Under the pieces are notes generated by a model, which was given only the letters and a program-made list of their open reading frames with translations, was not told where the DNA came from and made no database searches. Positions 1 through 64,000 of a stretch of 64,000 bases of DNA are shown here, piece by piece. The translations under genes and the position numbers were made by a program. Positions within the stretch are counted from its first letter, which is position 1. Each line of letters begins with the position of its first letter. Origin of the DNA: Pseudomonas putida. GTDB taxonomy: Bacteria; Pseudomonadota; Gammaproteobacteria; Pseudomonadales; Pseudomonadaceae. The stretch spans positions 3,192,001 to 3,256,000 of the forward strand of contig NZ_CP016634.1 of the NCBI RefSeq assembly GCF_002741075.1, given 5' to 3'.

Positions 1-587
1 TCACCGCGTAGACGCTCACGGCGCTCGGCAACCTGCGCATCGGCGCCCACCAATTCAGGCCGCGCGACCAGAATCGCATCCATGTCTCGGGATGCGCAGA
101 CCTGAACGGCATTGCGCTCCACCAGCCGATCCAGGGCCGGCTCCACATGAACGCCCTGACGGGCAAAGGCAAACGGCTCGACAACCTGATAGAACACCCG
201 CACTTCAAGCTGCACGATGCCTGCATCGGCAGTGAGCAGGTAACCTGACCCGGCCGTCGCGTCGCTGGCCGGCGCGAGCCCCCGGTCCGCTTTACGTGCG
301 AAGTCCGAGCGCAGCAACAACTCCACTTTGCGCTCAGTCACCCGCCCGTCCGAAGGCAGCATCACCACTTGCTCGAACGGACGCGGCCAGGCCAGCAGCA
401 GGCCAGCATTCTGGATACGGTGCTCGGCCCCCAGCCTGAGCACCACGGCCCGGCTTTCCGGCCCCACTGAACGAACATTGCCGAACAGCCAGCCCAGCGC
501 GGCGAGCACGGTCACCGCGTACAGGGCGATAAAACCAATACGCGCCGACTGCAACCAGGGCCCGCCAGGCTGGCGCGGGCTAGTCAT
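1..587 (-). CDS. SPFH-domain membrane protein (HflC-like), partial at window edge
   Basis: The reading frame starts at the ATG at 587 and runs off the left edge, giving about 195 residues. It begins MTSPRQPGG, has one hydrophobic segment at about residues 12-32 (IGFIALYAVTVLAALGWLFG) and then a typical SPFH start with an ESRAVVLRLG motif. That is the stomatin/HflC layout: one N-terminal membrane anchor followed by an SPFH domain. The start overlaps the stop of the upstream gene by 8 bases, so the two are probably translationally coupled. By family it would join a membrane-bound SPFH complex that modulates proteases or membrane domains. The C-terminus is not visible, so exact orthology cannot be stated. 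Confidence 0.75.
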   Translation of the reverse strand, partial: MTSPRQPGGPWLQSARIGFIALYAVTVLAALGWLFGNVRSVGPESRAVVLRLGAEHRIQNAGLLLAWPRPFEQVVMLPSDGRVTERKVELLLRSDFARKADRGLAPASDATAGSGYLLTADAGIVQLEVRVFYQVVEPFAFARQGVHVEPALDRLVERNAVQVCASRDMDAILVARPELVGADAQVAERRERLRG

Positions 588-1620
588 GGCCTTGCCCTGC
601 CTGGCGGGTCAGCGAAGCCGGCGGGTTGGGTCCGTCGATCAGCGCCCGGAACGGTGCCGCGTCGGTGCGCAGCACCAGGCGTGTGTCGGGCGTCACGATA
701 GTGCCCAAGGTGTCCAGCGAGCGCAGCAGCTTGTACAGCTCCGGCGCGCTGGCGTAGGCCTTGCCGTAAATCTGTGCCGCCTCGACCTGTGACTGCGCCT
801 GGATCTGCGCCGCCTTCACATTGGCGTCAGCCTCCAGGATTCGGGCATCCCGCTCAGCCGCCGAGCGGATTTCTGCCGCCTTGCGCTTGCCTTCGGCCGT
901 ACGCTCGGTAGCGATCGTCTCGCGCTCGGCGCGCATGCGGTCTACGGTAGCTTCCAAGGTCACCTTGGGCAGGGTGAGGCGTTCGACCCCGACCTGGACC
1001 ACCTTGATGCCATAGGTCTGGGCCAGCTGATCGGCAATATGCGCCTGCAACCGCTGCTCGAAGGTCTCGATGCGTACTCGCCCAGGGTCGACATTGACCA
1101 GATCCGCCAGTTCGAAGCCGCTGGTGGTGGTTTCCAGCGCCGAGCCCACCAGCGTACGGATCTGCCGCGCTGCTTCGTCCGGCTGGTTCTGCACCGCGCG
1201 CATGAAGCGCTGGATATCCTGCGGGTCCGGTGACACCTGCCAGGCGATATAAGCCTGCACGATGATGCGCAGGCCGTCGCGGGTACCGACATCGTGCAAA
1301 CCACTGGAGGTGGTGCGCAGGCGCAGGTCGACCGGCACCGCCACCTCGAACGGTTGCGGCCAGCGCCAGGCCAGGCCAGGCTCTACCAGCACCCGTGTCG
1401 GGTTGCCGAAGCGGGTGATGACCGTCGCCTCGCCCACACGCACCTGGACGAAGCAGGCCACTACCGCCAATAGCAGCACCAGCAGTACCGCCCCTAGGAT
1501 TCGTGGCCAGGCCGGCCGCGCCGGCCCGTCGTGTTCGGCGCTGTGATGGTCGTGATCATGGCCATGCGCGCAGCCATGGGCAGCATGATCATCGTGAGCG
1601 TGAGAAGCGTGAGGACTCAA
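580..1620 (-). CDS. HflC-like SPFH protein with His-rich N-terminus
   Basis: This 346-residue protein has a cytoplasmic-looking N-terminus very rich in histidine (about 14 His in the first 35 residues, with Asp and a Cys). One transmembrane segment follows at about residues 38-62, then an SPFH domain (GEATVITRFGNP, about residue 68), and an Ala/Glu/Arg-rich coiled coil at about 230-290, as in HflC and stomatin. HflK/HflC proteins form a membrane cage around the FtsH protease in the family's model members. The His-rich stretch resembles a metal-binding tail and is not part of normal HflC. The start overlaps the stop of the upstream HflK-like gene by four bases. The product name is from the family; the metal link is inference. 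Confidence 0.85.
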   Translation of the reverse strand: MSPHASHAHDDHAAHGCAHGHDHDHHSAEHDGPARPAWPRILGAVLLVLLLAVVACFVQVRVGEATVITRFGNPTRVLVEPGLAWRWPQPFEVAVPVDLRLRTTSSGLHDVGTRDGLRIIVQAYIAWQVSPDPQDIQRFMRAVQNQPDEAARQIRTLVGSALETTTSGFELADLVNVDPGRVRIETFEQRLQAHIADQLAQTYGIKVVQVGVERLTLPKVTLEATVDRMRAERETIATERTAEGKRKAAEIRSAAERDARILEADANVKAAQIQAQSQVEAAQIYGKAYASAPELYKLLRSLDTLGTIVTPDTRLVLRTDAAPFRALIDGPNPPASLTRQAGQGHD

Positions 1621-3584
1621 GGGGTGCGCTCCTGGTTCGGTTTCGAGGTGGCCGGATCAACCGGCGCGGCGAAGGTACGCAAATCAAGGGTTGGGGCCTG
1701 ACCCGCACTGATGCGGTGGTCGATGATCAACGCCTTACTGTCGCGCAGGCCTTCTCGCAACCGCGCTAGGTACTGTTCCAGCACGAACGCTGCACCAGCC
1801 TGTCGCCAGGCCGCCCGCTCGGCGTCGAAGCCAAGTTCTGCGGCCTGGGCCTTGGCGTTTGTTTCGTGGGCGCTTGCAGCGGCCTGGTCGACCAGCAGCG
1901 CGGCATTCTGGCGGGCCTGGCCGGTCTGCTCAGCGGCCTGACCGCGATCACGGGCGATCAGTGCCTGCGCAGCGATCTGCGCCGCCTGCACGCCATGATA
2001 GGCGTTCGCCGCGCCTGCGGGTGGGTGAATGGCCTCCACGGAAGTGGCCAGGATCTGCACGCCGCTTTCCAGTCGGTCGAGGTCAGCCTGCACGGCCTTG
2101 CCGATGTCCCGGCTGAGGGCTTCGCGCTCGGAACTGAGTACGCCATCCAATGTGCGGTTGGCGAAGTCATGAAGCAGCACGCGGTTGGCCAGGCTGCGTA
2201 CCAACTGCGCGACATCGGCGCTGTGATAAGTCGCTGCCAGGGCGGATGCATCGTCCAGGCCTATGCGGTAGATGAAGCGCACATCCATGTTGACGATCTG
2301 AAAGCTCTGCCGACCGCCATCGCTGCCAGCGATCACCTGAGCGTTTTCGCTGGCATGGGCCGCATCCCACAGGCGGTTGGCCGACATTGGCGCCTCTCCC
2401 TCAGCATCGGCCATTGGGTCGGCCAGCGCTTCACGCCCGGAGGTCGCCAGCTCGTGGATGACACCATTCTCCGCCGCCAGCACTCGCCCGAATGGCCAGG
2501 GCAAGCCAATGTGCAGGCCTGGCGGGTAGACCTGCACCGGCTTGCCGAATCGCTCATAGATACCGCGCCCCTCCAGCGGTATCTGCACCACCCCGCTCAG
2601 CAGCCAGCCGACCAGCGCCACCAGTGCGGCCACCGGTAGCAGCGCCCGGCGCATGAAACCAAAAGCCCAGACTTGCTGCAGGTCGATACCGAAGCGCTGC
2701 TGCAACTCGCCCTGCAGCGCGGCCAACGGCCTCGGCGGCCACTGCAAAATGCCACCCATCAGGCTACGCGCCACCAGGGCGGGCTCCTGCTCCGCCCGTT
2801 GCGGCCGGAATGCCGCGACCAGAGCACGCACCAGGAACTCCACCGCCAGCAGGCCCGGCAGAATGCCGATCAGCACGGCCAGGCGGGCCGGCCACAACCG
2901 CGTGCCATCGGCGAAGAACAGGCAGGGAATAGACAGCACCTGGACCAGAATCACTACCCGGATCACTGTCGCCAAGGCTATCGCCTCCGGCCAATCCGCC
3001 TTGCTGGCTGAGGCCAGGTGCCTTTCTATGATCAGCAGTGCAAGCGCTAGCGCCAGCAATACGCCCACCGCCACCCAGCTCGCCTGAGTGGCGGTAGCCG
3101 GTGCCGGCAGATCGAAACGCCAACTGCCCATGACCAGAGCCAGTGCCAACACCGACCAGCCCGACAGCCACAACACGTCGTCGCCGATCGAGCGCAAGTG
3201 CCTGGCCAATGTATCACCGGTGCGCGCCAACCAACGGTCGAAGGCACTGAGGGCCTGGTCTTCGCCCTGCACCTGGCCCTTGTTCCGCCATAAGGCTAGG
3301 CGCACGGGCTGCTGCCCTTGGGCCTCGACCCGCCACTTGACGATGAACCAGGCTGAATGCCCCGCGGCCGCCAACAACAACAGTGCGGCGGCATTCACTC
3401 GCAATAGTGGGAGCCAATGGGCATCGGGTGAAAAGAGGCCAACCAGCAGCGCCAGCAGCCATAACCCGCCAGCACCAGCCAGTGCCAACCGACACAGCCG
3501 GACCAAATGCCTTGCCTGGTCGGCCGCCTGCAGAAAGCGAGGCTTGCTGTGTAGATCCGGGGTATCCAGAACAGTACTCACCAT
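1617..3584 (-). CDS. Large polytopic HflK-like SPFH protein
   Basis: From the ATG at 3584 this is 655 residues; a GTG directly after it (3581) has a better-spaced GGAG. The N-terminal half holds several hydrophobic segments (about residues 30-55, 60-85, 145-165, 175-195, 210-260, 315-340). The C-terminal half is an SPFH domain (GIYERFGKPVQVYPPGLH) ending in an Ala-rich coiled coil, as in HflK. Ordinary HflK has one membrane segment and about 400 residues, so this is an enlarged polytopic relative. It is the first of three overlapping SPFH genes on the minus strand and probably forms a hetero-oligomer with the next two. Identification as HflK-like is secure; the function of the extra membrane region is unknown. 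Confidence 0.8.
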   Translation of the reverse strand: MVSTVLDTPDLHSKPRFLQAADQARHLVRLCRLALAGAGGLWLLALLVGLFSPDAHWLPLLRVNAAALLLLAAAGHSAWFIVKWRVEAQGQQPVRLALWRNKGQVQGEDQALSAFDRWLARTGDTLARHLRSIGDDVLWLSGWSVLALALVMGSWRFDLPAPATATQASWVAVGVLLALALALLIIERHLASASKADWPEAIALATVIRVVILVQVLSIPCLFFADGTRLWPARLAVLIGILPGLLAVEFLVRALVAAFRPQRAEQEPALVARSLMGGILQWPPRPLAALQGELQQRFGIDLQQVWAFGFMRRALLPVAALVALVGWLLSGVVQIPLEGRGIYERFGKPVQVYPPGLHIGLPWPFGRVLAAENGVIHELATSGREALADPMADAEGEAPMSANRLWDAAHASENAQVIAGSDGGRQSFQIVNMDVRFIYRIGLDDASALAATYHSADVAQLVRSLANRVLLHDFANRTLDGVLSSEREALSRDIGKAVQADLDRLESGVQILATSVEAIHPPAGAANAYHGVQAAQIAAQALIARDRGQAAEQTGQARQNAALLVDQAAASAHETNAKAQAAELGFDAERAAWRQAGAAFVLEQYLARLREGLRDSKALIIDHRISAGQAPTLDLRTFAAPVDPATSKPNQERTP

Positions 3585-3644
3585 GACTCCAGGTACTCGG
3601 AATGCGAGGGCGCGGATTGTGGCCAATCGGCAATGCGCCGACAA

Positions 3645-4136
3645 GTAAAGACTAATTTATCTCGTGATCGCTGCACTGCGGCGCAGGCAACAACTGGACA
3701 TGGCCATGTTCGCCCTGAATCGCCCCTGGTTTCGCAGACATCTCGAACGGCTGTAAAGGGTCGATAGCAGTCCCTCGTTGAGCGACCACCTTCTCCAATC
3801 CTCTGCTCTTCCAAGCGCTCCGAAGCCGTAGAAAAATCAGATTCCCCCTCTTCCTGGTAGTCCATTTCCCAAACACACTCCTGCCACCTTTTTTCCGTTG
3901 CGGGTGCTCTGGCAGGGCTCTAGTCTCGGCGAGTCGTTGCACGTCAACGACACGGCTTTGACAGGCCGCAACGGAACGCAGGGGCATAGCTTGGCCTTCA
4001 ATGGCGGCTGTGTGTGGGGCACGTTCGCGTGCGCCGGTCTTCCTGTATTCCACCGGTCTGTCAACCCATACGCAGCTGCCACCCACCTGTTTGACAGCAG
4101 GTCGTGAGCAGCACTATCGGGAATACAGGAGTTGCC
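3645..4136. other. Non-coding stretch with leader-like element and nested inverted repeats
   Basis: No convincing gene is present between the SPFH operon start and the small ORF at 4137. The right half (about 3897-4136) looks like a structured leader. A 10-bp perfect inverted repeat, TCCTGTATTC at 4041-4050 and GAATACAGGA at 4121-4130, encloses a second pair, CTGTCAA at 4058-4064 and TTGACAG at 4091-4097. A third TTGACAG is at 3958-3964. From memory, similar leaders precede DUF3077-type genes in P. putida genomes and are sometimes annotated as spurious ORFs; this was not checked. Confidence 0.45.
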
Positions 4137-4310
4137 ATGCTGAAAAATGATCTTCGATCCATCTCACTATCCCCTTTCTCAAAACACGATCTCCCAACCT
4201 CAGCGCAAATCCAGTGCATTCGGATCGTGGCTCACCCTCCAATCCCGCTACTACCCACTTTCGATTCAAGTTATGGGCTTGCGTGTCCAACCGTAAGACG
4301 CTGCATCTAG
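4137..4310 (+). CDS. Small hypothetical ORF behind the structured leader, possibly decayed
   Basis: An ATG at 4137 has a good AGGAG six bases upstream, at the foot of the inverted-repeat leader. It opens a 57-residue frame starting MLKNDLRSISLSPF. The product has no recognisable domain, its second half is Pro/Ser-rich and of odd composition, and it ends shortly before a REP element. It may be a small real protein or the decayed remains of a gene that once followed the leader directly. The ribosome-binding site is the only positive evidence. Confidence 0.25.
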   Translation: MLKNDLRSISLSPFSKHDLPTSAQIQCIRIVAHPPIPLLPTFDSSYGLACPTVRRCI

Positions 4311-4333
4311 GCCTTTAACCATGTGCCATCTGT

Positions 4334-4379
4334 GCCGGCCCATTCGTGGGTGAACCCGCTCCCACAGGGGTTTGCGTTG
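4334..4379. repeat. REP element (P. putida type)
   Basis: The stretch begins GCCGGCCCATTCGTGGGTGA and continues through ACCCGCTCCCACAGG. It matches the P. putida repetitive extragenic palindrome pattern (pyrimidine-rich head, GGGT..ACCC core, CTCCCACAGG tail). It lies just upstream of the DUF3077-type gene. Confidence 0.7.
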
Positions 4380-4437
4380 TCGTTGGGGCAGCGGTGTGCC
4401 TGCGGGAGGGCGCTGATCATTTCAGGGAGATTGAACA

Positions 4438-4704
4438 ATGACCACGAAGGACATCGAGCCGAGGACGGTGGGCAGGACGAAGTTCTACCAGGGCGAGGGC
4501 ATGACCGCGCCGCTGTTTTGCATCGAGCCTGGTATCTCGTGCCAGCACGCACGTGAGCAGGCTTCGGAATTGATGGGGTATGTGCGGGACATGACCCTCA
4601 CGGGGGTGATGGAGGAGAAGCCTCAGTTGGTATGGGCGTCACACTATCTGGCGGCGTTAGCCAAGGCGCTGATGGATGATGCGGAATTGGGGATGATGAG
4701 CTGA
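4438..4704 (+). CDS. DUF3077-type small protein
   Basis: An 88-residue acidic soluble protein with an AGGGAG ribosome-binding site 8 bases before the ATG. The middle (FCIEPGISCQHAREQASELM) and the following helix match the Pseudomonas-specific DUF3077 family pattern, in which a Cys/Ala-rich helix carries an 'ALEQAS.LL' type motif. There is no signal peptide and no membrane segment. Members occur in many copies in P. putida and have no established function. It stands alone, convergent with kdpE. Confidence 0.65.
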   Translation: MTTKDIEPRTVGRTKFYQGEGMTAPLFCIEPGISCQHAREQASELMGYVRDMTLTGVMEEKPQLVWASHYLAALAKALMDDAELGMMS

Positions 4705-4734
4705 GGTCAAGGTGCTGCGGTGGCTGTTGGATTT

Positions 4735-4753
4735 GGGGCTGCGAAGCGCCCCC
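4735..4753. terminator. Weak hairpin between convergent genes
   Basis: GGGGC at 4735-4739 can pair with GCCCC at 4748-4752 between the DUF3077-type gene and the end of kdpE. No clear T-run follows on either strand, so a terminator role is only possible. Confidence 0.3.
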
Positions 4754-4755
4754 GG

Positions 4756-5451
4756 TCAGGGTCCCGGGGCGACCAGGCGATAGCCGACGCCGGCTTCGGT
4801 GATGATGAAGCGCGGAGCGGTGGGGTCGTCGCCGAGCTTCTGCCGCACGTGGGCGACAACAATGCGCAGGTAATGGGTGTCATCGACATGCGTCGGCCCC
4901 CAGATGTCCTTGAGCAATTGCTGCTGGGTGATGACGCGCCCGGGGTGGCCGGCGAGCTGGGCGAGCAGTGCGTACTCTTTGCGGGTCAGGGCCACTTCCA
5001 CGCCGTCGAGGGTCACCTTGCGAAACGCGAAGTCCACCACCAAGGGCCCGAAGGTTGCGATCGATTGCGTGGTACTGGCCTGGGGCGTCTGGCGCAGCAA
5101 GGCGCGGACGCGGGCGAGGAATTCCTGGATGCCGAAGGGCTTGGTCACGTAGTCGTTGGCGCCGCCATCGAGTGCGTCGACTTTCTGTACTTCGCTCGCA
5201 CGCACCGACAGCACCAGCACCGGCACGGTGCTCCATTCGCGCAGCTCGCGCAGTACGTGCTGACCGTCCATGTCGGGCAGGCCGAGGTCGAGCACCACCA
5301 GGTCCGGCTTGCTCAGCGCGGCCTGGGCGAGGCCTTCGGCGCCGGTGGCGGCTTCGATGACTTTGTAGCCCTGGGAGGCGAGGCTGATGCGCAGGAACTT
5401 GCGGATCTGCGGTTCATCATCGATGACCAGCAGGGTGGCGGACTGACTCAT
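4756..5451 (-). CDS. kdpE: KdpE, potassium-responsive response regulator
   Basis: At 231 residues it matches E. coli KdpE in size. The receiver domain (about 6-118) shows the acidic pair DDEPQIRK, the phosphoacceptor Asp in VVLDLGLPDMDG and the conserved Lys in YVTKPFG. The C-terminal OmpR/PhoB winged helix (about 130-228) includes LTRKEYALL and ends GVGYRL. It receives phosphate from KdpD and activates kdpFABC under K+ limitation. Its start overlaps the stop of kdpD by four bases, and both lie downstream of kdpFABC on the same strand. Confidence 0.96.
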   Translation of the reverse strand: MSQSATLLVIDDEPQIRKFLRISLASQGYKVIEAATGAEGLAQAALSKPDLVVLDLGLPDMDGQHVLRELREWSTVPVLVLSVRASEVQKVDALDGGANDYVTKPFGIQEFLARVRALLRQTPQASTTQSIATFGPLVVDFAFRKVTLDGVEVALTRKEYALLAQLAGHPGRVITQQQLLKDIWGPTHVDDTHYLRIVVAHVRQKLGDDPTAPRFIITEAGVGYRLVAPGP

Positions 5452-8102
5452 GGGGCTTCGCTTTCAGGCTCAGGTTGTGGGGGCAACGGCAAGCATAGAG
5501 TGATGCAGGTGCCCTGGCCATCGATGCCGTCGCCAACGAGGATCTGGCCGCCGTGGGCGCCGATCATGCCTTGGCAGATGGCAAGGCCAAGGCCGGTGCC
5601 CTGCCCGCCCCGGTCGCCGCGGGCGGCAGTGTAGAACATATCGAAGATCTTCTCGCGCTCGCTCACGGGGATGCCGGGCCCTTGGTCGCTGACGGCAAAG
5701 CGCAATTGCTCACCCTCGGTGGTGACGCGCAGTTCCAGGCGCCCGTTGGCCGGCGAGAAGCGGGCGGCGTTTTCCAGCACGTTCACCAGCGCCTGTTCGA
5801 TCAGCGCCGCGTGCACGAACAGCAGCGGCAACGCGGGGGGCACGTCGGCGTGCACGCGCAAGGGGGCCAGGACCACGCGCAGGCGGTTGAGGGCGCTGCC
5901 GACGATGTCGGCGGGGGCGACCCAGTCGCGAGCGAGCTTGAGGCCACCATGGCCGAGGCGGGTCATGTCCAGCAGGTTCTGGATGTAGCGATCCAGGCGC
6001 TCGGCTTCGTTGCGGGTGCCTTCGAGCAACTCTTGGCGATCGGCCGGGGGGATGGCGTCGCCCAGGGCCAGCAGGCTGTCGATGCTGCCGCGCATGGCGG
6101 TCAGGGGGGTGCGCAGGTCATGGGAGACCGAGGCCAGCAGCGCGCTGCGCAGTTGCTCGGTCTCGCCGTGAAGGCGCGCGGCCTCCAGTTGCTCGCCCAG
6201 GCGGGCGCGGGCCAGGGCCTGAGCCAGGGGTTGCCCGAGAGCCATCAGCAGGCGGCGGCGCTCGGCGCTCAGGACTTCACCTGAACGTGGCCGCACACCG
6301 AGCAGGGCCAGGGGTTGTTCGTCCACGGCGAGGGGCCACCACCACCAGCGCCCGTCGGGCAAGGTGTCGCTGCCATGGCCGGCGGCTTGGCCGTGCTGCC
6401 AGGCCCACTCGGCGGCGGCGCGTTCGTTATCGGTCAGTTGCGGTTCGTGGCTGCCGGTGGCTTGCAGCAGGCCTTCAGCGTTGCGCTCGAGCAGGCAGGC
6501 CTGCATGTCTTGCCAGGCGCCCAGGTGCTGGCCCGCGGCGTTGAACACGGCCTGGCGGTCGGTGGCCACGGTGAGACGGCGCGAGAGGTCGAGCAGTTGC
6601 GTGGTCTCGGCCTGGGTTTCGCGCAGGGCCTGCAACTGGCGGCGCTGGCGCGCGGCGAGGTTGCCGGTAAGGCCGGCCATGAGCAGGAAGAACACCAAGG
6701 TGAGCACGTCTTCTTCGCGCTGGATGGCGAAGGAGAAGTTCGGCGGGATGAACAAAAAGTCGTAGGTGAGAAACGACAGCGCCGCGCAGGCCAGCGCCGG
6801 CCCCAGGCTGCTGCGCACCGCCACCAGCAGCACGGCGGCGAGAAACACCAGGGAGATGTTGGGCAGCGCCAGCACACTGGACACCGCCCACGACAACCCG
6901 GCGGCCAGCGCGGTGGCCACCAGCGCCAGCAGGTAATGGCGCCAGACCCACACGCGCTGCACCGCAGAGGGGGCCGTGCGGGGTTGGGTATCGCGATCGA
7001 GGACGTTGATTTCAAGCCCGTGGCTTTCGCGCAGCAGGCGCGCGGCCACGCCAGCACCGAACAGGCGACGGCGCAGGCGATCGCGGGACTGGCCCACCAG
7101 CACCAGGCTAGCGCGGCGTTCGCTGGCGTGCTGGATCAGGGTGCGGGCCACTTCACCGGCGCGCAGCACCACCACTTCGCCGCCCAGGCGCTCGGCCAGT
7201 TGCTGGGCGGCCTGCAGGCGCTGGCGGGCGGTCTCGTCGCGCAGGCGGCCGTTGTCCACGTGCACCAGGCTCCAGGGCAGATGGCGGCGCTGGGCGACTC
7301 GGCTGGCATGGCGTACCAAGCGTTCGGCCTGCTCGTCACCGTCCACGCCCACCAGCAGGCGACCGCGCAGGGCCGGGGCCTCCTGGCCGCGCTGGCGGTA
7401 GCCATGGGCAAGATCGGCATCGACCTGGGCAGCGGCGGTCTGCATGGCCAGCTCGCGCAGGGCGGTGAGGTTGGTTTGGGAGAAGTAGGCGTCGATGGCT
7501 GCCCTCGCCTGCTCCGGCACATAGACCTTGCCCTCGCGCAGGCGCATGAGCAGCTCACGCGGTGGCAGGTCGATCAACACCAGTTCGAAGGCTTCTTGCA
7601 GGACCCAGTCCGGCAGGGTCTCACGTACCTGCACGCCGGTGATGTCGCGGACTTTGTCGTTGAGGCTTTCCAGGTGCTGGACGTTGACGGTGGTGTAGAC
7701 GTCGATGCCGGCGGCGAGCAGCTCCTGGACGTCCTGCCAGCGCTTGGCGTGGCGGCTGCCAGGGGCGTTGGTGTGGGCCAGTTCGTCCACCAGGGCCAGG
7801 GCGGGGGCGGCGTTGAGCAGGCCGTCGAGGTCCATTTCCTCGAGGGTCACGCCCCGGTAGTCGGTGCGCAGCAGGGGCTGCTGGGCCAGGCCGCCGAGCA
7901 GGGCCTCGGTTTCGGCGCGGCCGTGGGTCTCGACGACGCCGGCCAGCACCTGTACGCCCAGGCGTTGCTGGGCGTGGGCGGCCTGGAGCATGGCGTAGGT
8001 CTTGCCCACCCCAGGGGCGGCGCCGAGAAATACCTTGAGCTTGCCGCGCCCTTCGCGCGGCAGGCCCGCCAGAAGCGCATCGGCGCGGGCGGAGTCACTC
8101 AT
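5448..8102 (-). CDS. kdpD: KdpD, sensor histidine kinase for K+
   Basis: An 884-residue KdpD with the usual order. The N-terminal KdpD domain has a Walker A motif GAAPGVGKTYAML near residue 27. A USP-like domain follows (about 245-375), then four close transmembrane segments (about 395-490), a GAF-like region, a HisKA domain with the phosphoacceptor His in SVSHDLRTPLTAM (about 660), and a HATPase domain with N and G boxes (ENAARFSP, DQGPGIP, GTGLGLAIC). It senses K+ or turgor and phosphorylates KdpE. It is separated from kdpC by about 210 bases that hold a REP-like element, so it may be partly uncoupled from kdpFABC. Confidence 0.97.
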   Translation of the reverse strand: MSDSARADALLAGLPREGRGKLKVFLGAAPGVGKTYAMLQAAHAQQRLGVQVLAGVVETHGRAETEALLGGLAQQPLLRTDYRGVTLEEMDLDGLLNAAPALALVDELAHTNAPGSRHAKRWQDVQELLAAGIDVYTTVNVQHLESLNDKVRDITGVQVRETLPDWVLQEAFELVLIDLPPRELLMRLREGKVYVPEQARAAIDAYFSQTNLTALRELAMQTAAAQVDADLAHGYRQRGQEAPALRGRLLVGVDGDEQAERLVRHASRVAQRRHLPWSLVHVDNGRLRDETARQRLQAAQQLAERLGGEVVVLRAGEVARTLIQHASERRASLVLVGQSRDRLRRRLFGAGVAARLLRESHGLEINVLDRDTQPRTAPSAVQRVWVWRHYLLALVATALAAGLSWAVSSVLALPNISLVFLAAVLLVAVRSSLGPALACAALSFLTYDFLFIPPNFSFAIQREEDVLTLVFFLLMAGLTGNLAARQRRQLQALRETQAETTQLLDLSRRLTVATDRQAVFNAAGQHLGAWQDMQACLLERNAEGLLQATGSHEPQLTDNERAAAEWAWQHGQAAGHGSDTLPDGRWWWWPLAVDEQPLALLGVRPRSGEVLSAERRRLLMALGQPLAQALARARLGEQLEAARLHGETEQLRSALLASVSHDLRTPLTAMRGSIDSLLALGDAIPPADRQELLEGTRNEAERLDRYIQNLLDMTRLGHGGLKLARDWVAPADIVGSALNRLRVVLAPLRVHADVPPALPLLFVHAALIEQALVNVLENAARFSPANGRLELRVTTEGEQLRFAVSDQGPGIPVSEREKIFDMFYTAARGDRGGQGTGLGLAICQGMIGAHGGQILVGDGIDGQGTCITLCLPLPPQPEPESEAP

Positions 8103-8189
8103 GTTTCATCCTTTCAATTCCGGGCCTGTTGTGCAGGCCATTGCAGGCTTCGCCCACAGAGACACCGCCTATCTTCATCAGCATCGGCG

Positions 8190-8221
8190 GCGTCTGTTTC
8201 GCGGGTAAACCCACCACAGGG
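8190..8221. repeat. REP-like element between kdpC and kdpD
   Basis: The sequence includes TTTCGCGGGTAAACCCACCA, the P. putida REP core, in a 211-base gap between kdpC and kdpD. To its left, GACACCGCC (8161-8169) and GGCGGCGTC (8186-8194) form an imperfect hairpin. Such elements can attenuate or stabilise transcripts inside operons. Confidence 0.6.
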
Positions 8222-8313
8222 ATAGCGCAGCTCTTGGGTGGCAACGCTGTACCTGTGGGACAGCCTAGGCCAATAGGGCATCGCAGACCCTCAGCCTCGG
8301 ATACACCGCAGCG

Positions 8314-8880
8314 CTATGAGCCGGATCCGAGCGGGGCCAGGCGTTCCAGGGCGTGGTTCAGCGCCAGCACGTTCACCACAGGCGGGCCGATCAACGGGTG
8401 CAGGGTGGCTTCTTCCACCAGCGCTTGCAAGCGCTCCACCGGCACTTGCCGCGCAGCCGCCACTCGGGGCAACTGGTAGGCCACGGCATCGGGCGGCAGG
8501 TGCGGGTCCAGGCCACTGCCGGAGGTGGTCAGCAAGGCCAGGGGCACGGGGCCCTGCTGGGGTTGGTAGAGCGCGGCAGCCTCGGCCTTGACCCGCTCGG
8601 CCAGGGCCGGGTTGCTCGGTGAAAGGTTGCTGGCACTGCTGGCTACGGTGGCATAGGCGCCAGCCGAAGGGCGCGAATGGAACCAGGCATCGCCGGTAAA
8701 ATCCTGGGCGATCAGGGCCGAGCCGCGCACCCGCCCCTGCTCGTCACGCACCAGGCTGCCATTGGCCTGCTCGGGGAAGGCAACTTGGGCAATGCCGGTC
8801 ACCGCCAGGGGGTACAGCGCGCCGGTGACCAGGGTCATCAGCAGGGCCAGGCTCAGGGCCGGGCGCAAATAGGTGGTCAT
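8314..8880 (-). CDS. kdpC: KdpC, subunit of the Kdp K+-transporting ATPase
   Basis: A 188-residue protein with one N-terminal transmembrane segment (about 7-30) and a periplasmic domain with the KdpC signatures GSALIAQDF and WFHSRPSA. The ATG at 8880 was chosen because AAGGAG sits seven bases before it; an upstream in-frame ATG at 8895 overlaps kdpB. KdpC stabilises the KdpFABC complex and raises ATP affinity. It lies 11 bases after kdpB. Confidence 0.95.
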
Positions 8881-8891
8881 GGGCGTCTCCT

Positions 8892-10946
8892 TCAAACCAA
8901 GTGCAGGGCGTTGAGCAGCAGGTCGATCAGTTTGATCCCGGCAAACGGCACGATGATGCCGCCCACGCCGTAGATCAGCAGGTTGCGTCGCAGCAGATGG
9001 GCCGCGCTCGCCGCCTGGACGCGCACCCCGCGCAGGGCCAGGGGGATCAGCACGACGATGATCAGCGCGTTGAACACGATGGCCGAGAGGATCGCGCTCT
9101 GCGGGCTTTGCAGCTGCATGAGGTTGAGCACGCCCAACTGCGGGTAGATCGCCGCGAACAGCGCCGGCAGGATGGCGAAGTACTTGGCCACGTCGTTGGC
9201 GATGGAGAACGTGGTCAGCGCACCGCGGGTGACCAGCAGTTCCTTGCCCACCTGGACCACGTCCAGCAGCTTGGTCGGGTCGCTGTCCAGATCGACCATG
9301 TTGGCCGCCTCGCGCGCGGCCTGGGTGCCGTCGTTCATGGCCATGCCCACGTCAGCCTGGGCCAGGGCCGGGGCGTCGTTGGCGCCGTCACCGCACATGG
9401 CCACCAGGCGACCGTCGTTCTGCTCCTGGCGGATACGCGCGAGCTTCTTCTCCGGCGTGGCCTCGGCCAGCACATCGTCGACCCCGGCTTCGGCCGCAAT
9501 GGCTGCGGCGGTCAGCGGGTTGTCGCCCGTCACCATCACCGTGCGGATCCCCAGCTTGCGCAGCTCGGCGAAGCGTTCACGAATGCCCGGCTTGACCACA
9601 TCCTTGAGGTGGATCACTCCCAGCAGGCGCTTGTCGATGCACACCAGCAGGGGCGTGCCACCACTCTGGGCGATGCGCTCCACTTCACGGGCCAGCGGCG
9701 CGGGCATCTCCAGGCGTTGCAGGCCGACGAAGGCCAGTACCGCATCGACCGCCCCCTTGCGGTAGCGATGCTGCTGGAAGTCGATACCCGAAAGCCGCGT
9801 CTCGGCACTGAAGGCAATGGCCTCGAACTGATTGGCCGAGGGCTCGATGAACTCATGCTGCTGACGCAGGAACTCGACGATCGACTTACCCTCGGCGGTG
9901 TCATCGGCCAGGGAGGCGAACAATGCGCCCTCCCCCAGCTCCCGCGCAGTGATGCCGGGCGCCGCGTGCAGCGCGCTGCAACGGCGGTTGCCGAAGGTGA
10001 TGGTGCCGGTCTTGTCGAGCATCAGCGTGTGTACATCGCCCGCCGCCTCCACTGCGCGGCCGGAGCGCGCGATGACGTTCAGGCGCACCAGGCGGTCCAT
10101 GCCGGCGATGCCGATGGCCGAGAGCAGGCCACCGATGGTGGTGGGGATGAGCGTCACCAGCAGCGCGGCGAGGAAGATCAGCGGCAGACTGCCGCCGGAA
10201 AAACGGGCGAATGGCTGCAAGGTCACCACCACGATCAGGAAGATCAACGTCAGGCCGATCAGCAGGATGTCCAGGGCGATCTCGTTGGGGGTCTTCTGGC
10301 GTTTGGCACCTTCGACCAAGGCGATCATGCGGTCCAGGGTCGACTCGCCAGGGTTGCTGGTGATGCGGATCAGCAGCCAGTCCGAAACCAGCCGAGTGTT
10401 GCCGGTGACCGCCGAGCGGTCGCCGCCGGACTCGCGGATCACGGGGGCCGACTCGCCGGTGATGGCCGACTCGTTGACCGCGGCGATACCTTCGAGCACT
10501 TCACCGTCCCCTGGGATCAGCTCGCCAGCGACGACCTTGACCACATCGTCCTTGCGTAACTGAGTGGCGGGCACGCTCTCGAAGCGGCCATCGGCGGTGC
10601 GACGCTGGGCGATCAGGCCCTGGCTGCCGGCCTTGAGGCTGTCGGCACGGGCCTTGCCACGGCCTTCGGCCAGGGCTTCGGCGAAGTTGGCGAACAGCAC
10701 GGTGAACCACAGCCACAGGGCGATCTGCAGGGCCACGCCGGTCCCCACGCCACTGCCGGGAATGAAACACAGCAGGGTGGTCAGCAAGGCAGTCAGGGCG
10801 ACCACCAGCATCACGGGCGAGCGCTTGAGCTGACGGGGGTCGAGCTTGACGAAGGCCTGCACCAGGGCTGGCCGCCAGAGCGCAGCGAAGCGGGTCTGGT
10901 CCACGGCGGCACGATGGGCTTTGACGTCAGTAATAGGCATGTTCAT
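8892..10946 (-). CDS. kdpB: KdpB, P-type ATPase catalytic subunit
   Basis: At 684 residues it is the normal KdpB length. The phosphorylation motif DKTGT is at about residue 307. The actuator motif [18 protein letters not shown] and the hinge motif [19 protein letters not shown] are all present. Seven membrane segments are predicted, with the first at about 40-80. It hydrolyses ATP to drive K+ through KdpA in the inner membrane. It lies nine bases after kdpA. Confidence 0.98.
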
Positions 10947-10955
10947 GGAAGGTCC

Positions 10956-12650
10956 TCAGAAGCCCAGGCTCAGGTGTTCGGCAATCGGCCCGAGGGCCAA
11001 GGTCGGTAGGAAGGTCAGGCCACCGACCAGCAGGATGGTCACCAGCAGCAGGACCACGAACAGCGGGCCGTGGGTGGGGAAGCTGTTCAAGCCCTGGGGC
11101 GCGCTCTTCTTCGCCGCCAGGCTGCCGGCCAGGGCCAGCACCGGCAGGATGTAGCCAAAGCGGCCAATGAGCATGGCCAGACCGATCATCAGATTGTGGT
11201 ATGGCGTGTTGGCACCGAAGCCGGCAAATGCCGAACCGTTGTTGGCGGTGCCGGAGGTGTAGGCATAGAGCAGTTGGCTGAAGCCATGGGCGCCGGGGTT
11301 GGTCACGGCGCTGGCGGGCCCGGCGAGGCTCGCGGTGATGGCGCCAAGCACCAGCACGCCCACCGGCATCACCAGCAAGGTCGCCACCAGCAGTTGCACC
11401 TCTCGCGCCTGGAGCTTCTTGCCCAGGTATTCCGGCGTGCGCCCGATCATCAGGCCCGCCAGGAACACAGCGATCAGCACGAACAGCAACATGCCGTACA
11501 GCCCTGCGCCCACTCCGCCGAAGATCACCTCCCCGACCATCATGTTGACCATGGCCACCATGCCGGTGAGCGGGTTGAGGCTGTCATGCATGGCATTCAC
11601 CGACCCATTGGAGGCGGCTGTGGTGGTCACGCTCCACAGCACCGAGGCGGTGGTGCCGAAGCGGCTTTCCTTGCCTTCGAGCGGCGCGGCTTGTTGCACC
11701 TGGGCGCTTTCGAAGGCCGGGTTGGGCTGCTGCTCGGACCACAGCGCGGTAGCACCGCCAATGAGGAACAGGCCCAGCATGCAGGCGAGAATCGCCCGGC
11801 TTTGGCGCAGATCCTTGACGTAATGGCCGAAAGTGAACACCAGCGCCGCCGGAATGAGAATGATCGATGCCACCTCGAACAGGTTGCTCCAGGCCGTGGG
11901 GTTTTCGAACGGGTGCGCCGAGTTGACGCCGAAGAAGCCGCCGCCATTGGTGCCCAGCTGCTTGATGGCGATCTGGCTGGCGGCCGGGCCCAAGGGAAGG
12001 GTCTGGTCGCTGCCTTGCAGGGTCAGCGCGTGGGCGTAGTCGGCGAAGGTCTGCGGCACGCCCTGCCATACCAGCAGCAGCGCCAGCACCAGGCTCAGCG
12101 GCAGGAGTACGTAGAGGATCGCGCGGGTCAGGTCGACCCAGAAGTTACCGAGGGTGGTGGTCGAGCGGCGGGCGATGCCGCGACACAAGGCAACCAGCAC
12201 GGCGAGCCCCGTGGCGGCACTGACGAAGTTCTGCACCGTCAGGCCGATCATCTGGCTCAGGTAGCTGACCGAGGCCTCACCGCTGTAGGCCTGCCAGTTG
12301 GTGTTGGTCATGAAGCTGACCGTGGTGTTGAACGCCAGCGTCCACTCTTGGCCAGGCAGGTGCTGCGGGTTCAGCGGCAAGTGGCCTTGCAGCAGCAACA
12401 CGGCGAACAGCAACGCAAAACCCGTCAGGTTGAAGGTCAGCAGCGCCAGCGTGTATTGCTTCCAGTTCTGTTCCTGCTCGGCGCGTACACCGGCCAGGCG
12501 GTAGCATCCCTGCTCCAGCGGGCCGAGCACGGGCGTCAGCCAAGTGCGCTGCCCCTCCATCACCTTGAAGCAGAAACGCCCGAGCCAGGGTGCTGGCAGT
12601 AGCACGATGGCGAAGAACGCCAGCAGCAATAGGTAATCGTAGCTGTGCAT
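10956..12650 (-). CDS. kdpA: KdpA, K+-binding channel-like subunit
   Basis: A 564-residue, strongly hydrophobic protein with about ten membrane segments. It carries the KdpA selectivity-filter motifs, including [27 protein letters not shown] and [14 protein letters not shown]. It provides the K+ path of the KdpFABC pump. It follows kdpF by nine bases and precedes kdpB by nine bases in one operon. Confidence 0.98.
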
Positions 12651-12659
12651 GGTCGCCCC

Positions 12660-12749
12660 TTAACTGCGATCGGCGCGCAGCAGCGCCACCAGCAGGTACA
12701 CCGTCAACGCCACTGCCAGCAGCAGTGACACCCCGTCCAGCATGTTCAT
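12660..12749 (-). CDS. kdpF: KdpF, small Kdp subunit
   Basis: A 29-residue, one-helix membrane peptide beginning MNMLDGVSLLLA and ending RADRS, placed nine bases upstream of kdpA. Size, position and sequence pattern are those of KdpF, which stabilises the Kdp complex. GGGAG lies about eight bases before the ATG at 12749. The promoter of the operon should lie between 12750 and about 12830; I could not pick out a clear -35/-10 or KdpE site. Confidence 0.9.
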   Translation of the reverse strand: MNMLDGVSLLLAVALTVYLLVALLRADRS

Positions 12750-12876
12750 GTGCGCATCTCCCTTGGTACGGCGCGAGGGCCGGTTTAGGGAAATTGTCCG
12801 AGGGAGGGGCGTAAAGGGACGAGATGGAGGGTGGGGTCAGGGCATAAAGAGTGCGTAAAGATCAGGCTTTTCGGCA

Positions 12877-12914
12877 GCCGCCATCGTCGCGGGTACCCCT
12901 GCAACGATGGCGGC
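12877..12914. repeat. Inverted repeat after the AI-2E permease gene
   Basis: GCCGCCATCGT (12877-12887) and ACGATGGCGGC (12904-12914) form a perfect 11-bp stem with a 16-base loop that contains a REP-like CGCGGGTACCCC core. It lies 20 bases past the end of the leftward permease gene. No T-run follows, so it may be a REP relative or a Rho-independent-like 3' end. Confidence 0.5.
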
Positions 12915-12933
12915 ATGGAGAGTCTTGGACTGA

Positions 12934-13998
12934 CTACCGCTGGGGTGTCTGCTGCCCCGCGTTACGGCTCCAGTCCAGCAGCAGGCTGTAGCCCACCGCC
13001 AGCAAGGTCGGCCCAATGAACAGGCCAATGAAGCCAAAGGCGAGCAGCCCGCCGAAGACCCCGAGCAGCACGATCACCAACGGCAGGTTGCCGCCGCGGC
13101 TGATCAGGTACGGTTTGAGCACGTTGTCCACGCCGCTGATGATGAAGGTACCCCACAGGCCGAGGAACACCGCCATGCCGTACTCGCCCTTCCACACCAG
13201 CCAGCCGGTGGCCGGTATCCAGGCCAGCGGTGGCCCCATGGGGATCAGGCTGAGCATGAAGGTAACCAGGCCCAGCACGATGGCACCCGGCACGCCGGCA
13301 ATCAAAAAGCCGATCAAAGCCAGCAGCCCCTGGGCCGCGGCGGTACCGATCACGCCGTTGACCACGCGCTGCACGGTACCGGCCACCAGGTCCAGGTAAT
13401 ACTCGGCGCGATCGCCCATCAAGCGCTGCAACAGGCGCAGCACGAAGGCCGCCAAGCGCGGCCCGTCGCGGTAGAAGAAAAACACGAATACCAGGCTCAG
13501 GGTCAGTTCCAGGGCGCCGCTGCCGATCTGCGCGCTGCGTGCCAGGAACCAGTTGCCGACCTGCCCCAGGTGAGGCTTGATCGAAGCCAGCAAGGCCGCG
13601 CCCTGTTGGTCCATGGAGTCCCACCAGCGCACCAGGCGCTCCCCCACCAGAGGGATGTTGCCCAGCCAGTCCGGTGCGTCGGGCAAGCCGTCGACCTGCA
13701 CGTCACGGATGAACGTGGTGGCATCGCGGATGTGGTCGGCCAGGTTGAAGCCAAGCCACACCAGAGGCAAGGCCACCACCAGAATCCACACGGCGGTCAA
13801 AAGGCTCGCGGCGAGGGTTTCGCGCCCGCCCAGCACGCGTGTCAGCAGGCGCATCAGGGGCCAGCTGGCGAACGCCAGGATGGCGCCCCAGAGCAATGCC
13901 GAGATGAACGGAGCCATGACCCACAGGCCAGCCCCCAGCAAGGCCAACAGCAGGATCTGGATCAGCAGGCGGTCATTGTTGGCCATGGATGCGCTCAT
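12934..13998 (-). CDS. AI-2E family (PerM-like) membrane transporter
   Basis: A 354-residue protein with about eight hydrophobic segments, including the family's FFFYRDGP motif and the C-terminal PxxxGPPLAW region. The AI-2E transporter family includes TqsA, PerM and YdiK, and the substrates of most members are unknown. The first possible ATG (13998) directly follows the stop of the DUF4892 gene with no gap; an internal ATG (MANNDRL) is an alternative. The two genes are probably co-transcribed. Confidence 0.85.
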   Translation of the reverse strand: MSASMANNDRLLIQILLLALLGAGLWVMAPFISALLWGAILAFASWPLMRLLTRVLGGRETLAASLLTAVWILVVALPLVWLGFNLADHIRDATTFIRDVQVDGLPDAPDWLGNIPLVGERLVRWWDSMDQQGAALLASIKPHLGQVGNWFLARSAQIGSGALELTLSLVFVFFFYRDGPRLAAFVLRLLQRLMGDRAEYYLDLVAGTVQRVVNGVIGTAAAQGLLALIGFLIAGVPGAIVLGLVTFMLSLIPMGPPLAWIPATGWLVWKGEYGMAVFLGLWGTFIISGVDNVLKPYLISRGGNLPLVIVLLGVFGGLLAFGFIGLFIGPTLLAVGYSLLLDWSRNAGQQTPQR

Positions 13999-14781
13999 TC
14001 AACGGATCAGTTCCAGATGCAGGCCTTCGGTGGGGGCCGTCCCGACTTCCAAGCGGGTGCTGCGCACACCGGCGTTCACCAGTTGCTCGCGCCAGGCCTC
14101 GGCCTCGGCGCCGCTGAGGCTGGCGCGCAGAGTGCTGTCCAGGTTCAGGCTGCGCCCGAGCAAGACCACCCAGGTGGACTGTGGTGCGGCAAGATCAGGG
14201 TAGTCCAGCTTGCCGGTGTCGCGCAGTTCGCGCAGCACCGTGGCGGGGGTCGGCAGCAGCTCGCCCAGGGGGCTGTCAGCCACGAATTCTTCGACGTGCA
14301 GGTAGGCGCGGCGATTGCCGCGGGTGACGCTGTAGAGCGAGACCAGGGTGTCGGCCTCTTCGGCGGAGCGGCGCAGGAGGATGAACGCTTGCTGCTCGTC
14401 ACCACCATTGAGGCGAGCATTGGCGAACACCTCATTGGCCCACAAGCTGGCTTCACCGCAATCACGTCCCTGACACCAGAACAGCGGGTAACCGCCGTCA
14501 CGCTGCAGGGCCTCGCGGGCGCTGGTGAAGGCTTCGCGGGCTGTACGTTCGACAGGGAGTTCGTAGGTGACGGAACTGACCTGGCCGCGGCTTTCGACCT
14601 TCTCGTCCACCCGCAGGCGGCCGCTGATCTTACGCAGAGGGCCCATCGGATAGACCCGTTCCTGCTCCACGGCCGGGCGTTGGTCGACCACTTTGGCGTC
14701 CACCGGTACGGGCAGGCTGCCGGCCCACGACAAGGGGCTGGCCAGGCCCAGGCAAACGGCGATCAGGTTGCGCGTGATCAT
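13999..14781 (-). CDS. DUF4892-type exported protein
   Basis: The 260-residue product from the ATG at 14781 begins MITRNLIAVCLGLASPLSWA, a good signal peptide cleaved after AGS or nearby. AGGTGG lies just before this start. The frame continues further upstream, but that extension has no signal peptide. The mature part has the DUF4892 pattern, including YPLFWCQGRDCGEASLWANE with two cysteines that may be disulfide-bonded. The C-terminal part looks OmpA-like or peptidoglycan-associated. It is periplasmic or outer-membrane associated with no established function, and is followed immediately by the AI-2E permease gene. Confidence 0.75.
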   Translation of the reverse strand: MITRNLIAVCLGLASPLSWAGSLPVPVDAKVVDQRPAVEQERVYPMGPLRKISGRLRVDEKVESRGQVSSVTYELPVERTAREAFTSAREALQRDGGYPLFWCQGRDCGEASLWANEVFANARLNGGDEQQAFILLRRSAEEADTLVSLYSVTRGNRRAYLHVEEFVADSPLGELLPTPATVLRELRDTGKLDYPDLAAPQSTWVVLLGRSLNLDSTLRASLSGAEAEAWREQLVNAGVRSTRLEVGTAPTEGLHLELIR

Positions 14782-14890
14782 CGGCCACCTGTCACGCACA
14801 AGGCGCCGATGGGGTAATCCAGGATGTCTGGCATGTGCATGGTTGTCTCCGTGTTCAACCCGCCAAGCCTCGACACTTGTCCGGTGCAAG

Positions 14891-15745
14891 TCAAGAAAAG
14901 CCGAAGAAGCGATTGAAACAGTCTGCAACAAGGGTTGCGCCCTGTTCGTCATTCAAATGCAGGTGATGACCACCGGGCAGCGTGACCTGCTCAAAGGGTA
15001 GCTGCTCCAGCAGGGCCGTGTGTCGCACCAGCATGCCATCGGCCGCCACCACCAGGCAGGCCGGGCATGCGACCCGCTTCACGAAGGCCATGGCTTGCGC
15101 TTCGTTCAGGCGTACCGGCGATGGCAAGGTCAGGCGGCTGTCGCTACGCCAACTGTAACCGCCCGGCACCGGCATCAGGCCGCGCTGGGCCAGCAGTTCG
15201 GCCGCCTCGCGGCTGACCGCGACCATGCCTTTCATGCGCGCCTGCACACCTTCTTCAAGGGTCGAATACACCGACTTGCGCTTGCCATCCACGCGCAACT
15301 GGGCCTGCAGTGCCATGCCCAGGCGTTCAGCGGCGTCCTGCTCACGGGCTGTGGGCGGGATCACCCCGTCGATCAAGGCCAGATGGCTGATGCGATCCGG
15401 CAAGGCCCCCGCCAGTTGTACGGAAATGATCGCCCCCAGCGAATGCCCGAGCAGGCCAAAGCGCTGCCAGCCCAATTGCTCGGCTACCCGCAGCACATCA
15501 TGGATATAGTCGGCCAAGGCGTAACCCGCCCCCACGGGACGGTGCTGCGAATAACCGTGCCCGGCCAGGTCCAGGGCCACTACGCGTAACCCTTTGAGGC
15601 GCGGCGCCAAGCGGGCGAAGCTGTTGGCGTTGTCCAACCATCCATGCAGGGCGATGACTGGCAAACCGTCCTGCGGCCCGAACAGGTGCGCCGCCAGCTC
15701 GATATGGCCAAGGCTCAGGCGGATCTCTTCGACGTGTGTGCTCAT
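14891..15745 (-). CDS. Alpha/beta hydrolase
   Basis: A 284-residue cytosolic alpha/beta-fold hydrolase. An HGWLDNANSF oxyanion region is near residue 34, the nucleophile elbow is GHSLGAI (Ser at about 102), and the C-terminal catalytic His is in LPGGHHLHLND. It is close to the serine-hydrolase/esterase group often found in Pseudomonas near gpsA. Its start overlaps the end of the next upstream hydrolase gene by four bases, so the two hydrolases are translationally coupled. The substrate is unknown. Confidence 0.85.
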   Translation of the reverse strand: MSTHVEEIRLSLGHIELAAHLFGPQDGLPVIALHGWLDNANSFARLAPRLKGLRVVALDLAGHGYSQHRPVGAGYALADYIHDVLRVAEQLGWQRFGLLGHSLGAIISVQLAGALPDRISHLALIDGVIPPTAREQDAAERLGMALQAQLRVDGKRKSVYSTLEEGVQARMKGMVAVSREAAELLAQRGLMPVPGGYSWRSDSRLTLPSPVRLNEAQAMAFVKRVACPACLVVAADGMLVRHTALLEQLPFEQVTLPGGHHLHLNDEQGATLVADCFNRFFGFS

Positions 15746-16530
15746 GCCCGGCTCCAGCGATCGAACAGGCCCTTGATCAGGCCGGCGGTTTCATCTGGAC
15801 GCTCCAGCGGGAACATGTGCCCGCCCGGGAGGCTGTGGTATTCGCCTCGGGGGATGCCGCGCACCGCCAGGGCATGATGCCGGCGGATCACCCGGCTTTT
15901 GTCCCCCCTCACCACCGCCAGCGGCACCTGCAACTGGCTCGCCGGGGCTGGACTGACATGGGGGATGCTGCGGTAGATGTCGATTTCGGTGGTCGGGTCG
16001 AAGCGCAGGCGCAAGCCCTCCTGGGTGGCTTGCAGGCCATGCTCCAGATACGCCTCCAGGCAGTCGGGGTCGAAGTGGCGGAACAGCGTCTTGCCGGCGA
16101 AGTAGGCCCGTGCGCTGTCACGGTCGGGGAATGCCTCGCGACGGCCCAGGGTCCGACCGGCCGGGGTGATGCGGTCGATGAATCCGAGGCGCTTGGCCGC
16201 ACGGATCATCCACTGGTCGGCGCGGGTCAGCACGGGCGAGTCGAGCATCACCACGCCGCGGTAATACTGTGGGCAGCGCAAAGCGGCATGCAGGTGCAGA
16301 AGGCCTCCCAGCGAATGGCCGACACCCCACACCGGCTGCCCCTGCTGGGCCAGGTGATGAAGCAGCTCATCGACCAGGCTTTGCCAGTTGTCGTTTACCG
16401 GAAAACGCGGGTCATGGGCATGTTGGGCCAGGTGCCGGACCTGGTAGTCCGGCGCCAGCGCGGCGAACAGCTTGCCGTAGGTGGCCGAAGGGAAGCCATT
16501 GGCGTGGGCGAAGAAGATCTGCTGCGACAT
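15742..16530 (-). CDS. Alpha/beta hydrolase
   Basis: A 262-residue alpha/beta hydrolase from the ATG at 16530 (MSQQIFFAHANGFPS). The nucleophile elbow is GHSLGGL at about residue 85, and the final His is in LPGGHMFPLE. The region N-terminal to 16530 is open but has no family similarity that I recognise. It forms a coupled pair with the following hydrolase. The two are not close duplicates of each other. The substrate is unknown. Confidence 0.85.
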   Translation of the reverse strand: MSQQIFFAHANGFPSATYGKLFAALAPDYQVRHLAQHAHDPRFPVNDNWQSLVDELLHHLAQQGQPVWGVGHSLGGLLHLHAALRCPQYYRGVVMLDSPVLTRADQWMIRAAKRLGFIDRITPAGRTLGRREAFPDRDSARAYFAGKTLFRHFDPDCLEAYLEHGLQATQEGLRLRFDPTTEIDIYRSIPHVSPAPASQLQVPLAVVRGDKSRVIRRHHALAVRGIPRGEYHSLPGGHMFPLERPDETAGLIKGLFDRWSRA

Positions 16531-16644
16531 GGCGGCCTGGTCTGAATGGGAAGTGATGGCCCATTGTCGGCATGGTGCGCGGGGGCGGCAACGTTCGGAA
16601 AGGTCATCGATGAGGGTGATCTGGACATGCCTGGCATTTGTGTC

Positions 16645-16722
16645 GCCTTCTTCGCGGGTGAACCCGCCCCCTCTTGGTCCGCGCAAAGACCTGCGGGAGC
16701 GGGCGGGCTCACCCGCGAAGAA
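16645..16722. repeat. Pair of inverted REP elements (REPIN)
   Basis: One REP (16645-16676, with TTCTTCGCGGGTGAACCCGC) faces a second, inverted copy (16690-16722, GGGCTCACCCGCGAAGAA) across a short spacer. This is the head-to-head doublet usual for P. putida REPs. It separates the hydrolase pair from sixA. Confidence 0.8.
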
Positions 16723-16742
16723 ATCACCGCCAAAAGCCAGGA

Positions 16743-17201
16743 TCAGCCGGCGTGGTACAGCCCCTTCAAGGTCATCAACCCGGCCAGCGGCCAGTCTCCT
16801 TCCAGTTCCGCCAGGCTCGCCGTGCTCAAGGGCGCCGGCTGCTGGCCATGGCCGTGTTCGAGCAGGCCCACCAGGGTGCCCACCAAAGGCTGGTGGCTCA
16901 CCAACAGCACATGCTCCAGGCCTAGCTTGTCCAGCTCGCCGATCACCTGCCCGGCATCGCTGTCAGGGGTGAGCCAGGGGACTGTACGCACCGGCGCCTC
17001 GAAGCCCAGGGCGTCATGCACCAAAGCGGCAGTCTGCTGGGCACGAACGTAAGGGCTGGCGATGATCGCCTGCAGCGGCTGGCCCAGCAGGCGCGCGGCG
17101 CTACGCAGCACCTGCTCGCGACCATGGTTGGTCAGGCGGCGCTCGGCGTCGGTGTTGGCCCGTGGCTCTGCCTCGCCATGGCGCAGCACCCAGACCTTCA
17201 C
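16743..17201 (-). CDS. sixA: SixA-type phosphohistidine phosphatase
   Basis: A 152-residue histidine phosphatase with the N-terminal RHGEAEP motif (catalytic His at about residue 8), SPYVRAQQTA and the second catalytic His in VSHQPLVG. Size and motifs fit SixA, which in E. coli removes phosphate from His residues of phosphotransfer proteins such as ArcB or NPr. The start overlaps the end of the DUF4389 gene by four bases. Confidence 0.9.
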   Translation of the reverse strand: MKVWVLRHGEAEPRANTDAERRLTNHGREQVLRSAARLLGQPLQAIIASPYVRAQQTAALVHDALGFEAPVRTVPWLTPDSDAGQVIGELDKLGLEHVLLVSHQPLVGTLVGLLEHGHGQQPAPLSTASLAELEGDWPLAGLMTLKGLYHAG

Positions 17202-17545
17202 AGTTTGGGCTCCTGGTCGCGCACCGGGTGAGGCGCGCTGGCGACCTCGTGCGGGACTTCGCCTTCCGGCGCACGCGGGGTCGGCCAGTCGGCGAACGGC
17301 CAGGGTTTCTGGTCGCTGTGGAAGGTGCCGAAGCGACCGATCTGCGCCAGGAACTGGCTCAGGCTGTCACCGAAGTTCATCAGACTGCCGCTGGGTGCGC
17401 CATAGACCAGGCGGTAGATCAGCTGGACCAGCACCAGACCACCCAGCAACAGCTGGGCCACGTGCCAGACCAACAGGAACACCAGCATCCACAGTACCCG
17501 CAGGATGATCGATTCGCGCTGGGCGCGGTTGGCTGTGTCGTTCAT
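17198..17545 (-). CDS. DUF4389 membrane protein
   Basis: A 115-residue protein with two hydrophobic stretches (about 16-55) followed by LIYRLVYGAPSGSLMNFGDS, the hallmark of DUF4389. The tail is polar and Pro-rich. The function is not known. It lies between gpsA (15 bases upstream) and sixA (four-base overlap), so gpsA, this gene and sixA form one leftward operon. Confidence 0.85.
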   Translation of the reverse strand: MNDTANRAQRESIILRVLWMLVFLLVWHVAQLLLGGLVLVQLIYRLVYGAPSGSLMNFGDSLSQFLAQIGRFGTFHSDQKPWPFADWPTPRAPEGEVPHEVASAPHPVRDQEPKL

Positions 17546-17560
17546 GCATGTACTCCGGGA

Positions 17561-18592
17561 TCAGTTGAAACCGCTGATGGAAATGAAATCGACGTCGGTC
17601 TTGGGCTCGGCGCGCATCAGGTGCTCGATCACCTGGTTCAGCGTACGTCCCTCGAAGAGAATCGCGTGCAGACCGGCCACCAGCGGCATGTACACCTGCA
17701 CCTCCTGGGCCTTGGCCTTGAGCACCTTGAGGGTATTGACCCCCTCGGCCACCTCGCCCAGCCGGCTCACGGCCTGCTCCAGGCTCAGGCCCTGGCCCAG
17801 GGCATGCCCGACCTGGTAGTTACGGCTCTTGGGCGAAGAGCAGGTGACGATCAGATCGCCGACCCCAGCCAGGCCCAGGAAGGTCATGGGGTTGGCGCCC
17901 TGGCTCACGGCGAAACGGGTCATCTCGGCCAGCGCGCGGGTGATCAGCATGCTCTTGGTGTTCTCACCCATACCCAGGGCGACGGCCATGCCCGCGATGA
18001 TCGCGTAGACGTTCTTGAGTGCGCCGCCGAGCTCCACGCCGAAACGGTCGGCGCTGGCATAGACGCGGAAGGTACGGCCATGCAGCACCGCCTGCACGCG
18101 TTGGCAGAGGGCTTCGTCCTCGCTGGCCACCACGGTGGCGGTCAGGGCATGCTCGGCGATCTCGCGGGCCAGGTTCGGCCCCGACAGCACACCGATGCGA
18201 GCCTCGGGCGCGATCTCCTCGAGGATCTGGCTCATCAGCTTGAAGCTTTGCGCCTCGATGCCCTTGGTCAGGCTGACCAGGCCCTTGCCACGCAGCAGCT
18301 CGGCATGGGGTGCCAGCACGCTACGCAAGGCGCTGGAGGGCAGCGCGACGAAAATCAGGTCGCAGGCTTGCAAAGTGGCCAGCAGGTCGTTGACAGGCTC
18401 CACCCCATCCTGCAGACGAATGCCTTTGAGATAGCGTGGGTTCTCGCGATTGACGCGCATGGCCTCGGCCTGCTCGGGGTCACGCATCCATTGCCGTACC
18501 GGCACGCCGTTCTCGGCCAGCAAGTTCGCCACGGCGGTGCCGAAGCTGCCGCCTCCCAGAACTGCAACAGGTTGCTGTTCAGTCATATCCAA
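17561..18592 (-). CDS. gpsA: Glycerol-3-phosphate dehydrogenase [NAD(P)+]
   Basis: A 343-residue protein with the N-terminal dinucleotide-binding motif [13 protein letters not shown], a LVSLTKGIE segment, and the catalytic Lys region [12 protein letters not shown]. It reduces dihydroxyacetone phosphate to sn-glycerol-3-phosphate for phospholipid synthesis in the cytoplasm. A second in-frame ATG six bases inside (MTEQQP) could be the actual start. It heads the gpsA-DUF4389-sixA operon. Confidence 0.97.
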
Positions 18593-18722
18593 TCCGTTAA
18601 AGCCAATAAGTTAAGTTGGCGACTGGGGCATTATACGGCGCGCATGCGACAGAACCAGTGGCAGTGCCAGCCCTGCATATGGATATCAAAGAGCACTGGC
18701 AAAACCCAAGCGGTCAGTTAAC

Positions 18723-20867
18723 ATGCCTGTTTCATCTCTGAAACAAGGCCGTACCGTGTTCCCTGGCACGCCACCTTACCCTCGCCTGTTGTTGCTGACT
18801 GCCCTCTTGGGCGGCCCGGCCCTGGCCGATGATTTGTTCCTCGACAACCAGGACCTGCCCCAGGTTCTGACCGCGACACGCCTGAAACAATCCCCGGCGG
18901 CAGTGCCTGGCAGCATGACGGTGCTCGACAGCGAACTGATCCGCGCCAGCGGCGCACGCGACATCCCTGAGCTGATGCGCCTGGTGCCCGGCATGATGGT
19001 GGGCTACGTCGCCGGCAACCAGCCGACCGTCAACTACCATGGCAGCAACGTCAACGACGCCCGGCGCATGCAGGTGCTGATCGATGGCCGCTCGGTGTAC
19101 CGCGCCGGCCTTGCCACGGTGGACTGGAGCGACATCCCGCTGGCCATCGAGGACATCGACCGGATCGAGGTGTTCCGCGGCCCCAATACCGTGAGCTATG
19201 GCGCCAACGCCCTGATGGCGGTGGTCAACATCCTCACCCGCAACCCCGCCGACAGCCACGGTACCCGGGTCAAAGTCACCCGCGGCCAGGACGGCATCAA
19301 TGATTACTACGCCAGCCAGGGCTTTGGTTGGGAAGGCGGCGACATGCGCCTGTCGCTGTCCGGCATGCAGGACGATGGCTTCGACGAGGACCAGTTCGGC
19401 AACGACTACCGCGACAGCCGCCGCCTCAACCGCTTCAACCTCAGCGCCAGCCACAACCTGGCGGTGAACCAGACCCTGGAATGGCAACTGGCGGCCAAGG
19501 AAGGCAGCAATCAACGGCCATATACGTATCAGCCGGTGTTCCCCTTCGTCACCGCCCGAGGCGACAACGCCGACGTCAATGCCAAGGATTATGCGGGCTC
19601 GATGCGCTGGAACATCGATTTCAACCCCGAGCACAGCCTGTACGTCCAAGGCTCGGCCCAGCACTTCGACCGACAACAGGTCTGGCTGGCCTGCGATGCG
19701 GCCATTGCCTTCAGCCCGGAGCTGACGCGGCTCTGGCAGATCAACCCCGACTATGCCGAGCAGGTGGCGCGCAACGCCAACAATCCACCCTCCAGCAGCG
19801 ATCCCGTGCAGAACGCCCTGCGCAACCAGATCGCCAACCAATGGGCCAATGGCGGGCGAGACGTGGTCTGCGGCGATGTGGACCAAAGCACCCGTGAAAC
19901 CCGCTTCGACCTCGAAGTCCAGGACACCCTGAGCCTGACCGACAATCTGCGCCTGCTCAGCGGAATGAACTACCGTTACGATCGCGCCGACTCGCAGACC
20001 TACTTCAACGGCAGCCTTGACGACCAGACCTGGCGCCTGTTCGGCCAGTTGGAGTGGCGCGCCGACGAGCACTGGATTCTCCAGGGTGGCGCGATGTTCG
20101 AGGACTCGCGCCTGTCGGGCAGCTCGCTCACCCCGCGCATGGCGGTCAACTACCTGATCACCCCGCGTCACGGTTTGCGTGCGGTGTACTCCGAGGCCGT
20201 GCGCTCGCCGGACATGTTCGAGAACAACGTCAACTGGAGCTATACGGTCAACAACCTGACCCCCAACGTCTACGGGTTGCAGCATGGCGAATACTTCGTC
20301 AAGACCCGTGGCCCGGGCGACCTCGAACAAGAGCGCATGCGCTCGCGAGAGCTGGGCTACAACGGCAATTTCAGCGACATCGATTTGAGCATGGATGTGA
20401 AGTTGTTCTATGACGAGATCACCGGAATGATCAGCGAGCCGTTGCGCAACAACCAGTACATTGCCAGCAACGCCAACAAGGCCCGCTTCAGCGGCAGCGA
20501 AACGCAACTGGACTGGCGCCCTACCCTGCAGGACCGCCTGCGCCTGACCTACGCCTACGTCGATGCCTGGGCCAGCAACCCCAGCGACCGACGCCTGAGC
20601 GCTCGCAACAGTGGCTCGGCCGGCTGGATGCGCGAATGGGGCGGAGGTTGGTCCAGCGCCCTGTTCTACTACGGTGACGATGCGCTCAACCAGTACCGCT
20701 ACGAACGCCTCGACCTGCGCGTGGCCAAGCGCATCCGCTTCCAGGGCACCAGCCTGGAGCTGGCCGCGCTCTGGCAGCAGCGGCTGGACGATGAACCGGT
20801 CACCGTGCCACAGAACCGCTACGACAGCCGCCACCGCCTGAGCGTGAGCGCGGAGCTGGAGTTCTGA
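18723..20867 (+). CDS. TonB-dependent outer-membrane receptor
   Basis: A 714-residue receptor. The signal peptide (RLLLLTALLGGPALAD) lies about 20 residues inside the first ATG; a GTG at 18756 with AAGG upstream may be the real start. A plug domain follows (LPQVLTATRLKQ to about 180, with IEVFRGPNTVSYGANAL), then a beta barrel ending in aromatic Phe (AELEF). It resembles the iron-siderophore/vitamin receptor group, but no clear substrate motif is visible. Its stop overlaps the next ATG by one base. The following genes are a periplasmic binding protein and a hybrid kinase, suggesting a signalling rather than simply nutritive role. Confidence 0.9.
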   Translation: MPVSSLKQGRTVFPGTPPYPRLLLLTALLGGPALADDLFLDNQDLPQVLTATRLKQSPAAVPGSMTVLDSELIRASGARDIPELMRLVPGMMVGYVAGNQPTVNYHGSNVNDARRMQVLIDGRSVYRAGLATVDWSDIPLAIEDIDRIEVFRGPNTVSYGANALMAVVNILTRNPADSHGTRVKVTRGQDGINDYYASQGFGWEGGDMRLSLSGMQDDGFDEDQFGNDYRDSRRLNRFNLSASHNLAVNQTLEWQLAAKEGSNQRPYTYQPVFPFVTARGDNADVNAKDYAGSMRWNIDFNPEHSLYVQGSAQHFDRQQVWLACDAAIAFSPELTRLWQINPDYAEQVARNANNPPSSSDPVQNALRNQIANQWANGGRDVVCGDVDQSTRETRFDLEVQDTLSLTDNLRLLSGMNYRYDRADSQTYFNGSLDDQTWRLFGQLEWRADEHWILQGGAMFEDSRLSGSSLTPRMAVNYLITPRHGLRAVYSEAVRSPDMFENNVNWSYTVNNLTPNVYGLQHGEYFVKTRGPGDLEQERMRSRELGYNGNFSDIDLSMDVKLFYDEITGMISEPLRNNQYIASNANKARFSGSETQLDWRPTLQDRLRLTYAYVDAWASNPSDRRLSARNSGSAGWMREWGGGWSSALFYYGDDALNQYRYERLDLRVAKRIRFQGTSLELAALWQQRLDDEPVTVPQNRYDSRHRLSVSAELEF

Positions 20868-21757
20868 TGGCCTCGCTGCTGCGCCTGCTGCTGTTCTGCC
20901 TGTGGCCCTTGGGCGCGGTGTCGGCCAGCGAGATTCTGTTGGTAGGCGCCAGCGACCAGCCCGGCGTGCGCAGCTTCGTCGCCGCCCTGGAGGCGCGCCG
21001 CCCCACCGACCAGGTGCACTTCAAGACCGTCGACACCCTGCCCACTCCCGGGCAATTGAAGGCCGATGTGCGCCTGGTGCTGCTCGACAGCGCAGCGTTC
21101 GAGTGGCGCCTGGGCGAGGCCGCCGGCCCTCCGGCTCTGGCCTTGCGCGTCAGTCGGGTACAGGCGGAACAACGCCTGGGAAAGTCGCGTCCCGCCTACC
21201 TGTGCCTGTTGTGGAGCGATCCACCGCCTGGTCGGCAACTGCGACTGGCGCGCTACCTGTTGCCACAGGCGCGACGGATCGGAGTGCTGTACGGCGAGCA
21301 AAGCCGCTTCATGCTTGACGAACTGCGCCTGGCCGCCCGCCCGCTGGGTCTTGAGATCGTCGCCCAGGATTGGCCGGACCCGCGCGACAGCCGCCCGCTG
21401 CAGCACCTCCTGAGCAACAGCGATGTTCTGCTGGGGATCGACGACCCTGACCTGTACAACTCCAAGACCGCCAAGAACGTGTTGCTCAGCAGCTATGGCC
21501 GACAGATGGCGCTGATCGGCCCGAACGCAAGCTTTGTCCGCGCCGGGGCCCTGGCCAGCACCTTCAGCGACCAGAACGATTGGCTCGCGGTGCTCGACCA
21601 GTTGCTCGACCGCCCGCCCGCCAGTTGGCCGCGCAGCCATTACCCCGCGCACTATGGGGTCAGTGGCAACCAGCAAGTGGCACGCGCCCTGGGCCTGGAG
21701 CCGATCGACCCCAAGGCCGCCGCCGTGGTGCTGGCCGAAGGAGAGCCCACCCCATGA
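20867..21757 (+). CDS. Periplasmic substrate-binding-like protein
   Basis: A 296-residue protein with a signal peptide (LLRLLLFCLWPLGAVSAS). The fold pattern (ILLVGASDQPGVRSFVAAL, RIGVLYGEQSRF, LLGIDDPDLYN, LIGPNASFVRAGAL) is that of the ABC_sub_bind/COG2984 family of periplasmic binding proteins. No ABC permease or ATPase is nearby. It is locked between a TonB-dependent receptor (one-base overlap) and a hybrid histidine kinase (four-base overlap), so it probably presents a ligand to the kinase. The role is inference from context. Confidence 0.75.
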   Translation: MASLLRLLLFCLWPLGAVSASEILLVGASDQPGVRSFVAALEARRPTDQVHFKTVDTLPTPGQLKADVRLVLLDSAAFEWRLGEAAGPPALALRVSRVQAEQRLGKSRPAYLCLLWSDPPPGRQLRLARYLLPQARRIGVLYGEQSRFMLDELRLAARPLGLEIVAQDWPDPRDSRPLQHLLSNSDVLLGIDDPDLYNSKTAKNVLLSSYGRQMALIGPNASFVRAGALASTFSDQNDWLAVLDQLLDRPPASWPRSHYPAHYGVSGNQQVARALGLEPIDPKAAAVVLAEGEPTP

Positions 21758-23679
21758 GCAACCGCCTGAGCTGGGACATCCATACCCGCACCCAGATCAT
21801 CAGCCTGGGCCCCGCCCTGCTGCTGACCTTGCTGCTGATCAGTTTCTTTACCTTCGTGCGTCTGCAGGACCTGCGCCAAGAGCTCAACCACACCGGGCAG
21901 TTGATCGCCAACCAGCTGGCCCCGGCCTCCGAATACGGCGTGATCTCGGGCAACAACGAGGTGCTCGAAAGCCTCATGCGCGCGACCTTGAGCATTCCAC
22001 ATGTACGCTTTCTCGAAGTACAGGACAGCCGTAACCACATCTTGGTGTACGTCGAGCAGAACGGCGAGAGCGCTAACCGGGCCCAGCGTGTGGAAGTGTT
22101 CCAGGCACCGATCCGTCTGCAGCAGATCCGCCTGGACAACGACTTCCTGCAGCAGGGCAACACACCTGCCCCCAGCATCGGCGATGACTATCTGGGGCGG
22201 GTGATCGTGGGCATGTCCGACGATGCATTCAGCCAGCGCCAACAGGAAATCGTCATCAAAGCCGGCATCCTGGCCTTGTTCGCCTTGCTGTTCACCTTCC
22301 TGCTCGCCCGCCGCCTGGCCATGAGCCTGGCCAAGCCGATCAGCGACATGGGCCATGCGGTCAAGGCCATCCAGAAAGGTGAGTTCAAGACCCAGGTGCC
22401 GGAAGTCGACGACAGCGAGCTGGGACACCTGGCCCGACACATCAACAACTTGGCCAGCGCACTGGAGAAAGCCAGCACCGAGCAGAAGCAGGCCATGGCG
22501 CAGATGATCCAGGCGCGTGAGGAGGCTGAGCAGGCCAACCGGACCAAGTCGGAGTTCCTGGCGATGATGAGCCATGAGCTGCGCACCCCCATGAACGGTG
22601 TACTGGGCATGCTGCAACTGCTCGAAACCACCCCGCTGACCAGCGAACAGGCTGACTACACCGCCGTAGCCACCGAGTCCACTGGGCACCTGCTCAAGGT
22701 GATCAACGATATCCTCGACTTCTCGCGAATCGAGCGCACCACGCTGGAACTGGAGCACATCGCGTTCAACCTGGGCGAGCTGATCAGCAGCAGCGTCCAG
22801 TCGTTCCAGCACAGTGCCCAGCAACGCGGGCTGGGTCTGCACCTGCAGCTTCGCCAGGGCATCGAGCGGTTGCAAGTCACAGGCGATCCGACGCGGATCC
22901 GTCAGATCCTGCTGAACCTGATCGGCAACGCTCTGAAATTCACCGAGCACGGCCAAGTGGAAGTGGAAGCCCGTTGGCGGGCCCTGGACGCGCAGCAGAT
23001 AAGGTTCACCTGCGCGGTGCGTGACACCGGCATCGGCATCGACAGCGATCGCCTGGAGATGATGTTCGTGGCTTTCCAGCAGGCCGACAGCTCGATTTCC
23101 CGCCGCTATGGCGGTACAGGCCTTGGCCTGGCGATCGCCCGGACCCTCGCCGAACGCATGGGCGGACAGTTGCGCGGCGAAAGCCGCGAAGGCCTGGGCT
23201 CGACCTTCACCCTGGAAATGCCCCTGGCCCTGGCCAGCACCACGGCGACCCTGCTTCCAGCCCAGGATGCCGAAGGCCAAGGGGCCTGCGAAGGCGGGCA
23301 GATCCTGCTGGTGGAAGACAACCCGGTCAACCAGAGCGTCATCGAGGCCATGCTGCGCAGCCTGGGCTTCGACGTCGTCACGGCCCTCGATGGCCTTCAG
23401 GCTGTCGAGCAGGTGCTCCAGCAACGCTTCGCCGCCGTGCTGATGGACTGCCGCTTGCCGGTGGTGGATGGCTATGAGGCGACCCGGCGTATCCGTCTGC
23501 TGCCCCATGGCGCGCAGGTGCCGATCATCGCCCTCACGGCCAACGCCCTGCAGGGCGACCGCGAGCGCTGCCTGGCGGCGGGCATGAACGATTACCTGAG
23601 CAAACCGTTCAAACGTACGGAATTGCAGCAGGTGCTGCAGCGTTGGTTGTCTGGACGGACAGCCGCGACTGGCGATTAA
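21754..23679 (+). CDS. Hybrid sensor histidine kinase with receiver domain
   Basis: A 641-residue kinase from the ATG at 21754, which overlaps the upstream stop. The frame is open further upstream but that part overlaps the binding-protein gene. Order: transmembrane segment (about 15-35), periplasmic sensor (about 36-165), second transmembrane segment (about 168-190), HAMP, HisKA with MMSHELRTPMNGVLGM (His at about 272), HATPase (DTGIGI, GGTGLGLAI) and a C-terminal receiver with the Asp in LMDCRLPVVDG and KPF. No Hpt domain or partner regulator is encoded beside it. It is similar in layout to BarA/GacS-class and TorS-like kinases. Confidence 0.93.
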   Translation: MSNRLSWDIHTRTQIISLGPALLLTLLLISFFTFVRLQDLRQELNHTGQLIANQLAPASEYGVISGNNEVLESLMRATLSIPHVRFLEVQDSRNHILVYVEQNGESANRAQRVEVFQAPIRLQQIRLDNDFLQQGNTPAPSIGDDYLGRVIVGMSDDAFSQRQQEIVIKAGILALFALLFTFLLARRLAMSLAKPISDMGHAVKAIQKGEFKTQVPEVDDSELGHLARHINNLASALEKASTEQKQAMAQMIQAREEAEQANRTKSEFLAMMSHELRTPMNGVLGMLQLLETTPLTSEQADYTAVATESTGHLLKVINDILDFSRIERTTLELEHIAFNLGELISSSVQSFQHSAQQRGLGLHLQLRQGIERLQVTGDPTRIRQILLNLIGNALKFTEHGQVEVEARWRALDAQQIRFTCAVRDTGIGIDSDRLEMMFVAFQQADSSISRRYGGTGLGLAIARTLAERMGGQLRGESREGLGSTFTLEMPLALASTTATLLPAQDAEGQGACEGGQILLVEDNPVNQSVIEAMLRSLGFDVVTALDGLQAVEQVLQQRFAAVLMDCRLPVVDGYEATRRIRLLPHGAQVPIIALTANALQGDRERCLAAGMNDYLSKPFKRTELQQVLQRWLSGRTAATGD

Positions 23680-23808
23680 CGCCGAAATACGGCAGTCTAG
23701 GGAGATGGAAGCCAGAACGCGGCTTGTCCGGTGTCGGTGACGGGTCGCCAGACGACGCAAAGCTGCCGAATTAACCGCCCTGGCCACTAGACAGGACCTG
23801 CATAGGCC

Positions 23809-23827
23809 CTGAAAATAAGCGTTTCAG
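23809..23827. promoter_or_regulatory. Candidate operator upstream of fabA
   Basis: CTGAAA (23809-23814) and TTTCAG (23822-23827) form an inverted repeat with a 7-base spacer, about 150 bases before fabA in a 292-base gene-free region. In P. aeruginosa the TetR-type regulator DesT acts on fabAB; whether this site is the equivalent is inference. Confidence 0.4.
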
Positions 23828-23971
23828 TGCACACCTGTACTTCTTTGCCAGGTGCGCTGTGACTTTCACCACAACGCAATAGTCTACCTGTAGGCTGCCG
23901 TCCCGGACTCAACCGACGGGCCGGCCGGGAAGATTCAGCCCCAGCCGCACGGGGATTATTGAGGAGCTCGC

Positions 23972-24487
23972 ATGACCAAACAAAACGCCTTTACTCGGGA
24001 AGATTTGCTGCGCTGCAGTCGCGGTGAGCTGTTCGGCCCAGGTAATGCGCAACTGCCCGCCCCGAACATGCTGATGGTCGATCGCATCACCCATATCAGC
24101 GCCGAAGGCGGCAAGTACGGCAAAGGTGAATTGGTCGCCGAGCTGGATATCAATCCGGACCTGTGGTTCTTCGCCTGCCACTTCGAAGGCGACCCCGTCA
24201 TGCCGGGCTGCCTGGGCCTGGATGCCATGTGGCAGCTGGTCGGCTTCTTCCTCGGCTGGCAGGGTCTGCCAGGCCGTGGCCGCGCCCTGGGCTCGGGCGA
24301 AGTGAAATTCTTCGGCCAAGTACTGCCCTCGGCCCAGAAAGTCACCTACAACATTCATATCAAGCGCGTCCTGAAGGGCAAGCTGAACATGGCCATCGCC
24401 GATGGCTCGGTCAGCGTCGACGGCCGCGAGATCTACACCGCCGAAGGCCTGCGGGTCGGCGTGTTCACCTCCACTGACAATTTCTAA
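23972..24487 (+). CDS. fabA: FabA, 3-hydroxydecanoyl-ACP dehydratase/isomerase
   Basis: A 171-residue protein, the normal FabA length. The catalytic His is in [18 protein letters not shown] (His at about 70) and the catalytic Asp follows in GLDAMWQ. It dehydrates 3-hydroxydecanoyl-ACP and isomerises the product to cis-3-decenoyl-ACP, starting unsaturated fatty-acid synthesis. TTGAGGAGCTCGC precedes the ATG (strong ribosome-binding site). fabB follows after 11 bases. Confidence 0.98.
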
Positions 24488-24498
24488 GGGTTATTCGC

Positions 24499-25719
24499 AT
24501 GCGCCGCGTCGTTATCACTGGTCTGGGCATCGTATCGTGCCTGGGCAATGACAAAGCTACCGTCACCGAAAACCTGCGCAACAGCCGTCCGGGTATCCGC
24601 TACAACCCGGAATACAAGGAAATGGGGCTGCGTAGCCAGGTTTCCGGTTCCATCGACCTCAACCTCGAAGAGCTGATCGACCGCAAGGTCTATCGCTTCG
24701 TCGGCCACGCCGCTGCCTACGCCTACCTGGCGATGCAGGACGCGATCAAGGATGCCGGCCTGACCGAGGAGCAAGTCTCCAACCCGCGTACCGGCCTGGT
24801 CGCAGGTTCCGGCGGCGCCTCCACCCTGAACCAGATGGAAGCCCTGGACACCCTGCGCGAGAAAGGCGTCAAGCGCGTCGGCCCATACCGTGTCACCCGC
24901 ACCATGGGCAGCACAGTGTCGGCATGCCTGGCCACCCCGTTCAAGATCAAGGGCATCAACTACTCGATCTCGTCGGCCTGCGCCACCTCTGCTCACTGCA
25001 TCGGCACCGCCCTGGAGCAGATCCAGTGGGGCAAGCAGGACATCGTCTTCGCCGGCGGCGGTGAAGAAGAGCACTGGAGCCAGTCGTTCCTGTTCGATGC
25101 CATGGGCGCCCTGTCGACCAAGCGCAACGAAACCCCAGAGCTGGCCTCGCGCGCCTACGACGCGGACCGTGATGGCTTCGTCATCGCCGGTGGCGGCGGC
25201 ATGGTCGTGGTCGAGGAGCTGGAACACGCCCTGGCCCGTGGCGCCAAGATCTACGCCGAAATCGTCGGCTACGGCGCAACCTCCGACGGCTACGACATGG
25301 TGGCCCCGAGCGGCGAAGGCGCGATCCGCTGCATGCAACAGGCGCTGTCCACCGTCGACACCCCGATCGACTACCTCAACACCCACGGCACCTCGACCCC
25401 CGTCGGTGACGTCGCCGAGATCAAGGGTGTACGTGAAGTGTTCGGCGACAAGGCACCGAAGATCAGCTCGACCAAGAGCCTGTCCGGCCACTCCCTGGGT
25501 GCCGCAGGCGTCCACGAGGCGATCTACTGCCTGCTGATGATGGAGAACAACTTCATCGCCGGCTCCGCCAACATCGATGAGCTGGACCCGGAGGTCGCCG
25601 ACCTGCCGATCCTGCGCCAGACCGAAGAAAACGCCAAGATCGACACGGTCATGAGCAACAGCTTCGGCTTCGGTGGCACCAACGCCACCCTGGTGCTCAA
25701 GCGTTGGACTGGCAAGTAA
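24499..25719 (+). CDS. fabB: FabB, 3-oxoacyl-ACP synthase I
   Basis: A 406-residue condensing enzyme. The active-site Cys is in [10 protein letters not shown] (about 163), and the two His are in [11 protein letters not shown] (about 298) and [12 protein letters not shown] (about 333). It extends cis-3-decenoyl-ACP and later intermediates and pairs functionally with FabA. It is the second gene of the fabAB operon and is followed by a strong terminator. Confidence 0.98.
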
Positions 25720-25740
25720 TCGCCTGACCTCGCTGCAATG

Positions 25741-25775
25741 AAAACGCCCCGACTGGTTCGGGGCGTTTTCGTTTG
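25741..25775. terminator. Bidirectional intrinsic terminator after fabB
   Basis: AAAACGCCCCGA (25741-25752) pairs with TCGGGGCGTTTT (25758-25769) around a five-base loop, followed by a T-rich run on the plus strand and by T's on the minus strand from the flanking A's. It serves fabAB and the convergent chemoreceptor gene. Confidence 0.9.
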
Positions 25776-25807
25776 GATTGCAAGAATAGAGGAAGGACCT
25801 CGCCCTC

Positions 25808-27433
25808 CTACACCGAGAACCTGTGCACCAACGCGTTCAGATCCACCGCCAACTGCGACAGAGCCTGGCTCGCCGCCGAGGTCTGCTCGGCCCCGGCCGA
25901 GGACTGGTGCGCCAGGTCGCGGATGGTGGTCAGGTTGCGATCCACTTCACGGGCGACCTGGGCCTGCTCTTCCGATGCACTGGCAATCACCAGGTTGCGT
26001 TCGTTGATCCGCGCGATGGCCGCCGTGATCCCCTCCAGCGCCTCTCCTGCGGCATGAGCACCCTCGAGGGTCGAGCGCGCCCGCTCATTGCTCTGCTGCA
26101 TGCCGTGCACGGCCCGCTCGGTGCCAGCCTGGATGGCAATGATCATCTGCTCGATCTCCCGGGTCGACGTCTGCGTGCGATGGGCCAGCGCCCTCACTTC
26201 ATCAGCCACCACCGCGAAGCCACGCCCCGCTTCCCCCGCCCGCGCCGCTTCGATGGCGGCATTGAGCGCCAACAGGTTGGTCTGGTCGGCAATAGCGCCA
26301 ATCACGTCCAGTACCTTGCTGATGTCCTGCACCTGCTGCGCCAGTTGCCCCACCTCCTCGGCGTTGTCGGCCACGCCCGCAGCCAGGGACTCGATGGCAT
26401 GCACGGTCGCCTGCACCTGCTCACGCCCCTGCCGGGCGATGCGGTCGGACTCGCGGGAAGCCTCGGACGTGGCAACGGCATTGCTCGCCACCTCCTCCAC
26501 CGCCGAGGTCATCTGGTTGACGGCCGTCGCCGCCTGCTCGATTTCCTGGCTCTGTTGCTGCAAGCCAAGGGTTGCGCCCTCAGTGACCGCGCTGAGCTGC
26601 TCGGATGCCGAGGCCAACTGGTCTGCCGAGTCGGAAATTCGCCCGATGGTGTCACGCAGGCTCTGTTGCATGACTTTGAGCGCCGCCTGCAGGCGCGCAG
26701 GCTCGTCGTCGCCCTGTACGGTGATCTGCGGCGTCAAGTCGCCCTTGGCGACTGTCTCGGCCACCTGCAATGACTGTCCCAGTGGCCGTACGATACTGCG
26801 GGTCAGGAGCAGCGCCAGGACCACGGTCATGGTCACCGCCACCAGCAACAGCACCCACACCCAGACCTTGGCGCCTGCATAGACTGCCTCGGCAAGGTCC
26901 GTGGCGCGATCGGCGTGGTGGATGTTCAACTCGATCAATTCATTGAGGGTGGCGGTCATCTGGTCAGCGAACTGGTTCATCTCGCCATTGACCAAGGTCG
27001 CCGCCGCCTCGCCACGCCCCTCGCCCGCCAGCTGCATCACCTGGCCCTGCAGGTCCAGGTACCGGCGCTCAAGGTCCTGGTAGCGATCGAGCAGCGTCTG
27101 TTCTTCCGGCAGCACGATCAACGCTTTGTAGCGCTGCTGCACCTCGTTCAAGCCTGCCTTGAGGTCCTCGATACGCGCACGGTTCTGTTGCTGCGCCGCC
27201 GGCGCCGGGTCGATCAGCAGGCGCAAGGTCAGGGCGCGAATTCGCAACATGTCCTGGGTCATGCGCCCCACCGAAATGACACTGGGCAGCCAGTTGTCAT
27301 CCACCTGTTCGGCCTGCTGGCGCATATGGGTCATCTGCTGGAGAGAAAAGCCCCCGAGCACAGCGACCAACAAGGCCATCAAGCCAAAGCCAAGCCCCGC
27401 ACGCGGGGCAATGTTCAAGCGTCTCAGACTCAT
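25808..27433 (-). CDS. Methyl-accepting chemotaxis protein
   Basis: A 541-residue receptor from the ATG at 27433 ([13 protein letters not shown]), which has AGGGAG seven bases upstream. Transmembrane segments lie at about 12-32 and 185-207, flanking a helical periplasmic domain of the four-helix-bundle type. HAMP follows (about 208-262), then a long signalling domain with the conserved hairpin tip ([20 protein letters not shown], then [18 protein letters not shown]). It should pass ligand signals to CheW/CheA. The ligand cannot be read from sequence. Confidence 0.93.
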
Positions 27434-27542
27434 GTACAGCTCCCTCTGCCACATTGTCGTTGTTATAGACGCTATCGGGGAGCGGCTGGATTTGCTTAAG
27501 ACGAAAAAGCAATATCAAAGTGCCACGCCCTAGCGGTACGCA

Positions 27543-28550
27543 TTATTTTGGTGCGCCCGGTAGCACTGACAGAAAGTTCGTGCGCGCCACCCGCGTGGCC
27601 ACCTCGGCGGGCAATGCGTCGAGGAACGCATCGAAACCGTGCATCTGCTCGCCGATTCCGGAAAAGCGCCCGACTACATCCGAGCCCAGCATGAAACGCT
27701 CAGGGAACCGCTCGACCAGCTCGAGCCACGCCTGGCGCGGCTGGCCTTGCTCGTCCAGCAAGTAAGGTTCGCGCAGGCTCCAGGACAGGTCGATGTACAG
27801 GTTCGGGTAATCTTCGAGCAGCCGGGTGAGCACCGGCAGAATGAACGTCATCTGGGTCTGGTGGCGGTGGATTTCCACGCTGGTGCCGGCATGCGCCCAG
27901 ATGAAGCGAGTATGCGGATGGTTGCGCAGTGGCGCTTCGATTTCCGCCAGGTACAGCGGGTTGCGCTCGCGCTTGGAGGTGATGTTGGAATGGATAAGCA
28001 CCGGCAGGTCACGTTCGGCCGCCAAGTGATAGATACGGGTCATGGCCTCGTTGTTGGCCCTGGGCGTATCGCCACTGGTCAGCGCGGTCAGATCGTCATG
28101 ACGGGTGAACACCTCGCCAATGCCCTGCCACAGGCCTGGGTACAGCTCGAGCATCCGCTCGATATGGCTGACGGCGTTCTTGTCCACCGGATTGAAACCA
28201 CTGAGAAACGGATGCAAGCGCCGACGCTGCTCCGGCGGCAGCTGTTGCACCGCGGCAGCCACGTAGACATCGGTGGCGCTGTACCAATAGGCGTCGGCAT
28301 CATCCCCGGCGTAGTAACGCGGGCGCTTGGGCTCATCCTCATGCCACTTCTTGGCCACGGGAATGCCCGCGATCATGGATTGCTCGACACCGGCCTCGTC
28401 CATGGCCTTGAACAGCGCAGGCATGCCCTCGCTCTCCTGGAAGAAGTCGACGTAGTGCAGGTGGGCATCGCTGTAACGGTAGTCCCGGGCCTGCGCCGTC
28501 AGACCTATGCCCGCAGACAACAGCAAGCAGGCCAGCGCTCTGGCGATCAT
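27543..28550 (-). CDS. Exported amidohydrolase (amidohydrolase_2 family)
   Basis: A 335-residue protein with a signal peptide (MIARALACLLLSAGIGLTAQA). The metal-dependent TIM-barrel hydrolase motifs are DAHLHYVDF (HxH near residue 32), LIHSNI, WAHAGTS and GSDVVGRF. It belongs to the amidohydrolase_2 group that includes dicarboxylate decarboxylases, but is periplasmic. The substrate is unknown. It is transcribed divergently from the pirin gene; a shared promoter region lies at 28551-28665. Confidence 0.85.
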   Translation of the reverse strand: MIARALACLLLSAGIGLTAQARDYRYSDAHLHYVDFFQESEGMPALFKAMDEAGVEQSMIAGIPVAKKWHEDEPKRPRYYAGDDADAYWYSATDVYVAAAVQQLPPEQRRRLHPFLSGFNPVDKNAVSHIERMLELYPGLWQGIGEVFTRHDDLTALTSGDTPRANNEAMTRIYHLAAERDLPVLIHSNITSKRERNPLYLAEIEAPLRNHPHTRFIWAHAGTSVEIHRHQTQMTFILPVLTRLLEDYPNLYIDLSWSLREPYLLDEQGQPRQAWLELVERFPERFMLGSDVVGRFSGIGEQMHGFDAFLDALPAEVATRVARTNFLSVLPGAPK

Positions 28551-28665
28551 GGTGGTCTTCCTCTGCGACTATGAAAAGAGTAGACCGACCCCTGCGCAAG
28601 GCGGTTCAGCCCATTTCGCCGAACCGCTATGCTTGAGGCATCCGTTGCCTGCCTGGAGCCCCGTC

Positions 28666-29529
28666 ATGAGTCGCCCTTTGATCATTCACCCGCGCGCCGA
28701 ATCGGTCGAGGGCCAACCAATCCTGCGCCCACTGCCATCGGCCCAGTGCCGCAGCGTGGGCCCTTTCGTGTTCTTCGATCATATGCTGGACACCCGCTAC
28801 GCCCCAGGCAGCGGGATGGACATTCGCCAACATCCGCATATCGGCCTGTCGACCCTGACCTACTTGTTCGAAGGCGAAATCCTGCACAAGGACAGCCTGG
28901 GTTCCGAGCAGCGCGTGCTGCCGGGCGATGCCAGTTGGATGACCGCAGGCAGCGGCGTCGCCCATGTCGAACGCACCCCCGCCGAGGCCGTGCGCAAGGG
29001 CTCGCGCCTACATGGCTTGCAGGTTTGGCTGGCTTCACCGCGCGAGCATGAGCAAGCGCAGCCCAGCTACAGCCATCACCCAGCCGATAGCCTACCGGTC
29101 AGCGACAACCTGGGTGTGACCATACGCATGATCGCCGGCGAGGGTTTTTGCCTGACCTCGCCTGTCCCGGTGCTCTCCCCCACCCTGTACGCCCAGGTAC
29201 AGATGCAGGCGGCCACCACCTTGAACGTGCCCCTCGAACATGCCGAGCGCGCCCTGTACCTGCTCGACGGCGAGCTACTACTGGGCGAGGACGAGGTAGA
29301 GCCGTGCAACCTGCTGGTGCTGCCCGAAGGCGAAGAAGTGACGTTGTACGCGCAAAGCGAGTGCCAACTGATACTGATCGGTGGCGCGCCGCTGGATGGG
29401 CCACGGCGGATGAACTGGAACTTCGTGGCCAGCGATCCGGAACTGATCGAACAGGCCCGGGTGCGCTGGGCGGCAGGTGAGTGGCCGACGGTGCCTGGGG
29501 AAACGACGCGGATCGAGTTGCCGCGTTAA
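28666..29529 (+). CDS. Pirin family protein
   Basis: A 287-residue bicupin from the ATG at 28666 with GGAG eight bases before it; the open frame upstream overlaps the divergent amidohydrolase gene. The N-terminal cupin has the metal-ligand pattern HPHIGLSTLTYLFEGEILHK and later HVERTPAE. Pirins bind a metal and some have quercetinase activity or act as redox-sensing co-regulators. Its role here is not indicated by neighbours. Confidence 0.88.
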   Translation: MSRPLIIHPRAESVEGQPILRPLPSAQCRSVGPFVFFDHMLDTRYAPGSGMDIRQHPHIGLSTLTYLFEGEILHKDSLGSEQRVLPGDASWMTAGSGVAHVERTPAEAVRKGSRLHGLQVWLASPREHEQAQPSYSHHPADSLPVSDNLGVTIRMIAGEGFCLTSPVPVLSPTLYAQVQMQAATTLNVPLEHAERALYLLDGELLLGEDEVEPCNLLVLPEGEEVTLYAQSECQLILIGGAPLDGPRRMNWNFVASDPELIEQARVRWAAGEWPTVPGETTRIELPR

Positions 29530-29531
29530 GA

Positions 29532-29576
29532 GAGCCGCCTTGCGGCCGGGATTGAGGCGCTGCAGCATGGCGGCTC
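29532..29576. repeat. Inverted repeat between convergent genes
   Basis: GAGCCGCC (29532-29539) and GGCGGCTC (29569-29576) form an 8-bp stem between the pirin and dienelactone hydrolase genes. A second G/C-rich palindrome (GGGCTGCAGCGCAGCCC) lies just to the right. The pair probably acts as a 3' end structure. Confidence 0.45.
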
Positions 29577-29626
29577 GGTGGAAGCTGGCGTAGCCTGCGA
29601 TGGGCTGCAGCGCAGCCCTTGCCCAG

Positions 29627-30352
29627 TTAGAACTGGAACACTTCGTCCAACAGGTTGTGCATGGCGCGGAACGCGCGCTCGGAGGTGCGCCGGTCGTATT
29701 GCATCTTGCCGGGCACATTGGCGGCAGGGTCAGTGAACGAGTGCACCGCACCGCCATAGCTGAGCAATTGCCAGTCGACCTTGGCCGCGTTCATCTCCTC
29801 TTCGAACGCTGGCAGTTGCTCCTTGGGTACCAGCGGGTCGCAAGCGCCGTGCAGCACCAGTACCGAGCCTCTGATGCGTTTGGCATCGGCCGGGTTCGGC
29901 GTATCCAGCGTGCCGTGGAACGACACCGCCGCCCGCAGGTCGGCACCGGTACGGGCCAGCTCCAGCGCGCAGCAACCACCGAAGCAGAAGCCAAAGGTCG
30001 CCACCTTGCCCGGCTCCAGCAGCGCCCTGGACTGCCCGAGCAATTGAGACAGCGCTTCTTCCATGCGCTTGCGCAGCTCACCGCGATTGTTTTTCAACGG
30101 CATCATTGCCGCACCCGCCTCGTCGGCATTGGACGGACGAACCGATTGTCCGTAAAGGTCAGCGACCAGCACCACATACCCCTGGCTGGCCACTTCCCTG
30201 GCAATCCGCTCGGCACCTTCGCCCACGCCCATCCAGTTCGGGGCCATCACCAGGCCTGGCCGGGGCAGCGCGCCCGGCTCGTAGACCAGACGGCTTTCGT
30301 AGGCCTTGCCCGCATGGTGATAGACCAACGACTCGACGATTACCTTGCTCAT
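29627..30352 (-). CDS. Dienelactone hydrolase family protein
   Basis: A 241-residue alpha/beta hydrolase from the ATG at 30352 (MSKVIVESLVYHH). The nucleophile is a Cys in GFCFGGCCALE, followed by Asp in HGACDPLVP and His in GGAVHSFTDP, the Cys-Asp-His triad of dienelactone hydrolases. No chlorocatechol genes are nearby, so it is a general family member rather than a pathway ClcD. It lies after the htpG terminator and has its own ribosome-binding region (AAGGAGGAGTTTG). Confidence 0.9.
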   Translation of the reverse strand: MSKVIVESLVYHHAGKAYESRLVYEPGALPRPGLVMAPNWMGVGEGAERIAREVASQGYVVLVADLYGQSVRPSNADEAGAAMMPLKNNRGELRKRMEEALSQLLGQSRALLEPGKVATFGFCFGGCCALELARTGADLRAAVSFHGTLDTPNPADAKRIRGSVLVLHGACDPLVPKEQLPAFEEEMNAAKVDWQLLSYGGAVHSFTDPAANVPGKMQYDRRTSERAFRAMHNLLDEVFQF

Positions 30353-30373
30353 CAAACTCCTCCTTGCACCATG

Positions 30374-30398
30374 AAAAAAGCCCGCCGAAGCGGGCTTT
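30374..30398 (-). terminator. Intrinsic terminator of htpG
   Basis: On the minus strand AAAGCCCGC pairs with GCGGGCTTT around a TTCG tetraloop (plus-strand arms 30377-30385 and 30390-30398) and runs into six T's. It lies 10 bases after the htpG stop. Confidence 0.93.
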
Positions 30399-30407
30399 GT
30401 CTTCAAC

Positions 30408-32312
30408 TCAAGCAGACAATTCGACCAACAGCTTGTTCAGGCGACGAACGTAGGCCGCCGGGTCCTTCAGGCTATCGCCGGCTGCCAGCGCAGCCTGGTC
30501 GAACAGAATATGCGAAAGCTCCGCGAAGCGGTCCTCGCTCTGTTCGTTGTCCAGCTTCTCGATCAGCGGGTGGCTCGGGTTGAATTCGAAGATCGGCTTG
30601 GAGTCCGGCACCTTCTGGCCGCTGGCTTCGAGGATCTGGCGCATCTGCAGGCCCAGGTCCTGCTCGCCGATGGCCAGGATCGCTGGTGAGTCGGTCAGGC
30701 GGTGCGACACACGTACTTCGGCGACGCTTTCACCCAGCGCGCTCTTCAGACGCTCGACCAGCCCTTCCTTCTCCTTGGCGACTTCTTCCTGAGCCCTCTT
30801 GTCCTCTTCGGAGTCCAGCTTGCCCAGGTCCAGGTCGCCACGGGCGACATCGACGAAGGCCTTGCCATCGAACTCGTTGAGGTAGCTCATCAGCCACTCG
30901 TCGATGCGGTCGGTCAGCAGCAGGACCTCGATGCCTTTCTTGCGGAAGACTTCCAGGTGCGGGCTGTTCTTGACCTGGGCGTAGGACTCGCCGGTCAGGT
31001 AGTAGATCTTGTCCTGACCTTCCTTGGCGCGCGCCAGGTAGTCGGCCAGGGCAACGCTCTGCTCGCCGCTTTCGTCAGCGGTCGAGGCAAAGCGCAGCAG
31101 GCCTGCGATCTTCTCCTTGTTGGCGAAGTCTTCGGCTGGGCCTTCCTTCATCACCTGGCCGAAGTTCTTCCAGAAGCCCTTGTACTGCTCGGGCTCGTTC
31201 TTCGCCAGTTTCTCCAGCATGTCCAGCACACGCTTGGTCAGGGCCGACTTCATCGAATCGATGATCGGGTCCTTCTGCAGGATCTCGCGGGAGACGTTCA
31301 GCGACAGGTCGTTGGAGTCGACCACGCCCTTGATGAAGCGCAGGTACAGCGGCAGGAACGACTCGGCCTGGTCCATGATGAACACGCGCTGCACATACAG
31401 CTTCAGGCCGCGTGGCGCTTCGCGCTGGTACAGGTCGAACGGCGCGCGGGCCGGCACGTAAAGCAGTGAGCTGTATTCAAGCTTGCCTTCGACCTTGTTG
31501 TGGCTCCAGGCCAGCGGGTTCTCGAAGTCATGGCCGATGTGCTTGTAGAACTCCTGGTATTCCTCGTCCTTGATCTCGGTACGTGGACGGGTCCACAGGG
31601 CGCTGGCGCGGTTGACGGTTTCCCATTCCTGGGCCGGCTGCTCCTCGCCTTCGACAGCGGCAGATTCCTTCGGCAGTTCGATCGGCAGGGCGATGTGGTC
31701 GGAGTACTTCTTGACGATGTTGCGCAGGCGCCAGCCATCGGCGAACTCTTCTTCGCCCTTTTTCAGGTGCAGGACGATACGGGTGCCGCGTTGCGGCTTG
31801 TCGAGGGTGGCGACTTCGAACTCGCCCTCGCCTTTGGAGGACCAGTGCACGCCTTCGGCGGCTGGCAGGCCGGCGCGGCGGCTGTAGACATCGACCTTGT
31901 CGGCGACGATGAACGCCGAATAGAAGCCGACACCGAACTGGCCGATCAGGTGCGAGTCCTTCTTCTGGTCACCGGTCAGATTCTTCATGAAGTCGGCGGT
32001 ACCGGACTTGGCGATGGTGCCCAGGTGCGCGATGACGTCTTCGCGGCTCATGCCGATACCGTTGTCCTCGAGGGTCACGGTGCTGGCGTCCTTGTCGAAG
32101 CTCACGCGAATCTTGAGCTCAGCGTCGCCTTCGAGCAGCTCAGGCTTGGCCAGGGCCTCGAAACGCAGCTTGTCGGCGGCGTCGGAGGCGTTGGAAATCA
32201 GCTCACGCAGGAAGATTTCCTTGTTCGAATACAAGGAATGGATCATGAGGTGCAGCAGCTGCTTTACCTCGGTCTGGAAGCCCAGGGTTTCTTTTTGAGT
32301 TTCCACACTCAT
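30408..32312 (-). CDS. htpG: HtpG, Hsp90-family chaperone
   Basis: A 634-residue chaperone from the ATG at 32312 ([20 protein letters not shown]). The N-terminal GHKL ATPase motifs are [27 protein letters not shown] and [11 protein letters not shown]; the middle and C-terminal dimerisation domains are complete. It is a cytosolic ATP-dependent chaperone. A near-consensus sigma-32 promoter lies 78-105 bases upstream and a strong terminator follows. Confidence 0.98.
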
Positions 32313-32389
32313 GGTCTTCAAAACTCCGATCTGTTGGCAGTGGTCGCCTGGCACCCGCAAAAGGGCTGCATCGACGGCGGATGTCCAGC

Positions 32390-32417
32390 AGATGGGGGCT
32401 GGCCTGACTATTTCAAG
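32390..32417 (-). promoter_or_regulatory. Sigma-32 (heat-shock) promoter of htpG
   Basis: On the minus strand CTTGAAA (32417-32411) is followed after 13 bases by CCCCATCT (32397-32390), matching the sigma-32 consensus CTTGAAA-N11-16-CCCCATNT. The -35 box is formed by the last codons and TAG stop of the upstream thioesterase gene. Confidence 0.85.
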
Positions 32418-32866
32418 GGCTTTACCGGTTCAATCTTGAAATGAGCACGCGCGGTCGCGATCGGCGAATCGGGGTCGGCCTGCCAGGCGGTGATGGCGAC
32501 GTTGGTCACCCGACGCCCCTGGCGCCAGAGCTGACAGGAGGCGAACGTATCGCGGTAGTGCCCTGCCCGCAGGTAATCGATGGAGAAATCGATGATCTTG
32601 GGGATGCTGGCGCTCTCACTGTAGATCAGCAAATAAAGCGCCGCCGAGAGTTCCATGAAGCCTGCGATCACACCGCCATGGATCGCGGGCAACAGGGGGT
32701 TGCCAATGTTGTCCTGGCTCGCGGGCAGACGAAACAGCAAGTCATCGCCTCGACGCTCGCACTCGATGCCGATGAGTCCGGCATAAGGGATCAGCTCCAG
32801 CAAGGGCTGGTAATCGCCGACAGCGTGGGCTTCGTTGAGCCGCTGACGGACGTCATCAGGCATCAT
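32408..32866 (-). CDS. PaaI/hotdog-fold thioesterase
   Basis: A 152-residue single hotdog domain with the PaaI-type active-site stretch [20 protein letters not shown] (HGG motif, residue about 85 of a typical layout). Such enzymes hydrolyse acyl- or aryl-CoA thioesters. Its start overlaps the stop of another PaaI-type gene by four bases, so both are translated together. The end of the gene supplies the htpG -35 box. Confidence 0.85.
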
Positions 32867-33339
32867 GGGCGCTCCTCCTTGAGGCTATTGCCGAAGCGGA
32901 TGCCGCCCTTGACGTCCTGGCCCAGGCGCATGAAGGTGCCGACTACATGGCAGATCGGTCGTGTCGGGTCATCCTGGTAGGCCGTGCCGCGGGTGAAGAT
33001 CACGTCACGCGTTACCCGGTAGCACTGGGCATGGCCATGGATGTCCTTGCCCGCCTCGGCTGGGTGCATGTAATCGATGCGAAGATCCAGGGTCGGGCAG
33101 ACCTCGAAGCGCGGCAAGGCACACAAGGTGGCCATGCCGCAGGTGGTATCCATCAGCGTGGTCAAGGCGCCACCGTGTACCGCCCCAGTCTGCGGATTGC
33201 CTACGATGGCCGCAGACCAAGGCAACACCAATGTCATGCCGTCGGTATCGGCATGATGCACGCGCATCTGCAATAACTGACAATGCTTCAATGCGGACAG
33301 AAAGCGTTCGGCCATGGCCCGCAGGTCTGAATCTGTCAT
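32863..33339 (-). CDS. PaaI/hotdog-fold thioesterase
   Basis: A 158-residue hotdog protein with the motif NPQTGAVHGGALTTLMDTTCG, typical of the PaaI group, and a conserved DLRIDYMHPAEAG strand. It is coupled to the next thioesterase gene by a four-base overlap. The two proteins are different enough to suggest a heteromeric enzyme or two substrates. The acyl-CoA substrate is unknown. Confidence 0.88.
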   Translation of the reverse strand: MTDSDLRAMAERFLSALKHCQLLQMRVHHADTDGMTLVLPWSAAIVGNPQTGAVHGGALTTLMDTTCGMATLCALPRFEVCPTLDLRIDYMHPAEAGKDIHGHAQCYRVTRDVIFTRGTAYQDDPTRPICHVVGTFMRLGQDVKGGIRFGNSLKEERP

Positions 33340-33498
33340 GGGGCAACCTGTTTTTTGTGAAGATATTCACTCTGCACAAATCCCGAAAAAAGTCTATCTG
33401 GATCCACGCTATATATATCTGTACTCTGCGTGGAACTTATTCGACTTACTTCAGCTCGAATGGAACAAGTAAGTTATTCCACCAAGGAGAGACACCCC

Positions 33499-33720
33499 AT
33501 GCGTAAACCTTTTGCTTTTGCCCTGATGCTGGCCGCTGCCATGGGCCTGGCCGCTTGCGACAAGGCGAGCGAAAACAAGGCTCCGGAAACCAAGACCGAG
33601 CAAGCCGCCCCTGAAGCTGCCCCAGCCACCCCGGCTCCAGAAGCTGCTCCTGCTACCCCAGCTCCGGAAGCAACTCCTGCTCCGGAAACCGCTCCAAGCG
33701 AAGAGCCGGCCAAGCAGTAA
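33499..33720 (+). CDS. Small Pro/Ala/Glu-rich lipoprotein
   Basis: A 73-residue precursor with signal sequence and lipobox LAAC (Cys at about 22), followed by a low-complexity tail made of repeats of EAAPATPAP and its variants. AAGGAG precedes the ATG at 33499. It probably sits in the outer or inner membrane as an extended spacer-like lipoprotein. It is the last chromosomal gene before the ICE. Confidence 0.75.
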   Translation: MRKPFAFALMLAAAMGLAACDKASENKAPETKTEQAAPEAAPATPAPEAAPATPAPEATPAPETAPSEEPAKQ

Positions 33721-34025
33721 GCAGCACCCCCAAAAAAGTGCCGGTGTCAATTCTTTCGCGCAAATCAAGAAGGACTTGAAACCGTATATGGGACAGTAGG
33801 TTAGCTCCTTTCGGGGCCGCTTAGAAGAAGAGCGGCGTTGTCGGCTAGGAGCGACATAGGAGCGTTGGGAGAGAAAGCCGCATCGCACTGTGTAGTGCTG
33901 GATTGCCGAGGAACGGCGGGCCTGTCGCATCATCATAGCCCAACAGGCTCGGCGGCATCCAGAATGAAGAACGCGCAGCCTGGGCTGCGCGTTCGATGGA
34001 TGCCGTTGAATAGCATGCGGTGCAA
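33721..34025. other. Chromosome-ICE junction region
   Basis: This 305-base gap has no gene that I recognise. It separates the chromosomal lipoprotein gene from the last gene of the trb operon. An A-run (CCCCCAAAAAAG, 33726-33737) directly after the lipoprotein stop looks like the left half of a terminator whose right half is missing. The junction is therefore probably between about 33735 and 33960. No tRNA gene was seen. The exact attachment site cannot be fixed without the other end. Confidence 0.5.
33970..33993 (-). terminator. Hairpin after the trb operon
   Basis: AACGCGCAGCC (33970-33980) and GGCTGCGCGTT (33983-33993) form a perfect 11-bp inverted repeat with a two-base centre, 33 bases past the end of the DUF2274 gene. 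Only a weak T-rich run (CTTCATTCT) follows on the minus strand, so it may be a terminator or an ICE-end structure. Confidence 0.5.
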
Positions 34026-34271
34026 TCATGGCGGCTTCGGTGGTGTGCTGCGGGTCGCCGTGCCCTTCCTGAATCCTCGATCCCCCGCCATGAACGCTTC
34101 CAGCATATGCGGGATCAGCGTCGCCGCATCAACGGCCTCGCCATACGCCTGCGCGTGTAGCGCGGCGTAGCGGTCGAGGTCGACTTTCAAGCTGGTCGGG
34201 CAAACGAAAGTCAGCTTGGTGCTCTCGGTCTTCGGCAGCGGGCCGAGCCGCAGCTTCTTGGTCGTGCTCAT
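34026..34271 (-). CDS. DUF2274 protein, last gene of the trb operon
   Basis: An 81-residue protein containing SLKVDLDRYAALHAQAYGE and LIPHMLEAFMAGDRGF, the DUF2274 pattern seen after trbI in Tn4371-like ICEs. It looks like a ribbon-helix-helix type small protein. Its start overlaps the trbI stop by four bases. The function is unknown; it marks the end of the conjugation operon. Confidence 0.8.
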   Translation of the reverse strand: MSTTKKLRLGPLPKTESTKLTFVCPTSLKVDLDRYAALHAQAYGEAVDAATLIPHMLEAFMAGDRGFRKGTATRSTPPKPP

Positions 34272-35548
34272 CGTGAAGTCCCCCGGTTGAAGAACAGCGG
34301 CTGGTACGGCCGCAGCACCAGATCCCGGTTGACGATGATGCGAACCGGCAGGCCCGGCCGTTGCGTTAAGGTCGGCTGGATGTTGAGGTTGCGCCGGGTC
34401 ATCTCCTGGCCGACCTGATTGATGCTGTCCTGCGCGCTGTCGCGCCCAGCGATGATGACGCGATCACCATCCTGCCGGTTCTCCGGCGCGGCCAGCTCGG
34501 CACCGACGCCCAGCAGCGTGGTGAGTGCCGCACCGGCAAAGATGCGGCCCCAGTGGTAGTCCACATCGTCCTCCAGCCCGGCATAGCCGGCTGGGTCGGT
34601 GCCGGCCAGGTTGTCGAGCGTGAGCGAAGACGTGTCCGGCAGGATGATCCGGTTCCAGACGACTTGAACGCGGCTCTGCCCGTAGCTGACCTGGCTGTTG
34701 TATTTGCCCAGGATGCGCGAACCCTGCGGAATCAGCAGGAAGCGCCCGGTGGCTGTGTCATAGACCGGCTCCGTCACCGTGGCGATCACGTCGCCGGGCA
34801 AGTCCGACTTGATGCCCGTCACCAAGGCACCTGCGACCACTGTTCCGGCCATAACCTGATACGGCGAAATTGGCAGAGTCAGATTGCCGGAATTACGGGT
34901 TTCAGTGGGGCCAGCTTTCATGAAAGCCTCTTTCTGGTCTTGCCGGTTTTGCACCGCTGTCGGGTCAGCAGGTTGGGCCGCCGTGGAGGCCGGCCCGGCC
35001 GCCAGCGGGTCAAACGCCGCATTGGCGGCGAAGCCCGGCGCAGCGGCCACCTGTGTCTGCGCTACCGGCGCCGCATTCTGCCCACCCGAGCGGAAGAACA
35101 CGGACGAGGCCGCGGCCGCCTCGGCTTCTTTTCGCAGGGCATCGTTCGGGTCGTGACCGGGGGCCGCGTAGGCAGCCGTCGCCGGTTGCTGCGACTTCAC
35201 GATAGCCGGGCCAAGATCGCCCGGCAGCGGTGGCCCTAGTTCGGGAACGGCAGGCAGCAACGCCGGCGGCAGCTTGGAATAGTCCGTCGGCAGCGCATCC
35301 AGTCCTTCCGACTTTGACACGCGATCGACGTTGTAAAGCTCGGTCTGCTCGCCTGTGCTGCGTCGATGAGGTTGCAGCGACCACATCAGCGCGCCGAGCA
35401 CGGCGACCGCTAGGACGCCGGCAAGGATGGCCAGCGAGCGCCGGTTCAGGCGTGTGACTGGACGCGGCTGGGCGCGCAGCGCCACTGCCTCCGGCGCCAC
35501 CTTGTCCGCCTGCGGCGCGGCAAGGTCGGGAGTGTCATCCTGGCTCAT
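34268..35548 (-). CDS. trbI: TrbI, VirB10-like core-complex protein
   Basis: A 426-residue protein with one N-terminal membrane segment (about 38-60), a long Pro/Ala-rich periplasmic linker and a C-terminal VirB10/TrbI beta barrel domain (YDTATGRFLLIPQGSRILGKY, then DYHWGRIFAGAALTTLLG). It spans inner to outer membrane in the type IV secretion core complex. The stop is four bases into DUF2274; trbG lies two bases upstream. Confidence 0.95.
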   Translation of the reverse strand: MSQDDTPDLAAPQADKVAPEAVALRAQPRPVTRLNRRSLAILAGVLAVAVLGALMWSLQPHRRSTGEQTELYNVDRVSKSEGLDALPTDYSKLPPALLPAVPELGPPLPGDLGPAIVKSQQPATAAYAAPGHDPNDALRKEAEAAAASSVFFRSGGQNAAPVAQTQVAAAPGFAANAAFDPLAAGPASTAAQPADPTAVQNRQDQKEAFMKAGPTETRNSGNLTLPISPYQVMAGTVVAGALVTGIKSDLPGDVIATVTEPVYDTATGRFLLIPQGSRILGKYNSQVSYGQSRVQVVWNRIILPDTSSLTLDNLAGTDPAGYAGLEDDVDYHWGRIFAGAALTTLLGVGAELAAPENRQDGDRVIIAGRDSAQDSINQVGQEMTRRNLNIQPTLTQRPGLPVRIIVNRDLVLRPYQPLFFNRGTSR

Positions 35549-35550
35549 GG

Positions 35551-36543
35551 TCAGTTCCTCCGTGCAACACCATCGGTGCGCTCGATCCGCACCACGTCGC
35601 CGCCATCGCCGCCCAGCCGCAGTTCGGCCGCGCCGAACAGGCGATCCACGACGTAGTACGGCGAGCGAAAACGGTAGTTCACCAGTTGCCCGTCGCCCTG
35701 CGCGCCGATGACAAACAGCGGCGGCAGCTCGCCCTGGGCGATGCCCGGCGGGAACTGGATATAGACCTTCTCTCCATCATCGAAGGCGCGCAGAGGCTTC
35801 CACGGCGGGTTGCTGCCCGATACCGCGTAGCGGAAGCGGATCTTGTCCAGCGACAGGCCCGTATCGACAGGCGTTGTTGCCTGCGCTGCCTGCGCCTGGC
35901 GCTGCAACGCGAGCATTCGGTCTTTCGGATAGTCCCAGGACACCGACGCCATCCATGCCCTCTCGGTCGAGGTCAGCTCCAGCAGGTAGGTGCGCCGACT
36001 GGTGGTGATGACGAGATTGGTTTTCAGACCGGAGCGGATAGGCTTGACCAGCACATTGACGCGCAGATCGGCCCCGCCGCCGCTGGACGTGTCGCCCACG
36101 ATCCAGCGCACGGTATCGCCGGCGGCGACCGTTACCAGTTCCTCGCCCGGTTGAAGCGAAACCACCGTCACGCGCCCCGGCGACGCATAGACCTGATAAA
36201 GCGCGCCATCGGTGAACGGCCACACCTGAATCGCGTTGACGTAGCCCTCACGGGTAGGCGCGATACGCGCTTCTGCATTGGCACGGGAAACGCGCACCTT
36301 TTCGTCGGCCGGCTCCGGCGCAACGGGGGCCTCATCGAGTTCCGGCAGGGGCTTCAACTGCGCCGGCAGCGCCAGCGGTTCAGGGACGGCGACGACTTCG
36401 ACGGGCTTGGGCGGTTCGGGCAACGGCTGGGCCAGCACCGTCTCGTCGAGCGAGATGGATGGCGGCGGCTTCCCCTGCGAGGCGCAGCCCGCGAGGGCCA
36501 GCAGCGTCAAAGGAACAACGTAAAGGCGGAAACGAAGTTTCAT
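35551..36543 (-). CDS. trbG: TrbG, VirB9-like core-complex lipoprotein
   Basis: A 330-residue protein from the ATG at 36543, which overlaps the trbF stop. It begins MKLRFRLYVVPLTLLALAGC, so it carries a lipobox (LAGC). The VirB9/CagX domain follows (AYQVYASPGRVTVVSLQPGE-type strand at about 125-145) and the C-terminal part has NPPWKPLRAFDDGEKVYIQF. It forms the periplasmic/outer-membrane ring with TrbI. Confidence 0.93.
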   Translation of the reverse strand: MKLRFRLYVVPLTLLALAGCASQGKPPPSISLDETVLAQPLPEPPKPVEVVAVPEPLALPAQLKPLPELDEAPVAPEPADEKVRVSRANAEARIAPTREGYVNAIQVWPFTDGALYQVYASPGRVTVVSLQPGEELVTVAAGDTVRWIVGDTSSGGGADLRVNVLVKPIRSGLKTNLVITTSRRTYLLELTSTERAWMASVSWDYPKDRMLALQRQAQAAQATTPVDTGLSLDKIRFRYAVSGSNPPWKPLRAFDDGEKVYIQFPPGIAQGELPPLFVIGAQGDGQLVNYRFRSPYYVVDRLFGAAELRLGGDGGDVVRIERTDGVARRN

Positions 36544-37244
36544 GGTTTGGCTCCTTCGGAAGAATCCAGTTCGCGGCTCCATGACAGGCCGTTGACGTAG
36601 ATACCCAATGGGTTCTTGAGCAGGCGCTGTTCAGTACGCGGGGTTTGCAGGACGGTCGAAAGCACGGCGTTCCAGCGTTCGGTGCCGGCGGGCGCACCGT
36701 TGACATAGCGCTGCTCTGTCCAGCGCACGTTGAAAGACGTGTCGCTCGCGCGAACCACGCTGGTGATTTGCACCGTTACCGATTCCTTGCCGATGCGGGC
36801 GAATGGGTCATTGGTGCGGGCGTAGTCGTTGAGCACCGCCGCGCCCTTGTCGGTGGTGTAGTCGTAGGCATCGAGCCAGTTCTGCCGCACCACGATGGGG
36901 TCGATGGACAGCGAGCGAACCAGCGTCACGAAGCGCGCCAGGTGGTGCGCGATCTGCGCGTCGCCGGGCCGGTACGGCGTGGCGGCCTCTCCCACGGCGC
37001 GCACCTGCCCGGCTTGATCGACCTCGATGACATAGGGCGTCACGATGGACTGCGCCGAGCGCCACACCAGGCCGCCGGCCATCAACAGCGCGAGCACTAG
37101 GCAGCCGAAGGCCATCAGGCGCCAATTCTTCGCCTGCACGCGGGCGGAGCCGATACGGTCGTCCCACACCTGGGCGGCGGCTTGATACGGGGTGGCAGGC
37201 TGCGGCGTATCGGCGTAGCGCACCTGCGGTCGTTTGAATCGCAT
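36540..37244 (-). CDS. trbF: TrbF, VirB8-like assembly protein
   Basis: A 234-residue bitopic protein with one membrane segment (about 44-66) followed by a periplasmic VirB8 domain (VIEVDQAGQVRAVG, NGLSWSRELDSSEGAKP at the end). It links the inner-membrane machinery to the core complex. It overlaps trbG by four bases and follows trbL by 18 bases. Confidence 0.93.
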   Translation of the reverse strand: MRFKRPQVRYADTPQPATPYQAAAQVWDDRIGSARVQAKNWRLMAFGCLVLALLMAGGLVWRSAQSIVTPYVIEVDQAGQVRAVGEAATPYRPGDAQIAHHLARFVTLVRSLSIDPIVVRQNWLDAYDYTTDKGAAVLNDYARTNDPFARIGKESVTVQITSVVRASDTSFNVRWTEQRYVNGAPAGTERWNAVLSTVLQTPRTEQRLLKNPLGIYVNGLSWSRELDSSEGAKP

Positions 37245-37262
37245 GGGTGTTCTCCTTGAAGG

Positions 37263-38630
37263 TTAGGTATCGGAATCCCGCAGGCTCGGGCCTTGCCCGG
37301 AGCCGCCGCCGTCGCCGCCGCGCAGCGTGTGGGCGGCAGTGGTCGCGGCATGGGTAGCCTGCTGGCGGCGGTGCATCCGCTTGGCCCAGGCCGGTTGCTG
37401 TTGCTTCTGCGAGCCTGCGGTGCCGTCTGCGGTCTGGCCGGGGCCAGCACCGTCGCTGCCGGCTTCTGTGCCGTTCCAGCCAGCGCGGAAGGAGTCGGCC
37501 ACCTTCTGCCCAACAGCGGAAGCACCAGAGGTGACGCTGCGGCCTGCGGCTTGTGCGCCAGTCTTGGCGACATTGCCGAGGCCAGCCGCCGCGCCCTTGG
37601 CACCGCCGCCGGCCGCAGCGGAACCGGCCTGGAACGCCGATCGGGCACTGCCGGCCGCCGAAGTCGCGGCACGCGCACCGGCACCGGCCAGCTTTGCGGC
37701 CGCCGGGGCCATTCGTGCCCCGGCCATGACGGCGCCGCCCACGCCCGTTACGGCGGCGCCGATGGCAACGCCGGTGCCGACAGCCCCGACCGCAGCACCA
37801 GCCATCGCGCCCGCACCAAGCTGTGGCGCACCGGACACCAGGCCGGTGGCGATACCGGGGCCGAAAATGCCCAGCGCCAGCAGCGCGAGCGAGGCCAGCA
37901 TCACGACCAGCGCGTGGTCGATGGATGGTTCGTCGGGATGCACCTGGAACTCGGCGAACAGGCCTGAACCGATGCCGACGATGACGGCCAGCACCAAGAC
38001 CTTGATGCCTGACGACACCACGTTGCCTAGCACCTTTTCCGCGAGGAACGAGGTCTTGTTCCAGAGTGCAAACGGGATCAAGACGAAGCCGGCGAGCGTA
38101 GTCAGTTTGAACTCGATCAGCGTGATGAAAAGCTGTACGGCCAGCACGAAGAAGCAGAGGATCACCACCAGCCAGGCGATGAACAGAACCACGATAGGGT
38201 CGATGTTCACGAACACCTCGGGGAACCCAGCCATGTCCCCGATCTGTTCCAGAATCGGCGCGGCTGCGTCGATGCCGGTCTTCGCCAGCCGGCCCGGCTG
38301 AAGGAAGTTCTCCATCGTGATGGCCGAGCCGGTAGCGGTAATTCCCAAGCCGGCGAACGAGCGGAACACGATGCTCGCCAGCCAGTTGAAGTTGCCGATG
38401 ATGTAGGCGAACGCGCCGACACAGAGCACCTTGCGCAGCAGCTTGGCGATCACGTCGTCGCCCTGGCCGGTGGCGTGGCTCATGGCCCAATACAGGCCAG
38501 CGATCGTCATGTCGATGACGATGAGCGTGGCGGTGAGAAATGCCACTTCGCCCTGCAATAAGCCGAAGCCCGAGTCGATGTAGCGCGAGAACGTATCGAG
38601 GAAACGGTCGATGATGGTCACGTCGTTCAT
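37263..38630 (-). CDS. trbL: TrbL, VirB6-like inner-membrane protein
   Basis: A 455-residue polytopic protein. About six membrane segments lie in the first 270 residues, followed by an Ala/Gly-rich stretch (about 275-380) and a hydrophilic tail rich in Gln, Arg and His. This is the TrbL layout. It forms part of the inner-membrane translocation channel. It overlaps the trbK-like gene by four bases. Confidence 0.92.
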   Translation of the reverse strand: MNDVTIIDRFLDTFSRYIDSGFGLLQGEVAFLTATLIVIDMTIAGLYWAMSHATGQGDDVIAKLLRKVLCVGAFAYIIGNFNWLASIVFRSFAGLGITATGSAITMENFLQPGRLAKTGIDAAAPILEQIGDMAGFPEVFVNIDPIVVLFIAWLVVILCFFVLAVQLFITLIEFKLTTLAGFVLIPFALWNKTSFLAEKVLGNVVSSGIKVLVLAVIVGIGSGLFAEFQVHPDEPSIDHALVVMLASLALLALGIFGPGIATGLVSGAPQLGAGAMAGAAVGAVGTGVAIGAAVTGVGGAVMAGARMAPAAAKLAGAGARAATSAAGSARSAFQAGSAAAGGGAKGAAAGLGNVAKTGAQAAGRSVTSGASAVGQKVADSFRAGWNGTEAGSDGAGPGQTADGTAGSQKQQQPAWAKRMHRRQQATHAATTAAHTLRGGDGGGSGQGPSLRDSDT

Positions 38631-38953
38631 GGCGAATCCTCGGGCGGAGTGAGCGGAACGGCGCCCTCTGGCAATTCATCTGCGGGCGTATCGAAGCTCG
38701 GCGGAATCGGCGGGAGTTCAGCCAGCGAGTTGTATTCATCCGGCCCGGTATGGCCGGCGAAGAAGCGCCGCCGGAAGGCTTCAGCGGCGGCGCGGCAGGC
38801 ATCCTCGCCCACGGCCTGCCGGTCGGCCGCGCATTGCCCGCGCAACGCCTTGAGCCGCACCGGATCTGCGGCCAGGGCGTCGGCCAGGTTCTCGGCCGGC
38901 TGCTGGCCGCACGCGGTCAGCAGCACGGCCATCAGGACGGAAGCGCATCGCAT
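38627..38953 (-). CDS. trbK: TrbK/EexN-like entry-exclusion lipoprotein
   Basis: A 108-residue lipoprotein (lipobox LLTAC, Cys at about 15). The core ADPVRLKALRGQCAADR, then GEDACRAAAEAFRRRFF, is the EexN/TrbK pattern, with two further conserved Cys. Its position directly after trbJ is that of TrbK in RP4, the entry-exclusion protein that blocks redundant uptake. A second, shorter relative lies at 49264-49527. Confidence 0.8.
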   Translation of the reverse strand: MRCASVLMAVLLTACGQQPAENLADALAADPVRLKALRGQCAADRQAVGEDACRAAAEAFRRRFFAGHTGPDEYNSLAELPPIPPSFDTPADELPEGAVPLTPPEDSP

Positions 38954-38965
38954 GGCCGCCTCCGG

Positions 38966-39709
38966 TCAGTTGTTATAGAAGTTGACGGACTGCGGCGTGT
39001 ACGGCGTGCCGGTGCCCAGAAAGCGCCGCCGCACTTCGCGGGCGCGCTCCATAGCCGCCGCTTGCCGCGCCAGTTCCAGTGAAGCGGCCCGGTCTTGCGT
39101 GATCTGGAGCTGCTGCGCCTGGATCGACTGCTTGGCCTGCAAAGCCAGGAGCTGGTTCGTCGCCTGCATCGCTTGCAGCGCGCCGGTGGCCGACTGGCTC
39201 TGGCTCACGAGATCGGCCAGCGCGCTTTCGTCTTGGGCGAGGTTCTGCGACACCTGCGCCTGCATCCGCATCGCGGTGTGCAAGCCGTTCAAGGTGTTCT
39301 GCCAGCGTTCGCGGGCGTCCTGTGCCATGCGGTCGCCGCTGATGGTGGCGGCGTACTGTTCCGGGTACAGGCGGGCGAACGTGGCATCCATGCTCTGCAC
39401 GTCGTAGGCCAAGCCGCGCGCCTCGGCGATCAGGCGCTCGGTGGTGGCGAGCGTCGAGCGCAGGCGGTTGACGATGTTGAAGTCGAGATTTGCCAGGTTC
39501 CTGGCCTGGTTCATCAACATCTGCGCCTCGTTCTGAAGCTGGTTGATCTGGTTGTTGATCTGTTCCAGCGTGCGCACGGCGGTCAGCGTGTTCTGCACGA
39601 AGTTGGACGGGTCGAACACCGTCAGCGCGGATGCGGGCTGCACGGCCAGCAGCGATACCGACAGCACGGCAGCGAGTGAGACAGAGAGCAAACGGGGCTT
39701 GGTCTTCAT
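38966..39709 (-). CDS. trbJ: TrbJ, VirB5-like pilus-associated protein
   Basis: A 247-residue exported protein from the ATG at 39709, with a signal peptide ending PASALT. The mature part is mostly helical and Gln/Ala-rich (LEQINNQINQLQNEAQMLMN), as in TrbJ/VirB5. It is thought to be a minor pilus component or adhesin. Its start overlaps the trbE stop by four bases. Confidence 0.93.
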   Translation of the reverse strand: MKTKPRLLSVSLAAVLSVSLLAVQPASALTVFDPSNFVQNTLTAVRTLEQINNQINQLQNEAQMLMNQARNLANLDFNIVNRLRSTLATTERLIAEARGLAYDVQSMDATFARLYPEQYAATISGDRMAQDARERWQNTLNGLHTAMRMQAQVSQNLAQDESALADLVSQSQSATGALQAMQATNQLLALQAKQSIQAQQLQITQDRAASLELARQAAAMERAREVRRRFLGTGTPYTPQSVNFYNN

Positions 39710-42156
39710 GGTGAAACCTCCAGCGGTTGAGAAGCGAGAAAGGAAGCTGCCGCCGGAGCGGACGGCAGCAGGTCGGCGGCCCAGCCGAGGCCGCGATGGC
39801 GCAGCCACGCGCCGGCGAAGCCGGGAGCGCCGGCCTGCGTCAGCACGCGGTCAATATCGCGTTGGTCTTGAGGGGTGGATGCGCCCGCGAATGCGAGCGC
39901 GACAGGCCCCAGGTCGAGGTCGAACAGGCGATTGCCGAGGCGCGACTGGTAGTAGTAATCGCGCTTGGGCTGTGCGGTCGCCACGATCTCAATCTGGCGG
40001 CTGTTCAAGCCGAAGCCTTCGTAGATCGTGCGAATCTGCGGCTCGGTGGCCTGCGGGTTAGGTAAGAAGATCCTGCTCGCGCAGCTTTCGATGATGGCTG
40101 GCGCGATGGTCGAGTCCTTGATGTCGGCCAGCGACTGCGTGGCAAAGATGACGCTGACGTTCTTTTTTCTGAGCGTCTTGAGCCATTGCCGGATGCGGGC
40201 CGCGAAGGACGGCTCATCGAGGAACAGCCACGCTTCATCGAGGATCAGCAGCGTGGGCGCGCCGTCAAAACGTTCGTCGAAGCGGGCGAACAGGTAGCGC
40301 AGCACTGCTTGCACGGCGGCGGGGCTGTGCATCAGTTCTTCCATCTCAAAGCCCTGCACGTCGGCCATGCCCAGCCGGTCGTGGTCAGCGTCCAGCAGCT
40401 TGCCGTGGGCGCCGCCCAACACATAGGGCGCGAGCGCTTGGCGCAGCGCGTTGGACTGCAATAACACCGACAAGCCGGTCATGGTGCGCTGCTCCACTGG
40501 CGCACCGGCAAGGCTTCGCAGCGCCGACCAAATGGCAGCCTTCTCGTCCGGGCCGACCGTCACGCCTTCGTGCAGCAGCCGGCCCTCCACCCATTCGGCG
40601 GCCCAGGTGCGGTAGCCCTCGTGGGCTATTCGCGCGAGTGGCTGGAAGGCGATGCCGCCATCGGCACCGAGGTCGTAGTGCTCACCGCCAAGGCCGAGGA
40701 TGGTGGCGCGCATCGAGCGCCCCATGTCGAAGGCGAAGATCCGCGAGCCGAAGTAGCGCCGGAACTGCATGGCCAATATGGCGAGCAGCACCGACTTGCC
40801 CATGCCGGTCGGCCCGGCGACAAGGGTGTGCCCCACGTCGCCGATGTGCGTCACCAGCCGGAACGGCGTCGCGCCATCGGTGCGGGTGACGATCAGCGGC
40901 GGGCCATCGAGGTGTTCGTTCTTCTCCGGCCCAGCCCATACCGCTGACATCGGCATCATGTGCGCCAGGTTCAGCGTCGAAACGATGGGCTGACGCACGT
41001 TCGCGTATGCGTTGCCGGGGACGGACGACAGCCAGGCATCGACTGCGTTGAGGGTTTCGGGGATGGTCACGAAACCCCGGCCCTGGATGACGCGCTCCAC
41101 CATGCGCAGCTTCTCGTCGGCCACGGCCGGGTCGGCGTCGAGCACCGTCACCGTGGCGGTGAGGTAGCCGAAGGCGACTTGATCGCTGCCCAGCTCCTGC
41201 AAGGCGGCATCGGCGTCGGCGGCCTTGTTGCTGGCATCGGTATCGACCAGCGGGCTTTCCTGCTGAAAGATCGTTTCGCGCAGCAGCGCGATGACGTTCT
41301 TGCGCTTGGCGAACCATTGGCGCCGCAAGCGCCCCAATTCCCGTTCCGCCTCGGCTTTGTCCAGGCACAGGAAGCGCGTACTCCAGCGATACGCAAAGCC
41401 CAGGCGGTTGAGGTCGTCCAAGATCCCCGGCCAGGTCGAGGTCGGGAAGCCTCGTACCGACACCACGCGCAGGTGCTGATCGCCCAGCATGGGCGCCAGG
41501 CCGCCGACCAGCGCGGCATCGGCCAGCAGTGCGTCGATATGGAACGGCACGTCGGGCACGCCGACGCGATAGCGCCGCGTGGAGACTGTGGCATGCAGGT
41601 AGGTCAGCGTCTGGCTATCGTCCAGCCAGGCAATCTCCGGCATCACACCATCGAGCAGGTCGAACACGCGATCGGTCTCTGCCACGAAGGAATCAAGCCG
41701 ACCACGCCAGTCCACACCCTCAGTGGGCCGGTTCTCGTACAGCATCCCAGCCGCACGGGCGCGAGACTCTTGCGGCGGTAGGTGTTGCAACGTGAAGTGA
41801 TAGACGCTCTCGAAATGGCCATCCGACTCCTCGAACGCCGCGCGTCGCTCCTCATCCACCAGCCAGGACAGTGGTTCGGGAAAGGAGGATTGCGGATAGC
41901 TCGATGCCCGCATCCGCTCGGCCTCGATATAGAAGGCCCAGCCAGACCCGGTACGGCGAAGCGCGTTGTTCTGCCGCGCCGACGTGGCAATCAGCTCGCC
42001 CTGTGTCGCACTGTCCAAGTCGGGGCCGCGAAACTGGAACGTGCGTTGAAACGAACCATCTTTGTTCAGCACAACGCCCGGCGCGACCAGCCCGGCCCAG
42101 GGCAGCCAGTCGGCAAGCAAGGCCGGGCGCTGACGATATTCGGCAAGGTTCAGCAT
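39706..42156 (-). CDS. trbE: TrbE, VirB4-like conjugation ATPase
   Basis: An 816-residue ATPase with Walker A GPTGMGKSVLLAI at about residue 446 and Walker B TLLILDEAWLFLDEP at about 640. The N-terminal CagE/TrbE domain is complete. It energises pilus assembly and substrate transfer at the inner membrane. It follows trbD by 12 bases. Confidence 0.97.
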   Translation of the reverse strand: MLNLAEYRQRPALLADWLPWAGLVAPGVVLNKDGSFQRTFQFRGPDLDSATQGELIATSARQNNALRRTGSGWAFYIEAERMRASSYPQSSFPEPLSWLVDEERRAAFEESDGHFESVYHFTLQHLPPQESRARAAGMLYENRPTEGVDWRGRLDSFVAETDRVFDLLDGVMPEIAWLDDSQTLTYLHATVSTRRYRVGVPDVPFHIDALLADAALVGGLAPMLGDQHLRVVSVRGFPTSTWPGILDDLNRLGFAYRWSTRFLCLDKAEAERELGRLRRQWFAKRKNVIALLRETIFQQESPLVDTDASNKAADADAALQELGSDQVAFGYLTATVTVLDADPAVADEKLRMVERVIQGRGFVTIPETLNAVDAWLSSVPGNAYANVRQPIVSTLNLAHMMPMSAVWAGPEKNEHLDGPPLIVTRTDGATPFRLVTHIGDVGHTLVAGPTGMGKSVLLAILAMQFRRYFGSRIFAFDMGRSMRATILGLGGEHYDLGADGGIAFQPLARIAHEGYRTWAAEWVEGRLLHEGVTVGPDEKAAIWSALRSLAGAPVEQRTMTGLSVLLQSNALRQALAPYVLGGAHGKLLDADHDRLGMADVQGFEMEELMHSPAAVQAVLRYLFARFDERFDGAPTLLILDEAWLFLDEPSFAARIRQWLKTLRKKNVSVIFATQSLADIKDSTIAPAIIESCASRIFLPNPQATEPQIRTIYEGFGLNSRQIEIVATAQPKRDYYYQSRLGNRLFDLDLGPVALAFAGASTPQDQRDIDRVLTQAGAPGFAGAWLRHRGLGWAADLLPSAPAAASFLASQPLEVSP

Positions 42157-42168
42157 GGCGTCCTCCCC

Positions 42169-42438
42169 TCACACGTCCAGAAGCGGGCGGTGTTTGATAT
42201 GCCGCGCGAAGACCTGCATGAACTGCGGATCGACGCGCGCACCCCATACGGCCAGCGAGTGGCCGACGATCCAGAGCACCACGCCGGGAATCCACAGTTG
42301 CAGGCCCAGCCCGACGGCGGCGGCTAGCGTGCCGTTGGCAATCGCCACGGTGCGCGGCGCACCGCCCAGCAGGATCGGCTCGGTCAGCGAGCGATGCAGC
42401 GGCACTTCAAAGCCCGGAAGATCGGTGGCCTTACTCAT
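42169..42438 (-). CDS. trbD: TrbD, VirB3-like inner-membrane protein
   Basis: An 89-residue protein. It opens with an 18-residue polar part ending FEVPLHRSLTEPILLGGAPR, the VirB3/TrbD signature, followed by two hydrophobic segments (about 30-50 and 52-70). It assists pilus assembly with TrbC and TrbE. Its start overlaps the trbC stop by four bases. Confidence 0.92.
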   Translation of the reverse strand: MSKATDLPGFEVPLHRSLTEPILLGGAPRTVAIANGTLAAAVGLGLQLWIPGVVLWIVGHSLAVWGARVDPQFMQVFARHIKHRPLLDV

Positions 42439-42821
42439 ACGACGGCCCCTCCGGAGAAGCTGAAGAACGACAGGAAGAACGAGGACGCGGCGAACGCGAT
42501 GGACAGGCCGAACACGATCTGGATCAGCTTGCGAAAGCCGCCGCTGGTATCACCGAACGCCAGCGCAAGCCCCGTCGAGATGATGATGATCACCGCCACG
42601 ATCCGGGCGACTGGCCCTTGGATGGATTCGAGGATGGAGGTCAGCGGCCCTTCCCACGGCATCGAGGAACCGGCGGCCTGCGCCGTGCCCGCCAGCAACA
42701 GCATCAGCGCGGCCAGCAGCAGCCCTTGCCCTGCGGGACGGGCCAGGTGGCGCAGCCGCGCCATGCTGGACAGGCGAGAAATAGGATTTACGGAAAGACG
42801 GAAAGCATCAACGTGCGTCAT
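42435..42821 (-). CDS. trbC: TrbC, VirB2-like pilin
   Basis: A 128-residue prepilin. A long basic leader precedes a hydrophobic signal region ending ALMLLLAGTAQA, and the mature part has two membrane segments separated by a short polar loop (FGDTSGGFRK). It is the major subunit of the conjugative pilus. It overlaps trbB by four bases. Confidence 0.9.
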   Translation of the reverse strand: MTHVDAFRLSVNPISRLSSMARLRHLARPAGQGLLLAALMLLLAGTAQAAGSSMPWEGPLTSILESIQGPVARIVAVIIIISTGLALAFGDTSGGFRKLIQIVFGLSIAFAASSFFLSFFSFSGGAVV

Positions 42822-43888
42822 GGCAGTTCTCCAGGTTGGTCAGGGGTCGAGGAAGGCGCAGCGGCAGCGGCTGCAAGAGGAACCGGCGGCAGCTCGGGAA
42901 ACGGCGTTTCCAGCGCATCTGTCAGGCGATAGCCCGCACCGTCGAAGCCGACGACACGGGAGATGGTTTCGACGTGACGTTTGCGGCCACGGCCTGCGAT
43001 GTGAATCACCACGTTGACCGCCTCGGCGATCAGGGCGCGGGGCGGATTCACTGCCACTTCGAGGATCAGTTGCTCCAGACGCAGCAGTGCGCCCAAGGCG
43101 GAGCCGGCATGGATGGTGGCAATGCCGCCGGGGTGGCCGGTGCCCCAGACCTTCACCAAGTCCAGGGCTTCGCCGCCACGCACTTCGCCGACGATCACGC
43201 GGTCAGGCCGCAGGCGCATCGTGGCCCGCACCAGCTCGGTCATTGTGACGACGCCGGCGCGGGTGCGCAGCGGCACATGGTCGCGGGCCGCGCATTGCAG
43301 CTCGATGGTGTCTTCGAGCACCAGCACGCGGTCGCCTGTGGCGGCGATCTCGGCCAGCAGCGCGTTCGCCAGCGTGGTCTTGCCGGTGCTGGTGCCGCCG
43401 GCGATCAGGATGTTCTGCCGCTCGCGCACGGCGCGGCGCAGGAACTCGGCCTGCCCGGCGGTCAGGATGCCGTCGGCCACGTAGCGATCCAGGCCGATGA
43501 TGCTCACGGCCCGCTTGCGTAGCGCGAAGGCTGGCCCCGGGGCGGCCGGAGGCAGGATGCCCTCGAAACGCTCGCCGGTTTCCGGCAACTCGGCGGTCAA
43601 GAGCGGCTGGCCGCGATGCACCTCCGCGCCGACATGCGCGGCGACCAGGCGGATGATGCGTTCACCATCGGCCTCGGGCATCTCCACGCCCAGCGGCGAG
43701 CGACCCGACGACAGCCGATCCACCCACAGGGTGCGATCGGGGTTGAGCATGATTTCCACAACATCCGGATCTTCGAGCGCAGCGGCGATCAGCGGCCCCA
43801 TCGCCGTGCGCAGCATCTGGATGCGGCGATCCTGGGACGCCGCGGCGGATGAGCGAGATTCAGGCGGAATCTGCGGAACGGCACTCAT
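42818..43888 (-). CDS. trbB: TrbB, VirB11-like ATPase
   Basis: A 356-residue secretion ATPase with Walker A GGTSTGKTTLANALLAEI at about residue 161, an Asp box (LVLEDTIELQC) and VGEVRGGEALDLVKVWGTGH. The hexameric enzyme sits at the cytoplasmic face and powers pilus biogenesis. Its start overlaps the CopG gene stop by four bases. Confidence 0.96.
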   Translation of the reverse strand: MSAVPQIPPESRSSAAASQDRRIQMLRTAMGPLIAAALEDPDVVEIMLNPDRTLWVDRLSSGRSPLGVEMPEADGERIIRLVAAHVGAEVHRGQPLLTAELPETGERFEGILPPAAPGPAFALRKRAVSIIGLDRYVADGILTAGQAEFLRRAVRERQNILIAGGTSTGKTTLANALLAEIAATGDRVLVLEDTIELQCAARDHVPLRTRAGVVTMTELVRATMRLRPDRVIVGEVRGGEALDLVKVWGTGHPGGIATIHAGSALGALLRLEQLILEVAVNPPRALIAEAVNVVIHIAGRGRKRHVETISRVVGFDGAGYRLTDALETPFPELPPVPLAAAAAAPSSTPDQPGELP

Positions 43889-44361
43889 GACGCACGCTCT
43901 GCAGCTCGCTCATCGGCGGACGCCATCGCTGCTGCGTCATCCATCCGCATCGGATCGGGGTGCAGTTCCTCCACCACGTCGCGCACCAGACTGCGGCCAC
44001 GCAGCAGGTGGCGACCCAACTGCTCGACGAACTGCTCGAAGCGCGCTTTGCCCTGGGCGCGGGCCGCGTCCTTGTGGGCTTCTGGCACCGGCGTGCTGAT
44101 GGTCAAGAAATAGCGGATGAACAGCGCCAGCGTTTCGATCTGGATGTTCTGGTCGCGCTCCATGCGTTCGGTCTGCCGCGACAGTCGATCCAGCCGCTTG
44201 GCAATGGCGGCCTCACGCTGGTCGCCCGCATCGGGTGACAGCCAGGACGCCAAGGCCGCTGCGACGATGGAGGACTTGGACACGCCTTTCTTGGCGGCAA
44301 GTTCATCCAGGCGCTTGGCGTGCTCGGGCTGGATGAAAAGATTGAGGCGGTATTGGCTCAT
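43885..44361 (-). CDS. CopG-family ribbon-helix-helix protein
   Basis: A 158-residue protein with an N-terminal ribbon-helix-helix (YRLNLFIQPEHAKRLDELAA, then KGVSKSSIVAAALASWL). The rest is helical. CopG-like genes precede trbB in Tn4371-like ICEs and may regulate transfer or bind oriT. It overlaps traG and trbB by four bases on each side. Confidence 0.85.
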   Translation of the reverse strand: MSQYRLNLFIQPEHAKRLDELAAKKGVSKSSIVAAALASWLSPDAGDQREAAIAKRLDRLSRQTERMERDQNIQIETLALFIRYFLTISTPVPEAHKDAARAQGKARFEQFVEQLGRHLLRGRSLVRDVVEELHPDPMRMDDAAAMASADERAAERAS

Positions 44362-46355
44362 AGGTCGATTCCGTCGTTGGGGTCGAGAGAAGCCAGCCGG
44401 GCCGTGCGCTGCATGGCCGGGTCGAGCTGGCCGGGAAGCGGGAGCGCCAGGTCGTCGTCATCGAGCAGCTCCAGGTCGTTCGCACACGCGTCCAACTCGG
44501 GCTCGTAGGCGACGGTTTCGGAGAGTTCGAGCTGGCGGCGCGGGCCGCCGTCATCGGTGCCGCCCGGACCATCGGCGGATACCGAGGTCGGCGCCGTAGG
44601 TACGGCCGGGATCGCCAAGCCGCTCCAGTCGTCGGGGCGGGCTGGCGGCGCGTCGGCGTACCTCCCGACTGCGAGCACGGGCGGTGGCAGGACGCGATCC
44701 TTGAAATTGGCGTCGACGTAGTAACGCAGCTTCTTCGCGCGGATCGGGGCAACGCTGGACACCATGACTACGGCGTCCTCAGGTGGAAGCTGCATCACCT
44801 CGCCGGGCGTCAGCAGCGGACGTGCAGTTTCCTGACGCGACACCATCAGGTGCCCCAGCCACGGAGCGAGGCGGTGGCCCGCGTAGTTGCGCTGCGCGCG
44901 AAGCTCGGTGGCGGTGCCGAGGGTTTCGGAAATCCTTTTCGCCGTCCTTTCGTCGTTGGTGGCGAAAGTCACCCGGACATGGCAGTTGTCGAGGATGGAA
45001 TGGTTCTGCCCATACGCCTTGTCGATCTGGTTCAGGCTTTGAGCGATGAGAAAGCTGCGGATGCCGTAGCCGGCCATGAAGGCAAGCGCGGACTCGAAAA
45101 AATCGAGGCGACCCAGCGCCGGAAACTCGTCCAGCATCAGCAGCAGCTTGTGCCGGCGCGCGATGCCATCGCTGCCGTCGAGCGATTCGGTCAGCCGCCG
45201 CCCGATCTGGTTCAAGATGAGCCGGATCAGCGGCTTGGTGCGGCTTATGTCGGAGGGCGGCACCACCAGATAGAGCGATACCGGGTGCTCGGCGGAAATC
45301 AGGTCGGCGATGCGCCAATCGCAGCGCGATGTGACTTCGGCCACGGTCGGGTCGCGGTACAGGCCGAGAAACGACATGGCGGTGGAGAGCACGCCCGATC
45401 GCTCGTTGTCCGACTTGTTGAGCACTTCGCGGGCAGCGGATGCGACAACCGGGTGAGGCGCATCGCCCAGGTGCTTCGTCGTCATCATCCGGTGCAGCGT
45501 CAGCTCGAACGGACACGCCGGGTCGCTGAGGAAGTTGGCGACGCCGCGCAGCGTCTTGTCCTCGCCTGCGTACAGAACATGCAAGATTGCACCGACCAGT
45601 AGCGCGTGGCTGGTCTTCTCCCAATGATTGCGCTTCTCTAACGCACCTTCAGGGTCAACCAGAATGTCGGCGATGTTCTGCACGTCGCGCACTTCATGTG
45701 CGCCGCGCCGGACTTCAAGCAGCGGGTTGTAGGCGGCCGACTGCCTATCGGTGGGGTTGAAAAGCAGGCAGTGCGAAAAGCGCGAACGCCAGCCCGCCGT
45801 GATCTTCCAGTTCTCTCCCTTAATGTCGTGAATGACGGCGGACGCCGGCCACGAAAGCAACGTAGGCACCACCAAGCCCACGCCCTTGCCCGAGCGCGTG
45901 GGTGCGAAGCTCAGGACATGTTCCGGCCCCTCATGTCGGAGGTATTGGTCGTCGTGTTGGCCGAGGAAGACGCCCGCCGGGAGGGTCAGTCCAGCTTTGC
46001 GGATGTCGACGGCATCGGCCCAGCGTGCCGAACCATAAGTCGTAACCAGCCGCGACTGCCGAGAACGCCATACCGACATGGCGATGGCGACGAGTAAAGC
46101 GAACAAACCGCTACCACCCGCAATCGCACCGCCTGTGTCGAAGACGTGCGGCGCGTAGGCATCAAAGAAGAACCACCATTCGAACAAGCGCCACGGGTGA
46201 TAAACCGGTACACCTAGAAGATCGAACCAGGGCGATCCGAGGCGTACTTGATAGCCAAGGGTCGCTGCTGTCCATTGTGTGGCGCCCCAGACGCCGGCGA
46301 TCACGATGCCGATTACCACAGCGATCTGGCCGAACAGAACGTTCGTCCCTTGCAT
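44358..46355 (-). CDS. traG: TraG, VirD4-like coupling ATPase
   Basis: A 665-residue coupling protein. N-terminal membrane segments (about 10-30 and 75-100) are followed by Walker A APTRSGKGVGLVVPT at about residue 149 and Walker B LLMLDEFPALGRLDF at about 405. It brings the relaxase-DNA complex to the trb channel. It is the first gene of the traG-copG-trb operon. The C-terminal 90 residues are acidic and variable. Confidence 0.96.
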   Translation of the reverse strand: MQGTNVLFGQIAVVIGIVIAGVWGATQWTAATLGYQVRLGSPWFDLLGVPVYHPWRLFEWWFFFDAYAPHVFDTGGAIAGGSGLFALLVAIAMSVWRSRQSRLVTTYGSARWADAVDIRKAGLTLPAGVFLGQHDDQYLRHEGPEHVLSFAPTRSGKGVGLVVPTLLSWPASAVIHDIKGENWKITAGWRSRFSHCLLFNPTDRQSAAYNPLLEVRRGAHEVRDVQNIADILVDPEGALEKRNHWEKTSHALLVGAILHVLYAGEDKTLRGVANFLSDPACPFELTLHRMMTTKHLGDAPHPVVASAAREVLNKSDNERSGVLSTAMSFLGLYRDPTVAEVTSRCDWRIADLISAEHPVSLYLVVPPSDISRTKPLIRLILNQIGRRLTESLDGSDGIARRHKLLLMLDEFPALGRLDFFESALAFMAGYGIRSFLIAQSLNQIDKAYGQNHSILDNCHVRVTFATNDERTAKRISETLGTATELRAQRNYAGHRLAPWLGHLMVSRQETARPLLTPGEVMQLPPEDAVVMVSSVAPIRAKKLRYYVDANFKDRVLPPPVLAVGRYADAPPARPDDWSGLAIPAVPTAPTSVSADGPGGTDDGGPRRQLELSETVAYEPELDACANDLELLDDDDLALPLPGQLDPAMQRTARLASLDPNDGIDL

Positions 46356-46519
46356 GACCTGTCCTCCGATTTCTCCTGCGCTGGTGTCTCATTGAAAGCG
46401 TTGCACAGGGGGTGTCGCAGGCGTCAGGATCGGTTCTGGGCTAGTGCCGGTCAAAGACCGTTCGCAGCACAATGGTCGAGGGAAAAGAAAGAATGAGCGC
46501 GGTGGCGAGTCAAAGAAAA

Positions 46520-46548
46520 GCGCCGCAAGCGAAAGCGCACTGCGGCGC
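46520..46548. repeat. Hairpin in the traG-LysR intergenic region
   Basis: GCGCCGCA (46520-46527) and TGCGGCGC (46541-46548) form a perfect 8-bp stem with a 13-base loop. The surrounding 46356-46620 region holds no gene that I recognise and probably contains the traG promoter and the backbone-cargo border. Confidence 0.4.
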
Positions 46549-46620
46549 ATACAGAGTTCCAAGCAAGTTACCCAAAAAAAGCCGTCAATGGGCCTTGCTT
46601 CCACTCATAGGCAATATTTA

Positions 46621-46644
46621 GATATCATGAAAAACGATGATATT
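46621..46644. promoter_or_regulatory. Inverted repeat in front of the LysR gene (probable operator)
   Basis: GATATCAT (46621-46628) and ATGATATT (46637-46644) face each other across eight bases, ending 16 bases before the ATG at 46661. The same half-site occurs in front of the SRPBCC gene, so it is probably the autoregulatory site of this LysR protein. Confidence 0.6.
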
Positions 46645-46660
46645 TAAGATTGGAATAAAA

Positions 46661-47566
46661 ATGAAAAATATCAAGAGTATGGATCTCAACTTGCTCAAGG
46701 CGCTGGACGCATTGTTAGACGAACGCAATGTGACACGGGCGGCGGCCCGTCTGGGACTAACCCAGCCGGCCTTGAGTGGCATGCTGACGCGGTTGCGCGA
46801 GAGCTTCGGTGACCCGCTTTTCGCGCGCTCGCAGCGGGGTATCGTTCCAACGCAGCGGGCGCTGGATCTAGGGATGCCTGTCAAGCAGGTGCTCGCCGAA
46901 ATCGACGCGCTGCTCCAGCCACCTTCCTTCAATCCGGCCACCGCACAACTGACCTTCTCCATCGCCGCGACGGACTATGCGCTGCGTGCCGTTGCTGTCC
47001 CATTTCTATCGGCACTTAAACGGCACGCACCGCGTGTACGAGTCTCATTAGTGCCAGTCGAGAGCGGGCAGCTACAGAACCAGCTTGAGCGCGGTCAGAT
47101 CGATTTAGCCCTCCTGACGCCAGAGATCACTCCGCCAAATCTGCATGCCCGAGAGCTGTTCAAGGAACACTATGTGTGTGTCCTGCGGGAAGACCATCCT
47201 GCGGCTATGGGGCGCAAGCTGACCGTTAAACAGTTCTGTGCTCTCGACCATGCGCTTGTTTCCTACGATGGTGGAGGTTTCCGCGGCGTCACCGACGATG
47301 CGCTAGAACAGTTGGGCAAACGACGCAGCGTCACACTGTCGGTCAAGAGCTTTCTGATCTTGCCAGACATCCTGCGTGCCAGTGACATGGTTGCGATCTT
47401 GCCGAGCCGCTTGGTCGCCGGTATGGACAAGCTGGCTATCTCCCTGCCGCCGGTGAAGATACCGGGGTTCACCAAGACGGCTGCTTGGCACGAACGCACC
47501 CATCACGATCCAGCACATCGCTGGATACGAGCACTGCTGTTCACTTCCTGTGCTAACAACAAGTAG
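46661..47566 (+). CDS. LysR-family transcriptional regulator
   Basis: A 301-residue protein from the ATG at 46661 (MKNIKSMDLNLLKALD). The N-terminal HTH is NVTRAAARLGLTQPALSGML and the C-terminal effector-binding domain is full length. The start at 46661 leaves the inverted repeat outside the coding region; a start at 46679 (MDLNLL) is also possible. It is followed by an SRPBCC gene on the same strand with a matching operator. The effector is unknown. Confidence 0.9.
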   Translation: MKNIKSMDLNLLKALDALLDERNVTRAAARLGLTQPALSGMLTRLRESFGDPLFARSQRGIVPTQRALDLGMPVKQVLAEIDALLQPPSFNPATAQLTFSIAATDYALRAVAVPFLSALKRHAPRVRVSLVPVESGQLQNQLERGQIDLALLTPEITPPNLHARELFKEHYVCVLREDHPAAMGRKLTVKQFCALDHALVSYDGGGFRGVTDDALEQLGKRRSVTLSVKSFLILPDILRASDMVAILPSRLVAGMDKLAISLPPVKIPGFTKTAAWHERTHHDPAHRWIRALLFTSCANNK

Positions 47567-47705
47567 GCAAGATCGCTCCTATCGTCATGCTCAGCACAAC
47601 TCTACCTCGCACTACAAATAAGCAATCAGTCGGCTCAATTGGAGACGCGCCCTTTCGTAGCGCCGCTGCGAGATAGCCTAGTCGGTGGATGGCAGAACCT
47701 AGGCC

Positions 47706-47730
47706 TTGATATCATATTTTATGATATCAA
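47706..47730. promoter_or_regulatory. Perfect 11-bp inverted repeat upstream of the SRPBCC gene
   Basis: TTGATATCATA (47706-47716) and TATGATATCAA (47720-47730) form a perfect palindrome with a three-base centre, about 118 bases before the SRPBCC start. It shares the GATATCAT half-site with the LysR promoter, so it is a probable target of that regulator. Confidence 0.65.
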
Positions 47731-47847
47731 AAATAGAAACTTAGGATTTCACTTATTGCAGATGGAGGCTCATGATTTGCTCCATGACCACTTGAATGAC
47801 GCAGCCACCCCTGTTGCGTCATCGACATTTTGTGAAGGAGCTTCGAT

Positions 47848-48378
47848 ATGAGCAAGCAACAGAACGCCATCCTCTGGCCCGAAGGCTACACGCCGGGCTT
47901 TACTGAGAATTTCGCCTCCAATGAGATCATCGCCGCCGGCTTGAGCGCGGCCGACGTATGGCCTCTACTCGTCACACCATCGCTGTGGCCAAGCTACTAC
48001 GCCAACTCGGCTAACGTGTGCTTTCATGACGGCAAAGGCCCGGTACTGGCCGACGGCGATCGGTTTTACTTCGAGACCTTCGGCTTCCCGGTAGAGGGGC
48101 AGTGCAACGAATACGTGCCACCTGCGGATGGGCAACCCGGCCGCGTGGCCTGGCACGGCTGGTCCGGCGAGGAAGGCACAGATACGCGCCTGGATGTGCA
48201 TCACGCCTGGCTGGTTGAGAACCTGGACGGCAGGCGCGTGCGCATCCTCACGCAGGAAACTCAGAAGGGCAAACCGGCCGAGGAGCTGCACAACGCCAAA
48301 CCCAACCCGATGATCAACGGCCATCAGGACTGGCTCGACAGCTTGGTCGAGGCAGCGCGCAAAGCCAAGCAGGCGTAG
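47848..48378 (+). CDS. SRPBCC-domain protein
   Basis: A 176-residue soluble protein with a GAAGGAG ribosome-binding site. FASNEIIAAGLSAADVWPLL and the later DVHHAWLVENLDGRRVRIL match the SRPBCC/polyketide-cyclase-like ligand-binding fold. It has no signal peptide. It follows a LysR gene and precedes a truncated gene with a good ribosome-binding site, suggesting a LysR-controlled stress operon. The ligand and reaction are unknown. Confidence 0.75.
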   Translation: MSKQQNAILWPEGYTPGFTENFASNEIIAAGLSAADVWPLLVTPSLWPSYYANSANVCFHDGKGPVLADGDRFYFETFGFPVEGQCNEYVPPADGQPGRVAWHGWSGEEGTDTRLDVHHAWLVENLDGRRVRILTQETQKGKPAEELHNAKPNPMINGHQDWLDSLVEAARKAKQA

Positions 48379-48422
48379 TGGTCTCCGGCCGCTTGATCCC
48401 AAGCGTCTGAACGGAGAAAACC

Positions 48423-48659
48423 ATGATGAGAACTCCCCTCAGGATTCTGCTGGTCCTGACTTCGCAGGCAACGATGGGCGACGAACTGCTCAACCGCGAA
48501 TGGTTCCGCAGTCGGACCGAAGCGAAGGTGCTGATCGAACGTTGGCGACAGTTCTACAACGAGCAGCGGCCGCATAGCGCGCATGCTTACAAACCGCCGG
48601 CGACGATCCGGCGCAACTGGATCCAATCCGATAGCATCCCCTCCGAACTCACTGCCTGA
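48423..48659 (+). pseudogene. Chimeric ORF: start of a DJ-1/PfpI-like gene joined to an IS3-family transposase end
   Basis: The 78-residue frame begins MMRTPLRILLVLTSQ with its own GGAG, which looks like the first strand of a DJ-1/PfpI-type protein. From GDELLNREWFRSRTEAKVLI on, including RQFYNEQRPHSAHAY, it is the C-terminal end of an IS3-group OrfB transposase. The insertion appears to have removed the rest of the first gene, and the IS has lost its 5' part. The transposase assignment is firm; the DJ-1 assignment rests on about 15 residues. Confidence 0.65.
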
Positions 48660-48887
48660 CTGGCTACAAAGTTCGTACTCAGGTCACCTTGGCGCAGGCA
48701 CTGAAGGTGGAGCCACCCGGAATGGGTGCTCCCACCGCCTTACGCGCACTGGCTCGAACTCTCCCGAGGCGCCGGCAAGCTCGTCACATAGCGACTAGAG
48801 AGAGGAGGTGACCGTACGAGTTCCCAGCGCCCGATCCACTCTGGGAGCTGGGTCGCCTAGCGACTACGCTACCAATGGAGCTAGCGA
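48660..48887. other. Gap after the IS remnant; no gene seen
   Basis: No reading frame with family features is visible in these 228 bases. It probably contains the right end of the IS3-type remnant and the 3' untranslated region of the SMR gene. A short inverted repeat (GGTGGAGCCACC, 48709-48720) is present. Confidence 0.4.
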
Positions 48888-49205
48888 TCAACTCGATAAC
48901 TTGAGCGTGATAACGCCCAGGATGATCAACGCCACGCCAAGGTATCGCATCAGGGAGGTTGGGTCGCCATAGAAATGAATTCCGACTAAGAAAGTTCCCG
49001 CCGCTCCGATACCCGTCCACACCGCATAAGCAGTCCCAATCGGTATCTGACGCTGAGCAAGCCATAGGAAGGCGCCGCTAATTGTCATGAAAGAGACGGC
49101 TACTGCGACCCCACTCCAACGCGATGTTGGCTCTTGCGCCATTTTCAGCCCGACCGGCCATCCGATTTCAAACAATCCAGCCAAAACAAGATAGATCCAA
49201 CCCAT
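48888..49205 (-). CDS. SMR-family exporter of the Gdx/SugE type
   Basis: A 105-residue, four-helix membrane protein. It keeps the essential Glu (AGLFEIGWPVGLK, about residue 13), the Gdx-like WTGIGAAGTFLVGI stretch and a normal end (ITLKLSS). Gdx-type members export guanidinium; others export quaternary amines. It lies downstream of an EexN-like gene on the same strand. A pair of TCCGGCAT direct repeats (49232-49239 and 49246-49253) lies just before its ribosome-binding site. Confidence 0.88.
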   Translation of the reverse strand: MGWIYLVLAGLFEIGWPVGLKMAQEPTSRWSGVAVAVSFMTISGAFLWLAQRQIPIGTAYAVWTGIGAAGTFLVGIHFYGDPTSLMRYLGVALIILGVITLKLSS

Positions 49206-49263
49206 TGCGATTCTCCTTCAAATTTTTCATATCCGGCATACATACTCCGGCATGACCACCAGC

Positions 49264-49527
49264 TTAGAACTTCGGCGGCTCTTTAGGCGTGGTGTGGGGC
49301 ACATCGCCATCTTCGTAAAAGCGCTTTCGCGTAGCCTCGGCAACCCGGTTACATAGTTGGTCGCCCAGCATTGGTCGATCCAACTTGCATTGCTTGCGCA
49401 ACTCTTTCAGACGCTCAGGATTGAGCGCTAATTCATCGACTGTCGGAAGGTTGGCTTTATCTGGTTTCCCAGATGGGCTGCAGGCTGCCAATGTCGAGGA
49501 AAGCAATATGAGAGCAATCTTCTTCAT
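49264..49527 (-). CDS. Second EexN/TrbK-like entry-exclusion lipoprotein
   Basis: An 87-residue lipoprotein (lipobox LAAC, Cys at about 16). Its core, NPERLKELRKQCKLDR, then DQLCNRVAEATRKRFYE, lines up with the trbK-like protein of the trb operon (38627-38953), including both later Cys. It is richer in Lys and in A/T-ending codons than the backbone copy. It lies outside the trb operon, between an SMR gene and a LysR gene, so it was probably acquired with the cargo. Exclusion function is inferred from the family. Confidence 0.75.
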   Translation of the reverse strand: MKKIALILLSSTLAACSPSGKPDKANLPTVDELALNPERLKELRKQCKLDRPMLGDQLCNRVAEATRKRFYEDGDVPHTTPKEPPKF

Positions 49528-49559
49528 GGTTAATTTTCTTTGGGAGATTGTGTGATGGT

Positions 49560-50465
49560 TTACCGCCGACCTTTGGCATCTGGAGATTTGATCGAATGAA
49601 CGCGTTCCATGAAGCGAGTCAGCATTTCTGACGGCTCGCTGGCCGGCCGTAGTAGATAGGTCGTGAGCATTGGCGAACGTCCAGTCAGCGGCCGTGCGAC
49701 CACCCCCTGTTCCCTGCTGGCTGTGATATGCGCGCCTCCTGTGAGGCCTAGTGCAAGTCCCGCCGAAACCAGGACCATCATTAGATCGCTGGAAGTCACG
49801 CGTTCGGCAATCAGTGGCTCTATGTCCACGCGACGTAGCACCCGTTCAACTTGCCGAGCATGGCCCTCACACGCCACCGCGTCGCAGAGCACCAGCGGAT
49901 ACCGCAACAGCTCTTCTAGGGGAATCTGTTTGTGGGATAGCAAGGGGTGCCGTGCGGGCACAGCTACCATCAGAGGGTCACTCCACACCGGCACGGCGAT
50001 GATGCCTTCGCCGACTTCATCCGATTGAGCGAAGCCGAGATCGTACAGTTCGCCACACAATCCCTTGATTTGCTGTGCCAAAGGCACCTCGAAGAAGCGA
50101 ACTTCCACTTCCGGCTCTTCCTGCCGGCAGAGCGCCAACAACGCAGGCAGGCGCGATGGCGTGATTCCATCAGACAATGCAATACGGAGCTGGCAATGAA
50201 AGCCATTGGCTGCGGCGTTCACACTGTCGCGCGCCTGCTGCAAAGCTGCGAAGACACGCGGCACGCTCTCAAAGAAGAGCCTGCCCGCACGAGTCAAGCG
50301 GGTGCTCCGAGTGGTTCTCGCAAATAGCGCTACGCCCAACTCTTCCTCAAGTTCCTTGATGGCGCGCGACAGCGGCGATGTCTCTATGTGGAGGCGCTCT
50401 GCGGCTCGGGCAAAGTGCAGCTCCTCTGCCACCGCCAGAAAGTAGCGCAGGTGTCGAATTTCCAT
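49560..50465 (-). CDS. LysR-family transcriptional regulator
   Basis: A 301-residue protein from the ATG at 50465 (MEIRHLRYFLAVAEELHFAR), the usual LysR start. HTH: AAERLHIETSPLSRAIKELE. A C-terminal effector domain follows (about 90-295). It resembles the CynR/BenM-like group by general pattern only. It lies 32 bases upstream of the EexN-like gene on the same strand, and the outer-membrane factor gene ends 93 bases before it. Its targets are not evident. Confidence 0.88.
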   Translation of the reverse strand: MEIRHLRYFLAVAEELHFARAAERLHIETSPLSRAIKELEEELGVALFARTTRSTRLTRAGRLFFESVPRVFAALQQARDSVNAAANGFHCQLRIALSDGITPSRLPALLALCRQEEPEVEVRFFEVPLAQQIKGLCGELYDLGFAQSDEVGEGIIAVPVWSDPLMVAVPARHPLLSHKQIPLEELLRYPLVLCDAVACEGHARQVERVLRRVDIEPLIAERVTSSDLMMVLVSAGLALGLTGGAHITASREQGVVARPLTGRSPMLTTYLLRPASEPSEMLTRFMERVHSIKSPDAKGRR

Positions 50466-50558
50466 GTTCGCATTCCTCATCACTCAGGCCTCACCACCTT
50501 CGCCTTGCGTCACGCTATTTAGCTAGCCTTCGCAAGCTGCTCCAGCATGTTTCTGCGA

Positions 50559-51962
50559 TCAAACAGGAGAGCCGGATAATGCTTTTGCCAGGACGCCCCA
50601 TTGCATGGCTGTCTCGGCCCGCGTGCGGATCAGCGAAGCCTGCGCTGACAGCACCCCGGCCTCAGCCTCGGCCACCACCGTGGCGTCCACTTGTCCCGCC
50701 TCGAACAGACGTCGGCTGCGATCGAGCTGACGCTCCGCGACTGCGACACCCTCGGCCTGATGCTCCAGTGCTGCGTGCTGCGTATGCCAACCGAGATATG
50801 CGTTCTCTACGTCCTGCAAAGCACTCAACAAAGTGCGCTCGAACTCCGCACGGGCAGCTCGGCTGCGCGCCTCTCCGGTCTCGATGCCGGCACGGATCGC
50901 GCCACCATCGAAGATCGGCAACGACACCCCGGCCCCAAGTGAAAAAATGTTTCCAGTGATGCGGGTTCCCACACTCTCTACGCGCTGCCGTCCGCCGCTC
51001 AGGTCCAACACCAGCCTGGGGAAGCGTTCGCCTTCGGCTGCGTTCCAGCGCGCGGTTTCGGCGGCGAACTTCGCTTCGGCGGCGCGCACGTCGGGCCGCT
51101 CACTCAGCAGGTCCGCAGGTATGCGTGTCGGTGTCCAGTCCGGGACGGCGAGCGACGCAAGAGTTGGGGAAGCTGCAGGCGCTCCGGGCGTTTGTCCCAC
51201 TAGTACATCGAGTGCATGCGTCGCCTCGCCGCGCGCACGCCGCAGTTGCTCTTGCTCCACGCGCAGTGCGACGACGCCGGCGCGGGTACGCTCGATGTCG
51301 AAGCCGGTAGCTTGTCCGGCCTCGAACTTCCGTTGCATCAGCAAGACGAGTCGTTCTGCGGATGCCAGCCGCGCCGCGGCTAGCGCTTCGAGCTCACTGG
51401 CTTGGCGCTGCTGCACAGCCGCCGACACTGTTTCAAACGCGACCTGCCACCGCGTGGCAACCCACGCTTGTTCGGCTGCCACCGCATCCAGGCGCGCACC
51501 TTCTGCTGCCTGCGAAAGCCGTCCCGACAGGTCTGCCTCCCACGATGCGGACAACGTGGCGCGGCCATCATTGCCGATTGCAACGTTCTCTGAATAGTCG
51601 CGTCCTCGAGTTGCCTGCGTGCCCGCGGACAACGAGGGGAGCAGGGAGGCCCGTGCTCGCCGCGTGGCGGCCGATGCCTCGTCCACGCGCGCTCGCGCAA
51701 TCGTCAGTTCGGTATTGCGCTCCAGCGCCGCCCGGACCAAGGCATTGAGGTGCGGATCGCCGTAGGCCGTCCACCAATCGACGGGAAGAGTACGGCGGGA
51801 CGATTTGTCCAAGATGCCTTCACCTCCCTCTTCATTTGAGAAATGGGCCGGTACATCCAGGCGAGGTGGATCGGCAGAGTGCGGGGCATGGCTGCAGGCC
51901 GCAAGAAGCAGTAGCGGAGAAATCATGGCAATGAGGCGATAGCGTTCAAGAATTTGAGACAT
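50559..51962 (-). CDS. Outer-membrane factor lipoprotein of an RND pump (NodT/OprM-like)
   Basis: A 467-residue protein from the ATG at 51962 (MSQILERYRLIAMISPLLLL). It has a lipobox LAAC and two TolC-type repeats, with LPVDWWTAYGDPHLNALVRA at the start of the first. It should form the outer-membrane channel for the adaptor and RND pump encoded on the opposite strand. It shares a divergent promoter-operator region with tetR. The longer open frame to 52256 overlaps tetR and is not used. Confidence 0.9.
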   Translation of the reverse strand: MSQILERYRLIAMISPLLLLAACSHAPHSADPPRLDVPAHFSNEEGGEGILDKSSRRTLPVDWWTAYGDPHLNALVRAALERNTELTIARARVDEASAATRRARASLLPSLSAGTQATRGRDYSENVAIGNDGRATLSASWEADLSGRLSQAAEGARLDAVAAEQAWVATRWQVAFETVSAAVQQRQASELEALAAARLASAERLVLLMQRKFEAGQATGFDIERTRAGVVALRVEQEQLRRARGEATHALDVLVGQTPGAPAASPTLASLAVPDWTPTRIPADLLSERPDVRAAEAKFAAETARWNAAEGERFPRLVLDLSGGRQRVESVGTRITGNIFSLGAGVSLPIFDGGAIRAGIETGEARSRAARAEFERTLLSALQDVENAYLGWHTQHAALEHQAEGVAVAERQLDRSRRLFEAGQVDATVVAEAEAGVLSAQASLIRTRAETAMQWGVLAKALSGSPV

Positions 51963-51989
51963 GGCAGCTCCTTGCGCTCCGAAAAAGTC

Positions 51990-52043
51990 TTGACGGACTG
52001 TTGTATGGCTTCTACTATACCGTCTGGACTGTATATGACTCAA
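51990..52043. promoter_or_regulatory. Divergent promoters with a TetR-type operator
   Basis: Plus strand: TTGACG (51990-51995), 17-base spacer, TACTAT (52013-52018), reading into tetR. Minus strand: TTGAGT (52043-52038), 18-base spacer, TATAGT (52019-52014), reading into the outer-membrane factor gene. A 20-base imperfect palindrome, TATACnGTCnnGACnGTATA (52016-52035), overlaps both. One bound repressor could block both transcripts. Confidence 0.7.
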
Positions 52044-52062
52044 GCTTTTTTGGAGCACGACC

Positions 52063-52704
52063 ATGCCGCCCCGCGCGAAAACAAAGTTGCCCCCCCCGTC
52101 CACTGCCCATAGCAGCGCCGATGCGCAGCCCGGCCTCCAGCAAGGAGCCCAGCGAACTCGCGACCGCATCCTGCAGGCCGCCCGCGAACTGGTGCTGGAG
52201 GAAGGTGCCAGTCGCTTGACACTGGACGCCGTCGTTGTGCGGGCCGGGTTGAGCAAAGGGGCGTTTCTCTATCACTTCAAGACCAAACGCGATTTGTTCG
52301 TGACACTGATCGACGAGATGATCCGGGCGTTCGACGCGGTACAAGCCAATCACGAGCGCAGGTTTGCCGGAGATCCGGACCCCTGGCTGTCGAGCCAGGT
52401 GGAAGCGATGCCCGACGACGAGATGCAGAAGATGGGCGCAGCGCTGCTCGCGGCAGCTGCGGAAGATCCAACACTTCTCGACCCACTGCGCGAGTGTTAC
52501 CGCGTGCAGTACGAACGCGTGCGTCGATCCCCGCGTGGCACCGAGACCGCGGCACTCATCATGCTGGCATTGGATGGCGCCCTGTTCGCCGATCTTCTGG
52601 GTTTGCCAATACTCGCACCCGCAGAGCGGCGGCATTTCTTTCGGGCGCTCCAGGATCTCGCCTCGGGCCATCTCGAACTTGTCCCGGCAAAAGGACGCAC
52701 ATGA
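52063..52704 (+). CDS. TetR-family repressor of the efflux locus
   Basis: A 213-residue regulator. An N-terminal tail rich in Pro, Lys and Ala precedes the HTH (RLTLDAVVVRAGLSKGAFLY, then HFKTKRDLFV). The C-terminal ligand domain is TetR_C-like. It is the first gene of the plus-strand operon and its stop overlaps the adaptor start by four bases. Local control through the palindrome at 52016-52035 is the simplest model. The ligand is unknown. Confidence 0.9.
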   Translation: MPPRAKTKLPPPSTAHSSADAQPGLQQGAQRTRDRILQAARELVLEEGASRLTLDAVVVRAGLSKGAFLYHFKTKRDLFVTLIDEMIRAFDAVQANHERRFAGDPDPWLSSQVEAMPDDEMQKMGAALLAAAAEDPTLLDPLRECYRVQYERVRRSPRGTETAALIMLALDGALFADLLGLPILAPAERRHFFRALQDLASGHLELVPAKGRT

Positions 52705-53867
52705 GTCGCGTCCGTAGCGGTGTCATGACCGCGTGCGCACCGCGCTCCTTGGCGGTTGCTTGCACACTATCCATTTCGACTCTGCTCTCAGGGTGCGGAA
52801 ACTCGCAATCCACCGTATCCGAGCCTCCGCGCGCAGTGAAGCTCGCCGCCGCGCAGTCGGATCTCCCGCATAGCTCTCGCATCGAATTGACTGGCTCGGC
52901 GCGAGCAACCGAGCGCAGCATCCTAGGATTTGAAACAGGAGGACGGATCGCCAAGTTGAACGTCGACGTGGGTGAACGGTTCTCCCGCGGCCAAGTCCTG
53001 GCAGAACTTGATGCGCAACCTGACCGGCTTCGCGTGACACAAGCGCAAGCATCCCTGGCGGCCGCCGAAGCCGGCCTGATGGATCGACGTGTACAGACAG
53101 ATCAACAGCGCCGGTTGCTCGAAAGCGAAGTCATCTCCCCTGCTGCGTTCGAGAGCGCGAAGGCGCAGCTAGCGGTCGCAGAGGGTCAAGCGCGCACTGC
53201 CAAGGCGGCGCTTGGCCTGGCCGAACGAGCACAACGTGGCACGATGATCGTCGCTCCTTTCGATGGTGTCGTGGCGGAAAAGCTGGCTTTGGCGTTCACC
53301 GACATTGCTGCTGGTGCGCCGGTATTTCAGGTCGACGGCGTGCGCAGTGGCACTGAGATCATCGCGAACGCGTCTACTACACAGGCACCTCACATAGATG
53401 TCGGCCAACGCGCAGAACTGAGCTGGAGCGGAGCCGAACAACCAATCCGAGCGGTGGTACGTCGTGTCGGTCTGCGCGCCGAAAATGGCTCGCTCCTACC
53501 CGTGGTGCTAGTGCCTGAAGATAACGCGCAAGCGCGCGCACTTCGGCCAGGTATTCCCGTACAGGTCGTGCTCGACGCACCTGCGGCAACCTCCAAGACC
53601 TCTCGGCCCGAGACTGTATCCATACCTTATGCCTCGCTGGTGCTCGGCACGAAGCCGGGCGAGGCTTCCGTCTTCGTCTACACCCCTGAAGATAAGAAGG
53701 TGCACCGTCGCGCGGTGCGCTTCACGCCGGTACAGGAAGGAGACAGCGCGCGCGTCCTCGCTGGACTCAAGCCCGGCGAGACGGTGGTTGCCGCCGGAGG
53801 AGGATGGCTCACCGATGGACAGCCAGTGACACCACTGGAAGCCACCACTCAATTGACCAAGCGCTAA
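52701..53867 (+). CDS. RND periplasmic adaptor (membrane-fusion lipoprotein)
   Basis: A 388-residue protein from the ATG at 52701, coupled to tetR by a four-base overlap. It has a lipobox LLSGC (Cys at about 32), a lipoyl-like half-motif GFETGGRIAKLNVDVGERF, a helical hairpin (about 110-165) and a second lipoyl half (GTMIVAPFDGVVAEKLA). It connects the RND pump to the outer-membrane factor. RND follows after 24 bases. Confidence 0.93.
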   Translation: MSRVRSGVMTACAPRSLAVACTLSISTLLSGCGNSQSTVSEPPRAVKLAAAQSDLPHSSRIELTGSARATERSILGFETGGRIAKLNVDVGERFSRGQVLAELDAQPDRLRVTQAQASLAAAEAGLMDRRVQTDQQRRLLESEVISPAAFESAKAQLAVAEGQARTAKAALGLAERAQRGTMIVAPFDGVVAEKLALAFTDIAAGAPVFQVDGVRSGTEIIANASTTQAPHIDVGQRAELSWSGAEQPIRAVVRRVGLRAENGSLLPVVLVPEDNAQARALRPGIPVQVVLDAPAATSKTSRPETVSIPYASLVLGTKPGEASVFVYTPEDKKVHRRAVRFTPVQEGDSARVLAGLKPGETVVAAGGGWLTDGQPVTPLEATTQLTKR

Positions 53868-53891
53868 CGCGATCCACCAGGTTACTTCATC

Positions 53892-56800
53892 ATGAAGATC
53901 ACCGAGATGGCGCTGCGCGCCAGTCGACTTACCTACTTTGTAGCGCTCATCATTTTCGTCGCCGGCATCGCGACCTTCCTGAATTTTCCTTCTCAGGAGG
54001 AGCCGACTGTCACGGTCCGCGATGCGATGGTCACGGCGTTGAACCCGGGGCTGCCCGCCGAACGCGTTGAGCAACTCATTGCCCGGCCGATCGAGGAGCG
54101 CTTGCGCGAACTGGCAGAGGTCAAGCGCGTGACGAGCACCGTGCGCGCAGGCAGCGCCATGATCCAGGTCACGATCTGGGACCGCTACACCGACTTGGCA
54201 CCGATCTGGCAGCGCGTCCGGGCCAAGGTCGCCGATTCGAAGGATGCCTTACCACAGAGCACGATGGGGCCTTTCGTCGACGAAGACTTCGGCCGCGTCG
54301 CGGTTGCCTCGATTGCGGTCACTGCACCAGGTTACTCCATGAGCGAGATGCGCGTCGCGCTCAAGCAGATGCGCGACCGCCTGTACACCGTGCCTGGTAT
54401 TGAGCGCATCACTTTCTACGGCCTGCAGGAAGAGCGCGTCTATCTCGAATTCGATCGGCCTAGGCTCGCGCGATTGGAGCTGACACCACAGGGGGTGATC
54501 GACCAACTCGTCAAACAGAACGTCGTCGCTTCGGGTGGACAAATTGTTGTCGGCGGCATCAATGCAACCTTGGCGGTCAGTGGCGAAGTGCGTGACGCTC
54601 CCTCCCTGCGAGCAATGCCGATCGCGCTGCCACGACCGCAAAGTAGTACGGCGCCCGTGCCGACGATCGCATTGGGTGAACTGGCGCAGGTGAGTGTGCG
54701 GCCAGCCGATCCGCCGGAATCTGCTGCCATCTACAAAGGCCAGCCCGCTGTCGTCATGGCGGTTTCGATGGCCTCCGGTCAGAACGTGGAGCAGTTCGGA
54801 AAAGCGCTCAAAGCACGGGTTGCAGACCAGGAGAAGCTGCTGCCGGCGGGTTTCGATCTGTCATACGTCACTTTCCAGGCCGATGTCGTCAAGCACGAGA
54901 TGGGCAAAATGAACCACGTCATGATGGAGACGATCATCGTCGTCCTCGGTGTCGTCGTGCTATTTCTCGGTTGGCGCACCGGGATCATCGTGGGCATGAT
55001 CGTGCCGTTGACGATCCTCAGTGCACTCATCGTCATGCGCGCGATGAACATCGAGCTTCAGAACGTCTCGATGGGCGCCATCATCATTGCGCTCGGCTTG
55101 TTGGTGGACAACGGCATTGTGATTGCCGAAGACATCGAACGCCGCCTGGCCGGTGGCGAAGATCGTAAGCATGCCTGCCTCGAGGCGGGCCGCACGCTCG
55201 CCATTCCGCTGCTCACGTCCTCGCTCGTGATCGTGATCGTGTTCTCGCCGTTCTTTTTTGGCCAGAACGCCACGAGCGAGTATCTGCACAATCTCGTGGT
55301 CGTGCTGGCACTGACGTTGTTCGCTTCGTGGCTGCTGTGCCTGACTGTCACGCCCCTATTGTGCTACCACTTCGCCAAACCCCATCACAAGCAGGAGCAG
55401 GGCGACGCCTATGACACCCGCTTCTACCGTGGCTACCGGCGCGTACTGGAGTGGGTGCTCCACCATAAGGCGGTCTATGTAGCGTCGATGATCGCGGCGC
55501 TTGCCATTGCGCTGTATGGCTTCACCACCCTGCCGTACGATTTCATGCCCAAGTCCGACCGGCTTCAGTTCCAGATTCCGGTGCAGCTCGCCCCCGGTAC
55601 CGACTCGCGCGAAACGCTCGCCCGCGTGAAGCAGATCAGTGGTTGGCTGGGCGACACGAACATCAATCCAGAAGTCTCCGATCACATCGGCTACGTCGCC
55701 GATGGTGGCCCGCGCTTCATCCTTAGCCTGAATCCACCACTGCCGGCATCGAACATCGCGTACTTCGTTGTCACATTGAAGCCGAAGAGCGACATCGACG
55801 CCGTCCTCGCCCGCACCCGCAGCTACTTTGCGCAAGCACATGGCGACGTGCGCGCCGAGCCCAAGCGTTTCTCGCTCGGTGCGACCGAGTCAGGGACTGC
55901 CATTTATCGCGTCAGCGGTCCGGATGAGGAGGTATTGTTGGGGGCCGCGTCCAAAATCGAAGCAGCGCTGCGCAAGCTGCCCGGCACCATCAACGTCAAG
56001 AACGATTGGGATACGCGCGTTGGCCGCATCGACGTACGGGTCGACCAGGACCGCGCGCGTCGGGCGGGCGTGACGACTGAAGACATCGCTGGCGGGCTGG
56101 ATGTCCGCTACAGCGGCAGATCGATCTCGGTTATTCGCGACGGTGACACCTCCGTCCCGATCGTCCTGCGCAGTATCGTAAGCGAGCGTCGCAGCACGGC
56201 AGACGTAGGCGCGACGCTCATCTATCCCACCAACGGCGGTCCAGCGGTGACGCTGGCTCAGGTCGCAGACGTATCGCTCGCGAGCGAGCCCTCGGTCATC
56301 CAACGGCGCAATCTCATCCGCACGATCACCGTGCAAGGACAGAACACCTCTTACACCGCCCAGGAGATCATCAACCGCCTGGCGCCTAGCGTCGCTGCCC
56401 TGGACCTGCCCGCGGGCTACTCGGTTGAACTTGGCGGCGAGATCGAGGAAGCCGCCGAATCGAACGCCGCGCTGTCGACCTACATGCCCCTCGCATTTCT
56501 GGCGATGCTGATGCTGTTCGTATGGCAGTTCAATTCTTTCCGCAAGCTCGGTGTGATCCTCGCGACGATCCCTTTCACGCTTATCGGCGTGGTATTGGCT
56601 CTGAAGCTGACCGGCACACCTTTCAGCTTCATGGCGACCTTCGGCGTACTGGCCCTGTTCGGGATCATTGTCAACAACGCCGTGCTCTTGCTGGAACGCA
56701 TCGACCAGGGGCTAGCGGAAGGCCTGCCACGCCATGAAGCCTTGGTTGGGGCCGCGATACAACGGCTTCGTCCAATCGTGATGACCAAGGTCACCTGCAT

Positions 56801-56996
56801 TTCGGGACTGGTGCCACTCATGCTCTTCTCCGGACCATTATGGAAAGGGATGGCGATCGCGATGATCGGTGGGCTGGCACTCGGAACGCTGGTGACGTTG
56901 GGCTTGATTCCGCTGCTTTACGAAGTCCTGTTTGGAATCAAGCGAATTGGGCCGTGGAACCTGAGTGTCGCCACCGCGCATGGAGATCGCTCATGA
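53892..56996 (+). CDS. RND-family (HAE-1-type) efflux pump
   Basis: A 1034-residue inner-membrane pump with 12 expected helices and two large periplasmic loops (about 35-330 and 560-860). The N-terminal FLNFPSQEEPTVTVRDAMV resembles the TriC-like class, where a QNEDP-type motif replaces the AcrB start. In helix 4 the motif is LGLLVDNGIVIAE, so the second Asp of the AcrB pair is Asn. In helix 10 the Lys is Asn (FGIIVNNAVLLLE). Its stop overlaps the SMR-like start by four bases. Substrate unknown. Confidence 0.93.
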   Translation: MKITEMALRASRLTYFVALIIFVAGIATFLNFPSQEEPTVTVRDAMVTALNPGLPAERVEQLIARPIEERLRELAEVKRVTSTVRAGSAMIQVTIWDRYTDLAPIWQRVRAKVADSKDALPQSTMGPFVDEDFGRVAVASIAVTAPGYSMSEMRVALKQMRDRLYTVPGIERITFYGLQEERVYLEFDRPRLARLELTPQGVIDQLVKQNVVASGGQIVVGGINATLAVSGEVRDAPSLRAMPIALPRPQSSTAPVPTIALGELAQVSVRPADPPESAAIYKGQPAVVMAVSMASGQNVEQFGKALKARVADQEKLLPAGFDLSYVTFQADVVKHEMGKMNHVMMETIIVVLGVVVLFLGWRTGIIVGMIVPLTILSALIVMRAMNIELQNVSMGAIIIALGLLVDNGIVIAEDIERRLAGGEDRKHACLEAGRTLAIPLLTSSLVIVIVFSPFFFGQNATSEYLHNLVVVLALTLFASWLLCLTVTPLLCYHFAKPHHKQEQGDAYDTRFYRGYRRVLEWVLHHKAVYVASMIAALAIALYGFTTLPYDFMPKSDRLQFQIPVQLAPGTDSRETLARVKQISGWLGDTNINPEVSDHIGYVADGGPRFILSLNPPLPASNIAYFVVTLKPKSDIDAVLARTRSYFAQAHGDVRAEPKRFSLGATESGTAIYRVSGPDEEVLLGAASKIEAALRKLPGTINVKNDWDTRVGRIDVRVDQDRARRAGVTTEDIAGGLDVRYSGRSISVIRDGDTSVPIVLRSIVSERRSTADVGATLIYPTNGGPAVTLAQVADVSLASEPSVIQRRNLIRTITVQGQNTSYTAQEIINRLAPSVAALDLPAGYSVELGGEIEEAAESNAALSTYMPLAFLAMLMLFVWQFNSFRKLGVILATIPFTLIGVVLALKLTGTPFSFMATFGVLALFGIIVNNAVLLLERIDQGLAEGLPRHEALVGAAIQRLRPIVMTKVTCISGLVPLMLFSGPLWKGMAIAMIGGLALGTLVTLGLIPLLYEVLFGIKRIGPWNLSVATAHGDRS

Positions 56997-57424
56997 GTCT
57001 CTTGCGAGCCGCCGCGTGCTGCGCATTCTCAGAATTCGTATGCACCCACGCTTCATGCGTATGTCTCGCTAGGCTTATGCGATTCAGCACCCATCCGCTG
57101 ATCTGGAAATCCTGGTCGATTGTCATTGCCGCAGGGGTTCTAGGAGCGGGCTATCCACTGGGCCTGCGGGCCATCACGGCGGGCGGTCCGATGCGCTGGG
57201 TCGGCCTCTGTGTGGCAGTGACGTGCATGGCGGCCAGCGGCGCACTTTTGTGGTTCGCGCTCAAGCGGATTCCGATCAGCGCGGCCTCTGCAGCCTGGGC
57301 AGGAATCGGGCTACTTGGAAACTTGGGCGTCGGCGCCCTCCTACTAGGCGATGTCGCATCGGTAACGCGCTGGTCTGGCACCGCCCTCATCGCAGCAGGC
57401 ATTGCCTGTCTTAGTTTCGTTTGA
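56993..57424 (+). CDS. SMR-like small membrane protein lacking the essential Glu
   Basis: A 143-residue frame from the ATG that overlaps the RND stop; an internal ATG at 57077 would give a normal SMR size (about 115 residues). Four hydrophobic helices align with SugE/Gdx proteins (SGALLWFALKRIPISAASAA, then WAGIGLLGNLGVGALLLGD). The essential Glu of the first helix is replaced by Gly (AGVLGAGYPLGLR instead of AGLFEIGWPVGLK). It cannot work as a normal H+-coupled SMR, and may be an accessory or lipid-related four-helix protein. Translational coupling suggests it is made with the pump. Confidence 0.75.
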   Translation: MSLLRAAACCAFSEFVCTHASCVCLARLMRFSTHPLIWKSWSIVIAAGVLGAGYPLGLRAITAGGPMRWVGLCVAVTCMAASGALLWFALKRIPISAASAAWAGIGLLGNLGVGALLLGDVASVTRWSGTALIAAGIACLSFV

Positions 57425-57439
57425 TCAAGGAGACCCATT

Positions 57440-58060
57440 ATGAAGAGCAAAACTGCATTGATCCGCGGCGGCATCTTTTTTTGCGTAGCAGGCGCGCTCT
57501 CTGGATGCGCGACCAACAGCATGACGCGCTCCGGATTTCTCGGCGACTACGAGAAGTTATCGCCGACACGATACGAGAACGTACTGATGTACCGCGCAGC
57601 GGGATTCGAGCCCAAGCGTTATGCCGCTGTCGTGGTGGAAGAAGCGCAGATCAAGACCGCCTCGGGTCGCATCGATGGGCTCGATGACGCGCAGCAGCGC
57701 GAAGTGCTAGACCATGTGACGAGCGAACTGAAACGCCAGGAAGGCAAAAGTCCCGCCCCCCCAGGTGGCGCGGGACAGGTTCGGGTGCGTGTAGCGGTCA
57801 CCGAACTGCAGACACCGAATCGGGCAGTCAATGCAATGACGACCCTGCTGGTTGGACCCGTGACGACGGGTGGTGCCAGCCTAGAGTTCGAAGCAGTCGA
57901 TTTAAGGACGGGACGCCGGGTTGCTGCCGCCAGTTGCTTCGAGCGCGGCAACGTCATTAAAGAGTTCGCCGGTTCGTACACATTGCTGGGTCATGCCAAA
58001 GCGGCGATCACGAACTGCATCGAGCGCATCGACAGCGCTTGGCGGGACACGCAGCCATGA
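57440..58060 (+). CDS. DUF3313-type lipoprotein
   Basis: A 206-residue lipoprotein (lipobox ALSGC, Cys at about 26) with a DUF3313-like mature part: FLGDYEKLSPTRYENVLMYR and, near the end, ASLEFEAVDLRTGRRVAAAS. DUF3313 proteins often occur beside MCE-type transporters and are of unknown function. It is 15 bases after the SMR-like gene and overlaps the MlaE-like gene by four bases. A periplasmic or outer-membrane role in the lipid module is inferred. Confidence 0.8.
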   Translation: MKSKTALIRGGIFFCVAGALSGCATNSMTRSGFLGDYEKLSPTRYENVLMYRAAGFEPKRYAAVVVEEAQIKTASGRIDGLDDAQQREVLDHVTSELKRQEGKSPAPPGGAGQVRVRVAVTELQTPNRAVNAMTTLLVGPVTTGGASLEFEAVDLRTGRRVAAASCFERGNVIKEFAGSYTLLGHAKAAITNCIERIDSAWRDTQP

Positions 58061-59214
58061 GCAACGCTTCACAGGCTTGGCTCCGGCAGGATGCCATGGT
58101 CGGCGGTGATCACAAATGGCTGGCGGGTGGCGACTGGACGATAGAGCACTACGCCAGTCTGGCAAAATCCGTGTCCGCCGCCCGCATCAGTCATGCCGAG
58201 GGGTACGCCACTCCCTTACTCGACTGGACGCAAGTCCAGAGACTGGACACCGCCGGCGCGGCTCTGCTGGTGGAAATTCTCGGGCCAGACTCGATACTCG
58301 ACCGGCCGGAGGCAGCTCCAAATCTGTCCTCGGATCGCCTCGCCCTAATGAGAGCGCTGGCCGCCGCTGCTACCGATCAGCAGAAGACGGAGAAAGCAGC
58401 GGTGAGCGGGAATCCTCTGCTCCGCGGTCTGGGACGCATAGGCCTGACCTTGGAACAGGGCTGTCGTGCGTGTCTTGGTCTGGCCGGGTTCGTGGGCCAG
58501 ATCATCGAAACATGGAGCCGTACCGTTCGTCACCCGCGTCGCTGGCGCGCGACCTCGGTGATCGCTCAAATCCAGCGATCAGCGGTGGACGCCATTCCCA
58601 TCGTGGCGCTACTGAGCTTCATGGTAGGAATGGTGGTGGCGTTCCTGGGAGCAACGGTGCTGGCCAACTTCGGTGCGAGCATCTTCTCGGTGCATCTGGT
58701 CGCCTTCTCGTTCATGCGCGAGTTCGGAGTGCTGCTCCCGGCCATATTGATTGCAGGCCGTACCGCAAGCGCGTACACCGCCCAAATCGGTTCGATGAAG
58801 GCAAATGAAGAGATCGATGCGCTTCGCTCCAACGCGCTCGACCCCATCGAGTTACTGGTGCTGCCACGCGTGCTGGCGCTTCTTGTGTCCTTGCCACTGC
58901 TCACCTTAGTAGGCATCTTGGCTGGCATTGCGGGCGGCGCCACCGTATGCGCACTGAGCTTGGAAATTCCTCCCGCACAGTTCCTTGCCATCGTGCAGGA
59001 AAAAATCGAGGTGCGCCATTTTCTTGTCGGAATGAGCAAGTCCCCGCTCTTCGCGGTGATGATCGCCGCTATCGGCTGCCATGAAGGGTTCAAGGTCGCC
59101 GGTAGCGCTGAGTCGGTAGGCGACCACACGACGTCTAGTGTCGTGCAATCAATCTTCATGGTGATCCTGATAGACGCCATCGCTGCACTGTTCTTCATGG
59201 AGATGGGCTGGTGA
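58057..59214 (+). CDS. MlaE-like permease with N-terminal STAS domain
   Basis: A 385-residue protein. The first about 110 residues resemble a STAS domain (LLDWTQVQRLDTAGAALLVE), and the remainder is an MlaE/YrbE-type permease with five or six helices, including FLGATVLANFGASIFSVHLV and the GRTASAYTAQIGSMKANEEI coupling region. In MlaFEDB the STAS protein (MlaB) is separate; here it is fused. It carries the lipid or hydrophobic substrate across the inner membrane. It overlaps both neighbours by four bases. Confidence 0.9.
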   Translation: MSNASQAWLRQDAMVGGDHKWLAGGDWTIEHYASLAKSVSAARISHAEGYATPLLDWTQVQRLDTAGAALLVEILGPDSILDRPEAAPNLSSDRLALMRALAAAATDQQKTEKAAVSGNPLLRGLGRIGLTLEQGCRACLGLAGFVGQIIETWSRTVRHPRRWRATSVIAQIQRSAVDAIPIVALLSFMVGMVVAFLGATVLANFGASIFSVHLVAFSFMREFGVLLPAILIAGRTASAYTAQIGSMKANEEIDALRSNALDPIELLVLPRVLALLVSLPLLTLVGILAGIAGGATVCALSLEIPPAQFLAIVQEKIEVRHFLVGMSKSPLFAVMIAAIGCHEGFKVAGSAESVGDHTTSSVVQSIFMVILIDAIAALFFMEMGW

Positions 59215-60032
59215 GCGCGGTGAAGCAAGACACCGACAACGGTGTGCGACACGCTATTGAAGTGCGCGGCCTGGACAACAGGTTTGGAACCCAGCAGGTC
59301 CATCAGGACCTAGACCTGGACGTGCGGCGCGGGGAAATCCTTGGCGTGGTGGGAGGGTCAGGCACCGGGAAATCCGTGCTCTTGCGTAGCGTCGTCGGGC
59401 TGCAGAAGCCGCATTCGGGCGTGGTCCGTATCGGGGGGCGCGACCTACTGCGAGCCCAATGGCTTGCGCGCGCGCGTATGGAGCGAAGGTTCGGCATTCT
59501 GTTCCAGAAGGGCGCGTTGTATTCATCGCTGACCGTCTTGGAGAACGTCGCTCTTCCTTTGATCGAGCATGTCGGTCTGGCGCGGCCTCTTGCCGAGCGT
59601 TTGGCAAGAAGCAAGCTGGGCTTGGTGGGGTTGCCTGCCGGAGCGGGAGACAAGTATCCGGCCTCGTTGTCCGGAGGCATGGTGAAACGAGCAGCACTGG
59701 CGAGAGCCTTGGCGCTTGATGCGAACATCCTGTTTCTTGACGAACCCACCGCAGGACTGGATCCAATCGGGGCTGCATCTTTCGACCAATTGATTCTGAC
59801 CCTGCGCAATGCACTGGGCCTCACGGTGTTTCTGGTAACCCACGACCTCGATACGCTGTACACCATATGCGACCGTGTCGCGGTCCTGGCGAACCAGAAG
59901 GTACTCATCAACGACGGCATCGAGGCAGTCGAGCGCTTCAAGCACCCGTGGATACAGGAATACTTTCACGGCCCCCGTGGCCGTGCGGCCGCACAGGCCA
60001 CTGGTGCTTCCAGCCAAGAGACGCAGCCATGA
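59211..60032 (+). CDS. MlaF-like ABC ATPase
   Basis: A 273-residue ATPase starting at GTG (59211), which overlaps the MlaE-like stop (GTGA). Walker A GGSGTGKS is at about 48-55, the ABC signature is LSGGMVKRAALARALA and Walker B is ILFLDEPTAGLDP, with the H-loop in LVTHDLDTL. It supplies energy to the MCE transporter. Its stop overlaps a 30-residue ORF. Confidence 0.95.
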   Translation: MSAVKQDTDNGVRHAIEVRGLDNRFGTQQVHQDLDLDVRRGEILGVVGGSGTGKSVLLRSVVGLQKPHSGVVRIGGRDLLRAQWLARARMERRFGILFQKGALYSSLTVLENVALPLIEHVGLARPLAERLARSKLGLVGLPAGAGDKYPASLSGGMVKRAALARALALDANILFLDEPTAGLDPIGAASFDQLILTLRNALGLTVFLVTHDLDTLYTICDRVAVLANQKVLINDGIEAVERFKHPWIQEYFHGPRGRAAAQATGASSQETQP

Positions 60033-60121
60033 AACCCCTCCGCATCTGCATCATTCTTCCGTCGCGCACGCATTGGGCTGGGCGCACGCAATATTTAAAC
60101 TCTGAGAACGAGGTGGTCTGA
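60029..60121 (+). CDS. 30-residue ORF bridging the MlaF-like and MCE genes
   Basis: An ATG at 60029 overlaps the ATPase stop (ATGA), and the frame ends two bases before the MCE ATG. The product begins MKPLRICIILPSRTHW and ends SENEVV; it has no recognisable domain. The tight fit with both neighbours suggests a translational relay or a shrunken gene. Whether it is made as a stable peptide is unknown. Confidence 0.35.
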   Translation: MKPLRICIILPSRTHWAGRTQYLNSENEVV

Positions 60122-60123
60122 TC

Positions 60124-61053
60124 ATGGAACCACGTGCCCATCATGTATTCATTGGTCTGTTCGTCGTGCTGCTCGGTGCGATTGGTATTGGCTTCGCGCT
60201 TTGGCTCAGCGACACACGTTCCGACCACGATTACCAGTATTACCGGATTATGTTCGATGAGCCAGTGACCGGGCTTACGCCCGGCAGCCAGGTTCAGTAC
60301 AGCGGAATCACGATTGGCGAAGTCGTTGCACTTTCTCTTTCACCGCGAGACCCAAGGCGGGCGATAGCGCGCGTACGCATCAATGCCACCATCCCGGTCC
60401 GGCAGGATACCCGCGCTGAATTGGTCATCACGGGAATTACCGGCAACGCGGTGATCGAGTTGAGCGACGGTGGGCCAAACGTGCCATTGCTGGATCGGAG
60501 AGAGGACGAGGAACCGTTGATCCTCGCACCACGTTCGGCGATGGCATCCCTGGTCTCCGGTGAGGGGAACAGCATGACGACACTCAACGGCATCTTGCTG
60601 CGCACGCAGGAGTTACTGTCGAAGGAGAATTTGGCTCTTGTGCACCGCAGTCTGGTGAATCTTGAACAGACCACGGGCGCGGTCGCTGACCAGAGGGCCG
60701 AGATCGCGACGTTAATCAGCAATCTGACCGAAGCAAGCAGAGAATCGACAGCTGCCGTGCGCCAAGCAAATAGCACTCTTCGCGATGCCAACCTGCTACT
60801 AAATAACGATGGTAAGCAAATCATGGTGAACACGCGTGATGCAACGGCATCCCTCGAACGCGCCGCTTTCAGGGTTGAGACGCTACTGCAAAACAATCAG
60901 GAATCGCTGAACCAGGGCTTGGCCGCCACAGGTCCTGCCATGCACGAACTCCAGCAGGCGCTGGCCAATCTAAACACCGTGCTGCGCCGACTGGATCGCA
61001 ATCCGGCGCAATACCTGCTCGGTGGAGAGAACATTGAGGAAACCAAGCCGTGA
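60124..61053 (+). CDS. MCE-domain (MlaD-like) protein
   Basis: A 309-residue protein with an N-terminal membrane anchor (about 10-30), one MCE domain (VQYSGITIGEVVALSLSPRD, then VITGITGNAVIELSDGG; about 40-125) and a long helical C-terminal part (about 145-290), much longer than in E. coli MlaD. The helices could form a periplasmic tunnel. It works with the MlaE- and MlaF-like genes as an MCE transporter. GAGGTGG precedes the ATG. Confidence 0.9.
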   Translation: MEPRAHHVFIGLFVVLLGAIGIGFALWLSDTRSDHDYQYYRIMFDEPVTGLTPGSQVQYSGITIGEVVALSLSPRDPRRAIARVRINATIPVRQDTRAELVITGITGNAVIELSDGGPNVPLLDRREDEEPLILAPRSAMASLVSGEGNSMTTLNGILLRTQELLSKENLALVHRSLVNLEQTTGAVADQRAEIATLISNLTEASRESTAAVRQANSTLRDANLLLNNDGKQIMVNTRDATASLERAAFRVETLLQNNQESLNQGLAATGPAMHELQQALANLNTVLRRLDRNPAQYLLGGENIEETKP

Positions 61054-61745
61054 ACACTTCCGCCAGGATGATTCCCGTCGCTGCCGTGACTATGACGCTA
61101 GTACTCGGCTTGTCCGCGTGCAGTGTGCTTCCCAAAGCAGCTCCAATGGTCACCTACAAATTGCCCGACTATCACATCGCCCAGGCGGAGAGTACGCCGC
61201 GCGCCGTTCCGGGACCCGGGGCGCTGCGCGTCTACGCCCCTGAGAGTAGTCGCGTCCTGGATTCGGAGCGGCTGTTCATTGCGCAGCCCGATGGTCGCTT
61301 GTCGGCTTGGCAAGGAGTGCGTTGGGCCGACCCCGCACCGGTGCTGCTGCGTGACCGAATCGTCGAAGCCTTCATGCGCGATGGGCGGTCGACTTCCGTG
61401 ATTACCGATAGCACCCCAATGAGCGCCGATATGGAGTTGCGCAGTACGCTGCGGGCGTTCCAGCTCGAATACCGCGGCACTGAAGCGATCGCCGCGGTTC
61501 GGCTCGATGTGCAACTGGTCGATCCGGCCAAACGGACTGCTATTGCCAGTAGACGCTTCGAAGCAATCCAAGCCACAGGCAGCAAGCGAGAGGCCGATGT
61601 GGTGAGCGCGTTCGGTGTCGCCACGGATATATTGGCCGGGCAGATCGTTGAATGGGCAGTTCAGGTCGGGGCAGCGCGTTTGCGAGTTGCACCGGAATTG
61701 GCAAGCAACCATGCACCCACAGCGTCGTCGATAAGCACAGACTAG
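61050..61745 (+). CDS. ABC-type transport auxiliary lipoprotein (PqiC-like)
   Basis: A 231-residue lipoprotein starting at GTG (61050), overlapping the MCE stop. It has a lipobox LSAC (Cys at about 25). The mature part contains YKLPDYHIAQ and LRVYAPESSRVLDSERLFIA, typical of the auxiliary lipoprotein family that includes PqiC/YmbA. It probably links the MCE assembly to the outer membrane. It is the last gene of the operon; no clear terminator lies before the convergent relaxase. Confidence 0.85.
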   Translation: MNTSARMIPVAAVTMTLVLGLSACSVLPKAAPMVTYKLPDYHIAQAESTPRAVPGPGALRVYAPESSRVLDSERLFIAQPDGRLSAWQGVRWADPAPVLLRDRIVEAFMRDGRSTSVITDSTPMSADMELRSTLRAFQLEYRGTEAIAAVRLDVQLVDPAKRTAIASRRFEAIQATGSKREADVVSAFGVATDILAGQIVEWAVQVGAARLRVAPELASNHAPTASSISTD

Positions 61746-61811
61746 TCGTCTTAACGGAGCACAGAAGCTAGGGCCAAAACGCTGCTCGACACCTTAACTC
61801 GGTACGACAGC

Positions 61812-63815
61812 CTACGGCCCCGATCCAATCCCAGGACCTCTTTGCCGTCCAACCTCCCATGACACACCGCCGCCGCGTACAGTCGCGGCGATCTGCTGCC
61901 CCAGTCGTGGCTCGATTATCGGCCGCCAAGGCACCAGACTGAATCCCATGCCGTCATCGAGCAGCGCATAGCGACCGCTGGCGAGCATGACCGAGCGCCG
62001 GTAGATGCCGGCTACGCGCTGCCCGTCTGTGACGTGCCGATGCTCCAATCCGCTATCGGCGGCAATGTGCTGGGCGGCCTGCGCCAGCTCCCGATTGCGC
62101 AGCGTTTCCAGCAGATTCCGGGAGAGAATCAGCCGCTGCCCGCGCCGCTGGGCCAGCCCCTGTTCTTCGAGGAAGTCGGCGCGCTGCTGCAAGGCTTGCC
62201 TAGCATCGCCGCCAAAGCCCAGGTCGCCCAGTCCCTTGCCGCCGCCGATCAACTGCTGATCCAGCCAGGTCGCGCCGATGACGCGGGCCTGCCGTTCAAT
62301 CGGCAGATGCGATTTCAGTTCGACCGCCACGCCGCCCAGCCGCTGCGCGTCGTACTGGCGGCCACGCTCGGCCAAGTCGTCCGGCACCTTCCATAACCCC
62401 TCGGCCACGCGCTCCACGATGCCGGCCCGCCGTAGGGCTTCCAGCCGGCGGATATGGGCCGCCACAGCCTCTTGCGGGTCGCGGCCGGGCTTGGCTCGGC
62501 CTTGCTCGATCGCCAGGTGGTGATCGGTGCGGTACAGGCCATTGCTCGCCAGCGTGGCGATGTTCTTGTCGGCCGCCCGCACCTCGGCGGAACCGCGTAC
62601 CTCCACCACCGCGCCGATGGGATAGTTCGCCAGCTCGTCGCGGGCGTCCAACGCGACGTAGTGGGCTTTGCCGTCCAACCCGTCGATGACCAGATAGCCG
62701 CGGTCGTGCAGCTCGTCGGCCAGACCCTTAGCAGCCACGCGACCGACGATAGTGCGGCCGTCGTCGCCCGGCTCGAACACCGCCAGCTCGCGAGGCTTGC
62801 CGCTCATGGCCCGCTGCATCGTTCGGATGATGTCGCCACGCTCGCCCAGGGCACGCAAGGTCTTCTCCGCGTCCGCATGGACGGCCCAGGTGCCGGGCTG
62901 CACCTCGTCGGCCAGGCCCAGGCGCTGCAAGTGTTGCAGGCGGCCGATCAGCAGCAGGCGCTGGCGTTGCAGCCGGGGTTCGTTGAAGCGTTCGATCTGC
63001 ACCCGGCCATCCTCGCCGGCCTCGCGCTGCAACGTGCGGTCGAGGCTCGTCCACCGCTCTTGCTCCACCTCGCGCTGCAAGGTCTGCTGGATCTCCAGTT
63101 CGGTGCGCGGCCCCAGCCATTCCGTCGCCAGCTCGGCGGCGCGATGGCGGAAGCCGTGGGCGATGTAGTCGCCCGCGATGATGAGGTCTTTGCCGGTATC
63201 GTCGCGTCCGCGCACGATCAGGTGCGTGTGCGGGTTGTCGGTGTTCCAGTGATCGACCGCCACCCAATCCAGCCGCGTCCCCAGGTCGGCCTCCATCCGG
63301 TTCATCAGGTGCCGGGTGTAGGTGCGCAGGTCGTCCAGCTCCGCACTGTCTTCAGGTGAGACGATGAAGCGGAAATGATGTCGGTCGTCCTGGCAGCGTT
63401 CCTTGAAGGCATCGAGGTCGGCTTCGTCGGTCTGCGGCCCGTAGGCACGGCCCGGCTCGCCGTTCCGGCCGGCACCGTCGCGCTCGATGTAGCGCAGGTG
63501 CTTGGCGAGCGACTGCGGACTGGCGTTGCGCTGGTTGACCAGCAGCGTCTTGATGGTCACGCGCCGTGACATAGGGGTCAGCTTTGCGCCTGCGAAGCGC
63601 GCCGCCGTATGGCCGCGTCCAAGCCGTGAGCCGGGCCGCTGGCCGGCGTGCTGGCCGCTCCCGCCAGCGGTAGGACGGCGCACCGCCGACTTGCCGCCGC
63701 TGGCCTTGCCAGCCTGCTTGAGCACCTTGGAAACGAAGCTCTGGCCCTGGCCTTTGCCTCGGTTCTTCGGCGCGCCAGGGCGCACCCAGAAATCATGGTC
63801 GCCGCGGTCGGTCAT
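61812..63815 (-). CDS. Conjugative relaxase (TraI/VirD2-like, DUF3363)
   Basis: A 667-residue relaxase from the ATG at 63815, which has AGGGAG eight bases upstream; the open frame beyond is not needed. The N-terminal 80 residues are basic. The relaxase core has KTLLVNQRNASPQSLAKHLR, the metal-binding motif DDRHHFRFIVSPED and HWNTDNPHTHLIVRGRDDTG (histidine triad). The C-terminal part is DUF3363. It nicks oriT and pilots the DNA strand. It is the backbone gene on the far side of the cargo and converges with the lipid operon. Confidence 0.93.
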   Translation of the reverse strand: MTDRGDHDFWVRPGAPKNRGKGQGQSFVSKVLKQAGKASGGKSAVRRPTAGGSGQHAGQRPGSRLGRGHTAARFAGAKLTPMSRRVTIKTLLVNQRNASPQSLAKHLRYIERDGAGRNGEPGRAYGPQTDEADLDAFKERCQDDRHHFRFIVSPEDSAELDDLRTYTRHLMNRMEADLGTRLDWVAVDHWNTDNPHTHLIVRGRDDTGKDLIIAGDYIAHGFRHRAAELATEWLGPRTELEIQQTLQREVEQERWTSLDRTLQREAGEDGRVQIERFNEPRLQRQRLLLIGRLQHLQRLGLADEVQPGTWAVHADAEKTLRALGERGDIIRTMQRAMSGKPRELAVFEPGDDGRTIVGRVAAKGLADELHDRGYLVIDGLDGKAHYVALDARDELANYPIGAVVEVRGSAEVRAADKNIATLASNGLYRTDHHLAIEQGRAKPGRDPQEAVAAHIRRLEALRRAGIVERVAEGLWKVPDDLAERGRQYDAQRLGGVAVELKSHLPIERQARVIGATWLDQQLIGGGKGLGDLGFGGDARQALQQRADFLEEQGLAQRRGQRLILSRNLLETLRNRELAQAAQHIAADSGLEHRHVTDGQRVAGIYRRSVMLASGRYALLDDGMGFSLVPWRPIIEPRLGQQIAATVRGGGVSWEVGRQRGPGIGSGP

Positions 63816-63842
63816 GGCTGTGCTCCCTGCAAGCTCCGGCGT

Positions 63843-63928
63843 GTCCGAGCGTGCGAAGCACGCGGACATGCCTGCATCGGCGCGTGCCTCGCGCCCCACG
63901 CGGCACGGCGGCGAAGCCGCGCCGTGCC
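63843..63928. repeat. Hairpins upstream of the relaxase (candidate oriT or leader)
   Basis: GTCC-GCGTGC (63843-63854, with a two-base bulge) pairs with GCACGC-GGAC (63858-63867) around a GAA loop. A second repeat, GGCACGGCG (63902-63910) and CGCCGTGCC (63920-63928), has an inner GCGGC-GAA-GCCGC stem. Both are within 115 bases of the relaxase start. oriT is often next to the relaxase gene, but no nic site was identified. Confidence 0.4.
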
Positions 63929-64000
63929 GCGCCACCCCCACGTGCAGACTGGCTTTGCGGGCGGCAGAGTGCCGAACCCTTTTGTCTTGCCTTCCGCCTT

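Follow-up and report, generated by a model that had tools for sequence, protein, structure and literature searches.

Judged by its gene content, the cassette described here carries an RND efflux pump and an MCE lipid transporter side by side under a single predicted switch, on a mobile element. It lies in the window (the whole stretch of Pseudomonas putida DNA that was analysed, 64,000 nucleotides). The reading that we prefer, and to which we give an even chance, is that a Tn4371-family ICE carries, in its cargo slot, an envelope-tolerance operon made of two modules that cooperate yet are separable. The initial annotation had proposed a mobile tolerance cassette whose co-regulated halves would expel a membrane-damaging compound and repair the outer membrane, an interpretation that is plausible and partly supported.

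All ten genes listed in that annotation were recovered in the same order and on the same strands using open reading frames and Pfam and TIGRFAM profiles, and the observation was right. A lipoprotein outer-membrane factor (OMF) of the NodT/TolC family is encoded on the minus strand (50559-51962; TIGR01845 above cut-off, PF02321, lipobox). The start at 52256 given by its longest open reading frame was rejected, as the frame begins at 51962, also in annotated copies. Beyond the divergent OMF/tetR regulatory region (51963-52062), the plus strand encodes a TetR-family regulator (52063-52704; PF00440, PF17937), a lipoprotein RND periplasmic adaptor (52701-53867; TIGR01730 above cut-off, lipobox), the RND permease (53892-56996; PF00873), an SMR-like protein (57077-57424; PF00893), a DUF3313 lipoprotein (57440-58060; PF11769), an MlaE-family permease (58057-59214; PF02405, TIGR00056 above cut-off), an MlaF-like ATPase (59211-60032; PF00005), a single-MCE protein (60124-61053; PF02470, structure model) and a PqiC-like (ABC_trans_aux) lipoprotein (61050-61745; PF03886, lipobox). 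These genes had been described as joined mostly by four-base overlaps, which with the starts used here holds for four of the eight plus-strand junctions, the others being gaps of 24, 80 (RND/SMR), 15 and 91 bp (MlaF/MCE). Annotators disagree on the starts of the tetR, adaptor and PqiC-like genes, so that two of the overlaps hinge on which start is used. The gene arrangement is not due to chance, because a close-relative scan of genome contigs found the 11.2-kb block at 10 loci with 97-100% identity. At locus L024, from P. putida GM4FR, the cassette is identical to that of the window.

The placement of this locus on an ICE was borne out when the window and its right flank were compared with plasmid NZ_CP010360.2. 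Genome and plasmid share 46,995 bp (plasmid 32793-79787) between differing flanks, with the left end at window position 33728 and the right end 16.7 kb beyond the window; the portion inside the window is 33728-64000. The DNA left of 33728, which is absent from the plasmid copy, was taken as host chromosome. The shared stretch includes an annotated 'site-specific integrase' (plasmid 78405-79604), and this is a discrete integrated element with an integrase of its own. Window and annotated copies together give the order integrase ... RlxS-like relaxase, variable region, TraR, TraG and Trb, the core order of Tn4371-family ICEs as defined in the available part of PMC2789088. Identified in the window were TrbI (34268-35548; NCBIfam), the TraG coupling protein with the trb genes next to it (44358-46355, minus strand; order matching annotated copy L009), a SugE-type SMR protein as cargo upstream of the cassette (48888-49205, minus strand; PF00893), a LysR-type regulator (49560-50483, minus strand; Pfam) in the place that the same part of PMC2789088 gives to TraR, and a DUF3363 relaxase (61812-63941, minus strand; PF11843) forming the right border of the cargo slot. 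The cassette fills this slot. Near-identical copies in many hosts imply past transfer only.

The pump half encodes permease, adaptor and OMF of an RND tripartite system together (PF00873, TIGR01730, TIGR01845). In a phmmer search of PDB the permease best matched MexK (500 bits), 6vej (460 bits), which we take to be TriC, MdtB (212 bits) and AcrB-type proteins (about 195 bits), and its closest paralogue in the host is 31% identical. The nearest solved permeases belong to the MexJK and TriABC systems of P. aeruginosa; the window cassette differs from both in including an OMF gene and in its TM4 and TM10 motifs. The canonical proton relay of HAE-1 permeases consists of DD in TM4 and K (or R) in TM10, but the window protein and nine aligned relatives (36-60% identity) carry VDN in TM4 and NN in TM10. 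Among the host RND paralogues in the alignment, five have VDD with R or K and two have VDG without a K. A further RND, counted on a plasmid, falls at 60-80% identity. Since the permease is without the DD and K of AcrB, AcrB-like working cannot be assumed. By analogy the pump probably expels toxic compounds, with a substrate suggested by those of its relatives. SMR transporters have an essential glutamate in TM1, which sequence comparison found absent from the SMR-like protein of the window and of the 97% lineage and present in the SMR of the sister ICE and in the SugE-type protein at 48888; the SMR-like protein looks inactive.

The remaining genes make up a type I MCE ABC system, with an MlaE-type permease, an MlaF-type ATPase with intact Walker A, signature, Walker B and H-loop motifs, a TM-anchored single-MCE protein and an auxiliary lipoprotein. 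The model of the MCE protein has a TM helix at residues 4-31, an MCE barrel at 37-135 and a C-terminus that is helical at low confidence. The MlaE protein is 53-59% identical to others within the order, and 58% to the host's own copy (G000:C2:179439-180503). Scanning the ten cassette proteins gave neither MlaC nor MlaA, the partners of the Mla system proper. A separate MlaB (STAS) gene is absent from the cassette, and the window MlaE protein had no Pfam match to STAS at E<=0.01, a STAS match being found in one homologue. By analogy this machine probably carries lipids from one cell membrane to the other. Chromosomal type I operons have the same four genes (MlaE-MlaF-MCE-PqiC), but compared with these operons, Ttg2 and LinKLMN, the MCE genes of the window are mobile and lie downstream of an RND pump. 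A toluene-resistance operon of P. putida is classed as MCE type I in the available part of PMC5561183.

Structure prediction gives a clue to the DUF3313 protein, whose lipoprotein family has no known function. Its AlphaFold2 monomer model (pLDDT 82.7) is PelC-like by both Foldseek and VIA-align 2, and this predicted fold together with the N-terminal lipobox gives it the features of a PelC-type lipoprotein. Besides PelC, the fold searches matched PqiC and also, for example, CsgG, LptE and TraT. A role as dedicated MCE partner was rejected, as the sister ICE has DUF3313 without MCE genes and DUF3313 lies near RND genes in two (L123, L124) of 20 neighbourhoods fetched from 54 places listed.

A promoter scan of the OMF/tetR divergence gave TTGACG at 51990 with TACTAT ending at 52018, and a second promoter-like site that overlaps it on the opposite (OMF) strand. 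Just past the -10 site, and inside the site on the OMF strand, is a TetR-type palindrome, ACCGTCTGGACTGT (52019-52032), the sole site of the window with 0-1 mismatch. It is kept as ACCGTCCAGACGGT in the sister ICE, whose RND and TetR proteins are 81 and 56% identical to those of the window, and we infer that it is a TetR-type operator. A terminator or internal promoter after the RND gene had been named beforehand as evidence against a joint operon. Outside coding sequence, the consensus scan found no plus-strand terminator-like site and no plus-strand promoter-like site other than the one upstream of tetR; it is weak evidence, with counts of promoter- and terminator-like sites not above those of shuffles, and it could have missed promoters within the 80-bp RND/SMR and 91-bp MlaF/MCE gaps. 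Co-transcription from tetR to the PqiC-like gene would be consistent with these results. They bear on a rival explanation, which we consider rather unlikely, that two independent neighbouring cargo modules were separately selected, the MCE genes having their own promoter. The failure to find a second plus-strand promoter-like site argues against it, as does the tight spacing of the genes with the 4-bp overlap between DUF3313 and MlaE.

Plasmids offer evidence on both sides of this question. The MCE-type locus was found in 88 PLSDB records, of which 49 have pump DNA, 38 an internal deletion and one an IS truncation, and plasmids of Salmonella, Klebsiella, Enterobacter, Citrobacter and P. aeruginosa carry the cassette with little change. 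Two deletion alleles, one in 11 and the other in 27 records, with breakpoints within tetR and the SMR-like gene, have lost the pump and kept the OMF gene, promoter region, DUF3313 and MCE genes. Recombination between the two pumps was rejected as their origin, the breakpoints lying outside the best-conserved pump region and the joint of deletion A having ~2 bp in common. A sister pump is present on the same plasmid in 36 of the 38 deleted copies vs. two of the 49 others, an association that traces back to two deletion events and to plasmids spreading clonally. The sister ICE itself has the same pump block with a gene for a patatin-like phospholipase, expected to act on lipid, in the place of the MCE genes. 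A patatin-like lipase was also found in genome G937. A universal RND-patatin pair was rejected, a 52% patatin relative on a Variovorax plasmid having no RND annotated within 9 kb.

The halves are thus separable: in 39 of the 88 plasmid copies the MCE half remains while the pump is deleted (38) or IS-cut (1), and the sister ICE has the pump without MCE genes. Both the deleted copies and the patatin replacement favour independent modules. However, both deletions leave the DUF3313-MCE genes attached to the promoter region of tetR, and the two halves occur together in the 49 plasmid records with pump DNA and, as the whole cassette, in the 10 genome loci. Pairwise dN/dS values between two ICE lineages are low for genes of either half (RND 0.087, MlaF 0.077, MCE 0.060, PqiC 0.127, MlaE 0.146) and higher (0.31-0.40) for the adaptor, SMR-like and DUF3313 genes. 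For the proposal of a mobile co-regulated cassette, one mobile unit, one predicted promoter/operator region, compact co-directional genes and these low ratios are in its favour, while separability counts against it.

Outside these ICEs the two systems are rarely joined, and a widespread conserved RND-MCE operon was rejected. Neighbourhood searches found them joined in these ICEs and sporadically elsewhere, and the outcome that the initial annotation named as refuting, that they are never joined, did not arise. No MlaE or MCE relative was present in 18 neighbourhoods of RND relatives (fetched from 23 found, 33-60% identity, about 8 kb each side where the contig allowed), three of which had some ABC ATPase. 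An RND gene lies within about 10 kb of five of 72 chromosomal MCE loci, close to the about 3.5 expected from a rough chance estimate that takes other genomes to resemble the host, whose 5.8 Mb contain about 14 RND genes; this too favours independent modules. One of the five, L134 (genome G817), has a co-directional MarR-adaptor-RND-MlaE-MlaF-MCE-PqiC array, but none of the 25 further orthologous RND loci fetched from its family has a MlaE or MCE relative (1/26 beside MCE).

Related elements have been described. ICETn43716041 (P. aeruginosa 2192) and ICETn43716035 (Congregibacter litoralis), which the available part of PMC2789088 credits with an 'RND type multidrug efflux pump', are the same kind of element with the cargo slot between relaxase and TraR/TraG. 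Compared by description, they differ in that this part of PMC2789088 mentions no MCE genes for them and the paper's text contains neither 'toluene' nor 'ABC transport'. ICETn43716041 may be the same element as the window ICE. A search for literature linking ICE, RND and MlaE found none, and among the titles and abstract openings listed for Tn4371 with MCE, Mla, patatin or RND, drawn from a collection with few subscription journals, none describes this locus. To our knowledge, the TMexCD1-TOprJ1 cluster, likened to the window pump by description as a mobile RND pump, has no MCE genes. This cluster is reported from Klebsiella in the available part of PMC7064769, and the part of PMC9537497 to hand places solvent-tolerance RND pumps on Pseudomonas megaplasmids.

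The MCE system might alternatively import or handle a hydrophobic compound, as linKLMN does with hexachlorocyclohexane (HCH), while the pump clears excess or toxic products; we regard this as improbable. The linKLMN genes comprise permease, ATPase, MCE protein and lipoprotein, a make-up that the window set resembles. Consistent with such a role, the available part of PMC5561183 describes an MCE operon of type I in Sphingobium japonicum as essential for HCH uptake and use, and that of PMC3715732 cites linKLMN as giving protection from lindane toxicity and mentions mutants of ABC systems alongside a dependence on MexAB-OprM. However, no catabolic gene was seen among the ORFs scanned between TraG and the relaxase, and the presence of the cassette on plasmids from clinical and food sources gives no hint of a catabolic role. 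More speculatively, and with only slight probability, the locus would not be a drug pump with a helper at all, and would be one of the alternative designs of a single coupled trans-envelope system for lipid extrusion and remodelling. The pump substrate would then be a membrane lipid or lipid-like amphiphile, with MCE feeding or taking back lipid in the window ICE (ICE A), the patatin-like lipase making or clearing lysolipid in the sister ICE (ICE B) and G937, and outer-membrane rings of DUF3313 and PqiC-like proteins docking the machines.

In the two-module operon that we prefer, a TetR-type repressor bound at the OMF/tetR divergence would hold down the OMF gene and a long tetR-adaptor-RND-SMR-DUF3313-MlaEF-MCE-PqiC transcript until a hydrophobic or amphiphilic toxicant lifts repression. 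The toxicant would be expelled by the MexK/TriC-like pump through its own adaptor and OMF, and the MCE ABC transporter, of the type with single-MCE protein and PqiC-like lipoprotein, would shift phospholipid, or some other hydrophobic compound, from one membrane to the other, restoring the barrier. The halves would assist each other and function apart, the MCE half having persisted pumpless mostly where the sister pump is present. The natural pump-deleted and lipase-bearing versions make it directly testable whether the MCE half helps the pump. If pump and lipid transporter do cooperate, horizontal transfer would move a regulated package that both rids the cell of membrane-active agents and preserves its envelope, so that tolerance at the envelope may spread as a unit.

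Pfam and NCBIfam searches assigned to the ten genes of the cassette (window 50559–61745, ~11.2 kb) the products, order and positions proposed in the initial annotation: an outer-membrane factor (OMF) gene on the minus strand, then on the plus strand tetR, adaptor, RND, SMR-like, DUF3313, MlaE, MlaF, MCE and PqiC-like genes. The DUF3313 and PqiC-like proteins were assigned by Pfam only. Sequence inspection identified a lipobox in the OMF, adaptor, DUF3313 and PqiC-like proteins, and MlaF possesses the Walker A, signature, Walker B and H-loop motifs. The description of the junctions as mostly four-base overlaps is half true, since four plus-strand junctions overlap by 4 bp while the other four have gaps (24, 80, 15, and 91 bp). 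SMR transport needs a glutamate in TM1. This residue is absent from the SMR-like protein (window 57077–57424) in both lineages of the window's ICE that were compared (that of the window and a second, the 97% lineage), and is retained by the SMR protein of a sister ICE (L014, L032) and by SugE at window 48888. Between SugE and a LysR regulator lies a small lipoprotein gene (window 49264–49527), annotated as EexN in plasmid copies, for which a Pfam search gave no match.

The 100-bp gap between the OMF gene and tetR contains a promoter-like sequence on the tetR strand (TTGACG-17-TACTAT), an overlapping promoter-like site on the OMF strand and, directly after the −10 site of the former, the palindrome ACCGTCTGGACTGT. 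The sister ICE has a perfect palindrome, ACCGTCCAGACGGT, at the same position. At up to one mismatch this palindrome is the sole site in the window; at two mismatches there are four matches, a number reached by 28 of 100 shuffles. Promoter matches in the region were about equal to those of shuffles (3 vs. 2.4) and terminator matches were fewer (6 vs. 8.0), so the regulatory sites are backed by position and conservation rather than by count. The initial annotation had held that a terminator after the RND gene would speak against a single unit; the plus-strand terminator-like matches (57395, 58855, and 58862) all fall within coding sequence. Judged from its sequence, the cassette is probably co-transcribed.

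Comparison with plasmid p35734 (NZ_CP010360.2) revealed a single shared stretch of 46,995 bp, covering part of the window and its right flank, with differing flanks on both sides. This sets the chromosome/ICE border at window 33727/33728, with the ICE extending to 16.7 kb beyond the window end. ORFs examined to the left of 33728 include those for HtpG, a chemotaxis protein and Kdp proteins, and this DNA is taken as host chromosome. The shared stretch encodes trb genes, TraG, the cargo, a DUF3363 relaxase, ParA, a replication initiator, a ParB-family protein, RadC and a site-specific integrase. On sequence grounds, the trb, TraG, relaxase and integrase content and the position of the cargo assign the element to the Tn4371-family ICEs, as the proposed location on an ICE implied; the cargo occupies the slot between relaxase and TraR/TraG that is described for this family (PMC2789088). 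The portion of that article available to us credits the ICE of P. aeruginosa 2192 with an “RND type multidrug efflux pump” and makes no mention of MCE genes for it.

Among solved permeases, the RND protein (window 53892–56996) scored highest with MexK (500 bits) and 6vej (TriC, 460 bits), and far lower with MdtB (212 bits) and AcrB-type permeases (~195 bits). It carries VDN in TM4 and NN in TM10, as do the sister RND and nine aligned relatives of 36–60% identity; five host paralogs combine VDD and an R or K, and a further two carry VDG and no K. As this clade departs from the proton-relay residues of AcrB-type pumps, the protein was not classed with them. At E ≤ 1e-165, 24 of 398 genomes of the phylum, including the window's own, encode a relative, and in most of 18 fetched neighborhoods only the adaptor accompanied it, by the probes used. 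One genome (G937, RND 57% identity; L092:1048–10186) has consecutive genes for OMF, TetR, adaptor, RND, a pyridine-nucleotide oxidoreductase and a patatin-like lipase; TraG and relaxase relatives were sought in the 16.5 kb fetched and no Tn4371 gene was recognized.

The MCE half is a type I set of the ordinary kind. Its MlaE has chromosomal relatives (53–59%) in 11 of 23 genomes within the order (E ≤ 1e-50), and one in the host. The MCE protein was modeled as a TM helix followed by a confident MCE barrel and, at low confidence, a helical C-terminus. The model fits, but does not show, a C-terminal bridge to a PqiC-like outer-membrane partner of the kind expected for Pqi (PMC10897342). A rival to a repair role is that this system imports or handles hydrophobic compounds.

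A paired-gene search found no general linkage of RND and MCE genes. Of 72 MlaE neighborhoods fetched outside these ICEs, 47 had MlaF, MCE and PqiC without RND, 20 had MlaF and MCE with PqiC undetected and no RND, and five also had an RND neighbor, close to a rough chance estimate of 3.5. A second RND–MCE junction does exist in G817, as a tight co-directional set of MarR, adaptor, RND, MlaE, MlaF, MCE and PqiC genes (L134:5947–15404), but MCE genes were absent from the 25 other fetched RND loci orthologous to it. Three genomes of one genus (L133, L136, and L157) have an RND gene ~2 kb upstream of, and in the same orientation as, the MCE operon. In two genomes belonging to different families, RND pump genes have a gene for a distant DUF3313 lipoprotein nearby (L123:8652–9329 and L124:8370–9332).

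The cassette is real and mobile. Scanning genomes with the RND protein as query, a search limited to close relatives, gave ten loci, all of them the whole cassette at 97–100% identity, in Pseudomonas, Stutzerimonas, Achromobacter and two MAGs labeled Sphingomonas and Comamonadaceae. The best segments of the eight proteins checked there were free of stops, with the MlaF match of one locus (L017) beginning only at residue 76. DUF3313 proteins close to the window's were found in 5 of 398 genomes of the family, including its own, and 369 genomes of the class gave five matches (the window's own and four remote); members of the Pfam family as a whole are more frequent (42 of 299 phylum genomes). Among 72,556 PLSDB records, 98 matched the 11.2-kb query (44 at ≥99%, 44 at 95–99%, and 10 at 60–80%), and in 49 of them a single site covers ≥80% of the query. 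The adaptor/RND probe also matched 49 records; among the matches listed, the RND match was incomplete in at least two, MT732188 (residues 319–1034 only) and CP042479 (97%, split in two pieces).

The halves are separable, which qualifies the claim of one mobile locus and counts for the rival view of pump and MCE modules as loose neighbors; the ten whole copies speak for the single locus. The MCE-type locus occurs in 88 PLSDB records: 49 with pump DNA, 11 with deletion A, 27 with deletion B (38 records at 80% coverage minus the 11 of deletion A) and one, NZ_OP378668, in which the cut adjoins an IS1411 transposase gene and the MCE half is retained. Both deletions run from mid-tetR into the SMR-like gene, removing adaptor and RND and retaining the OMF gene, promoter region, DUF3313 and MCE genes. 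Deletion A leaves tetR truncated; deletion B forms a single open frame of 162 aa fusing the TetR DNA-binding part to the SMR-like end (L013:9506–9994). In E. coli, the locus was found in 2 of 5,426 genomes, both lacking the pump and both among the deletion records.

The sister ICE carries OMF, tetR, adaptor, RND, SMR and DUF3313 genes (RND 81% and DUF3313 63% identical to the window's), with a patatin-like phospholipase gene in place of the MCE genes; the OMF is annotated in two pieces in L014, and IS66-type genes precede the patatin gene in L032. Its block occurs in 49 PLSDB records (48 at ≥80% coverage, one at 77%): 36 of the 38 deletion records (A 11/11; B 25/27, excepting CP147600 and CP147592), two of the 49 with pump DNA (CP042479 and CP042518, each 243,455 bp) and 11 without an MCE-type locus. 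Fisher's test of deletion against sister block gives 1e-19, a value that counts clones of two deletion events only. Our reading is that the pump copy is dispensable once another pump is present, and the MCE half, missing from the sister, is retained. Pump loss because two pumps together are harmful, or chance deletion followed by plasmid spread, would explain the association too.

Compared with L200 of the 97% lineage (L022 values being nearly identical), dN/dS was 0.06–0.16 for RND, OMF, TetR, MlaE, MlaF, MCE and PqiC, and 0.31–0.40 for adaptor, SMR-like and DUF3313, on few changes. Cassette dS (0.03–0.16) is below that of relaxase and TraG (0.19–0.29), which would fit exchange of much of the block between backbones since their divergence. 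In comparison with the sister ICE the pattern is opposite, cargo sharing 48–81% and backbone 88–90% protein identity, which would fit two old cargo versions on related backbones.

Among the papers listed in our literature searches, none described the pump-plus-MCE cassette as such; known parts are newly combined in it. A joint function, expelling a compound and repairing the membrane, is the leading reading, with about even chances of being correct. What these ICEs carry is one particular assembly, which has been retained, moved and pruned.
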